Assembly: GCA_038746285.1 (NCBI GenBank)
Contig: JBCDKT010000026.1
Coordinates: 1 to 54,278, forward strand
DNA length: 54,278 bases
Direction: 5' to 3'
DNA from: Bacteroidota bacterium
GTDB taxonomy: Bacteria > Bacteroidota > Rhodothermia > Rhodothermales > JANQRZ01
Translations under genes and position numbers: made by a program
In this document: in pieces, positions 1-54,278 of the stretch
Numbering within the stretch: position 1 is the stretch's first letter
Layout: each line of letters begins with the position of its first letter
Notes under the pieces: model-generated
Seen by the model: only the letters and a program-made list of their open reading frames with translations
The model's database searches: none
What the model was told of the DNA's origin: nothing

Positions 1-319
1 CCTGGGACTCGGTCGCGTGAGATGCGACGCTGGATGTAGAGGGAGCCACGGGATTTCCTGTTGGCTGGTGGTGCGGAGCTCAGCCCAGCCCGCGGCCCGT
101 GGAGGGCCGCTCTGGGGGACTCCGGCCCGCCGCGTTGACGGGCTCGCCCATCGGCCCGGCATTGCGGCAGGCCGCGCACGTCCCGTCTCGTGTATCACAC
201 CCCTCCGTCGCTCAACCTCCCCTCCTCGGTGAGCGTGCCGCTCCCCGTCTCACGTCAGATGCCCCGACCCCTCGGTCTGCCCTGCCGATTCTTTCGATTA
301 GCGAGGCTGTTTCTTTCGA
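1..319. other. No gene recognised at the left edge
   Basis: I see no convincing gene here. Visible items are a short hairpin (GCGGCCC at 92-98 pairing with GGGCCGC at 104-110) and a direct repeat TTCTTTCGAT at 289-298 and 311-320, just beyond the 3' end of the minus-strand methylase. If that methylase were a full strawberry-notch-like protein, its helicase part would be encoded here, but no such reading frame is present. Confidence 0.5.
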
Positions 320-1339
320 TCAGCCGAAGTAGCGGTCCGCCTGGACGGGCGCGAGGACGCCCAGAGCCTCGGCCACGCTTCCCACGGACGCCTCCACGCA
401 TGCTCTGCTGCGCGCGGGAGCGTTCTCCGGCTCCCGGTCCACGACGAGGACCCGCGTGCGCACGGAGGTCCCGTATGGCCGGTACACGGCCCCGCCGACC
501 TCGACGTCGGCCCGGAGCCGGAACGGGGTGCGGTCGACGGCCTCGAAGAAGGCCCGGTGCGTCGTCTTGCCACGCCGGACGCCCGCGCTGAGCACGGCCA
601 CGAGACGCCCGCCCGGGTCGAGGCGCTTCAGCGCCTGGAGGACGTGGTCGGTCCCGACGGTCACGACGCGGCGACTCCCGAGCCGCCCGGCCGTCCTCGA
701 GAAGGGGGGGTTCATGAGCACAACGTCGGCGCGAGCCTCTGGCGGGAGGATGGCATCCAGGTGGTCTGCGTTCTCGCGCGTCATTGTGCGGGACGGGTCG
801 CGGCCCGCCTCGTCCAGCAGGACCGCTAGCAGGTCGGCCCGACGGTCGCACAACTCGTTGGCGTGGACCGTCGCGTCAGAGGCCAGGGCGAACGTGCAGA
901 GCGCGCCGGTCCCGGCTGAGGGCTCGATCACACGCGACCCGCGCGCGGAGCCGCGCGCACCCACCCCGCTCACCCACGAGCAGAGCGCCGCGTAGGCGGC
1001 GGGCGTCGAGAACTGCTGGTAGTCGTTCTGCGCCGCCGTCCGGCGCGTCTGGCTGGGCAGGAGCGCCGAGAGCCGCTCGACCTCGGCGAGCCCGTCCGAG
1101 GGGTCATCCTCGAGAGGGAGGTCGAGGCGGAGCAGGTGAAGGTGGAGCCCGAGCTCGGCGGCGTCGTAGGCGTCGCGGGGCGAGAACGCGCCCTCGGCGA
1201 GGGTCCCGCCGAAGGCGTCGGCCGCGAGCGCGAAGAGTTCGGCGGACGAAAGCGGTGTCCCGGCTGCGACGGAGCGCCCGACGGACCGAGCGAGGGCGAG
1301 GTTGGCGGTCGAGTTGGGCGGGTTCGGGTTGTGGGTCAT
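320..1339 (-). CDS. DNA adenine-type methyltransferase (strawberry-notch N-terminal-like)
   Basis: This 339-residue protein has the hallmarks of a class I SAM-dependent N6-adenine DNA methylase: a QQFSTP segment near residue 109, motif I (EPSAGTG, about 139-145) and the catalytic NPPF at 210-213. It lacks an obvious target-recognition domain. The QQFSTP/EPSAGTG/NPPF arrangement resembles the methylase-like N-terminal part of plasmid strawberry-notch-type methylase-helicases, but no helicase follows, so it may be a truncated or stand-alone version. I chose the ATG at 1339 because the preceding 31 codons are proline- and basic-rich and overlap the promoter area of lexA; a start at 1432 is possible. 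It is divergent from lexA. The DNA target cannot be inferred. Confidence 0.7.
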   Translation of the reverse strand: MTHNPNPPNSTANLALARSVGRSVAAGTPLSSAELFALAADAFGGTLAEGAFSPRDAYDAAELGLHLHLLRLDLPLEDDPSDGLAEVERLSALLPSQTRRTAAQNDYQQFSTPAAYAALCSWVSGVGARGSARGSRVIEPSAGTGALCTFALASDATVHANELCDRRADLLAVLLDEAGRDPSRTMTRENADHLDAILPPEARADVVLMNPPFSRTAGRLGSRRVVTVGTDHVLQALKRLDPGGRLVAVLSAGVRRGKTTHRAFFEAVDRTPFRLRADVEVGGAVYRPYGTSVRTRVLVVDREPENAPARSRACVEASVGSVAEALGVLAPVQADRYFG

Positions 1340-1545
1340 AGCAGAGGTGGACGGGGTCCGGTCGAGTGGGTGGTGCCGACGGTGCGTCACCGGGGGTCGC
1401 GCCGTCGGCACCGCTAGCCGGGCGCGGCTCACCGACAGTCCGCCAGCTCCCTGCGTCGCGTTTACTCTTATTTCCGAACGACTTGCGAGCGCACGGACCT
1501 CAGCGTGACGACCTCTCCCTCACTCCGATAAAGATTTCCGGGACC

Positions 1546-1571
1546 CAGTTATCACCTAGAGGTGTAAACTG
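1546..1571. promoter_or_regulatory. Candidate LexA operator upstream of lexA
   Basis: A 26-bp dyad sits 28 bp before the lexA start codon. The arms CAGTT..CACCT and AGGTG..AACTG match in 10 of 13 paired positions around a central AG. Position and symmetry are those of an autoregulatory LexA box, but the sequence matches neither the E. coli nor the Bacillus box that I know. The assignment is inference. Confidence 0.5.
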
Positions 1572-1599
1572 ACAGCCACCCCGTCACACGCCCCTCCCC

Positions 1600-2229
1600 G
1601 TGCTCTACCCTCGCCAGTCCGAGCTCCTCGGTCTCATTCGGGACGCCGTCCGCCGCTGCGGCGAGGCCCCGAATGGCCGAGAGCTCGCCCGGCGGATGGG
1701 GCTTCAGAGCACGTCGGCCGTTTATGCCCACCTCCGCAAGCTCGAGGACGCCGGGTTCGTCCGGCTCACGTCGGGCGGGCGAGGCGTGCCGCTCCAAATC
1801 GCTCTCACAGATGAGGGCCACCGGAACGAGCGCGTCCAGCTCTGGCCTCGCCTTGGGACCATCCCGGCCGGGCCGATCACCGACGTCTCGCAGATGGCCG
1901 ACGAGTTCGTCGCCACGCTCCCCGACCTCGTGCCCCAGATGCGGCCGGGCGACTACCTCCTCGACGTCGAGGGGTACTCGATGATCAATGACGGCATCGG
2001 GCCGGGCACGACGCTTGTCATGCGGCCCGACGTCGAGCCGACCGAGCGGGACATCTGCTCGGTCTACGTCGAGGGCGAGGGGAACACGCTCAAGCGCGTC
2101 GCCCGCGACGGGTCCTACGTCGTCCTCGTCGCGGCCAACCCCGACTTCTCCGACCAGCGCCTGCCCGCGCGCATGATCCGGATCCAGGGCGTCGCCATCG
2201 CCACGCTGGCGGTCCGCGCCCTCCGCTGA
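1600..2229 (+). CDS. lexA: LexA-family SOS repressor with intact autoprotease
   Basis: A 209-residue LexA homologue of normal family length. The N-terminal winged-helix DNA-binding domain spans about residues 1-70. The self-cleavage site Ala90-Gly91 lies in a TIPAG context. The catalytic Ser127 (in GYSM) and Lys165 (in NTLKR) of the S24 peptidase fold are both present, so RecA-stimulated autocleavage should work. The start is a GTG that places the helix-turn-helix normally. A 26-bp dyad lies just upstream, suggesting autoregulation. A plasmid-borne LexA could couple replication, transfer or the neighbouring sigma factor to DNA damage. Chromosomal LexA targets cannot be judged from here. Confidence 0.9.
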   Translation: MLYPRQSELLGLIRDAVRRCGEAPNGRELARRMGLQSTSAVYAHLRKLEDAGFVRLTSGGRGVPLQIALTDEGHRNERVQLWPRLGTIPAGPITDVSQMADEFVATLPDLVPQMRPGDYLLDVEGYSMINDGIGPGTTLVMRPDVEPTERDICSVYVEGEGNTLKRVARDGSYVVLVAANPDFSDQRLPARMIRIQGVAIATLAVRALR

Positions 2230-2278
2230 TCCGGCCGCTAGCCCACCTCTCGTCCCTCCGCCTTCCTTACCCCGCCCG

Positions 2279-2947
2279 ATGATCGCCACGGCCCACCTCC
2301 CCGACCGCACGACCCGACGGACGCTTTCGGTCCGTTCGATCCGCACGGCCCTCGACGCCGAGCGCGCCGTCTACGCCGACCTCCGGACGATGGCGAGGCG
2401 ACTCCGCTCGCGCGAGAGCCCTGGGATCACGCTCGGGACGACGGGGCTCGTCCACGAGGCGTACCTCGCGCTCCAGCGGGAGTCCACGCGCGAGGCGAGC
2501 GAGATCGGGCAGCGCGACGCCGTGCCGCTCGGGCTCTACGCCCGCGCGATGCGGAACGTGCTCGTGAGTGCGGCCCGGAAGCGCCGCGCCGACAAGCGCG
2601 GGGGCGGCGTCCGGGCGCTCCCGCTCAGCGAGCACGACGTCCGGGCGGGCTCCGATCCGATGGGCGCCGAGGGGTGGGCCGCGCTCACCGTCGACCTCGA
2701 CGCGGCGATGGAGCGGCTCCGTCGCGTCGGCCCGCGCGGCGAGCGGCTCCGCCGGGTGGTCGAGCTCAAGTTCTTCGCGGGGCTCGAGATCACGGAGATC
2801 GCCGAGGCCACGGGCACGAGCCCGGCGACCGTGAAGCGGGACTGGGAGAAGGCCCGCGTGCTGCTCTACGCCTACGTCACCGACGACGCGGTCTCTGGAG
2901 AGGCAGTCTCCGAGGCCGCCTCAGCCGAAGCGCCAGAGCACAGATGA
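2279..2947 (+). CDS. ECF-type RNA polymerase sigma factor (Sig-70_X6-like)
   Basis: A 222-residue sigma-70 family protein. Region 2 is recognisable around residues 35-105 (the TTGLVHEAYLAL and YARAMRNVLVSAARKRRADKRGG stretches), and region 4 around 150-205 (VELKFFAGLEITEIAEATG followed by SPATVKRDW). This pattern is the ECF subgroup often found next to Ser/Thr kinases in Planctomycetes, Acidobacteria and Rhodothermota. Its stop overlaps the kinase start (ATGA), so the two are translationally coupled and probably act together. The last 20 residues are a non-conserved Ala/Glu-rich tail. Target promoters are unknown. Confidence 0.88.
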   Translation: MIATAHLPDRTTRRTLSVRSIRTALDAERAVYADLRTMARRLRSRESPGITLGTTGLVHEAYLALQRESTREASEIGQRDAVPLGLYARAMRNVLVSAARKRRADKRGGGVRALPLSEHDVRAGSDPMGAEGWAALTVDLDAAMERLRRVGPRGERLRRVVELKFFAGLEITEIAEATGTSPATVKRDWEKARVLLYAYVTDDAVSGEAVSEAASAEAPEHR

Positions 2948-4164
2948 GCCCCTCCCCCGCCCAACCGGACGGCGGGGACGCCGCCGGGCCGCACGCACTT
3001 GATGCCCTCCGACGCCTGATCGACGAGGCGTTGGGGGGCGACCCCGTGGGGAGCGCCGTCCGCGTGGACGGGGTCCTCCTCGACCTGCTCATGGACGCCG
3101 CCCCCGACGGGCGGGAGGCCATCGTCGAGCGGGCACGGTCGTTGTCGCTCGACCTCGGCGAGCGGGCCGCCCGGCTCGCGCGCGCCGTCAGCGCCGCGCC
3201 GGAGGCCGGATTCCTCTCGGGGTCGGCGGCCGAGTCGTTCGCGGCGTGCGTCGCCGACCCGTCCCTCGCGCCTGGAGACGCCGTCGGCGAGTACCGCGTC
3301 CTGGGCGAGATCGGGCGGGGCGGTATGGGCGTCGTCTACCTCGCCGAGCGTCCGGACATCGGACTTCGGGCCGCGCTGAAGGTGCTCTCGGGGATTGTCG
3401 TAGACCCCGATGCCGACCCCGAGACCGAGCGGTTCCTGGAGGAGCGGCGGCACCTCGCGGGGCTCTCCCACCCCAACGTGGCCCGGCTCTACGACGCGGG
3501 CACCACGCCCGACGGGCGGCCCTACTTCGCGATGGAGCACGTGGACGGCGAGACCGTCACGGCCTACGCCCGTCGCCGGGGGCTCGGCCTCCGCGACCGG
3601 CTCGCGCTCTTCGAGCAGGTCTGCCAGGCCGTCCGGCACGCGCACAACCGCGGGCTCGTCCACGGCGACGTCAAGCCCGAGAACGTGCTCGTCACCGACG
3701 ACGACGAGGGCCGTCCGGTCGCCAAGCTCCTCGACTTCGGCGTGGCTGCGCGCTGGCGCTCATCGAGCGAGTGCTCTGCTGGCGATGGTGCCCCTCCCCC
3801 GTCGTGGCGGCCCTTCACCTACGGGTTCACGGCCCCCGAGGTCGTAGCAGGAGGCGAGCCGACGCCCGCGTCCGACGTGTACGCTCTCGGCGTGCTGCTC
3901 CGCGATCTGGTGGAGCGGTCTGAGCGTCGTCGGGTGCCTCACGCAGTCACTGAGGTCCTCCGGTTGACTATCGACCGGGCGGCCAGCACCGCCGCGGGCG
4001 ACCGCCAGCCCTCGGTGGTCGACCTCTCTGCCGAGCTCCGAGCGCTCCCGTGGGAGGTCCGGCGGACGCCCCGCGCCACGCCGTGGGCGGTCGGCGTCGT
4101 GCTCGGTGCCCTCGCCGCGCTGGCGGGGGCCGTCGCCGTCACGTGGAAGTCCGAGCGCGAGTAG
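2944..4164 (+). CDS. Ser/Thr protein kinase with C-terminal membrane anchor
   Basis: A 406-residue Hanks-type kinase. The glycine loop is at 122-131 (GEIGRGGMGV) with ATP-binding Lys146, the catalytic loop is HGDVKPEN at 240-247 (HGD in place of HRD, catalytic Asp242), DFG is at 264-266, and an APE-like TAPEV follows. The first 110 residues are a helical region seen in kinases linked to ECF sigma factors. One membrane helix lies near the C terminus (about 379-400) with only a short charged tail, so there is no extracellular sensor. The ATG overlaps the sigma factor stop. The obvious hypothesis is that it phosphorylates the co-encoded sigma factor or a partner of it. Confidence 0.9.
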   Translation: MSPSPAQPDGGDAAGPHALDALRRLIDEALGGDPVGSAVRVDGVLLDLLMDAAPDGREAIVERARSLSLDLGERAARLARAVSAAPEAGFLSGSAAESFAACVADPSLAPGDAVGEYRVLGEIGRGGMGVVYLAERPDIGLRAALKVLSGIVVDPDADPETERFLEERRHLAGLSHPNVARLYDAGTTPDGRPYFAMEHVDGETVTAYARRRGLGLRDRLALFEQVCQAVRHAHNRGLVHGDVKPENVLVTDDDEGRPVAKLLDFGVAARWRSSSECSAGDGAPPPSWRPFTYGFTAPEVVAGGEPTPASDVYALGVLLRDLVERSERRRVPHAVTEVLRLTIDRAASTAAGDRQPSVVDLSAELRALPWEVRRTPRATPWAVGVVLGALAALAGAVAVTWKSERE

Positions 4165-4169
4165 CGGTG

Positions 4170-4598
4170 CTACCTCCCGCCGCGCCGGAGGCCGAAGTGA
4201 CGGGCTTCGAGGGCGAACCCTCCTCCCCTGCCCCGCTCGGTCTCCTCCAGGTGCTGTCGGAGCGCCTCCTGGACCACGTCGTTCTGGCTTACGCCGCCCT
4301 CCTCGGCCGCCGCCCGGACCTTCGCGCGCATCCAGGCCGGGACGTTCCAGTTGCCCTGGACGATCCGGTCGTACTCGTCGTCGCCCGGCGCGGGTGCCTC
4401 GGGCCGCTGGACGGGCTTGGCCGGTCCGACGGCTCCTCCAGAGGCCGTTTGCCGCGGTTTCTTCTTCGGCTTCGGGCTCTCGGTCTTGAGGGGCTCGTCC
4501 GTCACCGGCGGGGTGGCCGCGCCGAACGCGCCCTCGAAGGCGGTCCCCTCGGTCGTGGCCGGTTCGATGTTGAGGCGGGGCTTGCGAGACTTCGCCAT
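4170..4598 (-). CDS. RHH-like partition partner of ParA
   Basis: A 142-residue protein encoded directly downstream of parA. The N-terminal 75 residues are low-complexity, basic and proline-rich. The C-terminal part (about 80-120, NVPAWMRAKVRAAAEEGG followed by SQNDVVQEALRQHLEE) looks like a ribbon-helix-helix fold of the CopG/ParG type. In type Ib partition systems the small RHH protein binds the centromere, autoregulates the operon and stimulates ParA ATPase, which fits this position. CTAG-rich elements lie on both sides of parA and are the natural candidate binding sites. It runs convergent with the kinase gene, with 5 bp between them. Function is inferred from context and the C-terminal pattern. 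Confidence 0.65.
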   Translation of the reverse strand: MAKSRKPRLNIEPATTEGTAFEGAFGAATPPVTDEPLKTESPKPKKKPRQTASGGAVGPAKPVQRPEAPAPGDDEYDRIVQGNWNVPAWMRAKVRAAAEEGGVSQNDVVQEALRQHLEETERGRGGGFALEARHFGLRRGGR

Positions 4599-4603
4599 AG
4601 GTA

Positions 4604-4634
4604 CTAGGGTCTAGGCGTTAGAGACTAGGGGCTA
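4604..4634. promoter_or_regulatory. CTAG-rich element 1 (between parA and its partner gene)
   Basis: Three CTAG tetramers in 25 bp, including CTAGGGTCTAGG, lie in the 33-bp gap between parA and the downstream RHH gene. The sequence shares the AGGGTCTAG core with four other intergenic elements in this window. A role as centromere or operator is inference. Confidence 0.45.
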
Positions 4635-5411
4635 TACAATTCGCGGTGACGGCCGCGACTCGATCTCGTCGGCGAGCGCAGCGTAGTCCTGCGCCGCCGT
4701 CGAGGACGGGTCGTAGAACGGGAGCGGGACGCGGGCCATCTCGGCCTCGCGGACACGGACGGTCTCGCGGACGTATGTCTTGAGTCCCCCCTCCCCGTCC
4801 GGCCCAGCCGCCTGCTCGGCCACGTACGCGGCGAGGTCGAGGTCGTGGTGGCTCGACACGTTGACGCGCGTCGCGAAGGCGCCCGAGACCGGCGTCGTCC
4901 CGAACCGCTTCGAGAGCTCGACGACGTCGACGAGACCGTCGAGCGCGCCGCGCCCCGAGGCCACGGGGACGTAGACCTCGTCGGCGGACGCGAGCGTGGC
5001 CGTCACGAGCGCCGACGCCTGGGGCGGCGAGTCGATGACGGCGAAGTCGTAGTCGGCCTCGACGGCGTCGAGGAGCCCGACGAGCCGGTTCGCCAGCCGG
5101 GCGACGGCCTGGCCTTCGAACTGGACGAGTTGGCGGCTGGCGGGGACGAGATGGAGAGCCCCGCCGCCATCGCCGAGCGCGCCGTCCCAGTCCGGCGTCT
5201 CGACGGCGTCCGACGCCTCGACCTCGCCCTTGAGGAACCGTGCGGCGGCGTGGGACGGGTCGAGTCCGGCCGACTTCGTGAGCGTGGCTTGGGGGTCGAG
5301 GTCGACGAGAAGCACGCGGTGGCCCCGCCGAGCCAGCTCGGCGGCGACCGAGAGCGAGGAGGTCGTCTTGGACGACCCGCCTTTGAGGTTGCTGAAGGCG
5401 ATGACGCGCAC
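4632..5411 (-). CDS. parA: ParA-family partition ATPase
   Basis: A 259-residue P-loop ATPase of the MinD/ParA group. The deviant Walker A motif KGGSSKTT is at residues 10-17, the switch I-like VDLDPQ near 36-41 and the Walker B-like VIDSPP near 123-128. There is no N-terminal helix-turn-helix extension, so it is the short (type Ib) form whose partner is usually a small RHH protein, as found immediately downstream. The start is a GTG. Its upstream region (5412-5482) is packed with CTAG palindromes that could be the operator or centromere. It should position plasmid copies at cell division. Confidence 0.92.
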   Translation of the reverse strand: MRVIAFSNLKGGSSKTTSSLSVAAELARRGHRVLLVDLDPQATLTKSAGLDPSHAAARFLKGEVEASDAVETPDWDGALGDGGGALHLVPASRQLVQFEGQAVARLANRLVGLLDAVEADYDFAVIDSPPQASALVTATLASADEVYVPVASGRGALDGLVDVVELSKRFGTTPVSGAFATRVNVSSHHDLDLAAYVAEQAAGPDGEGGLKTYVRETVRVREAEMARVPLPFYDPSSTAAQDYAALADEIESRPSPRIV

Positions 5412-5436
5412 GAGGGAGAGGGCTGGGTCCTGCCTC

Positions 5437-5482
5437 CTAGATACTACTAGCTAGGGTCTATTGTCGAGCGTCTAGACGCTAG
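5437..5482. promoter_or_regulatory. CTAG-rich element 2 (upstream of parA)
   Basis: Five CTAG tetramers in 46 bp, with CTAGGGTCTA at 5451-5460 and a perfect 14-bp palindrome AGCGTCTAGACGCT at 5467-5480. It lies in the promoter region of parA, between parA and the divergent TraF-like gene. Two more CTAGs follow at 5535 and 5549. Confidence 0.5.
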
Positions 5483-5605
5483 ACTATATGATATGAGCCT
5501 CTGGGCGGTGCCGACGCGCTGTGGAAAAGGACAACTAGAGCCTTGATGCTAGAACGACACTGTGCCACCACCGCTGTCAGGGGAGCGACCACAACTCGAT
5601 TTCGC

Positions 5606-6124
5606 ATGTGGCCGCTAGCGCTGGTCGTCGGAGTCCTCGTGGTTCTCGTGGCGACGGCGTCCGGCGTCCGCGTCAACACGACGCCAAGCCTACCACGCGG
5701 CCTCTACATCGCCTCGGCGGTAGGGGAGCGGCCCGTCGCGCGCGGCGATATCATCGCGGCCTGCCCCGACACGCTGGCGGTCCTACGGCTCGGGCGGTAC
5801 TGGACGAACGGGCGGTGCCCAGGTGGCGCGAACCGCTCCGACGGCGTGCGGCCCCTGGCGAAGCCCGTCGCGGGACTCCCCGGCGACACCGTCCGCGTCG
5901 ACAGCGCAGGCGTGTGGGTGGGGGAAAGGCTCCTGCCCGCGAGCCGCCCGCTCCTCCGCGACCGCGCGGGCCGCTCCGTCCGGCCTCAGTTCGGGGTCCA
6001 CGCCCTCGGTCCCGGTGAGTACTGGCTCCACTCGGGCCGCGTCCCGACCTCCATCGACTCCCGCTACGCCGGTCCCGTCCGCGTCGTCTTGGAGCGCGTC
6101 CGACCGCTCTGGACAGAGCCATGA
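5606..6124 (+). CDS. traF: TraF-like S26 signal peptidase
   Basis: A 172-residue type I signal peptidase-like protein of the TraF group. An N-terminal membrane anchor spans residues 2-20. NTTPSLPRGLY carries the nucleophile Ser28, Lys86 lies in the segment LAKPVAGLPGD, and SIDSRYAGP near the C terminus is the typical family box. TraF processes and cyclises the TrbC pilin in RP4-type systems, which fits the trb operon that follows. I chose the ATG at 5606 because the codons between an earlier ATG at 5546 and this one (cta, gaa, tgt, agg, aca, ttt) do not fit the strong GC-ending bias and overlap CTAG elements. Confidence 0.82.
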   Translation: MWPLALVVGVLVVLVATASGVRVNTTPSLPRGLYIASAVGERPVARGDIIAACPDTLAVLRLGRYWTNGRCPGGANRSDGVRPLAKPVAGLPGDTVRVDSAGVWVGERLLPASRPLLRDRAGRSVRPQFGVHALGPGEYWLHSGRVPTSIDSRYAGPVRVVLERVRPLWTEP

Positions 6125-6141
6125 GCCATGCTCGTGTTCGC

Positions 6142-6166
6142 CTAGAGCATAGGGTCTAGATCCTAG
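6142..6166. promoter_or_regulatory. CTAG-rich element 3 (upstream of trbB)
   Basis: Three CTAGs, including AGGGTCTAGATCCTAG, lie 135 bp before trbB and just after traF. The core is the same as in the parA elements. It is a candidate operator for the transfer operon. No other feature is evident in the 176-bp gap. Confidence 0.45.
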
Positions 6167-6300
6167 CAATAGTCGTGAGCCACGTTCAAGCTGCACCGCG
6201 CTCTACCCAGCGGATCCGCCCGAACCGCTCTCCGAACGAGGTGATAGCCCGGTGAGCCCGGCCAAACGCGGGTCCCCACTTTCCAGCCGCCGTGCCCCCG

Positions 6301-7290
6301 ATGATTTCCTCGCCCTCGCCTGAGGCCCCACCGCCGGGCGGGGGCGGGGACCGCGAGGCCCGTTACCGCGAGCTCATGGAGCGGTACCTCGGCCCCGACG
6401 TCGTGCGCGCGTTCGCCGACGACGACGTGACCGAGGTGTACGCCAACGCCGACGGCCGCCTCCGTCTCGACACGCACTCGCACGGCAAGGTGCTCGCGGG
6501 CGCCCGGCTCCGCCCGGCCCGCGTCGAGCAGTTCTTGCACGCGGTCGCCGCCTTCCACGGCGACGCGCTCCACGGCGGGACCCCGTCGGTCCAGGCCGAG
6601 CTCCCGGACGAGACGTTCGGGGGCGCCCGTCTCCAGGGGTTCCTCTCGCCGCTCGCGGCGGCGGCCTCGTTCGTGATCCGCAAGCGGGCCGCGCGGGTGT
6701 TCAGCCTCGACAGCTACGTCGACACGGGCGTGATGACGGCCGAGCAGCGCGACGCGCTCCGAAAGGCCGTCCGCGAGCACGAGAACGTCCTCGTCTGCGG
6801 CGGGACGGGGTCGGGGAAGACGACGCTGTGCAACGCGCTCCTGCGGGAGATGACCGGCCAGTTCCCTGAGGAGCGGATCGTGGTTCTCGAGGACACGGGC
6901 GAGCTCCAGTGCACGGCCGACGACCACCTCGCGCTCCGAACGTCCGACGACGTCTCACTCGCCGACCTTGTCCGCCACACGCTCCGCTGCACGCCCGACC
7001 GGATCGTCGTCGGCGAGGTCCGCGACGAGGCCGCGCTCCACCTCCTCGACGCCTGGGCGACCGGCCACCCCGGCGGGTGCGCGACGCTCCACGCGACGAC
7101 GGCGCTCGGGGCGCTCCACCGGCTCGGACGGCTCGCGCAGCGGGCCAACGTGCCGCCCCAGCACGAGCTGGTGGCCGAGGCCGTCGGCGTGGTGCTGGTG
7201 ATCCAGGGCGGCAACCAGGGGCGGCGCGTGACGGAGCTCGTCCGCGTCGAGGGCAAGACGGGCGGGGCCTACGAGCTCACGCCCGTCTGA
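6301..7290 (+). CDS. trbB: TrbB/VirB11 conjugation ATPase
   Basis: A 329-residue secretion ATPase of the VirB11/TrbB group. The Walker A motif GGTGSGKTT is near residues 167-175, an Asp-box-like VVLEDTGELQ follows, then the RIVVGEVRDEAALHLLDAW block and the His-box stretch GHPGGCATLHA. It lacks membrane segments and should form a cytoplasmic hexamer that powers pilus assembly and substrate transfer. It is the first gene of a trb operon in the order B-C-D-E. A GTG nine bases upstream (6292) is an alternative start. Confidence 0.93.
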   Translation: MISSPSPEAPPPGGGGDREARYRELMERYLGPDVVRAFADDDVTEVYANADGRLRLDTHSHGKVLAGARLRPARVEQFLHAVAAFHGDALHGGTPSVQAELPDETFGGARLQGFLSPLAAAASFVIRKRAARVFSLDSYVDTGVMTAEQRDALRKAVREHENVLVCGGTGSGKTTLCNALLREMTGQFPEERIVVLEDTGELQCTADDHLALRTSDDVSLADLVRHTLRCTPDRIVVGEVRDEAALHLLDAWATGHPGGCATLHATTALGALHRLGRLAQRANVPPQHELVAEAVGVVLVIQGGNQGRRVTELVRVEGKTGGAYELTPV

Positions 7291-7414
7291 GCGCCTCTGT
7301 GAGCGCGACGTCGCCCGGGTGAGCCTCGGACGCGGCCCGCCGCGCTCTCGCGCAGTAGGCGGCCCTCCAGAGCCTCTGGCGAGCCGCCGCGACCCCTCAC
7401 TCCACCCCACGCCC

Positions 7415-7753
7415 ATGCCCCGCTCGCTCCAGCCCGACTCTAGCCGCCGTGTCCTCGTCGGACGCGCCCTCACGCTCCTCGCCCTCGCGGCCGTCCTCGC
7501 CGACCCCGCCGCGGCCTCTGGCGGCGCGGCCATGCCGTGGGACGGCCCGCTCCAGACCATCGCCGACGCGCTCACCGGCAACACGATCCGGCTCGTCGCC
7601 GTAATCGCGCTCGCCGCCGGCGGCATCGTGTGGGCGTTCACTAAGAACGAGGAGGGCGTCAAGCGGATTGGCCAGGCCGTGCTCGGTCTCGGCGTCGCCA
7701 TCGGCGCGGCCTCGTTCGCCGCCACACTCGGCATCTCGGGCTCGACGTTTTGA
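7415..7753 (+). CDS. trbC: TrbC/VirB2 conjugative pilin
   Basis: A 112-residue small membrane protein. It has a long basic N-terminal region and signal segment (about 12-35, likely cleavage after an Ala-rich stretch before SGG) and two hydrophobic helices (about 55-76 and 86-110) separated by a short charged loop. This is the layout of VirB2/TrbC pilins. In RP4-like systems the pilin is trimmed and cyclised by TraF, whose homologue lies upstream. I chose the ATG at 7415 because it gives a compact signal peptide; the gap before it contains one copy of the 9-mer repeat. Its stop overlaps the trbD start. Confidence 0.85.
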   Translation: MPRSLQPDSSRRVLVGRALTLLALAAVLADPAAASGGAAMPWDGPLQTIADALTGNTIRLVAVIALAAGGIVWAFTKNEEGVKRIGQAVLGLGVAIGAASFAATLGISGSTF

Positions 7754-8094
7754 GCGCGGCCCGCAGCGGGGGAGGGGGGAAGCTCCCCGAGCGGCCCGTC
7801 CACCAGTCGCTCGTCCGGACGCCGCGCTACGCCGGGGTCGACCGGACCTTCCTCGTCTTGGAGGTCACGCTCGTCGTCTGCCTGGGCTACCTCATGGGGC
7901 TCTCGTGGGCGACGGCGGGCGTCGTGCTCCTCACCGTCGGCGTGGTCCACCCACTCATGGTCCGGCTCTCGGCCGACGACGAGCTCCTGCCGCACCTCGT
8001 CGTGCGGACGCTCACGCAGGCCGACGCCTACGACGCGCTCCCACACGCCTCTGGCCCCGTCCGCAAGCCGAGCCCGGCCGTTCCCACGCCCTAG
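7750..8094 (+). CDS. trbD: TrbD/VirB3 mating-channel protein
   Basis: A 114-residue protein with one long or paired hydrophobic segment (about 33-68) after a basic region containing the characteristic HQSLVRTPRYAGVDRTF stretch. VirB3/TrbD proteins are small inner-membrane subunits that bind the VirB4/TrbE ATPase encoded next. Translation probably begins at a TTG that overlaps the trbC stop (TTGA), an unusual start decided by this overlap and the absence of an ATG before the conserved region. It ends in a proline-rich tail containing one 9-mer copy. Confidence 0.85.
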   Translation: MSAARSGGGGKLPERPVHQSLVRTPRYAGVDRTFLVLEVTLVVCLGYLMGLSWATAGVVLLTVGVVHPLMVRLSADDELLPHLVVRTLTQADAYDALPHASGPVRKPSPAVPTP

Positions 8095-8128
8095 CCGTGA
8101 CGGCTAGTCCCTAGCGTCTAGACCCTAG
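8091..8128. promoter_or_regulatory. CTAG-rich element 4 (upstream of trbE)
   Basis: Five CTAGs lie in the 37-bp gap between trbD and trbE. They form a 17-bp near-palindrome (CTAGCCGT and ACGGCTAG around one G, 8091-8107) followed by CTAGCGTCTAGACCCTAG at 8111-8128. The element ends three bases before the trbE start codon, so a bound protein could block translation or internal transcription. Confidence 0.5.
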
Positions 8129-8131
8129 ATC

Positions 8132-10693
8132 ATGAGCTTGATTTCTGCCGCCGCCGGCCTCGCCGCGGGGTCCCTGGGCGCCGCCGCGTTTGGGAAGCTC
8201 CGCGAGCACCGGAAGGCGCCGCGTGCACTCTCGGACCTTCTCGGCTGGGGATTCCTAGTAGGGGAGGGAGTTGTGCTCACGAAGGACGGCTCGTTCCTGG
8301 CCGCCTGGCGCGTCCGGGGTCGCGACCTCGCGTCCTCGACTACGGGCGAGGTCGCCGCGCTGGCAACGCACGTCGGCGCCGCGCTCTCGGCCTACGGCGA
8401 CGGCTGGATGGTCCACGCCGATGCCGTCCGCCGCGAGGCCATCGGCTACGCGCCGCCCGAGCAGTGCCACTTCCCGGACCCTGTGAGCGCGCTCGTCGAC
8501 GAGACGCGGCGCGCCCGCTACACGGCGACCGCCGAGCACTACGAGACCGAGTCGGTCTTCTCGCTCACCTACACGCCGCCGCCGGGACTGGTCGGCCGCC
8601 TGCAAAAGGCCGTAGTCGCCGGACGAGACGGGGCCTCTGGCGTCGACTGGGACCGGCTCCTCGGCCAGTTCGAGCGCGAGGCGCGCGGGCTTCGCGACCG
8701 CCTCTCGTCGGCCGTCCGGATCGAGCGGCTCGGGAGCGCGGACCTGCTCCTGCATCTCCACGAGTGCCTGACCGGGCTGCCCCACGCCGTCGGCGTGCCG
8801 GGGCATGGGGCGTACCTCGACTACGCGCTCGCCGACCAGCCCTTCGTCGGCGGTTTCGAGCCGCGCGTGGGCGGCAAGCACGTCCGCGTCGTCGCCGTGC
8901 AGGGCTACCCGAACGCGACGACGCCTGGGCTCGCCGACCCGCTACTCCGGCTGCCGTTCCCGTACCGGTGGAGCCTTCGGTTCCTGCCGTTCTCGCCCGC
9001 AACGGCGACCAAGGTGATCGGAAAGGCCCAGCTCGGGTGGTTCCAGAAGCGGCGCGGCGCGGGCGACTGGGTCAAGGACATGGCCTCGAAGGAGAAGCGC
9101 CACGACACCGATATGGACCTCGCCTTCCAAGACGCGAACGCGAGCCAGATGGTGCTCGACGCCGGCGCCGCGCGGGCCTCGAACACCGGCGGCGAGCTCC
9201 GCTTCGGCTACCTCACGGCCTGCGCCGTCGTGATGGCGGAAAGCGGCCGGGCGGCCGACGACCGGGCGGCCGGGCTCCTCAAGGCCGTCCGCGACCTCGG
9301 GTTCACGGGCCGCGTCGAGGACGTGAACGCCGTCGACGCCCTTATCGGCTCCCTGCCGGGCCACGGCCACGCCAACCTCCGCCGCCCCGTCCTGTCGACC
9401 GACAACCTCGTCGACTTGCTCCCGCTCACGGCCCCGTGGGGCGGGCACCGCGAGGTACCGAGCGGGCTCTTCCCCCCGGGCTCGCCGCCGCTGCTGTGGG
9501 CGAAGACGGACGGCTCGACGCCCTTCCGGCTCTGCCTTCACGAGGGCGACGTCGGCCACACGCTCGTCGTCGGCGCGACGGGTGCGGGCAAGTCCGTCCT
9601 CGTCGGCCTCATCCTCGCGCAGTGGCGCCGCTACGCCGGGGCGCGCACGGTGACGTTCGACGTCGGCTACTCGCACTACGTCTCCGGCCGAGCGATGGGC
9701 GCGGCGCACTACGACCTCGCCGGGCCGCTGGCGGCCGGTCGCCCCGTCGAGATGCAGCCGCTCCGCGACGTGGACCGGCCCGAGGTGCGGACGTGGGCCG
9801 TGGACTGGGTCGAGTCCCTCGTCGAGCTCCAGGGCGAGCGGCTCTCGCCCGACGAGCGAGGTCGCCTGGCCCACGCCGTCGGCCTGCTGGCGGAGAGCCC
9901 GCCCGAGGACCGGACGCTGACGGCGCTCCTAGTCGGACTCGGCGACGAGCGGCTCCGGGCGCTCGTGCGGCCCTACACGCTGGAAGGCCCGTACGGCCAG
10001 CTCTTCGACGCTGACCGCGACTCCTTCGGGAGGGGAGAGGAGGCCGTCCGGCATCAGGTCGTCGAGCTCTCGCACCTGGTCGGGATGTCGGACCGCGTGC
10101 TCGTGCCCGCGCTGACGTACCTCTTCCGCCGCGTCGAGGAGGGCCTGGACGGCTCGCCGACGCTCATCGTGATCGAGGAGGCCTGGGCGGCGCTCATGCA
10201 TGGCCGCTTCGCCGACCGCCTGCGGCAGTGGCTCCTGACCCTCCGCAAGCGGAACGCGGCCGTCGTGGTTGTGGCACACAGCCCAGCCCAGTTCCGGGAC
10301 CCCGGCGTCAAGGGTGCGCAGCTCCTCGTCGAGAGCTGCCCCACGCGGATCTTCCTGCCCAACCCCGACGCCGCCGAGCCCGACACGGCGGCGCTATACC
10401 GCTGGCTGGGTCTCAACGAGGCCGAGGTGTCGCGGCTGGCGCGGGCACGGAAGAAGCGGGACTACTACGTCCGCTCGCCGTCGGGCGCCCGGACGTTCGA
10501 CCTCGCGCTCGGTCCGCTCGAGATGGCGTTTCTGGGCACGCTCCCCGGCCGCTCGGCCGACGAGACCGTCCGCGAAGCGGCACGGCTGGCAGACGCTGAC
10601 GGAGAGCGGTGGCCCGCCAAGTGGCTCCGCCTCTGCGGGCTAGATGCCGAATCGGAGGCACTGTTGTCTCACCTCGGCTCGGGATCACCTTGA
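8132..10693 (+). CDS. trbE: TrbE/VirB4 conjugation ATPase
   Basis: An 853-residue protein, the usual VirB4/TrbE size. The N-terminal CagE/TrbE/VirB4 domain spans about residues 150-400. The Walker A motif GATGAGKS lies near 481-488 and the Walker B segment TLIVIEEAW near 678-686, followed by the family block RQWLLTLRKRNAAVVVVAHS. The N terminus has a short hydrophobic stretch. VirB4 proteins energise pilin extraction and channel assembly at the inner membrane. The ATG follows immediately after a CTAG element. The next gene on this strand, trbJ, lies more than 1.1 kb away because an opposite-strand nuclease gene has been inserted. Confidence 0.93.
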   Translation: MSLISAAAGLAAGSLGAAAFGKLREHRKAPRALSDLLGWGFLVGEGVVLTKDGSFLAAWRVRGRDLASSTTGEVAALATHVGAALSAYGDGWMVHADAVRREAIGYAPPEQCHFPDPVSALVDETRRARYTATAEHYETESVFSLTYTPPPGLVGRLQKAVVAGRDGASGVDWDRLLGQFEREARGLRDRLSSAVRIERLGSADLLLHLHECLTGLPHAVGVPGHGAYLDYALADQPFVGGFEPRVGGKHVRVVAVQGYPNATTPGLADPLLRLPFPYRWSLRFLPFSPATATKVIGKAQLGWFQKRRGAGDWVKDMASKEKRHDTDMDLAFQDANASQMVLDAGAARASNTGGELRFGYLTACAVVMAESGRAADDRAAGLLKAVRDLGFTGRVEDVNAVDALIGSLPGHGHANLRRPVLSTDNLVDLLPLTAPWGGHREVPSGLFPPGSPPLLWAKTDGSTPFRLCLHEGDVGHTLVVGATGAGKSVLVGLILAQWRRYAGARTVTFDVGYSHYVSGRAMGAAHYDLAGPLAAGRPVEMQPLRDVDRPEVRTWAVDWVESLVELQGERLSPDERGRLAHAVGLLAESPPEDRTLTALLVGLGDERLRALVRPYTLEGPYGQLFDADRDSFGRGEEAVRHQVVELSHLVGMSDRVLVPALTYLFRRVEEGLDGSPTLIVIEEAWAALMHGRFADRLRQWLLTLRKRNAAVVVVAHSPAQFRDPGVKGAQLLVESCPTRIFLPNPDAAEPDTAALYRWLGLNEAEVSRLARARKKRDYYVRSPSGARTFDLALGPLEMAFLGTLPGRSADETVREAARLADADGERWPAKWLRLCGLDAESEALLSHLGSGSP

Positions 10694-10731
10694 CTCGCTG
10701 TAGAATCTCCGGGTGTCGGTTACAGCCACTA

Positions 10732-11727
10732 TCAGTCCTGTTCCGGCCTTTCTGACTGGCCCGAATCAAAGATCTTCGCGCGTCTACGGGTCGCTTGGCC
10801 GAGGCGTCGCCGGTCTCCTTCTAGGGCATCCAGCAGGCTGTCCGGGGGGCGTGCGATCTGGTCGAGGTAGTCCAGCACCTCCGCTAGCCCGCCGCCGCCG
10901 TGCTCGTATTGAGCCACGACCACAGCAGATGGGCAGTAGTGATTGACCATAACGCTCGTGAAATGCTCGACATCGCTGGTAAACGCCGATAGACTCTCGC
11001 CCAGGCGATCTCTACCACACCTCGTCACAAAGTCGTTGTAAACCCGCTCGGCGTGAGCCTTGAGCTGGGCTCCCCCTCCAGCGTTGAGCACGACAACCTT
11101 ATGCGATGAGGCAACATCCTCGATGTCGCCAGCACCGAGCACGTCTGCGATCGTGGCGTCGTCGTGGAGGCGCAGCAGAGGTGCTGTCGTCACGACGACT
11201 GGTACGTGACTGAAAATGGTGTCGGCGAAGTGCCCTCCTCCGAGCTGAGTCTCGCAAGACCCTGCGAGTTGCTCGGGTAGGGCGTACACGAGTTGCGAGA
11301 CTGCCCGCGTAATCGCGTTGGGGTTCGGGCCAGACTGAGTGATCTCGACACCGCTCGCGCAGAGGGGGCCGAGAACTGGGAAGGGGCGGTGTCTGAAGGG
11401 GAAATTGCGCTCGATGAAGTAGTCCTGAGCGTGGAGGACGTCCGTCGGAAATGTCTCATCTAGCGCACCGTAACGGTGCGGCGTGAACACCCACCGCGTT
11501 GATGGATGGCGGTATTTGCACTCCACCGCGAGGGAGAAGAAGTAGGGATCCGTGATGAACGTCGCGTCGACGTCGAACGAGAACTCGCGCTCGACGCCCT
11601 GCTCGTCCGAACGGAAGTAGGTGTACTCACCTCCAATGACGCCGCTTCTACCCTCCAGGAAGCGACGAACGTCAGCTTCGAGGGGGAGTCCTGAGCGTAG
11701 AAGGTGATCTTTCCAGGTCTTGGCCAT
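10732..11727 (-). CDS. PD-(D/E)xK-like nuclease, cargo in the trb operon
   Basis: A 331-residue protein of unrecognised family. Residues 48-73 read REFSFDVDATF, then LAVECKYRHP. Asp52/Asp54 followed by Glu69-x-Lys71 on a hydrophobic strand is the core of PD-(D/E)xK restriction-type nucleases. The rest (80-331) has no motif I know. It lies on the opposite strand between trbE and trbJ, with more relaxed codon use than its neighbours and no copy of the 9-mer, which suggests separate acquisition. The start is the ATG at 11727, where the reading frame becomes protein-like. Possible roles are plasmid or phage competition, or processing of transferred DNA; neither is shown by sequence. Confidence 0.6.
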   Translation of the reverse strand: MAKTWKDHLLRSGLPLEADVRRFLEGRSGVIGGEYTYFRSDEQGVEREFSFDVDATFITDPYFFSLAVECKYRHPSTRWVFTPHRYGALDETFPTDVLHAQDYFIERNFPFRHRPFPVLGPLCASGVEITQSGPNPNAITRAVSQLVYALPEQLAGSCETQLGGGHFADTIFSHVPVVVTTAPLLRLHDDATIADVLGAGDIEDVASSHKVVVLNAGGGAQLKAHAERVYNDFVTRCGRDRLGESLSAFTSDVEHFTSVMVNHYCPSAVVVAQYEHGGGGLAEVLDYLDQIARPPDSLLDALEGDRRRLGQATRRRAKIFDSGQSERPEQD

Positions 11728-11821
11728 AGGACAGATTCTACCGCCATAGCTGACAGTGAGCCGCCAGAGGCCCGGACCGCGCTCTCGGGGTGACGCCCCC
11801 CTCCACGAGCCCCCAGACCCC

Positions 11822-12583
11822 ATGCTCCGTCCCAGCCTGTCCCTGCGCCTCGCGCGCATTCTCCGCCTCCGGCGCTCCGTCGGCCTCGCGGCGATGCTCG
11901 CCCTCGTCGCTCTCGCGCCCGCCCAGGAGGCGAAGGCGCAGTGGGCCGTCGTCGACCCGGCACACATCGCGAAGTCGGTCATGAACGGCCGCCAGATCAT
12001 CCAGCAGCTCCGCGCCCAGCGCGACCAGCTCCGGGCCTTCCGCGACAACGTCCGCAAGCTCCGGTCCTACAACGTCCGCGACGTGACGGGCTTCATGTCG
12101 CACCTCGACCGGACGATCGCCTCCGGCGGCCAGCTCGCCTACTCGTCGGCCAACCTCGGGCGCGAGTTCGACCAGGCGTACCGCTCGTTCGACCTCGCCG
12201 ACCCGACGGCCGAGATCGGGCGTGTGCTCGAGAACCAGCTCTCGGGATCGCTCAACACGCTCCGAGCGCTCCGCGAGCACGCAACGCAGCTCCAGGCGTC
12301 GCGCCGCGACCTCCAGGGGTTCCAGAGCCAGGTCCGCGCGGCGACGAGCGCCCAGCAGGTCGCCGAGCTCCAGGGGACCATCCAGGCCTACCAGGCCCAG
12401 GAGACCCAGATGCTCCGGCAGGTCATGATGCTCCAGGTCGACCAGGCGGCCCGGGCCGAGGCGAGCGAGGCGGCCGTGCAGGCCTACGCCCGCGAGGTCG
12501 GCAAGGCGCAGACGGCGCGGAGCCGCGACTACGCCCGCCGGATGGGCGGTCGCGACTACGGCCGCGGCCCGGTCATCGAGTAG
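11822..12583 (+). CDS. trbJ: TrbJ/VirB5 pilus-tip protein
   Basis: A 253-residue secreted protein. A signal peptide with a basic start and hydrophobic core ends near residue 40 (AKA-QW). The mature part is almost entirely helical and glutamine-rich, with long amphipathic stretches (QIIQQLRAQRDQLRAFRDNV, and a second near residues 150-200) typical of VirB5/TrbJ. VirB5 proteins sit at the pilus tip and help contact recipient cells. The ATG at 11822 gives the proper signal peptide. One 9-mer copy lies in the gap before it. It is followed by a small lipoprotein-like gene and trbL, as in Ti plasmids. Confidence 0.82.
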   Translation: MLRPSLSLRLARILRLRRSVGLAAMLALVALAPAQEAKAQWAVVDPAHIAKSVMNGRQIIQQLRAQRDQLRAFRDNVRKLRSYNVRDVTGFMSHLDRTIASGGQLAYSSANLGREFDQAYRSFDLADPTAEIGRVLENQLSGSLNTLRALREHATQLQASRRDLQGFQSQVRAATSAQQVAELQGTIQAYQAQETQMLRQVMMLQVDQAARAEASEAAVQAYAREVGKAQTARSRDYARRMGGRDYGRGPVIE

Positions 12584-12668
12584 CGCCCGGCTCACCGGAT
12601 GACGGGAGGGCCGTCACCGCCGTCGCCTAGCGTCGGTGGCGATGGCCCTCTCACTCGTTTCCAGACCC

Positions 12669-13145
12669 ATGCCCCGCTCCGTCTCCTCCGTGCTCCTGGC
12701 CGCTCTCGTCGTCCTCACCGCTGACTGTGGCCCTGGCGATGCGCCAGAGGCCACGCCGAGCGAGGCCGCGCCGGGCGTCGCCCACCTCCAGGCGTGCCTC
12801 GACGTCGCGCCGACCGAGCCCTGCCCCGCCAACCCCGACGCGGACGGGGCCTACTGGACGGCCCAGCAGGAGGCCCAGAGCGGAGCCTACCTCGACGCCG
12901 CCGAGCTCTGCCTCCGCGCCGCCATCGACGGGCACAAGGCGGCCCGCGAGGGCGCCTGCGTCGACGTCTACCGGGCCTACGTCGCCGAGGGCGTCCGCTC
13001 CGACCTGGGCGGCCGCTTGGACGAGACCGAGGCGCGGCGCGGGTACGCCAAGGCCCGGATCGCGCTCCAACGCCAGCGCTCCCAAACGTTCATCGACGGG
13101 ATGCGGGCTGGCCCCGGCCCGGACGTCCCTCAAACCATCGACTAG
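12669..13145 (+). CDS. Small exported Cys protein at the trbK position
   Basis: A 158-residue protein with an N-terminal signal-like segment ending in LTADC at Cys20. An aspartate before the cysteine departs from the usual lipobox, so lipidation is uncertain. The mature part has several cysteines and a tandem helical region (YLDAAELCLRAAIDG and YAKARIALQRQR) that resembles a Sel1/TPR-like fold. In Ti and RP4 plasmids the gene between trbJ and trbL is trbK, an entry-exclusion lipoprotein. Position suggests the same role here, but I see no sequence similarity to TrbK. Start codons at 12636 and 12642 are alternatives. Confidence 0.6.
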   Translation: MPRSVSSVLLAALVVLTADCGPGDAPEATPSEAAPGVAHLQACLDVAPTEPCPANPDADGAYWTAQQEAQSGAYLDAAELCLRAAIDGHKAAREGACVDVYRAYVAEGVRSDLGGRLDETEARRGYAKARIALQRQRSQTFIDGMRAGPGPDVPQTID

Positions 13146-13148
13146 CCC

Positions 13149-14099
13149 GTGACGAGCCTGCCCCTCCGACCTCTCGACGCCGACCGCCAGCGGCCCCGCG
13201 CGCGCCGCGTGCTCGGTGGAGCGGGACTCGCGGCCCTCGCCCTCGTGCTCGCGCCAGAGGCCGCGGCGCAGCTCCCGCCCCCGGAGGTGCTCGACACGAT
13301 CGTCGAGGACTTCCGCACGGCGGCCGACTCGGCCCGGCCCGCGCTCCTCGCCATCGCGCGCGGGACGTTCGGCGTGCTGGCGATCATCGAGATCGCGCTC
13401 AGCGGGCTCTTCTGGACGCTCCGCGCCGAGGGTCCGTACAAGGTGCTCACCGGGCTCGTCGTCAAGCTGGGGTGGCTCGCGTTCGCCTTCGGGCTCATCG
13501 CGACGTTCGACCAGTGGTTCCCGCCGGTCATCAACGGGTTCCTCGCGGCGGGGCAGTCGGCCTCCCCGGGCACGTTCAGCCCCGGCGAGGTGCTGGGTCT
13601 CGGCGTGCAGATCTCGACGTCGATGGTGGGGGCCATGTTCGAGGAGCTGTCGTTGCTCGACATCGACGGCCCAACGCTGACCAACATCGTGCTCGTGGCC
13701 ATCGCCGCGCTCGTGATGGAGGTGCTCTTCGCCGTCATCGCGGGCATGGTCGTCCTGGTGCTCGTCGAGTCGTTCCTCGTCTTGGCGTGCGGGTCGCTCG
13801 TGCTCGGGTTCGCCGCGTTCCGCGGGACGGCGTCGCTGGCGGACCGGTTCGTGGCCTACGTGTTCGCGGTCGGGATCAAGCTGTTCCTGCTCTTCCTCCT
13901 CGTGTCCGTCGGGATGGACATCGCGGAGGCGTGGCTCCCCATCATCGAGTCGAACCCGGGCGACGTGGCGCCGATGCTGGCCGTCCTGGGCGGGGCGATC
14001 ACGTTCGCGCTGCTCGTGATCGTGCTGCCGTCGAAGGCGTCCTCGTTCCTCACGCGCGACTTCCAGCCCGGCTTCGTCAAGGCGCTCGCGTCCGTGTAG
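13149..14099 (+). CDS. trbL: TrbL/VirB6 polytopic channel protein
   Basis: A 316-residue integral membrane protein. It begins with a signal-like segment (ALALVLAPEAAAQ) followed by about five to six membrane helices, with a periplasmic loop around residues 115-165. The pattern, including a central block of helices and a basic C-terminal tail, fits TrbL/VirB6, the inner-membrane channel subunit. It starts at a GTG three bases after the preceding stop. The following trb gene (trbF) is separated by an inserted opposite-strand ATPase gene. Confidence 0.82.
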   Translation: MTSLPLRPLDADRQRPRARRVLGGAGLAALALVLAPEAAAQLPPPEVLDTIVEDFRTAADSARPALLAIARGTFGVLAIIEIALSGLFWTLRAEGPYKVLTGLVVKLGWLAFAFGLIATFDQWFPPVINGFLAAGQSASPGTFSPGEVLGLGVQISTSMVGAMFEELSLLDIDGPTLTNIVLVAIAALVMEVLFAVIAGMVVLVLVESFLVLACGSLVLGFAAFRGTASLADRFVAYVFAVGIKLFLLFLLVSVGMDIAEAWLPIIESNPGDVAPMLAVLGGAITFALLVIVLPSKASSFLTRDFQPGFVKALASV

Positions 14100-14134
14100 G
14101 CCCCGGCGCGTCCCCTCCGTTCTGGCTCGGCCCG

Positions 14135-14176
14135 CAGGGTGTAATCGTGGTTACATGGAATCGTAGGTACACCCTG
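14135..14176. repeat. Inverted repeat between trbL and the AAA gene
   Basis: Perfect 9-bp arms CAGGGTGTA (14135-14143) and TACACCCTG (14168-14176) flank a 24-bp centre. It lies between the convergent ends of trbL and the inserted ATPase gene. No T-tract follows, so it is not a standard terminator. It could be an insertion scar, an operator or a bidirectional RNA hairpin. Confidence 0.45.
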
Positions 14177-14208
14177 TGCCGTGGCCCAGCGCTCTCATGC
14201 TGCAGGCT

Positions 14209-15363
14209 TCAAGACCCGGCGACGAAGAGCCTGAGCCAGGCCGCGAAGAAGGGGTCCTCCAGCCGCACCCGGACCCCTCCCTGGTGCTCCTCCTCGCGCG
14301 CGACGCCGGCCTTGACGAGCCCGGCGATGGCCGCCTGCATCGTGCTCGGCGAGGAGAGGTCGTAGGCGCGGAGGAGCTCGCCGGCGTACAACCCGGTCCC
14401 ACCCTCTCGCGCGACGGCGAGGAGCGCCTGCTTCTGGGTCCGGCTGAGCCCGTTCCACGTCTGGGTGTAGAACGGGTCGTCTCGGCTCGCCAAGCGCTCG
14501 AGCGTGGCCCGGACGCGCTCGGCCGTCACCGGCTCGCCCGTGGCGAGCGCTTCGGCCCACGCCTCGTGGGCGAGCCGCTGGACGTTGTACGGGACATCCT
14601 CGGCGAGGTCGAGAATCGCCTCGACGGCGCCCTCGGACACGTCGAGCCCGGCGTCGGCGAAGCCGGACGCGAGGGCGGGGCGGAAGTCCTCGCGGGGCAC
14701 CGGGCCGACGAAGAGCCGCGCGCCCAGGCGGTAGAACGGGCGGCTCTCGTCGCCGGTCATCTCGGCCAGCATCCGCGTCTTCGAGCCCGCGAACACGTAG
14801 CCGACGTGGTCGTGGGTCTGGACGGCGGCGCGGACCTGTCCCTCGGCGCTCACGCCGCCGTCCTCGACGACGCGCTGAAACTCGTCGATCACCACGGCGA
14901 CGGGGTGCTCGGCGTCTGCCGCGAGGGCGTCGATGCCTGTGAGCGCGTCGGCGATGAGCGTGGCGTCGGGGCTGCGCGCTCCGGCCGCGAGCGACGCCGA
15001 GAACGTGTCGGTGAGGGGGTTGTAGCTCAGCTGGGGGCGGAGCGCGCCGAACGCCTCCTGCACCTTGCGCCCCGCCTTCTGGACCGGCCCGGTGAGCCGC
15101 TTCGCGCCGTCGGCGACGATCCGCTCGGCGAGCGCGGTGAGCGACGGGTAGCCCTCGGCGTTGTACCGCAAGACGACAGCGCCCTCGGCCTCCGCCCGTT
15201 CGGCAGCGGCGCGGAGGATGGACGTCTTGCCGAAGCGGCGCGGGCCGATGAGGAAGAGCCGCTCGCGCCCGCGGAGCGCGCGGACGACGGTGTCGACCTC
15301 GTCCGTCCGGTCGACGATCTCGGTGGCGGAGAGCTCGCGGCCGAACTCGAAGGGGTTGTTCAT
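14209..15363 (-). CDS. AAA-type ATPase, archaeal-ATPase-like, cargo in the trb operon
   Basis: A 384-residue P-loop ATPase. The N-terminal phrase IVDRTDEVDTVVRAL, the Walker A GPRRFGKTS (40-48) and the Walker B VVIDEFQ (157-163) fit the ATPase_2 group of STAND-like AAA proteins, which is widespread and poorly characterised. A C-terminal winged-helix region (about 310-375, SRTQKQALLAVAREGG through MQAAIAGLVKAGVAREE) ends in a FFAAWLRL box typical of this group. It lies on the strand opposite the transfer genes, between trbL and trbF. Relatives have been proposed as regulators or defence ATPases, but there is no adjacent partner gene here, so the role is unknown. Confidence 0.75.
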   Translation of the reverse strand: MNNPFEFGRELSATEIVDRTDEVDTVVRALRGRERLFLIGPRRFGKTSILRAAAERAEAEGAVVLRYNAEGYPSLTALAERIVADGAKRLTGPVQKAGRKVQEAFGALRPQLSYNPLTDTFSASLAAGARSPDATLIADALTGIDALAADAEHPVAVVIDEFQRVVEDGGVSAEGQVRAAVQTHDHVGYVFAGSKTRMLAEMTGDESRPFYRLGARLFVGPVPREDFRPALASGFADAGLDVSEGAVEAILDLAEDVPYNVQRLAHEAWAEALATGEPVTAERVRATLERLASRDDPFYTQTWNGLSRTQKQALLAVAREGGTGLYAGELLRAYDLSSPSTMQAAIAGLVKAGVAREEEHQGGVRVRLEDPFFAAWLRLFVAGS

Positions 15364-15497
15364 GGGTTATGCCGATCAACGTTACGCCAATCTACGTAGT
15401 GAGCGGATCGGGGCTAGCGCCTGCAGCAGATGGGCGAGAGGGAGTGAGCCTCCGAACCCTGCGAGCGCGCTCAGGGAGCAGAAGCCTCCCGCCGTCC

Positions 15498-16385
15498 ATG
15501 CCGCTGTCTCGTCTCCGCCGCCCGTCTTCCAACGGGACCGTTCCGTCGACGCGGCAGAGCCCGAAGCCCGAGGGCTGGGACTACGACGGGAAGACGCCGC
15601 CGGAGGTACTCCGCGGCCGGTCCGAGTTCCACCGCGCGTTCTCCGACCTCGCGCGTGGCAAGCGGAACTGGCAGGTCGCCGCCTTCTTCGCGTTCGCCGT
15701 GCTCGCGCTCGCCATCGCCGGGCTGGTGACGCTCGCGGCCCAGAGCCGGGTCGTGCCGTACGTCGTCGAGGTCGACCGGCTCGGCCGGGCGTCCGCGATC
15801 GCGCCTGCCGAGGCGGTCCCGGCGGTCGCCGACCGCGTCGTGATCGCAGCGCTCTCGGCGTTCGTCTCCAACATCCGGACGGTATACGCCGACCCGGTCG
15901 CGCAGCGCGACGCCGTCTACCGGGCCTACGCCTACGTCGGCGGCGACGCGCGGACGTTCCTGGAGGGCTACTTCTCCGACCCGCAGAACGACCCACGCCG
16001 ATTGGGCAAGGGCGCCCGGCGGAGCGTCGAGGTCGTCGCCGTGATCCCGGTACCCGGAGCGGCCTCTGGCGCCCGGACGTACCGGGTGACGTGGAACGAG
16101 ACCGAGTCGTCGCCCCAGCGCGGCGACACCGAGCGGGCGTGGGAGGGCTACCTGTCCGTCGTGGTGGCGCCGCCGACGACGACCGAGGGCGTCGAGCGGA
16201 ACCCGTTGGGCGTGTTCGTGACCGACCTCTCGTGGAGCCCGCTCGCGGGCGCGACCGACGTGGAGGACGACGAGCCCGAGGCGCCAGAGGCCGAGCCCGA
16301 CGAGGCGCCCGCGCTCCGGGGCGTCCTCGCGCGCCCGACGCCCGATTCCCGACCCACGGCCCGTCCAGACACCCTCCGCCCCTAG
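15498..16385 (+). CDS. trbF: TrbF/VirB8 channel scaffold
   Basis: A 295-residue bitopic protein. A cytoplasmic N-terminal part (1-57) carries the WDYDGKTPPEVLRGRSEFHRAFSD region, one membrane helix spans about 58-81, and a periplasmic VirB8-like domain follows with the VPYVVEVDRLG and YRVTWNE segments. The C-terminal 40 residues are an acidic, proline-rich tail with copies of the 9-mer. VirB8/TrbF bridges inner-membrane and outer-membrane parts of the secretion channel. I chose the ATG at 15498 because the frame upstream is not protein-like. It restarts the trb operon after the AAA cargo gene. Confidence 0.87.
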   Translation: MPLSRLRRPSSNGTVPSTRQSPKPEGWDYDGKTPPEVLRGRSEFHRAFSDLARGKRNWQVAAFFAFAVLALAIAGLVTLAAQSRVVPYVVEVDRLGRASAIAPAEAVPAVADRVVIAALSAFVSNIRTVYADPVAQRDAVYRAYAYVGGDARTFLEGYFSDPQNDPRRLGKGARRSVEVVAVIPVPGAASGARTYRVTWNETESSPQRGDTERAWEGYLSVVVAPPTTTEGVERNPLGVFVTDLSWSPLAGATDVEDDEPEAPEAEPDEAPALRGVLARPTPDSRPTARPDTLRP

Positions 16386-16389
16386 CCAC

Positions 16390-16407
16390 CTAGGGTCTAG
16401 ACCCTAG
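16390..16407. promoter_or_regulatory. CTAG element 5: perfect 18-bp palindrome before trbG
   Basis: The sequence CTAGGGTCTAGACCCTAG is a perfect palindrome and the most complete version of the CTAG elements. It occupies the 37-bp gap between trbF and trbG, ending 15 bp before the trbG start. It may be the consensus site for a plasmid-encoded dimeric regulator. Confidence 0.55.
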
Positions 16408-16422
16408 CCGACACCCTGCTCC

Positions 16423-17466
16423 ATGTTCGCCCGACTCCCCCTTCTCGCCGCCCTCCTCGTCTTCGCCGCCTCGGCGTCAGCGCAGTCGCCAGAGGCCACA
16501 CCAGACGTTCAGACCGTCGTAGACCTCAGCGCCACACCGGCCTCTGGCGTCGCGGAGCGCGCCGTCGGTCGTCCGGTCGGCGACGGCTTCGACGGCGGCG
16601 CCGTAGTGGTGACCGCGGGCGAGATGGAGGAGGCGCTCGGCGAACTCGTCCGCGAGTACCAGCGGACAGGCCGCGCGGGCGTGCTCCGCCAGTCGGCCGT
16701 GTGGGTCTTCCCATTCGGCCACACCCAGCCGGTGCTCGCCTGCGCGCCGCTCCGGGCGTCGGTGGTCGAGCTCGAAGAGGGCGAGACCGTCCTGGGCGTC
16801 GTCGCCGGCGACACCGAGCGGTTCGCCATCGACCTCACGACGACAGGGCCGGGTGGGCGGACGCCGCTCGTGGTCGTGAAGCCTCTGGCGTACGACGTGA
16901 CGACGAACGTCGTCATCTCGACCGACCGCCGCGTTTACCACGTCACGCTCGACTCAGCACCCCGCCCCAGCAGGGGAGGGGACTTGAATCCGCAGTCGCG
17001 CTACGCCCGCCACGTCCGGTTCTACTACCCCGACGACGCGTTGGCCGCGCTCGCGGCCGCCGAAAGCGGAGCGCCCATGCCGGCGGCGCTGTCGACCACT
17101 GGCTCGGCCTCTGGCGACGGCGTCTCGCTCGACGACTTGTCGTTCGGCTACGAGTGGTCGGGCTCGCCCGAGCTCCGCGAGCGCCTGGAGCGCGTGTTCG
17201 ACGACGGGGTCCACACCTACCTCCAGCTCTCGGCTGATCCGAGTGGCGAGGCCCCGGTGCTCTACGCCATTGGCCCGGACGGCTCGCGCGAGATCGTCAA
17301 CTACGCCTACCGCCCCGGCCGCGCGGGCGCCGGGACTTACGTCGCCGACCGGGTGCTCGACCGGGCCGACCTCGTGGTCGGGGCGACGGTCAAGAAGGGG
17401 CCGTTCGGGCTCTTCGGCCGCCGCCAGGTCGAGCGGTTCGTCCGCATCGCCCGCGTCTCCCGCTAG
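16423..17466 (+). CDS. trbG: TrbG/VirB9 outer-membrane channel protein
   Basis: A 347-residue secreted protein. The signal peptide spans residues 1-20 with likely cleavage at ASA-QS. The N-terminal VirB9/CagX-type beta domain has the segments VWVFPFGHTQPVLACAPLR, TTNVVISTDRRVYHVTL and HVRFYYPDD. The C-terminal domain follows after a linker containing two 9-mer copies. VirB9/TrbG joins VirB10/TrbI in the outer-membrane core complex. The ATG at 16423 follows the palindromic CTAG element. A separate trbH is not visible; trbI follows directly. Confidence 0.88.
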   Translation: MFARLPLLAALLVFAASASAQSPEATPDVQTVVDLSATPASGVAERAVGRPVGDGFDGGAVVVTAGEMEEALGELVREYQRTGRAGVLRQSAVWVFPFGHTQPVLACAPLRASVVELEEGETVLGVVAGDTERFAIDLTTTGPGGRTPLVVVKPLAYDVTTNVVISTDRRVYHVTLDSAPRPSRGGDLNPQSRYARHVRFYYPDDALAALAAAESGAPMPAALSTTGSASGDGVSLDDLSFGYEWSGSPELRERLERVFDDGVHTYLQLSADPSGEAPVLYAIGPDGSREIVNYAYRPGRAGAGTYVADRVLDRADLVVGATVKKGPFGLFGRRQVERFVRIARVSR

Positions 17467-17497
17467 ACCGACGCCGTCCACCCAACCGCCTTTCCAG

Positions 17498-19096
17498 ATG
17501 GCCCACGATTCTTTCGACGCCCCCGACGGCGACGCCCCTCGCCACCCCGCCCTCGACGAGTTCGAGCTGGCGGACTCGGCCCAGCCGGACTCCGACGAGC
17601 CGTTCTCCTTCGACGACGACGAGCCCGAGGCCCCGCGCGGCGACTTCCTCTCGGGCACCGACGACGGCCGCTACGAGCCCGTCCGCGTCAACCGCCGCCT
17701 GGTGCTCGGCGGGCTCCTGATCGCGGGCGCCGCCGTGCTCCTGGGGCTCCTCGTGCTCTCGGGCGACCCGGCCACGCCCGACGCCGACCTCACGGTCGAA
17801 CGGCCCGAGGCGGCACCCCCGGAGTTCCTGGAGCGGGGCGACCCGTACGTGGCCGACGACGGCGCCGGGCTCGCGGCCGAGCCCGAGGTGCTCTACGCCG
17901 ATCCGTACGCGGACCCCTACGGCGCGACCTACGTGACCCCGCCCTACGCGCCGGACTACGGCTCCACGGCGTCGGTCGGCCCGACGGCTTCGGCTCCGTC
18001 GTACACGTCGCCCTCGTACGCCTCGGCCCCGAGAGGCGAGATGGCAATGGGGGAGACCGCGACGCCAGAGGCCGACGCCTTCGAGCGCGCGCTGCTCTCG
18101 CCGGTCGTGGCCCGCGCGGGCGCGCTCACGCTCGACGCGGCCTCTCCGTTCGGCGGGCCGTCGCCCGAGGTCGCGCCTCTCGACCCCGAGCTCCAGCGCG
18201 AGGTCGACGAGATCCGCCTGATCGCCGAGCAGTTCGCGCCGCCTGTCGCCGCGCCAGAGGCACGGGAGCGTGCGCCTCTGGCGACGGCGTCTGTTCCTCC
18301 GACAGCGAGCCCGTCTGGAGGCCTGGTCGCGCCCGAGGCGCCGCGCAGGGCCTCTGGCGGTTCGCCCGGCCCCGAGAGCCGCCGGGCGTTCGCCGCGCGC
18401 ACGTCGGCGCTCGGCGAGGGCCGCTACGGCGTCCGCGTCCAGTCTCCCGAGACGCCATTCGTGCTGCAGGCCGGGACGGTGATCCCGGCTGCGCTCGTGA
18501 CCGGGCTCGACTCCGAGCTGCCCGGCGCCGTCACGGGCCAGGTCACGCGCGACGTGTACGACAGCCGCTCGCAGCGCCACGTGCTCGTCCCGAAGGGGAG
18601 TCGGCTCATCGGCGAGTACGACGACCAGATCGCGTACGGCCAGAACCGGGCGCTCGTCGCCTGGACGCGGCTCGTCTTCCCCGACGGCCGCTCGGTCGCG
18701 CTCCCCGGCCTCGACGCGAAGGACCTCCGCGGCTATTCCGGGCTCCGGGGCCGCGTCGACCGCCACTTTATGCAGACGTTCGGCTCGGCCGTCCTGCTAG
18801 CGACCGTCGGCGCGGGCGCCCAGCTCGCGCTGCCTGACGGCGGGCGGGGCGAGGACTACGCGCAGAGCCCGCAGGAGGTGATCGCGGGGCAGATCGCGCT
18901 CGAGCTCTCGCGCGTGGCTTCGAAGGTGGTCGAGCGCGGCCTTGACGTGCAGCCGACGCTCCGGATCGCGCCGGGCCACCGGTTCACGGTCTTCCTCGCG
19001 CGCGACCTCGCCTTCGCCGGGCCGTACAAGACGCCTCCGGCGGAGCTCCGCTTTGTCCGGCCGTCCGTGCCGCGCCGCTCGCCGTCAGGGCGGTAG
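17498..19096 (+). CDS. trbI: TrbI/VirB10 envelope-spanning channel protein
   Basis: A 532-residue protein. An acidic cytoplasmic N terminus (1-60) precedes a single membrane helix at about 67-89. A long Pro/Ala/Tyr-rich periplasmic linker (90-300) has repeated DPYADPYG-type segments and several 9-mer copies. The C-terminal VirB10 domain begins near 320, with recognisable blocks TPFVLQAGTVIPAALVTGLDSEL, VLVPKGSRLIGEYD and HRFTVFLARDL. VirB10/TrbI spans both membranes and gates the channel. The ATG at 17498 was chosen because upstream sequence is the intergenic region after trbG. Confidence 0.9.
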   Translation: MAHDSFDAPDGDAPRHPALDEFELADSAQPDSDEPFSFDDDEPEAPRGDFLSGTDDGRYEPVRVNRRLVLGGLLIAGAAVLLGLLVLSGDPATPDADLTVERPEAAPPEFLERGDPYVADDGAGLAAEPEVLYADPYADPYGATYVTPPYAPDYGSTASVGPTASAPSYTSPSYASAPRGEMAMGETATPEADAFERALLSPVVARAGALTLDAASPFGGPSPEVAPLDPELQREVDEIRLIAEQFAPPVAAPEARERAPLATASVPPTASPSGGLVAPEAPRRASGGSPGPESRRAFAARTSALGEGRYGVRVQSPETPFVLQAGTVIPAALVTGLDSELPGAVTGQVTRDVYDSRSQRHVLVPKGSRLIGEYDDQIAYGQNRALVAWTRLVFPDGRSVALPGLDAKDLRGYSGLRGRVDRHFMQTFGSAVLLATVGAGAQLALPDGGRGEDYAQSPQEVIAGQIALELSRVASKVVERGLDVQPTLRIAPGHRFTVFLARDLAFAGPYKTPPAELRFVRPSVPRRSPSGR

Positions 19097-19097
19097 C

Positions 19098-20996
19098 GTG
19101 GAGGCGCAGGACACCGTCCCCGGCTCGCGCTCCGGCGGCGCGCTCCTGGCGCTCCTCACCGTCCCGGTGGGCGTCGGAGGCGTCGTCGCGACGCACGCGC
19201 TGGCGTGGTACGCCAAGTTTCACCCGGCGCTCGGCGAGCCGGTCTGGAGCGCGGACCCACCGGCGTACGCCCTGCTCCTCGCCGTGGCGGCGGGCGCGCT
19301 GGGCGGGATCGGGCACACGGTGCTCGTGGACCGCAACCGGGGCGGGTGGGCGCTCGTGCTCCTTCTCGTCGTGATGGCGCCCGTGTTCGTCGGCCCGCTC
19401 TACGAGCCCTCGGACGGCGCGCGGTGGGTCGCCCAGGCGATCCGAACGCAGGGCATCGGGTCGACGCCCGTCCAGGTGGCCGGGTGGTCGTTCGGGCTGG
19501 CGTGGACGCTCGCGCTCGTCGCGATGGCCTTCCTCACGGCGCCCGAGCCCCGCGAAGCGTCGTCGAGCCACGGGTCCGCCACGTGGGGCGACGGCGCCGC
19601 GCTGGCGGACGCCACGAGAGGCGTGCTCATCGGGCGCGGGCAGCCGAAACGGAGACGGAAGCCGGGGCCGGTCCTGCGCTACGACGGGCCGGGGCACCTG
19701 CTCACGGTCGCACCGACCCGAGCGGGCAAGGGCGTCGGCGCCGTCGTGCCCAACCTTTTGAATCACGGCGGCTCGGTCGTCGTGACGGACCCCAAGGGCG
19801 AGAACTACGCCATCACAGCGCGCCACCGGCGCCAGAGGCTGGGCCAGCGCGTGGTCGGGCTCGACCCGTTCGGGCTGGCGGGCCGCCTCGGGCTCCCCGA
19901 GGCCGAGGTCGAGGCGGCGCGCGGCGCGCTCAACCCGCTCGACCTCATCGACAGCGCGAGCCCGGACGCGGCCGACGACGCGGCTATGATCGCTGACATG
20001 CTCGTGGTGCCCCAGAAGGGCGGGGCCGAGGGCTCGTTCTGGGACGAGGAGGCGAAGGCGCTCCTGGCGGGGCTCGTGCTCTACGTCGCGCTCTCGCGCG
20101 TTGGAGCCGAGCGGTCTCTCCCCCACGTCCGCGAGCTCTTGACGCTCGCGCCCGAGCCCTTCGACGACCTGCTCGTCACGATGGGCGGCCACCCCGACGC
20201 GACCGTTCAGCGGACCTCGAACCGGCTCCGCCAGAAGGCCGACCGCGAGCGGTCCGGCGTCGTCTCGTCGGCCCAGAGCCACACGCACTTTCTCGACTCG
20301 CCCCGGATGGTGACGGTCCTGGGAGAGAGCACGTTCGACCCGGCGGACCTGGCCCGTGGCGGGCTCTCGGTCTACCTCATGGTGCCGCCCGACCGGCTGG
20401 ACACGTTCTCGCGCTGGCTCCGCTTGGTCGTCGCGACCTCGCTCGTGGCCGTGACGCGAGCGCGGCCCATGACGGTTGGCGGTGGGGGAGGAGAGAGTCG
20501 CGTGCTCTTTCTCCTGGACGAGTTCGCCCAGCTCGGCCCGATGGCGCCCGTCCGCCGGGCCGTCTCGCTCATGGCGGGCTACGGGGTCCAGGTGTGGCCC
20601 TTCCTCCAGGACCTCGGCCAGCTCAAGCAGACCTACCCCAAGGACTGGGAGACGTTCATCGCGAACACCGACGTGGTCCAGGCCTTCGGGACGACGGACC
20701 AGTTCACGGCCGAGTACCTCTCGAAGATGACCGGCACCCGGACCGTGTTCTCGCACGGGGCCACGACGGGCAAGAGCCGGAGCCGTGGCAAGAGCCGGTC
20801 GTCGGGCCGGAGCGAGGGGGCGTCGATGAGCGAGCACGGCCGCCCTCTCGTGATGCCGGACGAACTCCGGCTGATGGACGACAGTGAGCAACTGCTCCTC
20901 GTGCGCGGCCACCGGCCCCTCCAGTGCCACAAGCTCCGGTTCTACGAGGACGGTGAGTTCGAGGGGCTCGCAGCGAGTCCCCCCGGCTCCTTGTAG
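19098..20996 (+). CDS. traG: TraG/VirD4 coupling protein
   Basis: A 632-residue type IV coupling protein. Four hydrophobic segments fill the first 150 residues. The Walker A PTRAGKGV is near 204-211, followed by the family block SVVVTDPKGENYA, and Walker B LFLLDEFAQLG is near 468-478. It links the relaxosome to the channel. The start is a GTG two bases after the trbI stop. Its last 55 bases overlap, tail to tail, the 3' end of the P1B ATPase gene on the other strand, so the C terminus (about the last 18 residues) may be a product of the island junction and is not conserved. Confidence 0.92.
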   Translation: MEAQDTVPGSRSGGALLALLTVPVGVGGVVATHALAWYAKFHPALGEPVWSADPPAYALLLAVAAGALGGIGHTVLVDRNRGGWALVLLLVVMAPVFVGPLYEPSDGARWVAQAIRTQGIGSTPVQVAGWSFGLAWTLALVAMAFLTAPEPREASSSHGSATWGDGAALADATRGVLIGRGQPKRRRKPGPVLRYDGPGHLLTVAPTRAGKGVGAVVPNLLNHGGSVVVTDPKGENYAITARHRRQRLGQRVVGLDPFGLAGRLGLPEAEVEAARGALNPLDLIDSASPDAADDAAMIADMLVVPQKGGAEGSFWDEEAKALLAGLVLYVALSRVGAERSLPHVRELLTLAPEPFDDLLVTMGGHPDATVQRTSNRLRQKADRERSGVVSSAQSHTHFLDSPRMVTVLGESTFDPADLARGGLSVYLMVPPDRLDTFSRWLRLVVATSLVAVTRARPMTVGGGGGESRVLFLLDEFAQLGPMAPVRRAVSLMAGYGVQVWPFLQDLGQLKQTYPKDWETFIANTDVVQAFGTTDQFTAEYLSKMTGTRTVFSHGATTGKSRSRGKSRSSGRSEGASMSEHGRPLVMPDELRLMDDSEQLLLVRGHRPLQCHKLRFYEDGEFEGLAASPPGSL

Positions 20997-23503
20997 GCGA
21001 GGAGCCGGAGGGCGTTGAAGACGACGATGAGCGTCGACCCCTCGTGGAGCGCGACCGCCGGGCCGATGCCGAGCCCGAAGAGCGTCGCCGGGACCAGGAA
21101 TGCGACCATGCCGAGGCTCATCCACAGGTTCTGGCGGATGATCCCGCGCGTCTTCCGCGAGAGGCCGACGGCGAACGGCAGCTTCGACAAGTCGTCGGCC
21201 ATGAGCGCCACGTCGGCCGTCTCCAGCGCCACGTCGGAGCCAGCGGCGCCCATCGCGATGCCGACCGTCGCGTTCGCCATCGCGGGCGCGTCGTTGACGC
21301 CGTCGCCGACCATCGCGACTTCACCCTGCTGGCGGAGGGCTTTGATGGCCTCCACCTTGTCGTCGGGCAGGAGGTCGCCGCGCGCCTCGTCGATGCCGAC
21401 GGCCCGGCCGACCGACTCGGCGACGACCTGGGCGTCGCCCGAGATCATGATCGTGGTCTCGATGCCGAGCGCGTGGAGCTGGCGGATCACGGCACGCGCG
21501 GCCTCGCGAGGCGTGTCCATGAGCCCGACGACGCCTAGGAACCGCCCGCCGCGCTGCACGAGCATCGTCGAGCGGCCGTCGGCTTTGAGCGCGCGGTCGC
21601 GCTCCAGGAGGGCAGGGGGGGCCGCCGTCCCGCCGTCGAGCGTGAACAGGTCCGGCTTGCCCACCGAGACGGCCTCGCCTGCCAGCGTCGCGCGGATGCC
21701 GTGGCCGGTCACGCTCCGCAGGTTCTCGGCCTTCGCCGCGCCCGTGGCCCGGTCGGCCAGGTCGCGCACGACGGCACGCGCGAGCGGGTGCTCGCTCAGG
21801 CGCTCGACGGCGACGACGGCCTCGACGAGCTCCGCCTCGGTCGCACCGTCGGCCGGGACGACGTCGGTCACGCGCGGCTCGCCCTCGGTGAGCGTGCCCG
21901 TCTTGTCGAACGCGATGGCGGTCACGCCTCCGAGCGCCTCCAGCGGACCGCCGCCCTTGACGAGCACGCCGCTACGTCCGGCTCGGGCCACGCCCGAGAG
22001 CACGGCCGACGGCGTCGCGATCGCGAGCGCACACGGGGACGCCGCCACCAGGACGGCCATCGCGCGGTAGAAGCTCTCCGAGAACGGCTCCGACCAGACG
22101 CCCAGCACCCCCAAGAGCGGCGGCACGACGATCAGGCCGACCACGAACGCGAGCACGGACGGCACGAAGACTTTCTCGAACCGGTCGGTAAAGCGCTGCG
22201 TGGGCGAGCGCTCGGTCTCGGCCTGGGCCACCATCTGGACCACGCGCGCCAGCGTCGTCTCGCCCGCAGGCCGCGTCACGACCACGTCGAGCGCGCCGGA
22301 GCCGTTGAGCGTGCCCGCGAAGACGCGGTGCTCGGGCGCCGCGCCCTCGGCGTCTGCCAGCGCGGCGTCGAGGTCGGGCGCAGGTTGCTTGTCGACCGGC
22401 ACGCTCTCGCCCGTGACGGGCGCCTGGTCGACCGCGCTCGTGCCGACGGCCACGATGCCGTCGGCCGCGATCCGCTCGTCGGGGCGCACCACGACCGTGT
22501 CGCCGACGCGGAGCTCGCCGACGGGCACCTCCGTCTCGACGCCGTCACGCCGGACGCGGGCCGTCGCCGGTGCGAGTTCGCCGAGCGCCTCGATGGCGCG
22601 GCGGGCCTTGCCCATCGCGTAGCCCTCGAGCGCGTGGCCGATGGAGAACAGGAACAGCAGGAGCCCGCCCTCGAACCACTCGCCCAGCGCGGCGGCGCCT
22701 GCGGCGGCGACCAGCATCAGGAAGTCGATCTCGAAGCGGCCCGCCCGGATCGAGTCGACGGCTTCGCGGACGGTGAACCAGCCGCCAAACAGGTAGGCGC
22801 CGAGGAAGAGCACGAACGGGATGGTCTCCGCGACGCCGGTGAACGTCGCCAGCGCCCATCCCAAACCGACGCAGACGCCGCTCAGGATGGCGAAGATGAG
22901 CTCGGTCCGCTCGCCGAAGATGCCGCCGTGGGAGTGGCCACCGTGCGCGCCTGGGGCGTGGTCGTGCCCGCTGTGGTCGTCGTGGCCCTCGCCGGGCGCG
23001 TGGTCGTGACCGGTGTGGTCGTCGCCCTCGACTGCGGCGACTTCCGGCGGATCGTCGCCGCGGACGGTGACGCCGAGGCCCGCCAGCGCGCGGCGCAGGT
23101 CGGCCTCGCTCGTCGCCTCGCGGTCGAACTCGATGCGGACCGGGCCGGTCGCGTTGGCCTCGGCCTCGACCACTCCGGGCGCTTTCTGGATGAGCTCGGT
23201 GACGGTCCGGGCGCGGCGCTGGTGCCCGAGCCCGTCGGCGGGCCAGAGCACGTGGCCGTAGCGCTCGGTGATGCGGGCACCGGCGGCCTCGGCCGTGCGC
23301 CGCAGCCGGGGGAGCGCGACCGCGCTCGGGTCGTAGTGCAGGCAGAGCTGGGCCGGACGACCGCCCTCGGCGGGGACGACGTGGGCGCGCTCGACGCCGG
23401 AAGTGGCCGCGAGCGCGTCGGTCAACCGCGTGACGCAGGCGTCGCGAGCGTCTGGGGCGTCGGGGAGAAGGACCGGGAGGTCGAGGCGGAGAAGGTCAGG
23501 CAT
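20942..23503 (-). CDS. P1B-type heavy-metal ATPase (P1B-4-like motifs)
   Basis: An 853-residue metal-exporting P-type ATPase. Two degenerate ferredoxin-like N-terminal segments lacking CxxC are followed by a His/Asp-rich stretch (about 161-194) and membrane helices. The membrane metal site is SPC (Cys near 491) with HEGST near 819, the signature of the P1B-4 group (Co, Fe, Zn) rather than the CPC of Cd/Zn/Cu pumps. DKTGTLT (Asp near 530) and GDGVNDAP are intact, so it should be active. It ends the metal operon. Its start overlaps the end of the upstream methyltransferase by 8 bp, and its 3' end overlaps traG. Metal choice is inferred from motifs only. Confidence 0.9.
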   Translation of the reverse strand: MPDLLRLDLPVLLPDAPDARDACVTRLTDALAATSGVERAHVVPAEGGRPAQLCLHYDPSAVALPRLRRTAEAAGARITERYGHVLWPADGLGHQRRARTVTELIQKAPGVVEAEANATGPVRIEFDREATSEADLRRALAGLGVTVRGDDPPEVAAVEGDDHTGHDHAPGEGHDDHSGHDHAPGAHGGHSHGGIFGERTELIFAILSGVCVGLGWALATFTGVAETIPFVLFLGAYLFGGWFTVREAVDSIRAGRFEIDFLMLVAAAGAAALGEWFEGGLLLFLFSIGHALEGYAMGKARRAIEALGELAPATARVRRDGVETEVPVGELRVGDTVVVRPDERIAADGIVAVGTSAVDQAPVTGESVPVDKQPAPDLDAALADAEGAAPEHRVFAGTLNGSGALDVVVTRPAGETTLARVVQMVAQAETERSPTQRFTDRFEKVFVPSVLAFVVGLIVVPPLLGVLGVWSEPFSESFYRAMAVLVAASPCALAIATPSAVLSGVARAGRSGVLVKGGGPLEALGGVTAIAFDKTGTLTEGEPRVTDVVPADGATEAELVEAVVAVERLSEHPLARAVVRDLADRATGAAKAENLRSVTGHGIRATLAGEAVSVGKPDLFTLDGGTAAPPALLERDRALKADGRSTMLVQRGGRFLGVVGLMDTPREAARAVIRQLHALGIETTIMISGDAQVVAESVGRAVGIDEARGDLLPDDKVEAIKALRQQGEVAMVGDGVNDAPAMANATVGIAMGAAGSDVALETADVALMADDLSKLPFAVGLSRKTRGIIRQNLWMSLGMVAFLVPATLFGLGIGPAVALHEGSTLIVVFNALRLLAYKEPGGLAASPSNSPSS

Positions 23504-24140
23504 CAGGAGAAGGGTCGGGAGAGGGGGGCTTGCGGGCGAGGGCGGCCTCTAACAGGCCGCCGAAGAGAGCGGGCTCGCGGTGGACGAGGACGAGCCCGGC
23601 GTGGTCCAGGAGCGGTCCGAGCTGGCGGTTGAGGTCGGTGGCGACGACGCGAGCGACGGCCCCCGCCAGGCGGCGGCGGAGCGACGGGCGCTCGCCGTCG
23701 GGGAGGAACTTGTCGAAGACGGCCACGCGGCCTCCGGGACGGAGCACGCGGGAGGCCTCTCGGATCGTGGCCTCGGGGTCGGGCACGACGGCGAGCAGCA
23801 AGTGGAGCAAGACCACGTCGACCGAGTCGTCGGGGAGATCGAGCGCGTGGGCATCCAGTTCCCGGACCTCGATGGCGGTCCCGAGGCGGGCCGCCTCGGC
23901 GCGCGCGGAGCGGACCATGCCGGGCGCTACGTCCCCGGCGACGACCTCCGCCTCTGGCGGGAGGTGTGCGAAGTCGAGCCCGGTCCCGCAGCCGGGGATC
24001 AGCACGCGCTCGCCGGGCTGGACCTGGGCGAGCGCGAGCGACCGGCGGCGTCCGGCGTCGAGGCGGCGGACGACGGGGTCGTAGACCGGCGCGTAGAGCG
24101 TGTACCGGAGGCGGTCCCACAAGGTCGAGCGGTCGGGCAT
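23496..24140 (-). CDS. Class I SAM-dependent methyltransferase in the metal operon
   Basis: A 214-residue small-molecule-type methyltransferase. Motif I is VLIPGCGTGLDF (46-57), followed by EVVAGDVAPGMVRSAR, and the motif IV-like segment VDVVLLHLLLAVVPDPEATIREASRVLRPGG near 105-140. The N-terminal LRYTLYAPVYD resembles UbiE-like enzymes. It is squeezed between the CDF transporter gene (2-bp gap) and the P1B ATPase (8-bp overlap), so it is translated with metal exporters. The substrate is unknown: a lipid or quinone, or a metal-related thiol, are options. It is one of two such enzymes in this island. Confidence 0.82.
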   Translation of the reverse strand: MPDRSTLWDRLRYTLYAPVYDPVVRRLDAGRRRSLALAQVQPGERVLIPGCGTGLDFAHLPPEAEVVAGDVAPGMVRSARAEAARLGTAIEVRELDAHALDLPDDSVDVVLLHLLLAVVPDPEATIREASRVLRPGGRVAVFDKFLPDGERPSLRRRLAGAVARVVATDLNRQLGPLLDHAGLVLVHREPALFGGLLEAALARKPPSPDPSPDA

Positions 24141-24142
24141 GG

Positions 24143-24946
24143 CTACCGGGAGAGGGCGAGGATCCGCCGCGCGCCGTTCGCCACGACGACGAAGATGAGC
24201 GCGCCCGCGACGAGGTCGGGGATCGGAGAGGCCGTCGCCCAGACGACGAGGGCCGAGGCGATCACGAGGCCGTTGACCTTGATGTCGTTGGACGTGAAGA
24301 TCCACGAGGCCTCGACGTGGGCCTCACCCGGGCTACCGCCCCGGGCACGGCGCAGGACGAGGAGCGTCGCCACGTTCCCCACGAGCGCGAGCGCGGCCAC
24401 GACGATCATGGTCGGCACGTCGGGCGGCGCCTCGGCCGTGACGAACCGGCGGACGACCTCGACGAGTCCAAAGACGGCGAGGCCCGCTTGAAAATACCCG
24501 CTCCACCGTGCGAGCCGCTTTTTGCGGAGGACGGTCCCGCCGACCGCGAGCAGGCTCAGCGCGTAGACGAGGGCGTCGGCGAGCATGTCGAGCGAGTCGG
24601 CCACCAAGCCCATCGAGCCCGAGACGAGCCCGGCCGTGAGCTCGCCGACGAAGAACGCGGCGTTGATGGCGAGCGCGATCCAGAGCGGCCCGCGCTCCTG
24701 CGCCGGTTCGTCGCGGAGGTCGCCCGGGGCGGCCAAGCCGCTCTCGATCTCGCGGGCGCCCAGCCCCAGCCCGTCGAGCGCCTCGGTGACCCGCGCCTGG
24801 TCTCCCTCATGGACGACGTCGAGACGGCGAGCGGGGAGGTCGAAGCGGAGCGGCCCGACGCCCTCGACGTCGGCCAGCGCCATGCGGACGAGCCGCTCCT
24901 CGGCGGCGCAGTCCATCTTCTCGACGTGGTAGCGGGTCCGGGTCAC
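24143..24946 (-). CDS. Cation diffusion facilitator with N-terminal HMA-like domain
   Basis: A 267-residue transporter. The first 70 residues form a heavy-metal-associated-like fold with MDC at 11-13 in place of the MxCxxC motif. About six membrane helices follow. The expected HxxxD of helix 2 is replaced by Asp-x-x-x-Asp (DSLDMLADA), and helix 5 carries SNDIKVN (Asp-x-x-x-Asn), so the transport site is Asp-rich. CDF proteins exchange divalent metals for protons to export them. The GTG start lies about 40 bp downstream of a palindromic operator shared with the ArsR gene. Two bases separate it from the next methyltransferase. Confidence 0.85.
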   Translation of the reverse strand: MTRTRYHVEKMDCAAEERLVRMALADVEGVGPLRFDLPARRLDVVHEGDQARVTEALDGLGLGAREIESGLAAPGDLRDEPAQERGPLWIALAINAAFFVGELTAGLVSGSMGLVADSLDMLADALVYALSLLAVGGTVLRKKRLARWSGYFQAGLAVFGLVEVVRRFVTAEAPPDVPTMIVVAALALVGNVATLLVLRRARGGSPGEAHVEASWIFTSNDIKVNGLVIASALVVWATASPIPDLVAGALIFVVVANGARRILALSR

Positions 24947-24987
24947 GTGCGGTCTACGAGGGGATGAGGAGGGGCAGCGCTCGATAC

Positions 24988-25007
24988 GTTTGAGCAGACG
25001 CTCAAAC
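24988..25007. promoter_or_regulatory. ArsR/SmtB-type operator upstream of the CDF gene
   Basis: GTTTGAGC and GCTCAAAC form a perfect palindrome around AGAC. On the minus strand it overlaps TTAGTTTG (25010-25003), one mismatch from the Bacteroidetes -7 box TAnnTTTG. The same arms with the same spacing occur at the arsR promoter (32590-32609). A degenerate second copy (TTTGAGC and GTGCAAA) lies at 25018-25035. Operator function is inferred. Confidence 0.65.
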
Positions 25008-25073
25008 TAACAGAACATTTGAGCCGACGTGCAAACGTTCGGTGTATTGGTTTCGCGGAGGGCAGCGGAGCTG

Positions 25074-25811
25074 TCACGAGAGACCTGGAGCCTGCCCGGT
25101 GGCGAGGTAGGCCGCCCCGAGGAGGTGCTCTTCGTAGTGGACGTCCTCGGCGTGGGCCTCGACCGAGCGCCACGGCTGGATGTCCTCGTAGGCTCGGCTC
25201 ACCCCGAACGGTCGGTTGACGATCTCGCCCGCGCGGATGAGCCACTCGGGCCAGCCGTCGGGGCGGCGGAGCCCGCCGACGGCGATCCGGCCGCCGGGCG
25301 TGAGCGCGTCCACGGCGCGCGCGATCACGTCGGCGTGCTCGGGGACCATCTCGATCCCGAACGTCGAGAGGACGCCGTGGACAGGCCCGGGGAACGCGAA
25401 CTCCCGGACGTCGGCCTCGACGAGCTCCACGTACTCCCATCCTTCGGCCTCGACGCGCTGACGCGCCTGGGCGAGCATCCCGGGCGAGAGGTCCACGCCG
25501 ACGACGCGACCCGTCGGACCGACGGCCTCCACGAGGAAGGGGAGGTTGGCACCCGTGCCGCAGCAGAGGTCGACGGCCGTGTCGCTAGGCGAGAGCTGGA
25601 GCGACTCGACGGCCCGGCGCCGGTAGCGGTCGCCCCCGACGAGCCCGTAGGCGGTGGCGGCCTGGTCGTAGACGGGTGCGAGGCGGTCGTAGAGTCGGCG
25701 GACGGCGTCGGGTCCAAGGACGCTGGGGTCGCCAGAGGCCGAGCGCCGGGCGCGGCGCCAGAGGAGGGCTCCGCCAGCGGCGGCAAGCAGAAGGGGGACG
25801 GTGCGTTTCAT
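25074..25811 (-). CDS. UbiE-like class I methyltransferase in the metal island
   Basis: A 245-residue protein. A hydrophobic N-terminal segment (1-18) could be a signal anchor. A typical class I core follows, with YDRLAPVYDQAA (41-52), motif I VDLCCGTGANLPF (80-92), VVGVDLSPGMLAQARQR and the post-motif segment LTPGGRIAVGGLRRP. Such architecture is common for quinone, lipid or metalloid methyltransferases. It follows the broken czcB with a 28-bp gap and precedes the operator of the CDF operon, so it is the last gene of the arsR-czc transcript. It shares the YAPVYD/LAPVYD theme with the second methyltransferase nearby. Confidence 0.8.
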   Translation of the reverse strand: MKRTVPLLLAAAGGALLWRRARRSASGDPSVLGPDAVRRLYDRLAPVYDQAATAYGLVGGDRYRRRAVESLQLSPSDTAVDLCCGTGANLPFLVEAVGPTGRVVGVDLSPGMLAQARQRVEAEGWEYVELVEADVREFAFPGPVHGVLSTFGIEMVPEHADVIARAVDALTPGGRIAVGGLRRPDGWPEWLIRAGEIVNRPFGVSRAYEDIQPWRSVEAHAEDVHYEEHLLGAAYLATGQAPGLS

Positions 25812-25839
25812 GAGATAGAAGCGGGTAAGGGTCCTGGGG

Positions 25840-27048
25840 TCAGTGCTCGTGCTCGGACAGTTCGCCTCGGCTGCGGAAGCTCTTGAGCGCGAACACGCCG
25901 TCCACGGCGACGCGCTCTCCCGGCTCCAGGCCCGCCGTGACCTCGACGCGGTCGCCGGTCGCTTGTCCTAGCGTGACCGCGCGACGGGCCTAGGTGCGGG
26001 GCTCACCGTCCACGGGCACGTAGACGAACGCCTGGGCGCCGTCGCGCTCGACGGCCTCCGTCGGGACGGTGATCGCCGTACGCCCGGCCTCAGCGCCTTC
26101 GCCCGCCTCGACGTCGAACACGACAGTCACGAAGGTTTCGGGCCGGAGCTCGGCCGTCGCGTTCGTGACGCGGAGCCGGACCGTGGCTGTGCGCGTTTCG
26201 CCCGCCACCTCGGCCCCGACGAACTGGACCACGCCCCGGTAGCGGCGGCCGCCGGGCGCCTCGACCACGGCCACGTCGCCCTGCCCGATGGCGACCGCGG
26301 CGGCCGGGTCGATGCTGGCGTCGGCGTAGACCTGGCCGGGTGCGATGACCTCGTAGAGCGGGGCGCTGGCCTGGACGAAGGCGCCGAGCTCGGCCTGGCG
26401 CTCGGAGACGACGCCCGAGATGGGCGTCGCGACCGTCACGCGGCCCGTGACGCCGCCCGGCCCCGACGGGATCGCGCCGCCGTGGGCGCGGACCTCGCCC
26501 GCGAGCGCGGCGGCCTGCGCCTGCGTGGCGCTCGCGTCGGCGACGGCCTGCTCCAGGAGCGTGCCCGAGATGAGGTCCTCGGCGGCGAGCTGGCGCGAGC
26601 GGTCGAGCTGCTGCCGGGCCTGCGTCACGCGCGCCTGGGCCTGGAGGTACTCGCCCTGCAAGCGGGCCACCTCGGGGCTCTCGATGGCGGCGACGGCGGC
26701 GCCGCGGCGGACGGCCTGGCCTTCGGCTGCGAGGAGCTGCACGACGCGTCCGTCTACGAGCGCGCCGACCTGGGCACGGCCCGTCTCGGTCGGCACGATC
26801 CGCGCGGGCACGCGGAGTTCGGCAGCCAGAGGCGACGCCTGGACGACGGCGGTCTCGATCTCGACCGCCGCAGCCTGCGCCTCGGTCAGCGTGATCTCGT
26901 CGCCGTGGTCGTCGGCCTCGCCAGAGGCTTCGTCGTCGGAGTGAGCGCCGGGTGCCTCACCGGCGTGGTCGTCGATGGCCTCGGTGTCGGAGCCGCAGCC
27001 CGCGAGGGGGACGGCGAGGAGGAGAGCGAGCAGAAAGAGTCGGTTCAT
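25840..27048 (-). pseudogene. czcB: CzcB/CusB-type efflux adaptor interrupted by an in-frame amber codon
   Basis: This periplasmic adaptor of RND metal efflux has a lipobox LAGC (Cys18), a His/Asp-rich stretch (20-50), a barrel-sandwich and helical-hairpin region, and a beta-barrel. Reading stops at TAG (25990-25992) after 352 residues, right after DGEPRT. The same frame continues for 49 more codons to TGA at 25840, giving ARRAVTLGQATGDRVEV and then GLEPGERVAVDGVFALK, which is the normal C-terminal membrane-proximal domain of the family. There is no frameshift. The change may be a recent nonsense mutation, a sequencing error or a read-through codon. The N-terminal product alone lacks the domain that docks on CzcA. 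Confidence 0.82.
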
Positions 27049-27094
27049 CGGAGTCGGGGTCAGAGGTCTGGTCCGCCAGAGGCCTCGGGAGGAT

Positions 27095-30000
27095 CTAGAA
27101 AGAGGGGTCGAGGAGCGCGTCGATCTCGGTCCGCAGACGGGCGGCGTCGAGGCGGACGTCGAGCGCGTCGGCGCGCGTCTGGAGCAGCGCCGTCTGCGCT
27201 TGCAGCACTTCGAGGTAGGTGGCCGCGCCCTCGCGGCGGAGCCGGATGGAGATGGCGTAGGCGCGCTCGGCCTGGGGCACCAGGCGCTCCTCGTAGAGCC
27301 GGACCTGCTCGGCGTCGGCGCGGAGCCTGGCGACGCGGGTGCGGAGATCGACCGCCAGCCCGACCAGGAGCCGGTCGCGCTCGAAACTGGCCACCTCGAC
27401 GGCCGCGGCGGCGGCCCGGTCGGGCGCGTCGTTCGCGCGTCGCGCCAGAGGCACGGACACGCCGACACGGCCCCCGAGGAAGCCGACGGCGCCGCCCTCG
27501 GTCTGGAGCGAGGCCTCGGCCCCGAACGACGGCAGCCGCTCGGTGCGGACCGCTCGGGCCTCCGCTTGGGCAACGCCGATGGCCGCCTCGGCCGCGGCGA
27601 TCCGGGGGTTGGCCCGGGCCAAGAGCGAGTCCAGCGCACCGGTCGCAGCCAGCCGGTCGAGGTCCGGGAGGCCGGCGTCGAGCGGCCCGTCGGGAAGCGT
27701 GTCTGCGAGCTCGACCGGGTCGCGGGCGGCGAGGAGCGTCCGGAGGACGGACCGCGCGGACTGCGCCTGCCCGGCGGCCTGAGCGCGGGTGCGCTCGGCC
27801 TGGGCGAGCGCCACCTCAGCCTGGAGCGGCTCCAGCGCGCCGGTCGCCTCCAGCTCGAACCGGCGGTTCGAGGCGTAGGCGAACCCTTGGGCGACGGCGA
27901 CCGACGAGTCTGCGAGTGCCAGGCGGGCGTCCGCAAAGACGACCTCGACGTAGGCGAGGGCCGCTCGCAGCCGGACGCCTCGGCGGAGCGCGTCGCGCTC
28001 GACCTCGGACTGGCGAAGAAGCGCGTCGGCTGCGCCGCGCTGGGCCTGGTAGTAGGCCGGGAGCCGGAACGACTGCGCCGCGCCCACGCTCGTCTCGGTC
28101 CCGCCGAACCCGCCGTCGATGGTCGGGACGCGGTCGACGCCCAGGAAGAACTCCGTCGCCGGCAGGATGCCCGCGCTCTCGCGGCGGGCGGCCTCGCGAG
28201 CGATGGCGGCCGTGCCAATCGAGAGCTCGGGCGCGACGGCCTCGGCTTGGTCGAGCGCACCGGCCAGCGTCAACCCTCCGGTGGGGAGCCGGGGCACGTC
28301 CTGGGCCTGCGCGGTCCCAGCCCCGAGGAGGAGCACGATGGCGAGGGCGGGTCCAAGCCCTGGGCGGCGCCCGGGTGTCGGATCCCCCAGCGCGTCGCCG
28401 TCGCCGTGCGGGTCGGCGCGGCGAACGGCCGGAGCCGTCGGCGCCCAGTCCGACGCGATCTCGGCGTCGAGCTGGCGGTCGAGGTCAGCGTCGGCTTCGT
28501 CACCCTGCGGGAGCGGGTCGGGCGCCTGGCCCGAGCCGACCCAGGCGTAGACGGTCGGGAGGACGAAGAGCGTCAGGACCGTGCTCGTGAGCAGGCCGCC
28601 GATCACGACGGCCGCGAGGGGCCGCTGGACCTCGGACCCGGCGCCACTACCCAAGAGCATCGGCATGAACCCGATGCCCGCCAGCGTGGCCGTCGTCACG
28701 ACGGCGCGGAGCCGCTCGTCGGCCCCCGCCAGCACGGCCTCGCGGAGCGGAAGCCCGTGCCCCTCGAACTTGCGGATGGCGCCGACCATGACCAGCCCGT
28801 TGAGGACCGCGATGCCGAAGAGGGCGATGAAGCCCACGCCCGCCGAGATCGAGAACGGGAGCCCGAGCGCGTAGAGCATCGCGACCCCGCCGACGATCGA
28901 CATCGGCACGCACAGGTAGATGATCGCCGCGAGGCGCATCGACCCGAACGTCTGGAACAGGAGCACGAAGATCAGGACGAGCGCCAGCGGGACGACGAGC
29001 GCGAGCCGGGCCGTGGCCGCCTCCAGGTTCTCGAACTGGCCGCCGTAGTCGACCCGGTAGCCGGGCGGGAGCGCGACCTCGGACCGGATGCGGGTCTGGA
29101 CGTCCTCGACGAACGACGCCAGGTCGCGGCCCGTCACGTTGGACTGAACCGAGACGAAGCGGCTGCCCTCCTCGCGCGAGACGGACACCGGCCCGGAATC
29201 GACCGTGACGGACGCCAGCGCCGAGAGCGGCACGCGCGCGCCGGTCGGCGTGACGACCGGTAGCGCCTCGACGGCGGCCGGGCTACTCCGCGTGCCCTCG
29301 GCGAACCGGACGACGAGGTCGAAGCGGCGCTCGCCCTCGTAGACCTCGCCCGCGACCGACCCGCCGACGGCCGTCTGGACGATCTGGTTGAGGGCGGCGA
29401 CCGTGAGCCCGTAGCGGGCGAGCGCCGCGCGGTCGGGCCGGATGACGAGCTGGGGGGAGCCGGTCGTCTGGTCCATCGACACCGACGAGGCGCCGGGCGT
29501 CTCCTGGACGATCCGCTGCACCTGCTCCGCGAGCGGCGTGAGCTCGTCGTAGCTCTCGCCGAAGAGCTTGACCACGACATCGCCCCGCGCCCCGGCGATG
29601 AGCTCATTCGTGCGCATCTCGATGGGCTGGTAGAACTGGACGCCCGCCGGCACGTCCTCGACGGCCTCCTGCATGGCGGCCACCAGCTCGGGCTTGGTCC
29701 GGCGGTCGCCGTCGACCTCGGGCCACTCGTCCTTGGGTTTGAGGATGACGTAGGAGTCCGTGATCTCGACGCCCATCGGGTCGGTCGAGATCTCGGCGCG
29801 GCCCGTGTTGCCGACGACGGTCTCGACCTCGTCGAAGGCCATCAGCCGCTGCTCGACGTCGCCCGCGATCTCGACGGACTCGGTCAGCGACACGCTCGGG
29901 AGCCGGATGATCTGGACGGCGATGTCGCCCTCGTCCAGGCGCGGGACGAACTCGGCGCCCAGCCCGCCGAAGCCCATGACGGCGACGGCGAAGAGCACGG

Positions 30001-31618
30001 CGGCGCCCCCGACCACGACGGCGCGCATCCCGATCGCGCGGTCGAGGAGCGGCCGGTAGATCTTGTGGAGCCAGGTGATGATGGGCGAGTGCTTGACCGG
30101 CTTCTCCGGGTCGAACACCAGCGAGCACATGACGGGCACGTAGGTGATCGAGAGCAGGACGGCGCCCAGGAGCGCGAAGCTCACCGTCATCGCCATCGGC
30201 GCGAACAGCTTGCCCTCAATGCCGCGCAGGAAGAGGATCGGCAGGTAGACGACGAGGATGATGACCTCGCCGAACTGGGCCACCTTGCGGACTTCCAGCG
30301 TCCCCTCGTAGACCAGGTCGCGGAAGGCCTCCTTCGACAGCCTGGCGCCGCCGTCCTTCTGCATCACCCCGATTCGCCTCAGGACGTTCTCGACGATGAT
30401 GAGCGAGCCGTCGACGACGAGCCCGAAGTCGATGGCCCCGAGGCTCATGAGGTTCGCGCTCTGGCCGGTCAGCCACATCCCGATAAAGGCGAACATCATC
30501 GCGAGCGGGATCACGCTCGCGAGCACCAGCCCGGCGCGGAGGTTGACGAGCAGGATGAGGAGCACGACGATGACGAGGAGGGCGCCCTCGGCGAGGTGCT
30601 TGCCGACCGTCGCGATGGTGCGGTCCACGAGCGCCGTGCGGTCGTAGTAGGGCACGATCTCGACGCCCTCGGGGAGCGCCCGCTGGATCTCCTCGATCCG
30701 GTCCTTGACGGCAGACACCACGACGCGGGCATTCGCGCCTTTGAGCTGCAACGCGAACCCGGTCACGACCTCGCCCTCGCCGTCCTGGGTCGCCGCGCCG
30801 AAGCGGACGGCGGGGCCGAGCGTGATCTCGGCCACGTCGCCGAGCGTGACCGGCGTGCCGCCGCGCGTGGCGACGACCGACTGGCGGAGGTCGTCCATCG
30901 ACTGCACGAGGCCGTCGGTACGGACCGCCAGTTGCTCGGGGCCGGTCTCGATGGTGGCCGCGCCCGCGTTCCCGGACGCCTCGGCGGTCGCGTCGAACAC
31001 CTCGCGGAGCGTGAGCCCGTAGCCCGCGAGCCGGTCGGGGTCGACGAGCACCTGGTACTGCTTGAGGTAGCCGCCGATGGAGTTGACCTCGGCGAGGCCC
31101 GGCACGCCCAGGAGCTGGCGGCGGACGATCCAGTCCTGGATCGTGCGGAGCTCCATCGGCGAGTACCGGCCCGTCGTGTCGCGGAGCGTGTAGCGGAACA
31201 CCTCGCCCAGGCCCGTCGAGACCGGCCCGAGCTCGGGCGTCTCGGCGCCGGGCGGGAGCTCGTCCTCGATGCCCCTCAGCTGCTCCAGGATGAGCTGGCG
31301 GGCGAAGTAGGTATCGACGTCGTCCTCGAAGACGACGGTGATGACGGAGATGCCCTGGCGCGAGAGCGAGCGGAGCTCGACGAGGTCGGGGAGCGACTTC
31401 AAGGCCAGCTCGACGGGGACGCTCACGAACCGCTCGACTTCGAGCGAGCTGAGGGCCGGGGCCTGCGTGAGGACCTGGACTTGGTTGTTGGTGACGTCGG
31501 GGACGGCGTCGACCGGGAGCCTGGTGGCGGCGTAGAGGCCGGCGGCGACGAGGCCGACGGTGGCGAACAAGACGAGCACTCGCTGGCGGAGCGAGAACGC
31601 GACGATGCGATCGAACAT
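27095..31618 (-). CDS. czcA: CzcA-type RND metal pump fused to a TolC-like outer-membrane factor
   Basis: A 1507-residue fusion. Residues 1 to about 1040 are a heavy-metal RND pump beginning with MFDRIVAFSLRQRV, with twelve membrane helices and the helix 4 signature DFGLVVDGSLIIVEN, whose two Asp and one Glu form the proton relay of the HME subgroup. After a variable linker, residues from about 1085 form a TolC/CzcC-like protein starting with a signal-like hydrophobic segment and continuing with long coiled-coil helices. Such fusions are known in Bacteroidetes. How the C-terminal part reaches the outer membrane is unclear unless it is processed or made separately. The ATG at 31618 starts the conserved sequence. 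czcB lies 46 bp downstream. Confidence 0.9.
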   Translation of the reverse strand: MFDRIVAFSLRQRVLVLFATVGLVAAGLYAATRLPVDAVPDVTNNQVQVLTQAPALSSLEVERFVSVPVELALKSLPDLVELRSLSRQGISVITVVFEDDVDTYFARQLILEQLRGIEDELPPGAETPELGPVSTGLGEVFRYTLRDTTGRYSPMELRTIQDWIVRRQLLGVPGLAEVNSIGGYLKQYQVLVDPDRLAGYGLTLREVFDATAEASGNAGAATIETGPEQLAVRTDGLVQSMDDLRQSVVATRGGTPVTLGDVAEITLGPAVRFGAATQDGEGEVVTGFALQLKGANARVVVSAVKDRIEEIQRALPEGVEIVPYYDRTALVDRTIATVGKHLAEGALLVIVVLLILLVNLRAGLVLASVIPLAMMFAFIGMWLTGQSANLMSLGAIDFGLVVDGSLIIVENVLRRIGVMQKDGGARLSKEAFRDLVYEGTLEVRKVAQFGEVIILVVYLPILFLRGIEGKLFAPMAMTVSFALLGAVLLSITYVPVMCSLVFDPEKPVKHSPIITWLHKIYRPLLDRAIGMRAVVVGGAAVLFAVAVMGFGGLGAEFVPRLDEGDIAVQIIRLPSVSLTESVEIAGDVEQRLMAFDEVETVVGNTGRAEISTDPMGVEITDSYVILKPKDEWPEVDGDRRTKPELVAAMQEAVEDVPAGVQFYQPIEMRTNELIAGARGDVVVKLFGESYDELTPLAEQVQRIVQETPGASSVSMDQTTGSPQLVIRPDRAALARYGLTVAALNQIVQTAVGGSVAGEVYEGERRFDLVVRFAEGTRSSPAAVEALPVVTPTGARVPLSALASVTVDSGPVSVSREEGSRFVSVQSNVTGRDLASFVEDVQTRIRSEVALPPGYRVDYGGQFENLEAATARLALVVPLALVLIFVLLFQTFGSMRLAAIIYLCVPMSIVGGVAMLYALGLPFSISAGVGFIALFGIAVLNGLVMVGAIRKFEGHGLPLREAVLAGADERLRAVVTTATLAGIGFMPMLLGSGAGSEVQRPLAAVVIGGLLTSTVLTLFVLPTVYAWVGSGQAPDPLPQGDEADADLDRQLDAEIASDWAPTAPAVRRADPHGDGDALGDPTPGRRPGLGPALAIVLLLGAGTAQAQDVPRLPTGGLTLAGALDQAEAVAPELSIGTAAIAREAARRESAGILPATEFFLGVDRVPTIDGGFGGTETSVGAAQSFRLPAYYQAQRGAADALLRQSEVERDALRRGVRLRAALAYVEVVFADARLALADSSVAVAQGFAYASNRRFELEATGALEPLQAEVALAQAERTRAQAAGQAQSARSVLRTLLAARDPVELADTLPDGPLDAGLPDLDRLAATGALDSLLARANPRIAAAEAAIGVAQAEARAVRTERLPSFGAEASLQTEGGAVGFLGGRVGVSVPLARRANDAPDRAAAAAVEVASFERDRLLVGLAVDLRTRVARLRADAEQVRLYEERLVPQAERAYAISIRLRREGAATYLEVLQAQTALLQTRADALDVRLDAARLRTEIDALLDPSF

Positions 31619-31710
31619 GGGGGGACCGAGAACCGGGGAGGACGGGGTCCCGCCAGCCGCACGGCGACGCACGGGCGTGCGTCCGCCAGTGGCGGGCGGG
31701 GTGGGTTCGG

Positions 31711-31733
31711 GCCACGTCTCCAACAGACGTGGC
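31711..31733. other. Hairpin in the leader of czcA
   Basis: GCCACGTCT and AGACGTGGC are perfect 9-bp arms around a 5-base loop. They lie in the 197-bp gap between the small His/Cys gene and czcA. No T-tract follows on the minus strand, so it may be an mRNA stabiliser or attenuator. Nothing else is recognisable in this gap. Confidence 0.4.
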
Positions 31734-31815
31734 GGTCCACACGGGCTGGCGCTCTACGCGACCGAGGCAGACGACCTCAGTACGCGGACAGACCTATCCC
31801 TTCGTGTGGACGGTC

Positions 31816-32181
31816 CTAGGCGAGGGGGACGTGGTCCAGCCCCAACGGCTCGACCTCGGGCGGCGCGGCGACGAAGGCCGCGAACTCGGCGGGCTCGGAC
31901 GCCGGACGGACGCCGGCGTCCGGGACGATCCCGGTCGGCGTGAACACGACGTGGCACAGGCAGTCGGCGAACGTGCCCTCCTCGTGCTCGCCTTCGTCGT
32001 GGCTGTCGCCGGGCGCGGGCACGTCGTGGCCGCCCTGCGCGACGCGGGCGTCGGTGTGCGTCTCGCCGGTCTCGGCCGCGAGCGCCTCGTCGGCGCACGC
32101 GACGAGGTCCGTCGTCTGGACGACGACGAGGACCGCGAGAAGCGCGGCGAGCGAGGGCAGGAGGCGGCGGAGCTTGGTCAT
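31816..32181 (-). CDS. Small exported His/Cys-rich protein of the metal operon
   Basis: A 121-residue protein with an N-terminal signal or anchor segment (about 5-25, LLPSLAALLAVLVVVQTTDLVACA). A His/Glu/Asp-rich segment (41-70) leads into the conserved-looking DCLCHVVF. Small secreted proteins with Cys-x-Cys-His and histidine stretches often accompany CzcCBA operons in Bacteroidetes, where they are thought to bind metal in the periplasm. Its ATG overlaps the arsR stop by four bases, so it is co-translated with the regulator. I do not know a characterised family member. Confidence 0.72.
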   Translation of the reverse strand: MTKLRRLLPSLAALLAVLVVVQTTDLVACADEALAAETGETHTDARVAQGGHDVPAPGDSHDEGEHEEGTFADCLCHVVFTPTGIVPDAGVRPASEPAEFAAFVAAPPEVEPLGLDHVPLA

Positions 32182-32600
32182 GCGTCGAGAGCCAACGCAG
32201 TATCGGCCGGTTCCGGTTCCTGCTCAACGGCTCCTTCGGCGACGTGCTCGGCGGCCACGCTCAGGAGCGCGGCCACGTGGTCGTCGTCGAGCCGGTGGTA
32301 GACCATCTTCCCATCGCGCTCGCTCGCGACGAGCCGGAGCGCGCGGAGGCCGCGGAGCTGGTGGCTCACGGCCGACTCGGTGACGCCGAGCGTGGCGGCG
32401 AGGTCGCACGTGCAGAGCGGGCCGGTCTGGAGGGCTGCGAGGAGCCGGAGCCGGGTCGGGTCGCCGAGCGCGGCAAAGAGCGCGCGGGCGCCGTCGAGCA
32501 CGTCGGCGCGCTCAGACAGATGGTCGGCCGCAGCCTCCACCGCGTCGGGGTGGACACGGCGGACGGCGCAGGCGTCGGAATCGATTGACGTTTGAGTCAC
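32178..32600 (-). CDS. ArsR/SmtB-family metal sensor with alpha3 and alpha5 sites
   Basis: A 140-residue winged-helix repressor. The DNA-reading helix region is TLGVTESAVSHQLRGLRALR. Two known metal-site patterns are visible: Cys63-x-Cys65 in the PLCTCDLA segment (CadC/CmtR-like alpha3 site), and Asp106-x-His108-x10-His119-x-x-Glu122, an exact match to the zinc-sensing alpha5 site of SmtB/CzrA. Zn, Cd or Co release of the operator is therefore likely. The GTG start lies inside its own operator and directly after a TATGTTTG promoter box, suggesting a leaderless mRNA; a later GTG at codon 21 is an alternative. It heads the metal operon. Confidence 0.88.
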   Translation of the reverse strand: MTQTSIDSDACAVRRVHPDAVEAAADHLSERADVLDGARALFAALGDPTRLRLLAALQTGPLCTCDLAATLGVTESAVSHQLRGLRALRLVASERDGKMVYHRLDDDHVAALLSVAAEHVAEGAVEQEPEPADTALALDA

Positions 32601-32612
32601 AGCTCAAACATA
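32590..32612 (-). promoter_or_regulatory. ArsR operator overlapping a Bacteroidetes-type -7 box
   Basis: GTTTGAG and CTCAAAC are perfect arms around a 6-base centre (32590-32609). On the minus strand TATGTTTG (32612-32605) matches the Bacteroidetes -7 consensus TAnnTTTG exactly and overlaps the operator, so repressor binding would block RNA polymerase. No clear -33 TTTG is seen at the expected distance. Confidence 0.65.
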
Positions 32613-32661
32613 CGGACGACTCGGAGGACGATTCGGAGCCAACACACGATTCGCGCTGGGT

Positions 32662-34473
32662 TCACTCTCGTCCCACCGATTTGGCCGCCGTCTTGGCCGC
32701 AGCCTGGGCGACGGACACCCCCACGGATCCGACGCGGGCCTGGAGCGCTCGGCCCACGGCGCCGTCCGACCGGACGGCCTGGAGCCGCACGCCGGGTGCC
32801 CGCGTTCCCTTCTCCCTCAGCGCCCGGTCCAACCGCTCGAGCCGTGCCCGGATCGCATCGGGGCCAAACCCGTGAGCGTTAGACAACGGAGCAGACGAGC
32901 GGAGGCTCGAGAGCTCGGAGGCCACCGTGCGGTGCGTTTCCCCGGCTCGCTTCACGTCCGTCTCCGCCGTCCGCACGACCTCGCGGGCCTCCACGAACGC
33001 GCGCCCATGGCGCGCCGCCAGCGGAGCGGCCGTGCGGGCAGGCTCCGTCGTCGTCCCCCTGACCAGGCTGTACTTCGACCGCGCCGGAGTCGCCCTGAGC
33101 ACCCCGTACCGCTCGGGGTCGACGGCCATCCGCTTGCTCGCCCGGTCGAGTCCGACCGCCTCGGCGTCTTTCAGGTACGCCTGCGCAGCCGCGCCGGGCT
33201 CCGCGTACGTCTCCGCCATTGCGGACCCGAACGCGCGCTTTACGTCTGATGCTCGCGCCTGGGCCTCAGCGAGTCCCTTCTGCGCGCGCGTGACGGCCGC
33301 TGCGGCCGCGCCCTCGATCCGGGCGACCGCCTGGAGCGCCTTCTCGCGCTCGGCCACCAAACGAGCCGTCTGGGCGTGGTCGAGGACGGCCCGTTCCATC
33401 CGGTCGACGCGGCCTCCTCGGCGCACGTCTCGAGCTCGCGCGCGGGCCTCGTAGGTCCGGCCAGCGTGTGACGAAGGGGTCTCCCGAGCACGTGGGCTCT
33501 CGCCAGAAGCTTTCCGTCCACCTCGACCGGCGGCGCGGAGCGCCGCCCTGCTCCCCGTTTGCAGGACGGATCGGGCGAAGACCTCGTCGGCGTCGCGCTC
33601 TCCGTCCGCGGCCACGGCGTGCCCCAAGGACCGACCCACAAGGCGGGCACGGAAGACGGAGCGACGCGCGGCGCCAGAGGCCCGTCGGCGTGAGGCGTGA
33701 CCCTTGGCGGGCTTCTCAGGCGAGCGCCTCTGCCCCTTTGGAGCTCCTGCTTCCCGTCCCCGCTGATGAGCCCCGAGGCTCCCCAGGCGCTTCTCCAAAC
33801 GGGGGCGGCTGACCGTCCGGCTCACCGACGACAGCTTGGCCTCCCGTTTCCCGTCGGTGACCACGGCCCCTCGGCCCCGTCGCTCGATGCGGATCCCCTT
33901 CGCCTGAAGCCGGGCGTCGAGGTCGGCCCAGGTCGGCGCCTCTTTGAGATCCCCGAGTGCCCGGTCGCGGACCTCGCGCGCAAAGCCCCGGTCGGTCTCG
34001 CGGGCGACGCCAGCGGCGCGGGCGTTCCGGCCGGTCCACCGGACGCCGAGCTCTCGTTCCTGGCTTTCGACCGACGCCCGGAGCCGCCGCCGGTCCTGCG
34101 ACGTCGACCACGCGCGGCCGTCCGGCCCGACGCGGTTGACCATCACGTGGACGTGCGCGTGGTCCCGGTCGACGTGCCGAACGACGAGGGCCTGGTGGTC
34201 CTGGAGCCCAACGTCCCGGAGCGTCCGGTCGACGGCGCCGCGGACCTCCGCCTCGGTCGGGTTGTCGGACGGGTCGAAGGCGATCGTGACGTGGTAGACC
34301 GGCTTCTCGCACCGCGCCGAGAGCCCGGCCTGCTCGCGCATCTCGGCGACCGTCCCGGGCACGTCGTCCGCGAACACGTTCCGGGTCTCGACCCACCCCA
34401 CGCGCTCCTCGCCGCCGCCGAGGTAGTCGGCGAGGCCGGCGAAGCTGGACCCCGTGCTGGCGCTCGCGACCAT
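32662..34473 (-). CDS. MobA/VirD2-type relaxase
   Basis: A 603-residue relaxase. The HUH motif is clear in VVRHVDRDHAHVHVMVNRV, with His100, His105, His107 and His109, and a candidate catalytic Tyr17 lies in LADYLGG near the N terminus. The segment PVYHVTIAFDPSDNP is typical of the MOB-P clade. Residues from about 180 are basic and helical, with no helicase or primase domain visible. It nicks oriT and pilots the strand to TraG. The ATG is separated by one base from the mobC stop. The oriT itself was not identified; palindromes inside and upstream of the M23 gene are candidates. Confidence 0.9.
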   Translation of the reverse strand: MVASASTGSSFAGLADYLGGGEERVGWVETRNVFADDVPGTVAEMREQAGLSARCEKPVYHVTIAFDPSDNPTEAEVRGAVDRTLRDVGLQDHQALVVRHVDRDHAHVHVMVNRVGPDGRAWSTSQDRRRLRASVESQERELGVRWTGRNARAAGVARETDRGFAREVRDRALGDLKEAPTWADLDARLQAKGIRIERRGRGAVVTDGKREAKLSSVSRTVSRPRLEKRLGSLGAHQRGREAGAPKGQRRSPEKPAKGHASRRRASGAARRSVFRARLVGRSLGHAVAADGERDADEVFARSVLQTGSRAALRAAGRGGRKASGESPRARETPSSHAGRTYEARARARDVRRGGRVDRMERAVLDHAQTARLVAEREKALQAVARIEGAAAAAVTRAQKGLAEAQARASDVKRAFGSAMAETYAEPGAAAQAYLKDAEAVGLDRASKRMAVDPERYGVLRATPARSKYSLVRGTTTEPARTAAPLAARHGRAFVEAREVVRTAETDVKRAGETHRTVASELSSLRSSAPLSNAHGFGPDAIRARLERLDRALREKGTRAPGVRLQAVRSDGAVGRALQARVGSVGVSVAQAAAKTAAKSVGRE

Positions 34474-34474
34474 C

Positions 34475-34843
34475 TCAGCCGAGCCCTGTGAGCACTTGGC
34501 GGAGCTGTGCGAGCGCCTCCTCGAGCGGGCCGCTGGCGGCGGTCGCCCCCGACGTGTTCGCGACCCGCGCGAGCTGGTTGAGGTTGACCCCGATCCGGCG
34601 GAGGAGCACGCGGGTCTCGCGGTCGGCCCGCGCCGTGACGGGCTGGCCGAGAGACCGTCGGCGGACGTACTCGGAGACGGTGAGGCCGGCCTCGCGGGCG
34701 GAGCCCTGGAGGCCGGCTTTCTCGGCCGCGCTCACACGCACCTCGACCTTGGTGCCTCGTCGGCTTCCTCGGGGTCGGCCGCCCTTCTTCCGTGGTGTCG
34801 GGCTGGCGCTCTGGGCGCCGCCCGAGGTGGAGTCGGTCGTCAT
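34475..34843 (-). CDS. mobC: MobC-like relaxosome accessory protein
   Basis: A 122-residue basic protein. After a low-complexity N terminus comes GGRPRGSRRGTKVEVRVSAAEKAGL (RHH-like strand and helix) and the characteristic LLRRIGVNLNQLARVAN segment of MobC/TraJ-type proteins, then a helical tail. MobC proteins bind near oriT and help melt DNA for the relaxase encoded next. The ATG overlaps the stop of the upstream M23 peptidase gene (ATGA), so the three mob-region genes form one operon. The palindrome at 34945-34962, about 100 bp upstream, is a candidate binding site. Confidence 0.85.
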   Translation of the reverse strand: MTTDSTSGGAQSASPTPRKKGGRPRGSRRGTKVEVRVSAAEKAGLQGSAREAGLTVSEYVRRRSLGQPVTARADRETRVLLRRIGVNLNQLARVANTSGATAASGPLEEALAQLRQVLTGLG

Positions 34844-35688
34844 CTCGGCCGCCTCGTCGTGCCCCTTGAGCCTGCCGCCAGCGGCAGTGCGAATGCGGCC
34901 CGAGCGGGCCGTCGCAGGCGGCGCGCCTGCTGGGCCGTCAGGGGTTTTCGTCCGGACGAAAACATAACTTGCCACCGCTGTTCATCTGCCTTCTGGCGAG
35001 CCAGAGGCGCGCCGAGAAACGGGGCCGGGTCGAGCGCTCGCCCGGAGGCGTCGCGGACCTCGAAGTGGAGGTGGGGACCGGTCGAGGTGCCGTCGCGGCC
35101 GGGCACGCCGCCGCTGGCTCCGACGGGCTGGCCACGTCGGACTTGGGTGCCGTGGCGGAACCTCTGGTCCGCCTCGGTGAGGTGGGCGTAGAGCGTCCGG
35201 ATGGGCGCGCGCCCAGGGGCCGGTCGGTGCTCGATCTCGACGACGAGCCCGTATCCGGATCGGCGACCGACGGAGCGGACGACGCCAGAGGCCACGGCCC
35301 GAACGGTAGTGCCGAGCGGGACTGCTAGGTCGGCGCCGTCGTGGTGGCGAGACCGTCCTGAGACGGGATGCCGCCGCCAACCAAAGGGGGAGCTGACCGG
35401 GCCACTGGCGGGGCGCGCGAACGGAAGCACCAGCTGGCGAAGAGCTCGCTTTCGAGACGTGTCGCGTCGTGGCGGTGGAGGCGTAGCGTCCGTCGCCTGC
35501 TCGGTCGAGTCATCGGCGCTGTGACTGAACGCAAGGAGGCGGCCGAGCACGACCGCGGGGCGAGCTGGTGACTGGGTGACAGCCTGAGGCGCGGAGTCCG
35601 CGAACGGGATCGCCAGCGCGACCGCGAGCACGCAGACTTGAGTCGCTAGGCGGAGCCGGCGCGGGGTCAGGCGGAAAGGGAGAGGCAT
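34840..35688 (-). CDS. M23-family (LytM) peptidoglycan peptidase
   Basis: A 282-residue exported zinc peptidase. A signal anchor spans about residues 12-32. The M23 domain has FGWRRHPVSG, His116/Asp120 (in HHDGADLAVPLG), His169 (YAHL) and His206-x-His208 (GPHLHFEV), the complete metal and catalytic set. It probably opens peptidoglycan for the mating channel, replacing a VirB1 transglycosylase. The last 40 residues are basic and low-complexity; they overlap the mobC control region and a perfect 18-bp palindrome, so they may be only loosely constrained. The ATG at 35688 precedes the signal sequence. Confidence 0.87.
   Translation of the reverse strand: MPLPFRLTPRRLRLATQVCVLAVALAIPFADSAPQAVTQSPARPAVVLGRLLAFSHSADDSTEQATDATPPPPRRDTSRKRALRQLVLPFARPASGPVSSPFGWRRHPVSGRSRHHDGADLAVPLGTTVRAVASGVVRSVGRRSGYGLVVEIEHRPAPGRAPIRTLYAHLTEADQRFRHGTQVRRGQPVGASGGVPGRDGTSTGPHLHFEVRDASGRALDPAPFLGAPLARQKADEQRWQVMFSSGRKPLTAQQARRLRRPARAAFALPLAAGSRGTTRRPR
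34945..34962. promoter_or_regulatory. Perfect 18-bp palindrome upstream of mobC
   Basis: TTTTCGTCCGGACGAAAA lies inside the 3' end of the M23 gene, about 100 bp before mobC. A related TGTCCGGACA followed by AAAA lies upstream of the M23 gene (35743-35756). The pair may be operators or an oriT-associated site. Confidence 0.5.
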
Positions 35689-35742
35689 GGCAGCGTGGCA
35701 CGTCGCCTTGCCCAGCGCGCTGCGCATTCGTGGTGGCTCACG

Positions 35743-35756
35743 TGTCCGGACAAAAA
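35743..35756. promoter_or_regulatory. Second GTCCGGAC-AAAA site, upstream of the M23 gene
   Basis: TGTCCGGACA (10-bp palindrome) followed by AAAA resembles the right half of the mobC palindrome (GTCCGGACGAAAA). It sits about 55 bp before the M23 start, where the mob-operon promoter should be. Confidence 0.4.
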
Positions 35757-35868
35757 CTGCTCGCGGACTGAGCCTCAGCCGCTCTCGGCCGCGCTTCCCT
35801 CGTGACGTCCGGCCACCCGGGTCTCCCTTTTCATCCCCTCAAATCCACGACGCGACGCCCTCGTCGTC

Positions 35869-35903
35869 GTTTAATAGAGTTTAGAAGATGTTTAATACGT
35901 TTA
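35869..35903. other. AT-rich stretch, probable DNA-unwinding element
   Basis: A 35-bp AT-rich block stands out in this GC-rich window. It contains GTTTAATA twice, 21 bp apart (35869 and 35890), plus two more GTTTA-like steps. It lies 41 bp before the first iteron, the usual position for strand opening at iteron origins. Confidence 0.65.
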
Positions 35904-35943
35904 GGGATCGCCATCCTGCTGCGGGACAACGAGATCCGGCGAC

Positions 35944-36052
35944 AAAGGTACCGGTTTACAGGGCCAAAGGTACCGCTCTCCGGGGCGAAGGGTACCGGTT
36001 TACGGGGCCAAAGGCACCACTCTACGGGGCGAAGGGTACCGGTTTACGGGGC
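35944..36052 (+). repeat. Iteron block A: five tandem iterons with 22-bp period
   Basis: Five 21-bp iterons start at 35944, 35966, 35988, 36010 and 36032, exactly two helical turns apart. Copies 1, 3 and 5 carry the core GGTACCGGTTTAC. Copies 2 and 4 have diverged centres (GGTACCGCTCTCC, GGCACCACTCTAC). All end in RGGGC. They should bind the Rep protein encoded downstream. Confidence 0.88.
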
Positions 36053-36143
36053 GTTCCCGAGCAGGAGCCCACCGAGCTGCAGAATCAGGACGCACGGGGC
36101 CACGGGAGCCGATTTCGAGACCGAGTCAGCCTCTCCGACGCCG

Positions 36144-36280
36144 AAGGGTACCGGTTTACAGGGCACAGAGGTACCAGTTTACGGGGCGACGTGCGAAAGG
36201 CACCGGTTTACAGGGCGCGAACCGACCCAAACGGTACCGGAGGGGGCGATCGGTCGCGGAAGGGTACCGGTTTACAGGGC
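36144..36280 (+). repeat. Iteron block B next to rep
   Basis: Four more iterons start at 36144, 36167, 36196 and 36260, with a partial copy (AAACGGTACCGG) at 36229-36240. Spacing is irregular, unlike block A. The last copy ends about 50 bp before the rep start, so this block probably mediates autorepression of rep and copy control. Confidence 0.82.
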
Positions 36281-36330
36281 GCTCGGCGCCAGCGGCCTGT
36301 CGCCTTCGAAACGCGCTCGGGGTGGCCTCC

Positions 36331-37845
36331 ATGCGCGTGATACATTCCGGTGTCCATCCCTCCGCCCACCTTCAGGGCGGCCCCGCACGGCAGGCTCGCG
36401 CTGACGTCGGCCTGCTCTCCGAGCGGCCGTCGGGCGCCCGGCCCCCGCGCGAGCGCCGCCTCCAGACGATCATCGAGAGCCGCGTCACCGGAGCCGAGCT
36501 GAAGAAGCACGTGGGAGCCATCCACGTGAAGGCGCCGCTGTCGCTGCTCCAGCGGAAGCTCTCGAACGTGCTGCTGCTGAACGCCTACGAGGAGCTCCCC
36601 GACCCCAACGTCAAGGAGCACGAGATCCCCGTCCGCGTGCTCGCCGAGGTGGCCGGCTACGACTCGAAGGACTTCGCCTACCTCCGCGACGCCCTCCGGG
36701 CGCTCGTCGACTGCCGGGTGGAGTGGAACGTGCTCGGGGAGAACGGCGAGGAGGACGAGTGGGCGGCGGCGTCCCTCTTGGCGCAGGCCAAGACGAAGGG
36801 GGGCGTGTGCCGCTACGTCTACGCCCCCGACCTCCGCGAGAAGCTGTACCGGCCCGAGGTGTACGCCCGGATCAACCTGGCCATCCAGGCCCGGTTCGGG
36901 TCGGGCTACGCGCTGGCGCTCTACGAGAACTGCGCCCGGTTCCGGAAGGTCGGCACGACGGGCTGGATCGCGCTCGAGACGTGGCGCGACCTGCTGGGGG
37001 TGGGGGAGGACCAGTACCCGGCGTTCAAGGCGCTCCGCCAGAAGGTGCTCTCGCCCGCCATCAAGGAGGTCAACGAGTTCTCGGACGTCCGTGTCGAGAT
37101 GGAGACGCGGCGCGAGAAGCGGCGGATCGTCGCGCTCAAGTTCGTGGTCACCGAGGCCCCGCCGCACGAGCCGGGAGTGGCCGCGAAGGGGCTCGGGCTC
37201 CGGGAGGCGCTGGGGGCGGAGGGCGTGCCCGACGCCCGCTCGGCCGCGCCGGAGCCGGCCGAGGTCATCCAGGACCACCCGCTCGCCGACCTCCAGCGCC
37301 GGTTGCTCGGGTTCGGGCTCACCGAGGCCCAGGCGCTCGACCTGTCGACCGAGTTCCCCGAGGGCCGTGTGGCTGCCAATCTGGACCACGTCGAGGCCGA
37401 GGTCGCGCGCGGCCTGGAGCCCGGTGGTCGCGAGGTCAAGAACGTGGCCGCGTTCACGGTCGCCGCCGTCCGGGGCGACTACGCGAAGGGCTCGGCGACG
37501 CCCGACGTGGTCCGGAAGGCGTCGGAAAAGAAGCAGGAGGCGGCGTCGGCTGCGAAGGCGAAGCAGGAGCGGACGGCGGCCCAGAAGGAGGCAGCGGCCC
37601 AGGCCAAGCGCTCGGCCGAGGAGCGCCGCCAGCGGGCGCTCGCCGACGCGTGGGGCGCGCTCTCGGACGACGAGCAGGCCGGGTTCACCGAACGGGCCGT
37701 CGCTCGGCTCAAGGGCGAGGCCCCGCAGGTCCACTGCTGGTACGAGGAGGAGCGCGACGCGGGCAAGGCGCTCGGCGAGATGCGCCCGGCCGTCCGCTCG
37801 ACGCTCCGGTCGTTCCAGTACGAAGAGATGGGCCGTCTCTTATAG
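36331..37845 (+). CDS. Plasmid replication initiator (Rep_3-like)
   Basis: A 504-residue protein. The first 230 or so residues resemble winged-helix replication initiators of the Rep_3/RepB group: HVGAIHVKAPLSLLQRKLSN, NVLLLNAYEELPDP and YDSKDFAYLRDALRALVDCRVEWNVLG form the first winged helix, and YALALYENCARFRKVGTTGWIALETWRDLLGV the second. The C-terminal 250 residues include a lysine/alanine-rich coiled coil (about 385-430). The gene lies downstream of nine iterons and an AT-rich block, which makes the initiator role firm. The start may be this ATG or a GTG nine bases upstream. Confidence 0.88.
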   Translation: MRVIHSGVHPSAHLQGGPARQARADVGLLSERPSGARPPRERRLQTIIESRVTGAELKKHVGAIHVKAPLSLLQRKLSNVLLLNAYEELPDPNVKEHEIPVRVLAEVAGYDSKDFAYLRDALRALVDCRVEWNVLGENGEEDEWAAASLLAQAKTKGGVCRYVYAPDLREKLYRPEVYARINLAIQARFGSGYALALYENCARFRKVGTTGWIALETWRDLLGVGEDQYPAFKALRQKVLSPAIKEVNEFSDVRVEMETRREKRRIVALKFVVTEAPPHEPGVAAKGLGLREALGAEGVPDARSAAPEPAEVIQDHPLADLQRRLLGFGLTEAQALDLSTEFPEGRVAANLDHVEAEVARGLEPGGREVKNVAAFTVAAVRGDYAKGSATPDVVRKASEKKQEAASAAKAKQERTAAQKEAAAQAKRSAEERRQRALADAWGALSDDEQAGFTERAVARLKGEAPQVHCWYEEERDAGKALGEMRPAVRSTLRSFQYEEMGRLL

Positions 37846-37852
37846 GCTATCC

Positions 37853-38033
37853 GTTATTGCACGTTGAGGCCACTCGATCTGGACGGCGGTCAAATCGAGT
37901 GACGACTAGGTCAGCGCGCCTCGCTCCAAATGACTTCCGATAAGGACAATTTATCGGAAGCCGACGCCCCGCCAGAGGCTATACTCCGTCGGTGCTCGGC
38001 ACTTCAGGTTGGAGATGCTGAGCATGCAATAAC
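37853..38033. other. Possible recombination site: dif-like core with flanking arms
   Basis: Between rep and the next gene lies a perfect palindrome with arms CTTCCGATAA (37934-37943) and TTATCGGAAG (37951-37960) around GGACAAT. XerC/D core sites have the same build: arms of about 11 bp ending in ATAA and TTAT around 6-8 bp. Outside it, GTTATTGC (37853-37860) and GCAATAAC (38026-38033) form inverted flanks at similar distances. Another inverted pair, CACTCGAT and ATCGAGTG, lies at 37871-37901. A tyrosine recombinase follows downstream. Function is inferred. Confidence 0.55.
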
Positions 38034-38043
38034 AGCTACACTA

Positions 38044-38430
38044 ATGCGCGCTCACCTCTTCTTCATCAAGCCCAGCCTCACCGACGGCCGCCTCGGTCGC
38101 GAGCACGATGAGCCGTTCGAGGACCGCGACGGCTGGTACGACCACGCGGCGACGCTGGAGCTCGATCCACGCGAGACGACCGACGACACCCTGGAGGCCG
38201 TCTACTACCAGACCCAGCATGGGCGCGACGACTGGACCGGGAACGCCGAGGTCCGGTGGGTCTCCGGTCCAGGCCTTCGGTCGTCCTCTGTCGGGGACGT
38301 GATCGTCTTGGAAGGACCGGGCGGACGAGCCGTCTACGAGATTGCTCTGGCAGACTTCCGTCGGATCGACGTGCCAGCGGACCAGATCCCTCCGGCGCAG
38401 ACCGTGCCACCGCCGCCCGAGATCCAATGA
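38044..38430 (+). CDS. YodL-like small plasmid protein
   Basis: A 128-residue acidic protein. The C-terminal half (LEAVYYQTQHGRDDW, then RSSSVGDVIVLEG and YEIALADFRRIDV) follows the pattern of the YodL-type domain found in plasmid and ICE proteins of unknown function. I chose the ATG at 38044 because codons upstream of it are unlike the window's bias and that stretch holds a long palindrome; an ATG at 37930 would give 166 residues. Its stop overlaps the recombinase start (ATGA), so the two are translationally coupled. Confidence 0.6.
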   Translation: MRAHLFFIKPSLTDGRLGREHDEPFEDRDGWYDHAATLELDPRETTDDTLEAVYYQTQHGRDDWTGNAEVRWVSGPGLRSSSVGDVIVLEGPGGRAVYEIALADFRRIDVPADQIPPAQTVPPPPEIQ

Positions 38431-39536
38431 GCGATCTCGTCCCCACCCAGTCCGGTCTCCCTGCCGCACTCGCGGCCGACGCGGAGTCCGCCCGCCGGTT
38501 CGCCGAGGCGGCGCGGAGCGACGCCACGCTCCGCGCTTACCGAAGCGACTGGGCTGACTTCGCTCTGTGGTGCGGCGACCGCCAGCTCGTGGCCATGCCG
38601 GCGAGGCTAGAGACCGTCGCATTATATATAGCGTCCCGCGCGGAGGCCGGACCCGAGGACGACGACGGGCGGCCGACGGCCCCACTGAAGGTGGCCACGC
38701 TCGAACGGCGGATGGCGGCGATCTCCCAGGCCCACAAGCTGGCCGGCGTCGAAAGCCCGGCGCTCCGCTCGCGCGAGCCGCTTCACTCCGTCTGGGCGGG
38801 CGTGACGCGTACGCTCGGGACGGCGCGAGAGAAAGTGGCGCCCGCGCTCGCGGCCGACGTGGTGGCCATGGCCGCGGCGTGCGATGAGACCATGCGGTGG
38901 GCGGAAGATGCCCGCCTCGGGGACGTGGCCGAGGCGGTTGCAGACGACGCACCGCCAGGTACGGCGCTCCGGGCACGGCGAGACAAGGCGCTCCTGCTCC
39001 TCGGCTTCGCCGCCGCGCTCCGCCGGAGCGAGCTGGCGGCCGTCCGGACGGAGCACCTGTCGTTCACACCGGACGGACTCCGGCTCCTGATCCCCAAATC
39101 GAAGAGCGACCAGGAGGGCGCGGGCCAGGTCGTCGGCGTGGCCTACGGGAGCCGGTCCGAGACGTGCCCCGTGCGCGCGGTGCGGTCGTACCTCGCCGCT
39201 GCCAGCCGGGCGCTTGCGGACCAGGGCCGACCGTCTCCCCTCTCAGGACCCGTCTTCCGGTCAGTCGACCGCTGGGGACGCCTTGGACGATCGTCGATCA
39301 CCGGACGGACGGTCGCGAACGTGGTCAAGGCCTACGCCGAGGCTGCCGGTCTCGACCCGACGCTCTACGCGGGGCACTCCCTGAGAGCGGGGTTTGCGAC
39401 CACGGCAGCGCGGGCGGGGAAGCCCGACCGGGCCATCCAGAAACAGACCCGACACAAGAGCACGGCCATGCTCGCCGAGTACGTCCGCGAGGGCCGGCTC
39501 TTCGACGACAACGCCTCCGATGGCATCGGGCTGTAG
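38427..39536 (+). CDS. Tyrosine recombinase/integrase
   Basis: A 369-residue recombinase. An N-terminal SAM-like core-binding domain spans about 15-130. The catalytic domain has Arg199 (in ALRRSELAAV), the lysine loop IPKSKSDQEG, His317-x-x-Arg320 (GHSLRAGFA), His343 (TRHKST) and the nucleophile Tyr352 (AEYVREG), so all catalytic residues are present. It probably resolves plasmid multimers or mediates integration, acting at the dif-like palindrome 0.5 kb upstream. The ATG overlaps the stop of the preceding small gene. Confidence 0.9.
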   Translation: MSDLVPTQSGLPAALAADAESARRFAEAARSDATLRAYRSDWADFALWCGDRQLVAMPARLETVALYIASRAEAGPEDDDGRPTAPLKVATLERRMAAISQAHKLAGVESPALRSREPLHSVWAGVTRTLGTAREKVAPALAADVVAMAAACDETMRWAEDARLGDVAEAVADDAPPGTALRARRDKALLLLGFAAALRRSELAAVRTEHLSFTPDGLRLLIPKSKSDQEGAGQVVGVAYGSRSETCPVRAVRSYLAAASRALADQGRPSPLSGPVFRSVDRWGRLGRSSITGRTVANVVKAYAEAAGLDPTLYAGHSLRAGFATTAARAGKPDRAIQKQTRHKSTAMLAEYVREGRLFDDNASDGIGL

Positions 39537-39603
39537 CAACTGTCAGGACGATCTGAGTCGAGTCGAACATCGAGCAACACAACTGATGTAACGAGGCCTT
39601 ATC

Positions 39604-39936
39604 ATGTCGGACCCCCGCCCCGCCGGCCACATGCCTGCCTCTCCGCCCAGCCGGTACGTCCGCAAGCAACTCAGCGTCACCCCCGAGCAAGACCGGGCAC
39701 TCAAGCGCCGGAGCCGAGAGCTCGGTGTGTCCGAGGCCGAGCTCGTCCGCCGGGCGCTCGACGCCGCCCTCGCCGACGGCCCAGTCACCTCACCTGCTGG
39801 TTCGCCACTCGACGAGCTTCTCGCTCACACCCGAGAACTAGGCGATGGTCGCCGCCTGGAGGGTGGATGGGACCGCGAAGCCCTATATGGTGACCGGGGC
39901 TACCGGCGCGATCGCGACGACGCGGCCAGGGCGTAG
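39604..39936 (+). CDS. RHH-type antitoxin of a VapBC-like pair
   Basis: A 110-residue protein with a CopG-like ribbon-helix-helix segment at about 18-58 (RKQLSVTPEQDRALKRRSRE, LGVSEAELVRRALDAAL). A polar C-terminal part (65-110) is the likely toxin-binding region. It precedes a PIN-domain toxin gene by 2 bp. Such antitoxins bind and neutralise the toxin and repress the operon. The pair should stabilise the plasmid. Confidence 0.82.
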   Translation: MSDPRPAGHMPASPPSRYVRKQLSVTPEQDRALKRRSRELGVSEAELVRRALDAALADGPVTSPAGSPLDELLAHTRELGDGRRLEGGWDREALYGDRGYRRDRDDAARA

Positions 39937-39938
39937 CG

Positions 39939-40394
39939 GTGGCCCAATACCTCCTCGACACGAACGTCCTCGTCTACGGCGTCGACTCCCGCGACCCCGA
40001 GAAGCAGAACCTTGCGCTCGATGTTCTCGCCCGCGTTGGTCGGCCAGGGCCGACCGGGCCGTCGGCCACGCTCCCAGCTCAGGCCCTCGCCGAGTTCTCG
40101 CGCGTCACCATGTCCCGGCTCAAGCCGCCGGTCCCACCCGACCGCGTCTACCACCAGATCGGTCTCTACGAGCGAACGTTCCCGGTCGTCCCGCTGACTC
40201 CGGCCGTCGTGCTGGAGGCGGTCCGGGGCGTCCGAGACCACCAGTTCCCGTACTACGACGCGCAGATCTGGGCGGCGGCTAAGCTGAACCAGGTGCCCGT
40301 CGTGCTCAGCGAGGACTTCGCCTCGGGCTCGACCGTCGAGGGCGTCACCTTCGTGAACCCTTTTTCTTCCACCTTCGACCTCGACGTGTTGTGA
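39939..40394 (+). CDS. vapC: VapC-like PIN-domain ribonuclease toxin
   Basis: A 151-residue PIN protein. The acidic active-site residues are visible: Asp in LLDTNVLVYG (about residue 7), Glu in QALAEFSRV (about 52), Asp in YYDAQIWAAA (about 108) and Asp in VLSEDF (about 127). The fold and length are those of VapC endoribonucleases that cut tRNA or rRNA when freed from the antitoxin. The start is a GTG two bases after the antitoxin stop. Confidence 0.88.
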   Translation: MAQYLLDTNVLVYGVDSRDPEKQNLALDVLARVGRPGPTGPSATLPAQALAEFSRVTMSRLKPPVPPDRVYHQIGLYERTFPVVPLTPAVVLEAVRGVRDHQFPYYDAQIWAAAKLNQVPVVLSEDFASGSTVEGVTFVNPFSSTFDLDVL

Positions 40395-40430
40395 GTTCTG
40401 AAGGCCACTCATCTATTCATGTCTCACGTA

Positions 40431-40447
40431 CTGCGGGTTCCCCGCAG
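40431..40447. other. Hairpin in the leader of the methylase-kinase operon
   Basis: CTGCGGG and CCCGCAG are perfect 7-bp arms around TTC, in the 146-bp gap between vapC and the methylase. No T-run follows, so it is not a standard terminator. It could be an operator or leader structure for the downstream operon. Confidence 0.35.
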
Positions 40448-40540
40448 AGCCCGCTGCTGGATGCGGCCCGGGTGATGATTTCAGAGCCTGGCGGGGACGG
40501 AGCGGTTGGAGAACCGTCTCGTCCAGGTGGAGATGGCGAG

Positions 40541-42286
40541 GTGACTACCGAGGCTAAAGACCGAAAACGGCTGGGGATCTACTACACGCCGAGCGGGGCC
40601 GCCAATATCCTGTGCAATTGGGCGATCAGATCTGGCGAGGACCGTGTCTTGGAGCCCAGTTTCGGCGCGTGTGGGTTTCTAGAGGCAGCAGAGACCCGGC
40701 TCCGCGACGTTGATGCGCGAGTACCTCTAGACCAACTGTACGGGTGTGACATCGATGAAGACGCTTTCTCGGTGTACCTCCAGGAGAAGCTGGGCCGAGG
40801 CGCAGGAGATGGACGGTTTCTCCACCGAGATTTTCTGAGCGTCCGACCCGGAGATTTCGAAGGAGGACCTTTCGACGCCGTCGTCGGGAACCCCCCTTAT
40901 GTGTCCTACCACACGATGGACGAGGACCAACGTGCGACTGCCGAAGAGGCCGTCGCTTTGTCGGGGTTAGGCCTGAGCCCTAAGGCCAGCCTGTGGGCGT
41001 ACTTCCTCGTTTACGCGACCGTTTTCTTGAAGCCAGGCGGGCGGATGGCCTGGATCCTCCCTAGCAGCTTCCTCTATGCGGAGTACGCGGCGCGCGTCCG
41101 GGAGCACCTCGCGGATCGGTTCGACCGATGCCTCGTCATCCAGTTGGGCCAACGGCTCTTCCTTTCAGAGGGGACGGAGGAAGCCACTATCGTGGTTCTG
41201 GCCGAGGGGTACGGGGAGAACCGAGATGGGGACGTGCGACTCGGCTTCGCCGAGACTTTGGCCGACTTGGACAAAGCGGTCACTGACTGGGATGCCGGAG
41301 TCGGCGATTCGAAACCATTCGATGGTCGAGCCAGCACGCTACTGCTGAGCAGTGCGGCCTCGGCCGCGATGAGCGTTGCGAGCGATGCTGGCCGGATCGT
41401 CAGCCTGGGTGAGGTCGCAGACGTTCGAATCGGGATTGTGACGGGCGCGAACCCTTTCTTTGTGATTGACGAGCCAACGGCCACCCGGCACGGGTTGCCT
41501 CAGGACGCTCTCCGACCGATCCTCGCGAAGTTTGCGATGGCCCCCGGCACCGTATTGCGCGACGCGGACCTGGACACGGCTAGGCGAGACGGGCGGAAGC
41601 TCTTGCTTGTGGATACCGACCACCCTGATCTCGAGAGAGGCGGGTCCGCTCTCCAACGGTACTTGGGCCTTTTTCCTGTCGACAAACGGAAGGCCAACAA
41701 GACGTTCCGGAAGCGGAAGCTGTGGCACCGTCCCGATGATGGACGAGTCCCGGACGCCTTCTTTCCCTACATGTACCAGCACGGCCCCAGAATCATTCTC
41801 AACGAGGCCGAGACGACATCCACGAACACGATCCACCGAGTCTACTTCAAGGGTGCGATGGCGAGTGGTCGAGGCAGCTCGGAGCTACCGTTTCCCCTCC
41901 CGACCTCTGAGGCTACGGTCGGCGCTGAGACTTGGAGACGTATGTGCGCGGTGTCGATCCTTAGCACGTTCAGCCAGCTCTCAGGAGAACTCCAAGGCAG
42001 GAGCTATGGAGCCGGTGTGCTCAAGCACGAGCCGTCGGAAGCCCGGCGAATCAAATTGATCCTGCCTGAACAGCCTGTTGATGTCGACCGCGTGTTCAAG
42101 GAGGCAGATGAGGCTCTCCGTGAGGGAGACTTGGTTGCAGCACGCACGACGGCGGACGCCTTCGCTTTGGGATCCCTCCACGAGGAAGAACGGACCACGA
42201 TGCAGCAGATTCTGGGCGTCGCACTCGACGCGGCTCGGAGGAGACGAAAACCGGTCCGCCCCCAACCAGTCACCCCGAGGGAATGA
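40541..42286 (+). CDS. N6-adenine-type DNA methyltransferase of the kinase-receiver operon
   Basis: A 581-residue DNA methylase of the TaqI/Eco57I type. It has the YYTP box (14-17), a motif I variant EPSFGACGF (38-46, with Ser-Phe-Gly-Ala-Cys in place of the usual glycine-rich run), the acidic turn YGCDIDEDAF, catalytic NPPY at 117-120, and a C-terminal target-recognition-like region (about 290-560). No nuclease or helicase domain is visible. I chose the GTG at 40541 because AGGTGGAG lies 8 bases before it and the protein then starts just ahead of the conserved region; GTG 40391 and ATG 40475 are alternatives. Its stop overlaps the next gene (ATGA). It probably marks self DNA for the system that follows. 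Confidence 0.85.
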   Translation: MTTEAKDRKRLGIYYTPSGAANILCNWAIRSGEDRVLEPSFGACGFLEAAETRLRDVDARVPLDQLYGCDIDEDAFSVYLQEKLGRGAGDGRFLHRDFLSVRPGDFEGGPFDAVVGNPPYVSYHTMDEDQRATAEEAVALSGLGLSPKASLWAYFLVYATVFLKPGGRMAWILPSSFLYAEYAARVREHLADRFDRCLVIQLGQRLFLSEGTEEATIVVLAEGYGENRDGDVRLGFAETLADLDKAVTDWDAGVGDSKPFDGRASTLLLSSAASAAMSVASDAGRIVSLGEVADVRIGIVTGANPFFVIDEPTATRHGLPQDALRPILAKFAMAPGTVLRDADLDTARRDGRKLLLVDTDHPDLERGGSALQRYLGLFPVDKRKANKTFRKRKLWHRPDDGRVPDAFFPYMYQHGPRIILNEAETTSTNTIHRVYFKGAMASGRGSSELPFPLPTSEATVGAETWRRMCAVSILSTFSQLSGELQGRSYGAGVLKHEPSEARRIKLILPEQPVDVDRVFKEADEALREGDLVAARTTADAFALGSLHEEERTTMQQILGVALDAARRRRKPVRPQPVTPRE

Positions 42287-44586
42287 ACGTTAGCACTCCT
42301 GAACGGGCAGATGAGATACGCGAGGAACTCCAGAGAGTGCTCACGGAGTCTCCGACCGACTACTCGCGCGTCCTTTCGTTGTCCACTGAGCTCGCGAAGC
42401 TCGACCCAGACAACGTCCGGTTCTTCGCAGACGCGGGGCTTATCAGCCGTCTCGGTCGGGAACTCGTATCTCGGAAGGAGACGGCTCTGGCTGAGCTCGT
42501 CAAGAACGCCTACGACGCGGACGCGACTGCGGTCGAGATCGTCTTCGAGGACGCGGAGTCCAGTGGGGGACGGGTCGAGATCTCCGACAACGGGATGGGA
42601 ATGACCCGGGATGCTCTCGTGGAGGGGTTCATGCGACTCTCCTCGACCATCAAAGTCAGCGAGCCCGTCTCGCCGCGGTACCGCCGTCAACGCGCGGGCA
42701 GAAAGGGGATCGGAAGATTCGCCGTGCAGAGGCTCGGCCGCCAGCTCGTGATTACGACGCAGACGTTGGGGTCGGACACGGCCCTCCGCGTCAGGATCGA
42801 TTGGAGCCAGTTCGAGAGCGGGCAGGATCTCTCCAACGTGGTCAGCGAGGTGGTCGAGGTCCCAAAAGACCGGGACGAGGGGACGGTACTTCAGATCGAA
42901 GGGCTCCAAGACCGCTGGACCGACGCCGAGTTACGGCGTGCGTTCCGGTACGTCGGTGACCTCTTGCAGCCGTTCCCGCTGACCGCGCGGACGCGGCGGA
43001 GCGACACCGACCCTGGGTTCGAGGTCTTCCTCTACAGGAAAGAAGACGACGACCTCCGGCTCGTCGCGGACGACGAGAGTGAGATCCTTTCGTACGCGCT
43101 CGCGGAGATCGAGGCGGTCGTAGACGACGACGGACAGGGGTACTGGTCTATCAGCTCCAAGCTCTACCCATCCATCGACGAGGATGTCCTGCCGATTGGA
43201 GGGGACAAAGACTACCCATCAGCGCGGTTCGACTTTATTCGTGGCGTCCACCTAAAGGCGTACTACTTCATCACCGGTATCGGTGAGATACCCCGTTCCC
43301 TTACCAAGACGATCCGCGACTTCCTGGAAGAAAAAGGGGGTATGAGGGTCTATCGGAACGGCTTCAGAGTTGCCACCTACGGCGAACCCGGTAACGACTG
43401 GCTCGGCCTGGACTCTGCCCAAGCTCGGCGTGTACTCCTCGTGCCGCTCAGCAATAGGAACGTGTACGGGTTCGCCGAACTGTTCGACCCAGTCGGAACG
43501 CTCTTCGAGGAGACGGCGAGCCGCGAGGGTCTGATCGAGGACAAGGCGTTCGAGGAACTCCAGGAGTTCGCTACGCGCGTCCTGAGAGCTGCCGCCCTAC
43601 GCGCGAACAGCGCTCGAAAGGTCAAGAGGATAGCGGCGGGGCGTGAGAAGCAAATCGAGCAGCCGCCAGAGGACCGGGTCCGAGCGGCCACCGAGCGAAT
43701 CCGTCGAGCCGCGAAGGGCAGTGAGGGCGCGTCGCCCGGACCTGCGCCCTCGCACGCCGACTCGGACTTCGAGGCGGACCTGGACGAGATCACGCGGGGG
43801 CTCGATGAGATGACCCGGGAGCGCGAGGAACTCCTCAACGAGCTCGGGATGCTGCGCGTCCTCGCCAGTCTAGGTATCGTCATCAGCGAGTTCACGCACG
43901 AGATCCGGCAGCTCGTTCCGGCTGCCGTGACGGACGCTCGGAGGCTCCAGCAGAAGCTCGCAGGGGGTCCGCTGGAGCGTGCGTCCGAGCGGCTACACGA
44001 GAACGTTCGACGCTTTCAGACCTACGCTGCCTACTTCGACCGAACGGTGCGTGAGAACGTGAGTCGCGACCTCGACACTCAAGAGGTCGGGGACGTGGTG
44101 AAAAGGTTCGCTGAGGTAATGGGACCGGCCGCTCGACAGGCAGGCACGACACTCACGGAAGAGATCGAGGGGGCGGGCCTGTTCTCCACCCCCATGCACC
44201 CCTCCGAATGGGCATCAGTCCTGTTCAACTTCTACTCGAACGCTCAGAAAGCGATCAAGCGAGCGCGAACGGTCGGCTCCATCCTTATCCGGGCGGGAAG
44301 GACGGGCGACAGTGTTTACGTTGATGTCGCCGACAACGGGGACGGGATTCCTGACGAGAACGCCGACCGGGTCTTTGACGCCTTCTTTACGACATCCACC
44401 CAGGGTGGTCCATTCGAATCGAGCGAGGAACTTCAGGGGAGCGGCTTGGGGCTCAAGATCGTCCGCGACATCGCGGACAGCTACGGCGGGGTCGTAGAAT
44501 TTGTACCTCCTCCCAGCGGGTATGTCACCTGTCTCCGGTTCCGAGTCCCTGCTGAGGACGAAACGGAGACCACGCCGGGCTCCTAA
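42283..44586 (+). CDS. Dual GHKL ATPase: MutL/Hsp90-like N-terminal module plus histidine-kinase module
   Basis: A 767-residue soluble protein with two Bergerat folds. The N-terminal one has the N-box ELVKNAYDADA (71-81), DNGMGM (102-107) and GRKGIGRFAVQRLG (139-152), as in MutL/MORC/Hsp90-type ATPases. The C-terminal one is a histidine kinase: an H-box EFTHEIRQL with His539, a helical dimerisation region, N-box FNFYSNAQKAI (about 646-656), DNGDGI (about 684), FFTTSTQGG and GSGLGLKIVRDIADSYGG (about 721). There is no membrane segment, so it senses something inside the cell. It is co-translated with the methylase, and a receiver-domain gene follows after 10 bp. Confidence 0.88.
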   Translation: MNVSTPERADEIREELQRVLTESPTDYSRVLSLSTELAKLDPDNVRFFADAGLISRLGRELVSRKETALAELVKNAYDADATAVEIVFEDAESSGGRVEISDNGMGMTRDALVEGFMRLSSTIKVSEPVSPRYRRQRAGRKGIGRFAVQRLGRQLVITTQTLGSDTALRVRIDWSQFESGQDLSNVVSEVVEVPKDRDEGTVLQIEGLQDRWTDAELRRAFRYVGDLLQPFPLTARTRRSDTDPGFEVFLYRKEDDDLRLVADDESEILSYALAEIEAVVDDDGQGYWSISSKLYPSIDEDVLPIGGDKDYPSARFDFIRGVHLKAYYFITGIGEIPRSLTKTIRDFLEEKGGMRVYRNGFRVATYGEPGNDWLGLDSAQARRVLLVPLSNRNVYGFAELFDPVGTLFEETASREGLIEDKAFEELQEFATRVLRAAALRANSARKVKRIAAGREKQIEQPPEDRVRAATERIRRAAKGSEGASPGPAPSHADSDFEADLDEITRGLDEMTREREELLNELGMLRVLASLGIVISEFTHEIRQLVPAAVTDARRLQQKLAGGPLERASERLHENVRRFQTYAAYFDRTVRENVSRDLDTQEVGDVVKRFAEVMGPAARQAGTTLTEEIEGAGLFSTPMHPSEWASVLFNFYSNAQKAIKRARTVGSILIRAGRTGDSVYVDVADNGDGIPDENADRVFDAFFTTSTQGGPFESSEELQGSGLGLKIVRDIADSYGGVVEFVPPPSGYVTCLRFRVPAEDETETTPGS

Positions 44587-44596
44587 CCAATCGACC

Positions 44597-45793
44597 ATGA
44601 GCTGCACGTATCTCTATCTCGACGACGAGAAGCCGGAGACGGTCGAACCCTACATCGAGGAGGTCGAGGACTACGCAGAGCCCCTCACAATACGCCTTGC
44701 CCATCCCAAGCTATACCAGCACCAGATCGAGGAGGTCATGGAGGGCGGATACGATGGGATCATCCTCGACCTTCGCCTCGACCGGGCGCCGAACCCAGAC
44801 CCGGACTCGGAGGGCAAACGGGCTGATTACCGAGCGTCTACGCTCGCTCAGGAGATCCGGACGCGCGCAGCCGAGAGCAGCGCGAAGAAGGCTCGGCGTG
44901 GACGGGGGGAATGCCCGATCGTGCTCTGGTCAACGGACGACCGCTTGGACACGTCATATACCCGCGACCACACCAGCCACGACCTGTTCGACCTGCTGTG
45001 CGTGAAGCAGGACATCGTCAGCGACGAACCGAGCGTCCCAGAGGAGAAGAAAGCCCCGTGGGTCGCGAGGCGGCTCGTCGCGCTCGCCGAAGGCTACGAT
45101 ACAATCGGAGACGTGCGAGACAAGGTCGGCCTCAAATCTCGCCAGTTCTACCGGTTCTTAGGGTTTGAGGAGAGACCGACGTTCCTCGACCAGCGGTTGG
45201 CGGAACTCGACCCGTTCCGGGACCCTCAGTCCCGGTTCCGACCCGCCCACGAATATGCCCGGTTCATCCTCCGCGAGCTTCTGGAAGCGACGGGTCCACT
45301 CATCGACCGTCCCACCCTTGCGACCCGCCTGGGAATCGACGAGGCCCGTTCTCCTGCGTTTGATGAAGTGCTGGAGTCCCTGTTTAGTGAGGCAGAATAC
45401 ACAGGCCCTTTCGCAGCTGGATGGCCTCGCTGGTGGGCCTCCAAGGTCGATGAAGCATGGGTGGCTCTGCTCGACAAACCCGGACCGCTTCGGTCCACAC
45501 CAGCGGACGAACGGGTCGCCATCCTGAAGGAGAAGGGGGGTGTGAAGAAGATCGCGCCCGCGGACCCAATTGCCGCCGGCGGCAGCACGACGTATTGGGT
45601 GGTGTGCCGAGCGACAGGGAGACCGCTCGATCCGAGGGAGGGGTTCGTGCTAGAGACTCGGCGCAAATTCCCGTGGCAGGGCGACGAGTACGTCTCATCG
45701 GCGGCCGTGCTACAGGGTTTGTTGAGTCAATCGGACCTCATCCTCGCCCCCTCCGAACAGCGTCGTGCCGACCTCCTCCGGACGCGCTCTTGA
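44597..45793 (+). CDS. Receiver-domain protein with unknown C-terminal region
   Basis: A 398-residue protein. Residues 1-140 look like a response-regulator receiver: acidic Asp9-Asp10 in YLYLDDEKPE, a phosphoacceptor candidate Asp58 in DGIILDLRLD, Ser/Thr112-113 in PIVLWSTDD and Lys137 in CVKQD, each at the end of the expected strand. An extra loop (66-105) enlarges the domain. Residues 140-398 are helical and contain no DNA-binding, nuclease or membrane motif I recognise. The ATG at 44597 lies 10 bp after the kinase gene. The simplest reading is that His539 of the upstream protein phosphorylates Asp58. The output is unknown. Confidence 0.78.
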   Translation: MSCTYLYLDDEKPETVEPYIEEVEDYAEPLTIRLAHPKLYQHQIEEVMEGGYDGIILDLRLDRAPNPDPDSEGKRADYRASTLAQEIRTRAAESSAKKARRGRGECPIVLWSTDDRLDTSYTRDHTSHDLFDLLCVKQDIVSDEPSVPEEKKAPWVARRLVALAEGYDTIGDVRDKVGLKSRQFYRFLGFEERPTFLDQRLAELDPFRDPQSRFRPAHEYARFILRELLEATGPLIDRPTLATRLGIDEARSPAFDEVLESLFSEAEYTGPFAAGWPRWWASKVDEAWVALLDKPGPLRSTPADERVAILKEKGGVKKIAPADPIAAGGSTTYWVVCRATGRPLDPREGFVLETRRKFPWQGDEYVSSAAVLQGLLSQSDLILAPSEQRRADLLRTRS

Positions 45794-45830
45794 CCCCTTC
45801 ATTCGGGCTACCGAACGACGAGAACTTGGA

Positions 45831-46610
45831 ATGACGAAGCGCCAGACTGCCAAACTGCGTGCCGCGTACTTCGACGAGCGCGTGAGCGAGCTCCATCAAC
45901 TGGCCGCCATCCTGTCCAAGATCGAGGGTGTTCGGTCGGTGGACCCGCTCAATCAAGCTCACGTCGGCAAGTTGGAGCAAGGCGAGTGTTGGTCCCTGAG
46001 CCTCTCCGGGCTGACGTTCGATCTGGAAGGGGAAGAACTCGAAGCGCAACGCCATGCGAAGCCGCCGGGGCTGGCGAGCGTCGAGTTAGTTCTAGATGTC
46101 CGGTTGGAGGGGTGGTGCGTACCCGAAGACAGTCTGCGAGACCCCTTCCGGCAGCTCTCTGTCGAGTGCGTCTTGGCCGGGACCTGCTCAGGCGAAACCA
46201 TCCACCATTCGGCTTGGCACCTTGAGCGTCACGGCGCAGCGAGCGCCGATGGCGACTTCGCCCACCCGGCCTACCACCTCCAATATGGCGGGATGAGACT
46301 CCCTAAGAAGATGGATATCGGTCATCACCTTCTTCTCGACTCTCCCCGCGTGGCGCACCCGCCGCTCGACGCCGTCCTCGCCATCGACTTCGTGGTGTCG
46401 AATTATATGCCTCGCCTCTGGCATGACCTCCGGAACGAACGTCCCGAGTACGAGCCGCTGATTGAGCGGGCGCAAGCCCGATGTTGGCGTCCTTACGCGC
46501 AGGGGAGCACCGCCCGTTGGTCGGCTGAGGACTCAGGCTGGGATGGCCCGGACATCTGGCCCCAGACCGTGTACCGAGGTGAGAGTGGCGCAGAGGCCGA
46601 ATCTAGCTGA
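45831..46610 (+). CDS. Unrecognised fourth protein of the methylase-kinase operon
   Basis: A 259-residue soluble protein with no family I can name. It has a helical N terminus (8-35, then KIEGVRSVDPLNQ) and a beta-rich middle (LSLSGLTFDLEGEE, SVELVLDVRLEGWCVPE) ending in VECVLAGTC. A His-rich central block follows (IHHSAWHLERH and HPAYHLQYGG), then an aromatic C-terminal tail. The ATG at 45831 is 37 bp after the receiver gene, and relaxed codon use is shared with the three genes upstream, so it belongs to the same operon. It could be the effector or an adaptor of the system. It contains one 9-mer copy at 46414. Confidence 0.65.
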   Translation: MTKRQTAKLRAAYFDERVSELHQLAAILSKIEGVRSVDPLNQAHVGKLEQGECWSLSLSGLTFDLEGEELEAQRHAKPPGLASVELVLDVRLEGWCVPEDSLRDPFRQLSVECVLAGTCSGETIHHSAWHLERHGAASADGDFAHPAYHLQYGGMRLPKKMDIGHHLLLDSPRVAHPPLDAVLAIDFVVSNYMPRLWHDLRNERPEYEPLIERAQARCWRPYAQGSTARWSAEDSGWDGPDIWPQTVYRGESGAEAESS

Positions 46611-46624
46611 GTGGTCGGAGCCTT

Positions 46625-46852
46625 CTACATCCGCCGGATGTCTTCGCGGAGGCGGCGGACCTTCGTGACCACCGCATCAACGGCATCGGACCGCTCGCGG
46701 CGGGCCAGGTATGCCTCGCGGTGGTCAAGGAGCGGGTCGAGCAGCTCCGCGTCGATCTTCTGACGGAGGAACTGGAGGGCGTGAACGACCGTGTCGAGGT
46801 CGGCCTCGGTGAGCTCGTCGTCGGAGGTGAGGGGGTCGAGGAGCGGGTTCAT
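46625..46852 (-). CDS. Small helical hypothetical protein downstream of the HNH gene
   Basis: A 75-residue acidic and helical protein (TEADLDTVVHALQFLRQKI, VDAVVTKVRRLREDI), probably a coiled coil. It lies 54 bp after the HNH nuclease on the same strand, so it may be the third gene of that operon. It has no recognisable motif. A 15-bp near-palindrome (ACATCCG and CGGATGT) overlaps its stop codon and separates it from the convergent operon. Coding status is moderately supported by composition only. Confidence 0.45.
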   Translation of the reverse strand: MNPLLDPLTSDDELTEADLDTVVHALQFLRQKIDAELLDPLLDHREAYLARRERSDAVDAVVTKVRRLREDIRRM

Positions 46853-46906
46853 CAGATCGCGGGTGGGAAGGGTTGCATCGTACGCGCCCGCCCTGCCTTC
46901 GCCCTG

Positions 46907-47620
46907 TCAGCCCTCACCCTGCTCGCGAGCGAAGTCCTCGAACGACGAGTATGCGCGGTGGCCGCGAGCTTTGTTTGTCTTGCCCTGAATGGTGCGATCA
47001 ATGCGCCCGTGGAGGTACCGGATGAGTTCGTCGAAGCGCTCGATAGGAACGTGGTAGACCCCCGCGACTTTGAACTTCGACTTGATGTTGCTCGAGATGA
47101 CGCCGTGGTTGTGGCGGCCCTTCTGCCCATAGCTCTGGAGTCCGGTGGACCGAAACTCGTTGTACCGAGTGATGAGATAGCCGACGTAGTTCTTGCGGTG
47201 AAGGTCGGTGCCAATGCTCCCCGCCGGGTAATGCATCCTCCCATTCGGCTTCACGTCGCCGTGGACGTGGATGTCGCCACCGGCGACGATGCTGCCGGTA
47301 GCGTCACGGCCGATGGAGACGATGTTACCGAGCGGCCGTGACGTTGACCTGCCGGGCATCTGGTGGATGACGGCTCCCTGGGACGCCTTGACGCGCCGGA
47401 CCTCCGCCTCGGGGATGGCTTTGCTGTGGATGCGGGCGTGGCAGTTCTTGCAGGCGAGGACGAGGTTGCCGGGCTCGTTCGACCCGTCCTCCGACCGGGG
47501 GACGATGTGGTGAATGTCGAGGGCATCGATCTCGTCGAAGCTGCAGAACGAGCAGCGGCTCCCGGCCTGTTGGTAGATCAGCTTCTCCGTCGGCTTGGGG
47601 ATCGGTTTCTTGTTCGCCAT
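46907..47620 (-). CDS. HNH endonuclease coupled to the type IIG enzyme
   Basis: A 237-residue protein. The N-terminal HNH domain has Cys23-x-x-Cys26, DIHHIVPRSEDGS (His37/His38), Asn52 in PGNLVLACKNCH, and Cys57-x-x-Cys60, with a His61/His65 pair, giving both the zinc ribbon and the catalytic HNH triad. The C-terminal part (80-237) is unlike known HNH partners and includes a GGDIHVHGDV segment that may be a beta-rich sensor domain. Its ATG lies 3 bp after the stop of the restriction-modification gene, so the two are co-expressed. It could be an extra nuclease for modified or foreign DNA. Confidence 0.85.
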   Translation of the reverse strand: MANKKPIPKPTEKLIYQQAGSRCSFCSFDEIDALDIHHIVPRSEDGSNEPGNLVLACKNCHARIHSKAIPEAEVRRVKASQGAVIHQMPGRSTSRPLGNIVSIGRDATGSIVAGGDIHVHGDVKPNGRMHYPAGSIGTDLHRKNYVGYLITRYNEFRSTGLQSYGQKGRHNHGVISSNIKSKFKVAGVYHVPIERFDELIRYLHGRIDRTIQGKTNKARGHRAYSSFEDFAREQGEG

Positions 47621-47623
47621 CGG

Positions 47624-50600
47624 TCAGACGGGTGAATCGAGGGGCATCCGGGGCGGGGCCGTCTTCCAGACGAGGGCGCGCTCGTCGGGCGTGATGCCGT
47701 AGGCGTCGAAGACAGCCTCAGTGATGGCCCGCTCGTGGGCGAGCGCGGACCCTTCGAGGACGGCGAGGCGCATCGTGGCCTCGGCGTAGTAGTCGAGGAT
47801 CTCGCGGAGGAGCGCGGGCGAGAGCTTCGAGTGGCCGGAGCGCTTCTTGACCTCGCGGGCGAAGGTCGCGTCGTCGAGCGTCCAGAAGGACTCGAGCTTG
47901 CGGCCGGGCGTGGCGACGCCGTGCTCGATGCAGAGCCAGTCGAGGAGCTCGGCGGCGTGCTGGCGGCGCTCGTCGGCGAGGCGAACGAGGTCGGCGACGT
48001 GAGTCTCGACCGTGTCGCGCGTCTCCGCCGACGGCTCGGCGATGGGGAGATCCGTCAGGAGGTACCCGGCCGGGCTCAGCGCGTCGTCTTTCATGTGCGG
48101 CAGGTACCGCCAGGCGTACCACCACATCAGCGGGCTGTTGAGCACGCCCAAGAGGTACAGGTCGTCGGTCGGGAGGAGGAAGACCTTGTTGTTGCCGTAG
48201 AGCCCGTCGGTGTCGAGCGCGTACTGGGGGTGGAACTGGATCTCCTGATAGACCAGCTTCGGGCCGTCGAACAGGTCGTAGTAGTCGACAGAGTCCTGGA
48301 TCTCGTACCACTCGTAGGCGCCGCCCTTCCGTCCAGGCCACTTGCCTGACCAGCCAGAGGGCTTCGGTTCTAACCGCTCCCGGAAACCTTCGAGGTAGCG
48401 CTTGACGGCGGGGTAGGCGTCGATGTCGATGCCTCGCCGGGTGAACACCATGTGCTCCCCGCCCCACTCGGGCGACCAGCGCGAGACGTCGGAGCCACGG
48501 AGAAACGGCTTGATGATCTCGGCCGAGCGGCCGTCCTCGGCCACGAGCCGGTCGCGCGTCGCCTGATCGACGAGGAACGCCGCGTTGAGACCGGTCACGA
48601 CGCCCCGGTACGGTTTGACCCCTGCGAACTCCGCCAACCCGGGTCCGGCACGGCGCAGTCGCTCCATCAGGTCGTCCACGGCGGGGGGCTCCAGACTCCA
48701 CGGCTCAGCCGAGAACCGGGACCACGGGACGCGGAAGGCCTCCTCGGCCACGAACTGCGCCAGCGGCGCCTCGCGGAGCCGCTCCCTGGGAACCGTCGCG
48801 ACCTGGACCGTGGAGCCGCCACCTCCCCCCTCCCCTGCCCCGTCGGCCGGGACCCGGAGCGAGAGGATGACCGGGAACGTGTCGGCGTCTTCGAAGACCG
48901 GCGCGTGGCCGAAGTCGAGGACCGTCTCGGCGACCGTGTGCTCGGCGAGGAAGGCCCGGAGCGGCTCGCCGTAGCCCGCCCGCATCCACTTGTTCGAGAC
49001 GATGTAGGCCAGCTTCCCACCCGGCGCCAGGAGCCGCGCACCCTGCTCGACGAAGTAGGCGTAGAGGTCGGCCGAGCCGTGGTAGACGTCGAACGCCTCG
49101 GCGAGGTACGGCTTGAGCTCCGTGAACCACTCCGCGCGGACGTAGGGCGGGTTGCCGAGCACGCAGTCGAACCCGCCTTCCGGGAGCGGTCCGGGTGCGG
49201 CTTGGCCGTCGCCACCCGCAGGGCCGCCGAAGACCTCGGGGAACGCCGCGTGCCAGTCGAAGGCGCGGGCGCGCGTCTCGGCGGGGAGCGCGTCGAAGAC
49301 GGGCTCCATCGCGTCGCCGGACTCCGGCGGGACCACGAGCGAGTCGCCCGTGCGGATGGTCTGGTCGAGGTTGGAGAGCGGTCGGTCGGTCCGGGCCGTC
49401 TTGAGCCACAGGCTGAGCCGCGTGATCTCGACCGACTCCGCGTTGAGGTCGACGCCGTAGAGGTTCTCCTGGAGGATCTGCCGGTCGAGGTCGAAGAGAC
49501 CGGCCTGGCCGCCCTCGAACGAGGCCAGCTTCCGGTTCACGCGCTGGTACTCGGCGTGGAGGTAGTCGAAGGCGGCCACGAGGAACGCGCCCGATCCGCA
49601 GGCCGGGTCGAGCACCTTGATCCGGCGCAGGCGGTCCTGGTAGTCGAGCCAGAGCGCGCGCTCGGCCTGAGCGCGCTGCTTGGTGTAGCTCTCCGGGAGC
49701 GCCTCGAAGTCGTTCGCCGCGCGGGCGGCCTCGAACTGCTCGGCGAGCCAGGCCCCGACCGTCTGGGCGACGACGAAGCGGGTGACGAACTCGGGCGTGT
49801 AGAACACGCCGTCCGACTTCCGCTTGGACCGGGCGGGGGCGTCGCCGCCGTCGATGGCCGCGTGGAGCGCTTCGAGGTCGGCGATGGAACGCTCGAAGAT
49901 ACGACCCAGGATGTCGACCGAGAGGTCGGAGTTGAAGTCGTACGCCGCGATGTCGAGGAGCGGCGCGAGCGCCTCGTCGGGGACGGCGAGCGCGTCGAGG
50001 ACGGGGTCGGGCGCGAAGAGCCCGCCGTTGTAGGCGTTGATCCGGGGCGAGGCGTTCCCTTGGTCGACGGCGCGGAAGAGGCCGCGGAGCTGGTCCCACC
50101 GCGACGTGGTGACGAACCCGGTCCCGGCGGCCGTGAGCGCCTGGCGGAGCACCTCGCGGGGCAGGAGCCCGGTGTCCTCGCAGAAGCAGACGAAGAGGGT
50201 CCGGTCGAGGAGCGTCTGGGCCGCCGCCAGCAGGGCGCGCTCGTGCTCCGGTACGGGCGTGCCCTCCGGGGCCGGGTTGTGATCGACGAGGTCGCGGAAG
50301 AGCCCGAGCCGGGTGCCGCGGTAGAGCTTGTAGAACTCGGCCGTGATCTCGACCTCCTGTGTCTTCGAGGCCTCGACGAGCCGGTCGGTGGGGCTGGGAC
50401 CCGAGCCGGACCCCAGGAGGCGGTCGCGGTGGAGGACGGCGAGGAGCTCGCGGAGCACCTGGTCGTCGCCCAGGTCGGCGACCCGGACCTCGACCGCGTA
50501 GCCCTCGCCGCGGTCGGCCCGGTAGAGCCGGACGTGGGTGAAGTTGGAGACGACAACCCAGCGGCACCCGTCGAACTTCGAGACGTAGCCGAACGCCTGC

Positions 50601-51007
50601 TCGACGGGCGTGAGCCGGGCGGCCCGGCGCTGGGGAGCGTCGAGGTCGGCCCCGGGCCCCTTCAGCTCGACGACGGCGACCGTCCGGCCGGACGCGTCGA
50701 CGCCGTAGCGGCCGAGCGAGGCGTCAGGGGTCTTGCCGCCAGCGGTCTCGGACGAGGCGCTCTCGGCCTTGAGCTCGTAGCGGTCCGGGGCATCGGCAAA
50801 CTGGCGGTAACCGAGGACGGTCCCGAAGAGGTCGGCGAGGAACTTGCCCTGGTGCGGTTTCTCGTTCTGGCCGACGAAGGCGGGGTCGGCCGACGTCCGC
50901 GCCCACCGGGCGGCGGCTTGGCGCTGGGCGTCCGTGGGGTCCGGGAGCGCGGCCGCTTCGCGGGCGAGCAGACGGGGAGAGACGAGCGGCTTGGACGGGG
51001 CGGGCAC
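47624..51007 (-). CDS. Type IIG (Eco57I-like) restriction-modification enzyme
   Basis: A 1127-residue single-chain R-M protein. The N-terminal nuclease has the PD-(D/E)xK pattern Pro94-Asp95 and Glu114-x-Lys116 (VAVVELKG). A helical linker leads to the N6-adenine methylase with motif I DPACGSGAFL near 466-475 and NPPY near 617-620. The C-terminal 350 residues form the target-recognition domain with the Eco57I-family pattern (FLRGSDVSRWSPEWGGEHMVFTR and similar). The start is a GTG. It should cut DNA outside its recognition site and protect its own DNA. It forms an operon with the HNH gene. The recognition sequence cannot be read from here. Confidence 0.92.
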   Translation of the reverse strand: MPAPSKPLVSPRLLAREAAALPDPTDAQRQAAARWARTSADPAFVGQNEKPHQGKFLADLFGTVLGYRQFADAPDRYELKAESASSETAGGKTPDASLGRYGVDASGRTVAVVELKGPGADLDAPQRRAARLTPVEQAFGYVSKFDGCRWVVVSNFTHVRLYRADRGEGYAVEVRVADLGDDQVLRELLAVLHRDRLLGSGSGPSPTDRLVEASKTQEVEITAEFYKLYRGTRLGLFRDLVDHNPAPEGTPVPEHERALLAAAQTLLDRTLFVCFCEDTGLLPREVLRQALTAAGTGFVTTSRWDQLRGLFRAVDQGNASPRINAYNGGLFAPDPVLDALAVPDEALAPLLDIAAYDFNSDLSVDILGRIFERSIADLEALHAAIDGGDAPARSKRKSDGVFYTPEFVTRFVVAQTVGAWLAEQFEAARAANDFEALPESYTKQRAQAERALWLDYQDRLRRIKVLDPACGSGAFLVAAFDYLHAEYQRVNRKLASFEGGQAGLFDLDRQILQENLYGVDLNAESVEITRLSLWLKTARTDRPLSNLDQTIRTGDSLVVPPESGDAMEPVFDALPAETRARAFDWHAAFPEVFGGPAGGDGQAAPGPLPEGGFDCVLGNPPYVRAEWFTELKPYLAEAFDVYHGSADLYAYFVEQGARLLAPGGKLAYIVSNKWMRAGYGEPLRAFLAEHTVAETVLDFGHAPVFEDADTFPVILSLRVPADGAGEGGGGGSTVQVATVPRERLREAPLAQFVAEEAFRVPWSRFSAEPWSLEPPAVDDLMERLRRAGPGLAEFAGVKPYRGVVTGLNAAFLVDQATRDRLVAEDGRSAEIIKPFLRGSDVSRWSPEWGGEHMVFTRRGIDIDAYPAVKRYLEGFRERLEPKPSGWSGKWPGRKGGAYEWYEIQDSVDYYDLFDGPKLVYQEIQFHPQYALDTDGLYGNNKVFLLPTDDLYLLGVLNSPLMWWYAWRYLPHMKDDALSPAGYLLTDLPIAEPSAETRDTVETHVADLVRLADERRQHAAELLDWLCIEHGVATPGRKLESFWTLDDATFAREVKKRSGHSKLSPALLREILDYYAEATMRLAVLEGSALAHERAITEAVFDAYGITPDERALVWKTAPPRMPLDSPV

Positions 51008-51120
51008 GGAGCGGCGGCTGACGGCGGAACGGGAAGCTACCGGGGCGCGCCGCGATTCGTAGATCGTTTAAGCCTCGTCCGTCGTCGCCCGACTCTCCCG
51101 GGGCACCTCACCTCAATTGA

Positions 51121-51603
51121 ATGCGCCTCCCGCTCGCCCTCCTCTCCGCCCTCCTGCTCTCCGGCTGCACCGGGCTCGCCGAAGCCCTCGACGAGGCGTT
51201 CCCGACCTACGTCGCCGCCGACGTCGAGTCCGTCACGCTCCTCTCGCTCCCGCCGTCGAAGCCGGGCGGCGGGGCGTGGGACCTCAGCGGCGCGGCCGAC
51301 CCGTTCGTGGTCATCCGGGCCGAGAGCGGCGCTGTACTCTACACCGGGTCCGTGGTCGAGAACGCCGTGCCCAGCCGGTACCCGCTCCCGTGGGCCGTCT
51401 CAGGCGTCAGGGTCGGGACCGACGACGTGGTCTGGTTCGAGGTCTACGACGACGACGTGGCCGAGGACGACGTCGTCGCGAGGTACCGCGTCCGGCTCGC
51501 GGACGTGGGCGGGCTGGTCAAGCCCGCGACGTTTCCGCTCCTCGGGCCGGGCGGGCAGCCGATGGCCGAGGTCCGCGTCCGCTGGATCGAGGCGGCGGGG
51601 TAA
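51121..51603 (+). CDS. Lipoprotein with a C2-like beta domain
   Basis: A 160-residue lipoprotein. The signal ends in LLLSGC with Cys16 as the lipid site. The rest is beta-rich: VESVTLLSLPPSKPGG, then DPFVVIRAESGAVLYTG, VWFEVYDDDVAEDDVVARYRVRLADVG. This order of a DPF/Y strand and an acidic DDD loop resembles C2 domains that bind calcium and membranes, a tentative match. It is divergent from the R-M gene and has no operon partner. Function is unknown. Confidence 0.68.
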   Translation: MRLPLALLSALLLSGCTGLAEALDEAFPTYVAADVESVTLLSLPPSKPGGGAWDLSGAADPFVVIRAESGAVLYTGSVVENAVPSRYPLPWAVSGVRVGTDDVVWFEVYDDDVAEDDVVARYRVRLADVGGLVKPATFPLLGPGGQPMAEVRVRWIEAAG

Positions 51604-51688
51604 GCGCCCCGTCGCTGGCCGCCCGGAGGGGTGACAGAGGGTCGGCGCGGGTCGTGCCGACGTTCCCCGTCCACACGGCACCCGCCCC

Positions 51689-52153
51689 ATGCCCCAAGAC
51701 TCTGTCGACCGAGAAGCGTCCCAGGCCCGAGTCGCAACAGCGGAGAACGAGGCTCCTGAGAGCGTCGAGGTGATCCTCGGCCTGCTGCCCGACCTCTCGG
51801 CCGAGGTCGTCCGTCAGGACGTGGCCTCCGGGCGCCTCTACGGCGTCCGCTCCGAGGAGCACGACCGCCTCGTCGGCCTCGTCCGCGCGCTCCGAACTCG
51901 GCTCCGCCAGGCGGAGACCTCCGCGCTCCACGCGCTCATGGCCGCCGGGTGCGACGCCTCGGCCGCGCTCCGCTGGCTCCGGACTGACGCCGACGGGGAG
52001 CCTCGCTACCAGCGGGCCGACGCGGACATGGTCCACATCCCGATCCTGAACGGGATCGACGACCTCGAGAAGCTGGGCGGCGTCGCGTGGCCGCCCCGGT
52101 CGCGCAAGGCCCCCGTGACTGGGGCGGGAGACGAGGGCGACGGAGCGACCTGA
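51689..52153 (+). CDS. Hypothetical plasmid protein
   Basis: A 154-residue soluble protein. It is acidic at the N terminus, and a helical middle part (45-110, EEHDRLVGLVRALRTRLRQAE, SALHALMAAG) is followed by a WLRTDADGEPRYQRADADMVHIPILNGIDDLEK segment. It contains no motif I recognise. It starts at an ATG 85 bp after the lipoprotein and shows normal high-GC codon use, so it is very likely a real gene. It ends just before a convergent small gene. Confidence 0.6.
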   Translation: MPQDSVDREASQARVATAENEAPESVEVILGLLPDLSAEVVRQDVASGRLYGVRSEEHDRLVGLVRALRTRLRQAETSALHALMAAGCDASAALRWLRTDADGEPRYQRADADMVHIPILNGIDDLEKLGGVAWPPRSRKAPVTGAGDEGDGAT

Positions 52154-52169
52154 TCTCACGGGCGACGGC

Positions 52170-52481
52170 TCAGTATTCGGACGGAAGGAGAACGGTCGTC
52201 GCCGAGCGGTCGGCCTCGGTGATGATCCAGAGCCGACCGCCGGCCGTCTCGTAGGCCGAGAGGACGCGGGTGCCCTCCTCGACGGCGCGGTCGTTGGCCC
52301 GTGCGTCGTGCTCGGAGACCGATCCCCAGTCGCCAGCCCGGTGGCGGTGGAGGAGCCCCACGACGTCGAGGCTGTAGTCGCGGACGACGTCGAGGGCGCC
52401 CGGCGTGGCGACCACGTGCCCGAGCGGGAGGCGGACGGGACGGGTCTGGCGACGTTCGGTCTTGGCAGCGGTCGTGCTCAT
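52170..52481 (-). CDS. Conserved small plasmid protein (ITEADRS...TTVLLP family)
   Basis: A 103-residue protein with a pattern I recognise from many plasmid and phage-plasmid proteins of unknown function: LPLGHVVATPGAL, then LLHRHRAGDWG, NDRAVEEGTRVLSAYETAGGRLWIITEADRSATTVLLPSEY. I chose the ATG at 52481 rather than one 51 bases upstream because family members start just before the conserved region. It is encoded next to the RadC-like gene, a frequent pairing on plasmids. Its biochemical role is not known to me. Confidence 0.75.
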   Translation of the reverse strand: MSTTAAKTERRQTRPVRLPLGHVVATPGALDVVRDYSLDVVGLLHRHRAGDWGSVSEHDARANDRAVEEGTRVLSAYETAGGRLWIITEADRSATTVLLPSEY

Positions 52482-52590
52482 GGCAGCGATGGTTGAAGTG
52501 GATGGGTCCCCCGGCGCGGGGGCGTTCGCCACTCGGCGCCTCCTCGCCGGGGGAGCCCAGCCACCACCTGCTGCGGGCCGAACCTCTCAG

Positions 52591-53388
52591 CTAGATCAGC
52601 CCCCGCTCTGCCAGGCTCGTGTGCCCGTGGTCAGTGAGGATCAGGTGGTCGTGGACCGCGATGCCCATGACCTTCCCCGCCTCGACGAGCTGGCGCGTGA
52701 CGGCCACGTCCTCCCGACTCGGCTCCGGGTTGCCGGACGGGTGGTTGTGCGCCAGGAGCACGGCTGCCGCGTTCGCGAGCACCGCCGCCTTGAACACCTG
52801 CCTCGGCTCGACGATCGACGCCGCTAGCCCACCGACCGAGGCCACGTGGAGGCCGGTGAGGGTGTTGGCCGTATCGAGGAAGGCGACCACGAACTCCTCG
52901 CGGTCGCGGTCGGAGAAATACTCGGCGAGCACCGCCGCCGCGTCGGCGGGCGAGCGGACCTGGTCGCGCGTCGGGAACGTGAACGTCCGCTCGCGGACGA
53001 GCCGGGTCGTGTAGAGCGGGACGCCCGAGAACAGGGCGTCCCGGTAGGCCACGTGCACCTCGGGCTGGCGGAGCACGTGGGCAGGCTCTCGAACGACAGA
53101 TTGAGGGCCACTCACTGCAGGCTCGGCCACCGAGCCGTAGAGCACGGTCCGCCGCGCGAACCACGGTGCGTCGGACTCCAGCCGCCGGAGCCGCCCGCGC
53201 ACGGCGAGGCGCCGGGCGTGGTACCGCTCGCGGCGGTCGAGCTTGGGCTGGGGGACGACGGGCACGCCGTCGTAGCGGTCGCCGCCCTCGGGCATCTTGG
53301 CCTCGATGTCGCAGAGCACGCGGAGGTTCAGGGCCGTCAGGCCGCTCGGCGTTGCGAGCCGCGCAGCGTCAGGGTTTCGGTTCGCCAT
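52591..53388 (-). CDS. RadC-like JAB/MPN-domain protein
   Basis: A 265-residue RadC-type protein. The JAMM metal motif HNHPSGNPEPSREDVAVT is complete and is followed by LVEAGKVMGIAVHDHLILTDHGHTSL, with EEFVVAFLDTANTLTGLHVASVGG upstream, as in RadC. The N-terminal half (1-120) is not the usual RadC helix-hairpin-helix and is specific to this plasmid group. Despite the name, these proteins have no proven DNA repair function; many are carried by mobile elements. Start codons at 53388 or 53418 are possible. The upstream region holds a 16-bp inverted repeat. Confidence 0.85.
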   Translation of the reverse strand: MANRNPDAARLATPSGLTALNLRVLCDIEAKMPEGGDRYDGVPVVPQPKLDRRERYHARRLAVRGRLRRLESDAPWFARRTVLYGSVAEPAVSGPQSVVREPAHVLRQPEVHVAYRDALFSGVPLYTTRLVRERTFTFPTRDQVRSPADAAAVLAEYFSDRDREEFVVAFLDTANTLTGLHVASVGGLAASIVEPRQVFKAAVLANAAAVLLAHNHPSGNPEPSREDVAVTRQLVEAGKVMGIAVHDHLILTDHGHTSLAERGLI

Positions 53389-53436
53389 CGGATTCCAGGC
53401 ATCGCTCCGCACAGACACACGTCAGCCGTGGTGGGA

Positions 53437-53479
53437 GCGCCCCCGTCGGCCGACGCGCTCTCGCGGCCGACGGGGGCGC
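53437..53479. repeat. 16-bp perfect inverted repeat upstream of radC
   Basis: Arms at 53437-53452 (GCGCCCCCGTCGGCCG) and 53464-53479 (its exact complement) flank an 11-base loop. The stem is far longer than usual for an operator. It lies between the terminator of the right-edge gene and the RadC start, about 50 bp before the latter, so it may be an attenuator or a second terminator. Confidence 0.55.
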
Positions 53480-53501
53480 CTCTACCTTCCCCCTTTGCGG
53501 C

Positions 53502-53538
53502 AAAAAAGAAGCCCGGCGACCGTGTGGGTCGCCGGGCT
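53502..53538 (-). terminator. Intrinsic terminator of the right-edge gene
   Basis: Reading the minus strand, AGCCCGGCGACC pairs with GGTCGCCGGGCT (53538-53527 and 53521-53510) around a 5-base loop and is followed by TTCTTTTTT (about 53509-53502). It lies about 20 bp after the stop of the gene at 53558. It is the clearest rho-independent terminator in the window. Confidence 0.88.
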
Positions 53539-53557
53539 GTGAGTCCCAGGCTTGGGG

Positions 53558-54244
53558 CTACTCGTCGTCCCAGTCGGTTTCGCCGTAGGCGTCGGTGCCG
53601 TAGAGGAAGCCTCCGTAGCTCGCCCCCGGTGCCACCGTGTCCCGGTAGGTCGCCCGGTAGGCGTACGGGCTCTCCTCGGCCACCGCGTGGGCCTCGGCCC
53701 AGGCCTTCCGGTCGTCGGCCCAGTCGAGCCAAGCCGCCGCAGCCTCGTGCGCCCGGCTGATCGCGACGTGGACCTCGTCTGTCTGGCCTCCGGTCACGTG
53801 GTACCGGAGGACGGTGCCCGTGCCGTAGGCGTCGGACTCCAGCCGGATCAGAGGGGCCACCCACAGAGCGTCCTCCGGCGGGAGCTTCCCGAGCAGGTGC
53901 TTTTCCGCATGCGTGCCCGTCCGGTCGGCCACTTCGAGGAACAGGTGGACCTCGTCGGCCGATGCGTCGTCGGGATCGACCACGGCGATCCGGGCCACCA
54001 GCTCCGGGTACTTGTCGCCAGAGGCGGCCCGAGCGGCGAGCCGTGCGAGCCCAGCGGCCTCGCAGTCTTTGAGGCGCGACGGGAGGATGATCGACCGGCT
54101 GCCGAGCCGGAAGCTCTCGCGCAAGGCGTCCTCCTTCATGAGGTGCGGATGGAACTGGGGGCACGACGTGCGCCGGAGCCAGCAGGCGAACCGGTACCAG
54201 GTCCGGGCCTGAGCGTAGTGCGGACGGGAATAGATGCGGGGCAT
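53558..54244 (-). CDS. Hypothetical protein at the right edge
   Basis: A 228-residue protein without a recognised family. The N-terminal 45 residues are basic and aromatic (YARP-like and CWLRRTSCPQF segments). The middle part is alpha/beta (PELVARIAVVDPDD, EVHLFLEVADRTGTHAEKHLLGKLPPEDALWVAPLIRLE), then comes a helical segment rich in Ala/Trp (SRAHEAAAAWLDWADDRKAWAEAHA) and an acidic Gly/Tyr tail. It is followed by a strong terminator, so it is the last gene of its transcript. Its promoter lies at or beyond the window edge. One 9-mer copy is present. Confidence 0.62.
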   Translation of the reverse strand: MPRIYSRPHYAQARTWYRFACWLRRTSCPQFHPHLMKEDALRESFRLGSRSIILPSRLKDCEAAGLARLAARAASGDKYPELVARIAVVDPDDASADEVHLFLEVADRTGTHAEKHLLGKLPPEDALWVAPLIRLESDAYGTGTVLRYHVTGGQTDEVHVAISRAHEAAAAWLDWADDRKAWAEAHAVAEESPYAYRATYRDTVAPGASYGGFLYGTDAYGETDWDDE

Positions 54245-54278
54245 GACAAGACCTCGAAAGAGGGGCTCGTGACGACCG

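Follow-up and report, generated by a model that had tools for sequence, protein, structure and literature searches.

Histidine kinase and receiver pairs already serve in phage defence: Detocs joins the two, with a nucleotide-cleaving effector fused to the receiver, and is not known to involve DNA modification. The closest published relative of the locus described here is HEF_HK/Response_reg_2 (PF19191/PF19192), a two-component system linked to restriction-modification, as set out in the available part of its description (Bellieny-Rabelo 2021, PMC8011034). There, as here, a kinase with HATPase_c_3, an H-box and HATPase_c adjoins a diverged receiver, with DNA methylase genes near; the methylase is mainly of the C5 type, whereas our locus and its close kin have an N6-methylase or phosphorothioation genes together with a conserved third protein. 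The paraMORC GHKL ATPases share the N-terminal GHKL ATPase and the methylase and nuclease neighbourhoods, but in the accessible sections of their source (Iyer 2008, PMC2292703) their C-termini are nuclease, TIR or of unknown kind and a receiver goes unmentioned, whereas the C-terminus of our kinase is a histidine kinase. VcSduA (Shedu), according to excerpts of its description (PMC12137116), also has a GHKL N-terminus, an ATPase thought to control the output and needed for activity; changes in the ATPase or in the nuclease each abolished activity, but the nuclease is fused into a single protein, for which these excerpts give neither a phosphorelay nor a modification partner. The Ssp/Pbe phosphorothioation defence resembles our family in that SspBCD adjoin the kinase, receiver and third protein in three close loci. 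The main text of a reappraisal of phosphorothioation systems (PMC10853773) makes no mention of histidine kinase, receiver, GHKL, response regulator, HATPase or two-component.

The locus lies in a window of 54,278 nucleotides (contig JBCDKT010000026.1 of a Bacteroidota bacterium) and consists of four genes on the forward strand: an N6-adenine-type DNA methyltransferase of the Eco57I type (40541..42286, 581 aa, GTG start), a dual-GHKL histidine kinase (HK; 42283..44586, 767 aa), a receiver protein (REC; 44597..45793, 398 aa) and a fourth protein, our proposed effector (4TH; 45831..46610, 259 aa). Methylase and HK share an ATGA overlap (42283-42286), and the next two gaps measure 10 and 37 bases, so that the layout given in an earlier note on this DNA was exact in coordinates and strand. 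The methylase frame opens upstream of the GTG start at 40541, at 40391. The operon forms a composition island, with 62.5% GC versus 71.9% in the rest of the window; the operon-length windows of lowest GC start at 40251-40351, and the lowest non-overlapping one has 69.8%. When an empty site was sought in a same-genus genome (G340), the left flank gave no match and the right flank a single match of 338 bases at 71%. On the strand opposite to the operon, 46907-51007 holds HNH and type IIG genes.

The methylase was assigned to N6_Mtase (2.5e-14) and Eco57I (2.7e-13) by Pfam and to MTase_II (2.9e-71) by PADLOC, and its translation in the window carries both motifs reported earlier, YYTP and NPPY; the methyltransferase expected of a type II restriction-modification system is present. 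A Pfam scan of the operon detected no nuclease family in the HK C-terminus, REC or 4TH, and none of the four proteins had a Detocs-like nucleoside phosphorylase-type domain at E <= 1. In HK, Pfam found a MutL/MORC-like N-terminal GHKL ATPase region (HATPase_c_3, 1e-24; residues 66-192, 42478..42858, forward strand) and a C-terminal kinase ATPase domain (HATPase_c, 4.7e-25; residues 644-758, 44212..44556, forward strand). Between them, the predicted phospho-accepting His539 (codon 43897..43899, forward strand) corresponds in alignment to the H-box histidine of ZraS. Residues 54-216 match the N-terminus of the BbrUII/HgiDII restriction enzymes in NCBIfam (1.3e-22); unlike in those enzymes, the match ends at profile position 175 of 659 and the nuclease part is absent. 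HATPase_c_3 and HATPase_c both occurred in all ten HK members scanned, their N-to-C order being that seen in the window HK. His539, the N-terminal ATP-site residues E71, N75, D102, G104 and G106 and the kinase ATP-site residues N649, N653, G686 and G721 are kept in 55/55 HK relatives, the rows of a tree from which L028, repeat contigs and the later-found L099 were excluded. Both ATP sites look intact because their motif residues are kept throughout. All 55 relatives show the N-terminal GHKL with intact ATP motifs seen in paraMORC proteins and the H-box His, N and G boxes of two-component kinases, and the two Bergerat folds and His539 read from the DNA at the outset are borne out.

The earlier reading of the third gene as a receiver had been tied beforehand to structure prediction. 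An AlphaFold2 model of REC (pLDDT 88.2) matched response regulators in Foldseek (E 1e-4) and reached Z 13.8-13.9 in VIA; as modelled, REC has a receiver fold, and the alternative that it is not a receiver is ruled out. The receiver domain covers about residues 1-177 and a C-terminal part about residues 199-398. Model and alignment together give the acidic pair, Asp, Ser/Thr and Lys of receivers: D10 and the predicted phospho-acceptor Asp58 (codon 44768..44770, forward strand) are kept in 24/24 rows, and Lys137 (45005..45007, forward strand) in 18/18 close rows and 18/24 overall, in agreement with the residues named before. A PDB sequence search with REC returned a single response regulator (E 0.84), its C-terminal part of about 200 residues had no PDB sequence match at E <= 10, and a scan of viral sequences with REC as sole query had no match. 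The C-terminal part could be a DNA-binding regulator; an impression by eye of a winged helix there was set aside.

The cassette falls short of both Pfam domains that define the HEF_HK/Response_reg_2 system: none of ten REC proteins matched PF19192 at E <= 10, and neither did the window HK match PF19191 at this threshold. PF19191 was sub-threshold in 4/10 HK members (best E 0.0086), and a wider relative, L012, reached 17.1 of the 24.1 bits required. In profile comparisons the receivers of six C5-type or related loci resembled the cassette REC (E 1.1e-7 over 94 columns, the receiver part only), and those of L068, L077, L078 and L081 did so weakly (E 0.0034, probability 9.6). At E <= 0.1, neither PADLOC 2023 nor NCBIfam gave a match to REC or 4TH. 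The earlier statement that the gene set matches no named system holds for these collections, although the related HEF_HK/Response_reg_2 system had already been published (PMC8011034). In open-licence PMC full text other than preprints, we found no description of an HK-receiver-modification defence of this kind. HATPase and REC are among the domains of predicted, unvalidated systems in the accessible part of the DefensePredictor study (PMC13092281), from which membership of the same family cannot be told.

The co-occurrence search that the earlier note had called for showed that HK, REC and 4TH are adjacent in 19/19 loci of the close HK clade, which come from the window, bacterial genomes, a plasmid and (pro)phage contigs. 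A search of genome contigs by 4TH alone gave eight of these loci, with HK and REC adjoining in 8/8; eight more came via HK in viral contigs, L002 via REC on plasmids and L099 via REC in genomes. Chance neighbourhood is ruled out by this conservation. An integrase lies beside the cassette in the three prophage contigs tested (L020, L021, L022), and L020 and L021 also carry an origin-nicking replication gene (phrog_91), which we take to be of the P2 gpA type. HK-REC-4TH is a real, mobile cassette. Among 13 viral contigs found with HK, profiles detected all three genes in eight (34-44% HK identity), HK with a weak REC in L026, L028 and L029 (24-25% HK identity) and HK alone in L027 and L030; L026 and L028 seem to be a single sequence. 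INPHARED phages gave three records, none covering 80% of HK. HK matches occurred in 81 plasmid records, 7 of which were examined. We excluded from all counts the repeats L003 (the same as L004) and L031, L093-L095, L097 and L098 (the same as earlier contigs), as well as L096, which has 4TH alone at a contig edge.

A DNA-modification gene directly adjoins the three genes in 17/17 close loci with complete context; this count omits L008 and L019, whose context is cut by a contig end. The partner is an N6-methylase upstream in ten loci, a methylase of a different family downstream in four and the phosphorothioation genes SspBCD in three, which the HK tree reads as one switch of partner. Phosphorothioation proteins of the PAPS-reductase type (SspD/DndC) and their partners adjoin the triad in L004; none was found among nine window proteins scanned. 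The three phosphorothioation loci also carry PbeA- and PbeC-like genes, which may themselves act in restriction, so that the triad is not the sole candidate weapon there. The four genes first proposed as the unit do travel together, but the core unit is the three genes HK-REC-4TH, and the methylase is an exchangeable part, swapped for phosphorothioation in three loci. A two-phylum draw of 27 HK loci included at least 19 in which a DNA-methylase motif occurs in a gene no more than three genes away from HK; re-inspection of open frames within 3.5 kb of the other eight gave no countable methylase motif. At its contig start, one of these, L086, carries an SPPY-containing fragment of 175 residues, which was left uncounted.

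The 4TH protein carries a signature HxD...HPxxH (residues 130-149; 46218..46277, forward strand), in which H130, P146 and H149 are kept in 23/23 rows, H145 in 22/23 and D132 in 22/23, the exception being the window protein itself, with Glu. A second conserved block, PRxxHPPLDxxLxID (R173 to D186; 46347..46388, forward strand), keeps R173 in 23/23 rows, D180 in 20/23 and D186 in 17/23. This H/D/R cluster resembles a catalytic or metal site. Neither a nuclease nor any other catalytic family was detected in 4TH, and its AlphaFold2 model (pLDDT 82.9) had no Foldseek match in PDB or BFVD at E <= 0.001; the best VIA match, actin-capping protein (Z 5.7, rmsd 5.1, 124 aligned), falls in the tool's uninformative range. 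A PDB sequence search returned one unrelated chain (E 0.42), and a viral scan with a three-row 4TH alignment had no match.

In the wider kin, whose fourth-slot labels on the HK tree we assigned ourselves, this position holds an HNH protein in L089 and, just below the Pfam cut-off, in L066, both long branches whose join in the HK tree may be false. It holds an MBL hydrolase in L014 (Pfam), L015 (similarity) and L076, L078 and L080 (local profile). A recognised fourth-slot effector is absent for 16 of the 27 HKs, most neighbours having been checked with local profiles only, and the slot of a seventeenth, L090, reaches the contig end. An impression by eye that the fourth protein of L013 is PIN-like was set aside, and a motif likeness seen by eye between a 4TH-like set (A11) and small proteins of L065 and L067 was unsupported (E 0.16).

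We propose, with confidence about evenly balanced, that the cassette is a modification-gated phosphorelay anti-invader system with 4TH as its effector. The DNA-modification enzyme would mark self DNA, and the clamp-type, MORC/MutL-like N-terminal ATPase of HK would be engaged by foreign or unmarked DNA. An ATP-driven dimer change of this ATPase would lead to autophosphorylation at His539, and the phosphate would pass to Asp58 of REC. Phospho-REC would then release or activate 4TH, which would harm the invader or the cell. Since the fourth slot of the wider kin can hold HNH or MBL, the output is most likely, by analogy, the cutting of nucleic acid. The kept catalytic residues, the receiver fold and the GC dip over the operon also speak for the proposal, and VcSduA offers a precedent. 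Counting against it are the 4TH sequence and model, which match neither a catalytic family nor a solved fold, the REC C-terminal part as a possible DNA-binding regulator, the PbeA- and PbeC-like genes with their single switch of partner, and the 16 HKs that have no recognised fourth-slot effector. The earlier suggestion of a defence in which methylation marks self and a phosphorelay carries the alarm gains contextual support from co-travel, from the modification neighbours in 17/17 loci, from the integrases of three prophage contigs and from HNH or MBL in that slot. Its effector, left without a name at the time, now has a best candidate in 4TH, which is no add-on.

It is unlikely that the cassette is an ordinary regulatory two-component system, in which HK would sense a cell cue and the REC C-terminal part would adjust expression or activity of the methylase and 4TH, with no direct role in restriction. 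The HEF_HK/Response_reg_2 authors speculated, in the available part of their paper, that signalling controls restriction-modification (PMC8011034), and the REC C-terminal part could bind DNA. Against this, none of the ten REC proteins scanned contained a DNA-binding family, the third gene conserved in 19/19 close loci fits a working modification partner better, and replacement of that partner by an unrelated chemistry fits a promoter regulator less well. More doubtful still is the opposite polarity, with HK keeping REC phosphorylated, and 4TH held off, while DNA is marked; loss of the mark or of phosphate flow would free 4TH, and the cassette would act as an addiction module no less than as a defence. 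The carriage on mobile elements, the modification gene in 17/17 testable close loci and the selfish behaviour of restriction-modification, discussed in the accessible text of PMC8011034, all count for it, but sequence cannot tell polarity.

Also improbable, to about the same degree as the regulatory reading, is that 4TH serves as an adaptor or DNA-recognition subunit and that killing falls to the C-terminal part of REC or to a nuclease, whether adjacent or unlinked. This would account for a 4TH with no detectable enzyme family and for the nuclease genes that adjoin in the window (HNH and type IIG, 46907-51007), L004 and L008. However, neighbouring nucleases vary among loci while HK-REC-4TH is constant, and the H/D/R cluster of 4TH looks catalytic or metal-binding.

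Within the proposed anti-invader system, we tentatively suggest, with clearly less confidence, that the module works regardless of which chemistry marks self and that 4TH is a new-fold nucleic-acid-cutting or toxic enzyme. The same HK, REC and 4TH would serve N6-methylation and phosphorothioation because HK reads a general cue rather than the mark; this cue would be DNA that is unmarked or invading, or a modification enzyme standing idle. If the proposal is true, the cassette would run restriction through a two-component phosphorelay, with detection and attack in separate proteins. Phosphate transfer would join the two, so that, in contrast to a restriction enzyme, the system could be given a delay or a threshold and be tuned. 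The restriction-linked two-component system predicted in 2021 would also gain a mechanism open to testing, in which the effector slot has a name, and the question would arise of how one sensor serves two chemically unrelated self marks.

In the window, positions 40541-46610 of the forward strand hold four genes in a row, which encode an Eco57I-type N6 DNA methyltransferase, a dual-GHKL (Bergerat ATPase) histidine kinase (HK) of 767 residues, a receiver protein (REC) of 398 residues and a fourth protein (4TH) of 259 residues (45831-46610). The coordinates confirm the ATGA overlap between methylase and kinase and the following gaps of 10 and 37 bp that the earlier note had described. The GC content is 62.5% in the operon versus 71.9% in the remaining window, where the lowest non-overlapping stretch of equal length has 69.8%; the operon is a composition island. 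A tyrosine integrase gene lies upstream (38256-39536, forward strand), and its product resembles (6.2e-39) the integrase that directly precedes the HK-REC-4TH triad in Hymenobacter lapidarius (locus L011, 4677-5795). Immediately before the methylase, a ribbon-helix-helix protein and a PIN-domain protein form a VapBC-like toxin-antitoxin pair (39604-40394, forward strand); the PIN gene and the methylase open frame share four bases if the latter is read from 40391. Directly beyond the cassette is a second restriction locus (46907-51007, reverse strand), comprising a type IIG restriction-methylase of 1127 aa and an HNH endonuclease of 237 aa whose gene has 62.5% GC. A search of 38000-47700 for sigma-70-like promoters gave no match, with 0.8 expected by chance.

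His539 lines up with the ZraS H box and is kept in all 55 HKs compared, as are E71, N75, D102, N649, N653, G686 and G721. The match of the HK N-terminus to the BbrUII/HgiDII restriction enzymes is confined to the GHKL part. Searches of Pfam (E <= 1) and of NCBIfam and PADLOC (both E <= 0.1) gave no family for 4TH or for REC, its C-terminal 200 residues included. The suspected receiver fold was borne out by the predicted REC structure (pLDDT 88.2, pTM 0.89), which has 29 PDB matches at E <= 0.001; the best VIA matches were 3bre (Z 13.9, rmsd 3.4, 138 aligned) and 3cfy (Z 13.8, rmsd 2.6, 129 aligned). Asp58, the putative acceptor, and D10 are present in 24/24 REC rows, S112 or Thr in 23/24, and Lys137 in 18/24, namely in all 18 close rows. 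The 4TH model (pLDDT 82.9, pTM 0.83) found no match among solved folds by structure comparison, and we regard this protein as a candidate effector of unmatched predicted fold. H130, P146, H149 and R173 are kept in 23/23 rows; residue 132 of its HxD signature is Glu in the window and Asp in the other 22 of 23.

The earlier note had treated all four genes as a unit, which holds for three of them: HK, REC and 4TH occur together in 19/19 close-family loci (18 from one clade of the HK tree, plus locus L099), while the methylase partner is exchangeable. With 4TH alone as query (3-row alignment), a scan of one genome per species (84,980 species) gave eight loci, and in 8/8 HK and REC stood alongside with order and strand kept; record titles name Bacteroidota, Geobacter and Gallionella among the hosts. 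Among viral contigs, the HK query detected 13 loci, and the eight with HK identity of 34-44% carry all three genes, the other five being at 22-25%. A tblastn search with REC found HK, REC, 4TH and then a methylase on a plasmid of Hymenobacter sp. PAMC 26628 (a single plasmid record), and the REC query against 395 Bacteroidia genomes added one locus. The triad is rare, with 2/395 Bacteroidia genomes and, in a further search, 1/395 genomes, each count including the known genome.

All 17 close loci with complete context have a DNA-modification gene directly beside the triad. In ten (the window, L005, L006, L018 and L020-L025), a methylase lies upstream, and the nine others match that of the window at E 9e-100 or better. 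Four loci (L002, L007, L011, L099) have a second methylase family downstream, with mutual E values of 3e-161 or better but only 1e-5 to 1e-7 versus the window methylase. In the remaining three (L004, L009, L010), the phosphorothioation genes SspB, SspC and SspD stand beside the triad (PADLOC was run on L004, to which L009 and L010 were matched by phmmer); SspA was not found in the L009 and L010 stretches. Because PbeA- and PbeC-like genes also occur in all three, the triad is not the sole candidate weapon there. In a maximum-likelihood tree of 55 HKs, the 18 window-type HKs form one clade (100/100), in which the phosphorothioation rows are nested among methylase rows, corresponding to one inferred switch. 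Side by side with the triad on the Hymenobacter plasmid L002 are an MmeI-like methylase and a Piwi-domain protein (2992-8647, reverse strand); in L008, an HNH endonuclease gene (5448-6491) lies directly upstream of the triad, and beyond the triad's downstream side 0.6 kb remain to the contig end.

The cassette also appears in mobile settings. An integrase adjoins it in L020, L021 and L022, followed in L020 and L021 by an origin-nicking replication gene (phrog_91), an arrangement which we take to be the P2 layout; judged by the order of its genes, L023 is arranged likewise, and a phage transposase lies upstream in L024. Such a position beside an integrase is a usual one for phage-borne defence genes.

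HK relatives (E <= 1e-40) were detected in 11/398 genomes of the Gallionella phylum and 17/395 of the window's own, counts that include three genomes already known. In at least 19 of 27 further HK loci, a DNA-methylase motif occurs in a gene no more than three genes away from the HK (N6/N4-type in 9, C5-type in 10). Their fourth slot holds the 4TH family in three (L071, L074, L075), an MBL hydrolase in three (L076, L078, L080), HNH in two (L089 above Pfam's cut-off, L066 just below) and small proteins without supported kinship in two (L065, L067); in L090 it meets the contig end, leaving the assignment unsettled, and in 16 no effector was recognised, mostly with local profiles only. Among plasmid relatives, the slot is 4TH-like in L012 and L016, MBL in L014 and L015, and of other kinds in L013 and L017. 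With labels assigned by hand, slot type tracks the HK tree (8 changes versus 25.5 in shuffles; 0/200 shuffles as low); the two HNH rows sit on long branches and may have been joined falsely. An HxD...HPxxH signature is common to 4TH and its remote kin (hhalign E 1.4e-6, probability 90). In L078, two different kinase systems lie about 4.5 kb from each other (HK genes at 4632-6752 and 11230-13332), one with the MBL fourth-slot protein and the other without.

The cassette is of the same broad kind as the HEF_HK/Response_reg_2 system (PF19191/PF19192, PMC8011034), but it falls short of both domains by which that system is defined and has other modification partners and an extra conserved protein. 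Iyer 2008 (PMC2292703) placed paraMORC ATPases in restriction-modification. A term search of a 2024 phosphorothioation survey (PMC10853773) gave no mention of histidine kinase, receiver or GHKL, and in the open-licence literature searched we found neither the four-gene set nor the triad next to phosphorothioation genes described. We conclude that the cassette is a real, conserved, mobile form of restriction-linked two-component system and, as far as our searches reach, undescribed.

Its most likely working is a mark-gated phosphorelay from HK via REC to 4TH. The partner enzyme would mark self DNA, and the N-terminal ATPase of HK, of the clamp type proposed for VcSduA (PMC12137116), would engage DNA that should be absent; the kinase part would then fire on His539, REC would accept the phosphate on Asp58, and 4TH would thereupon be set free or switched on. 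What sequence or model shows are the components, the fold and the conserved residues; we infer the signal, the polarity, the phosphotransfer and the chemistry of 4TH. The polarity of the relay may be opposite to the one proposed, or the role of the triad may be purely regulatory. The changed modification chemistry beside the triad makes the question of sensing directly testable.
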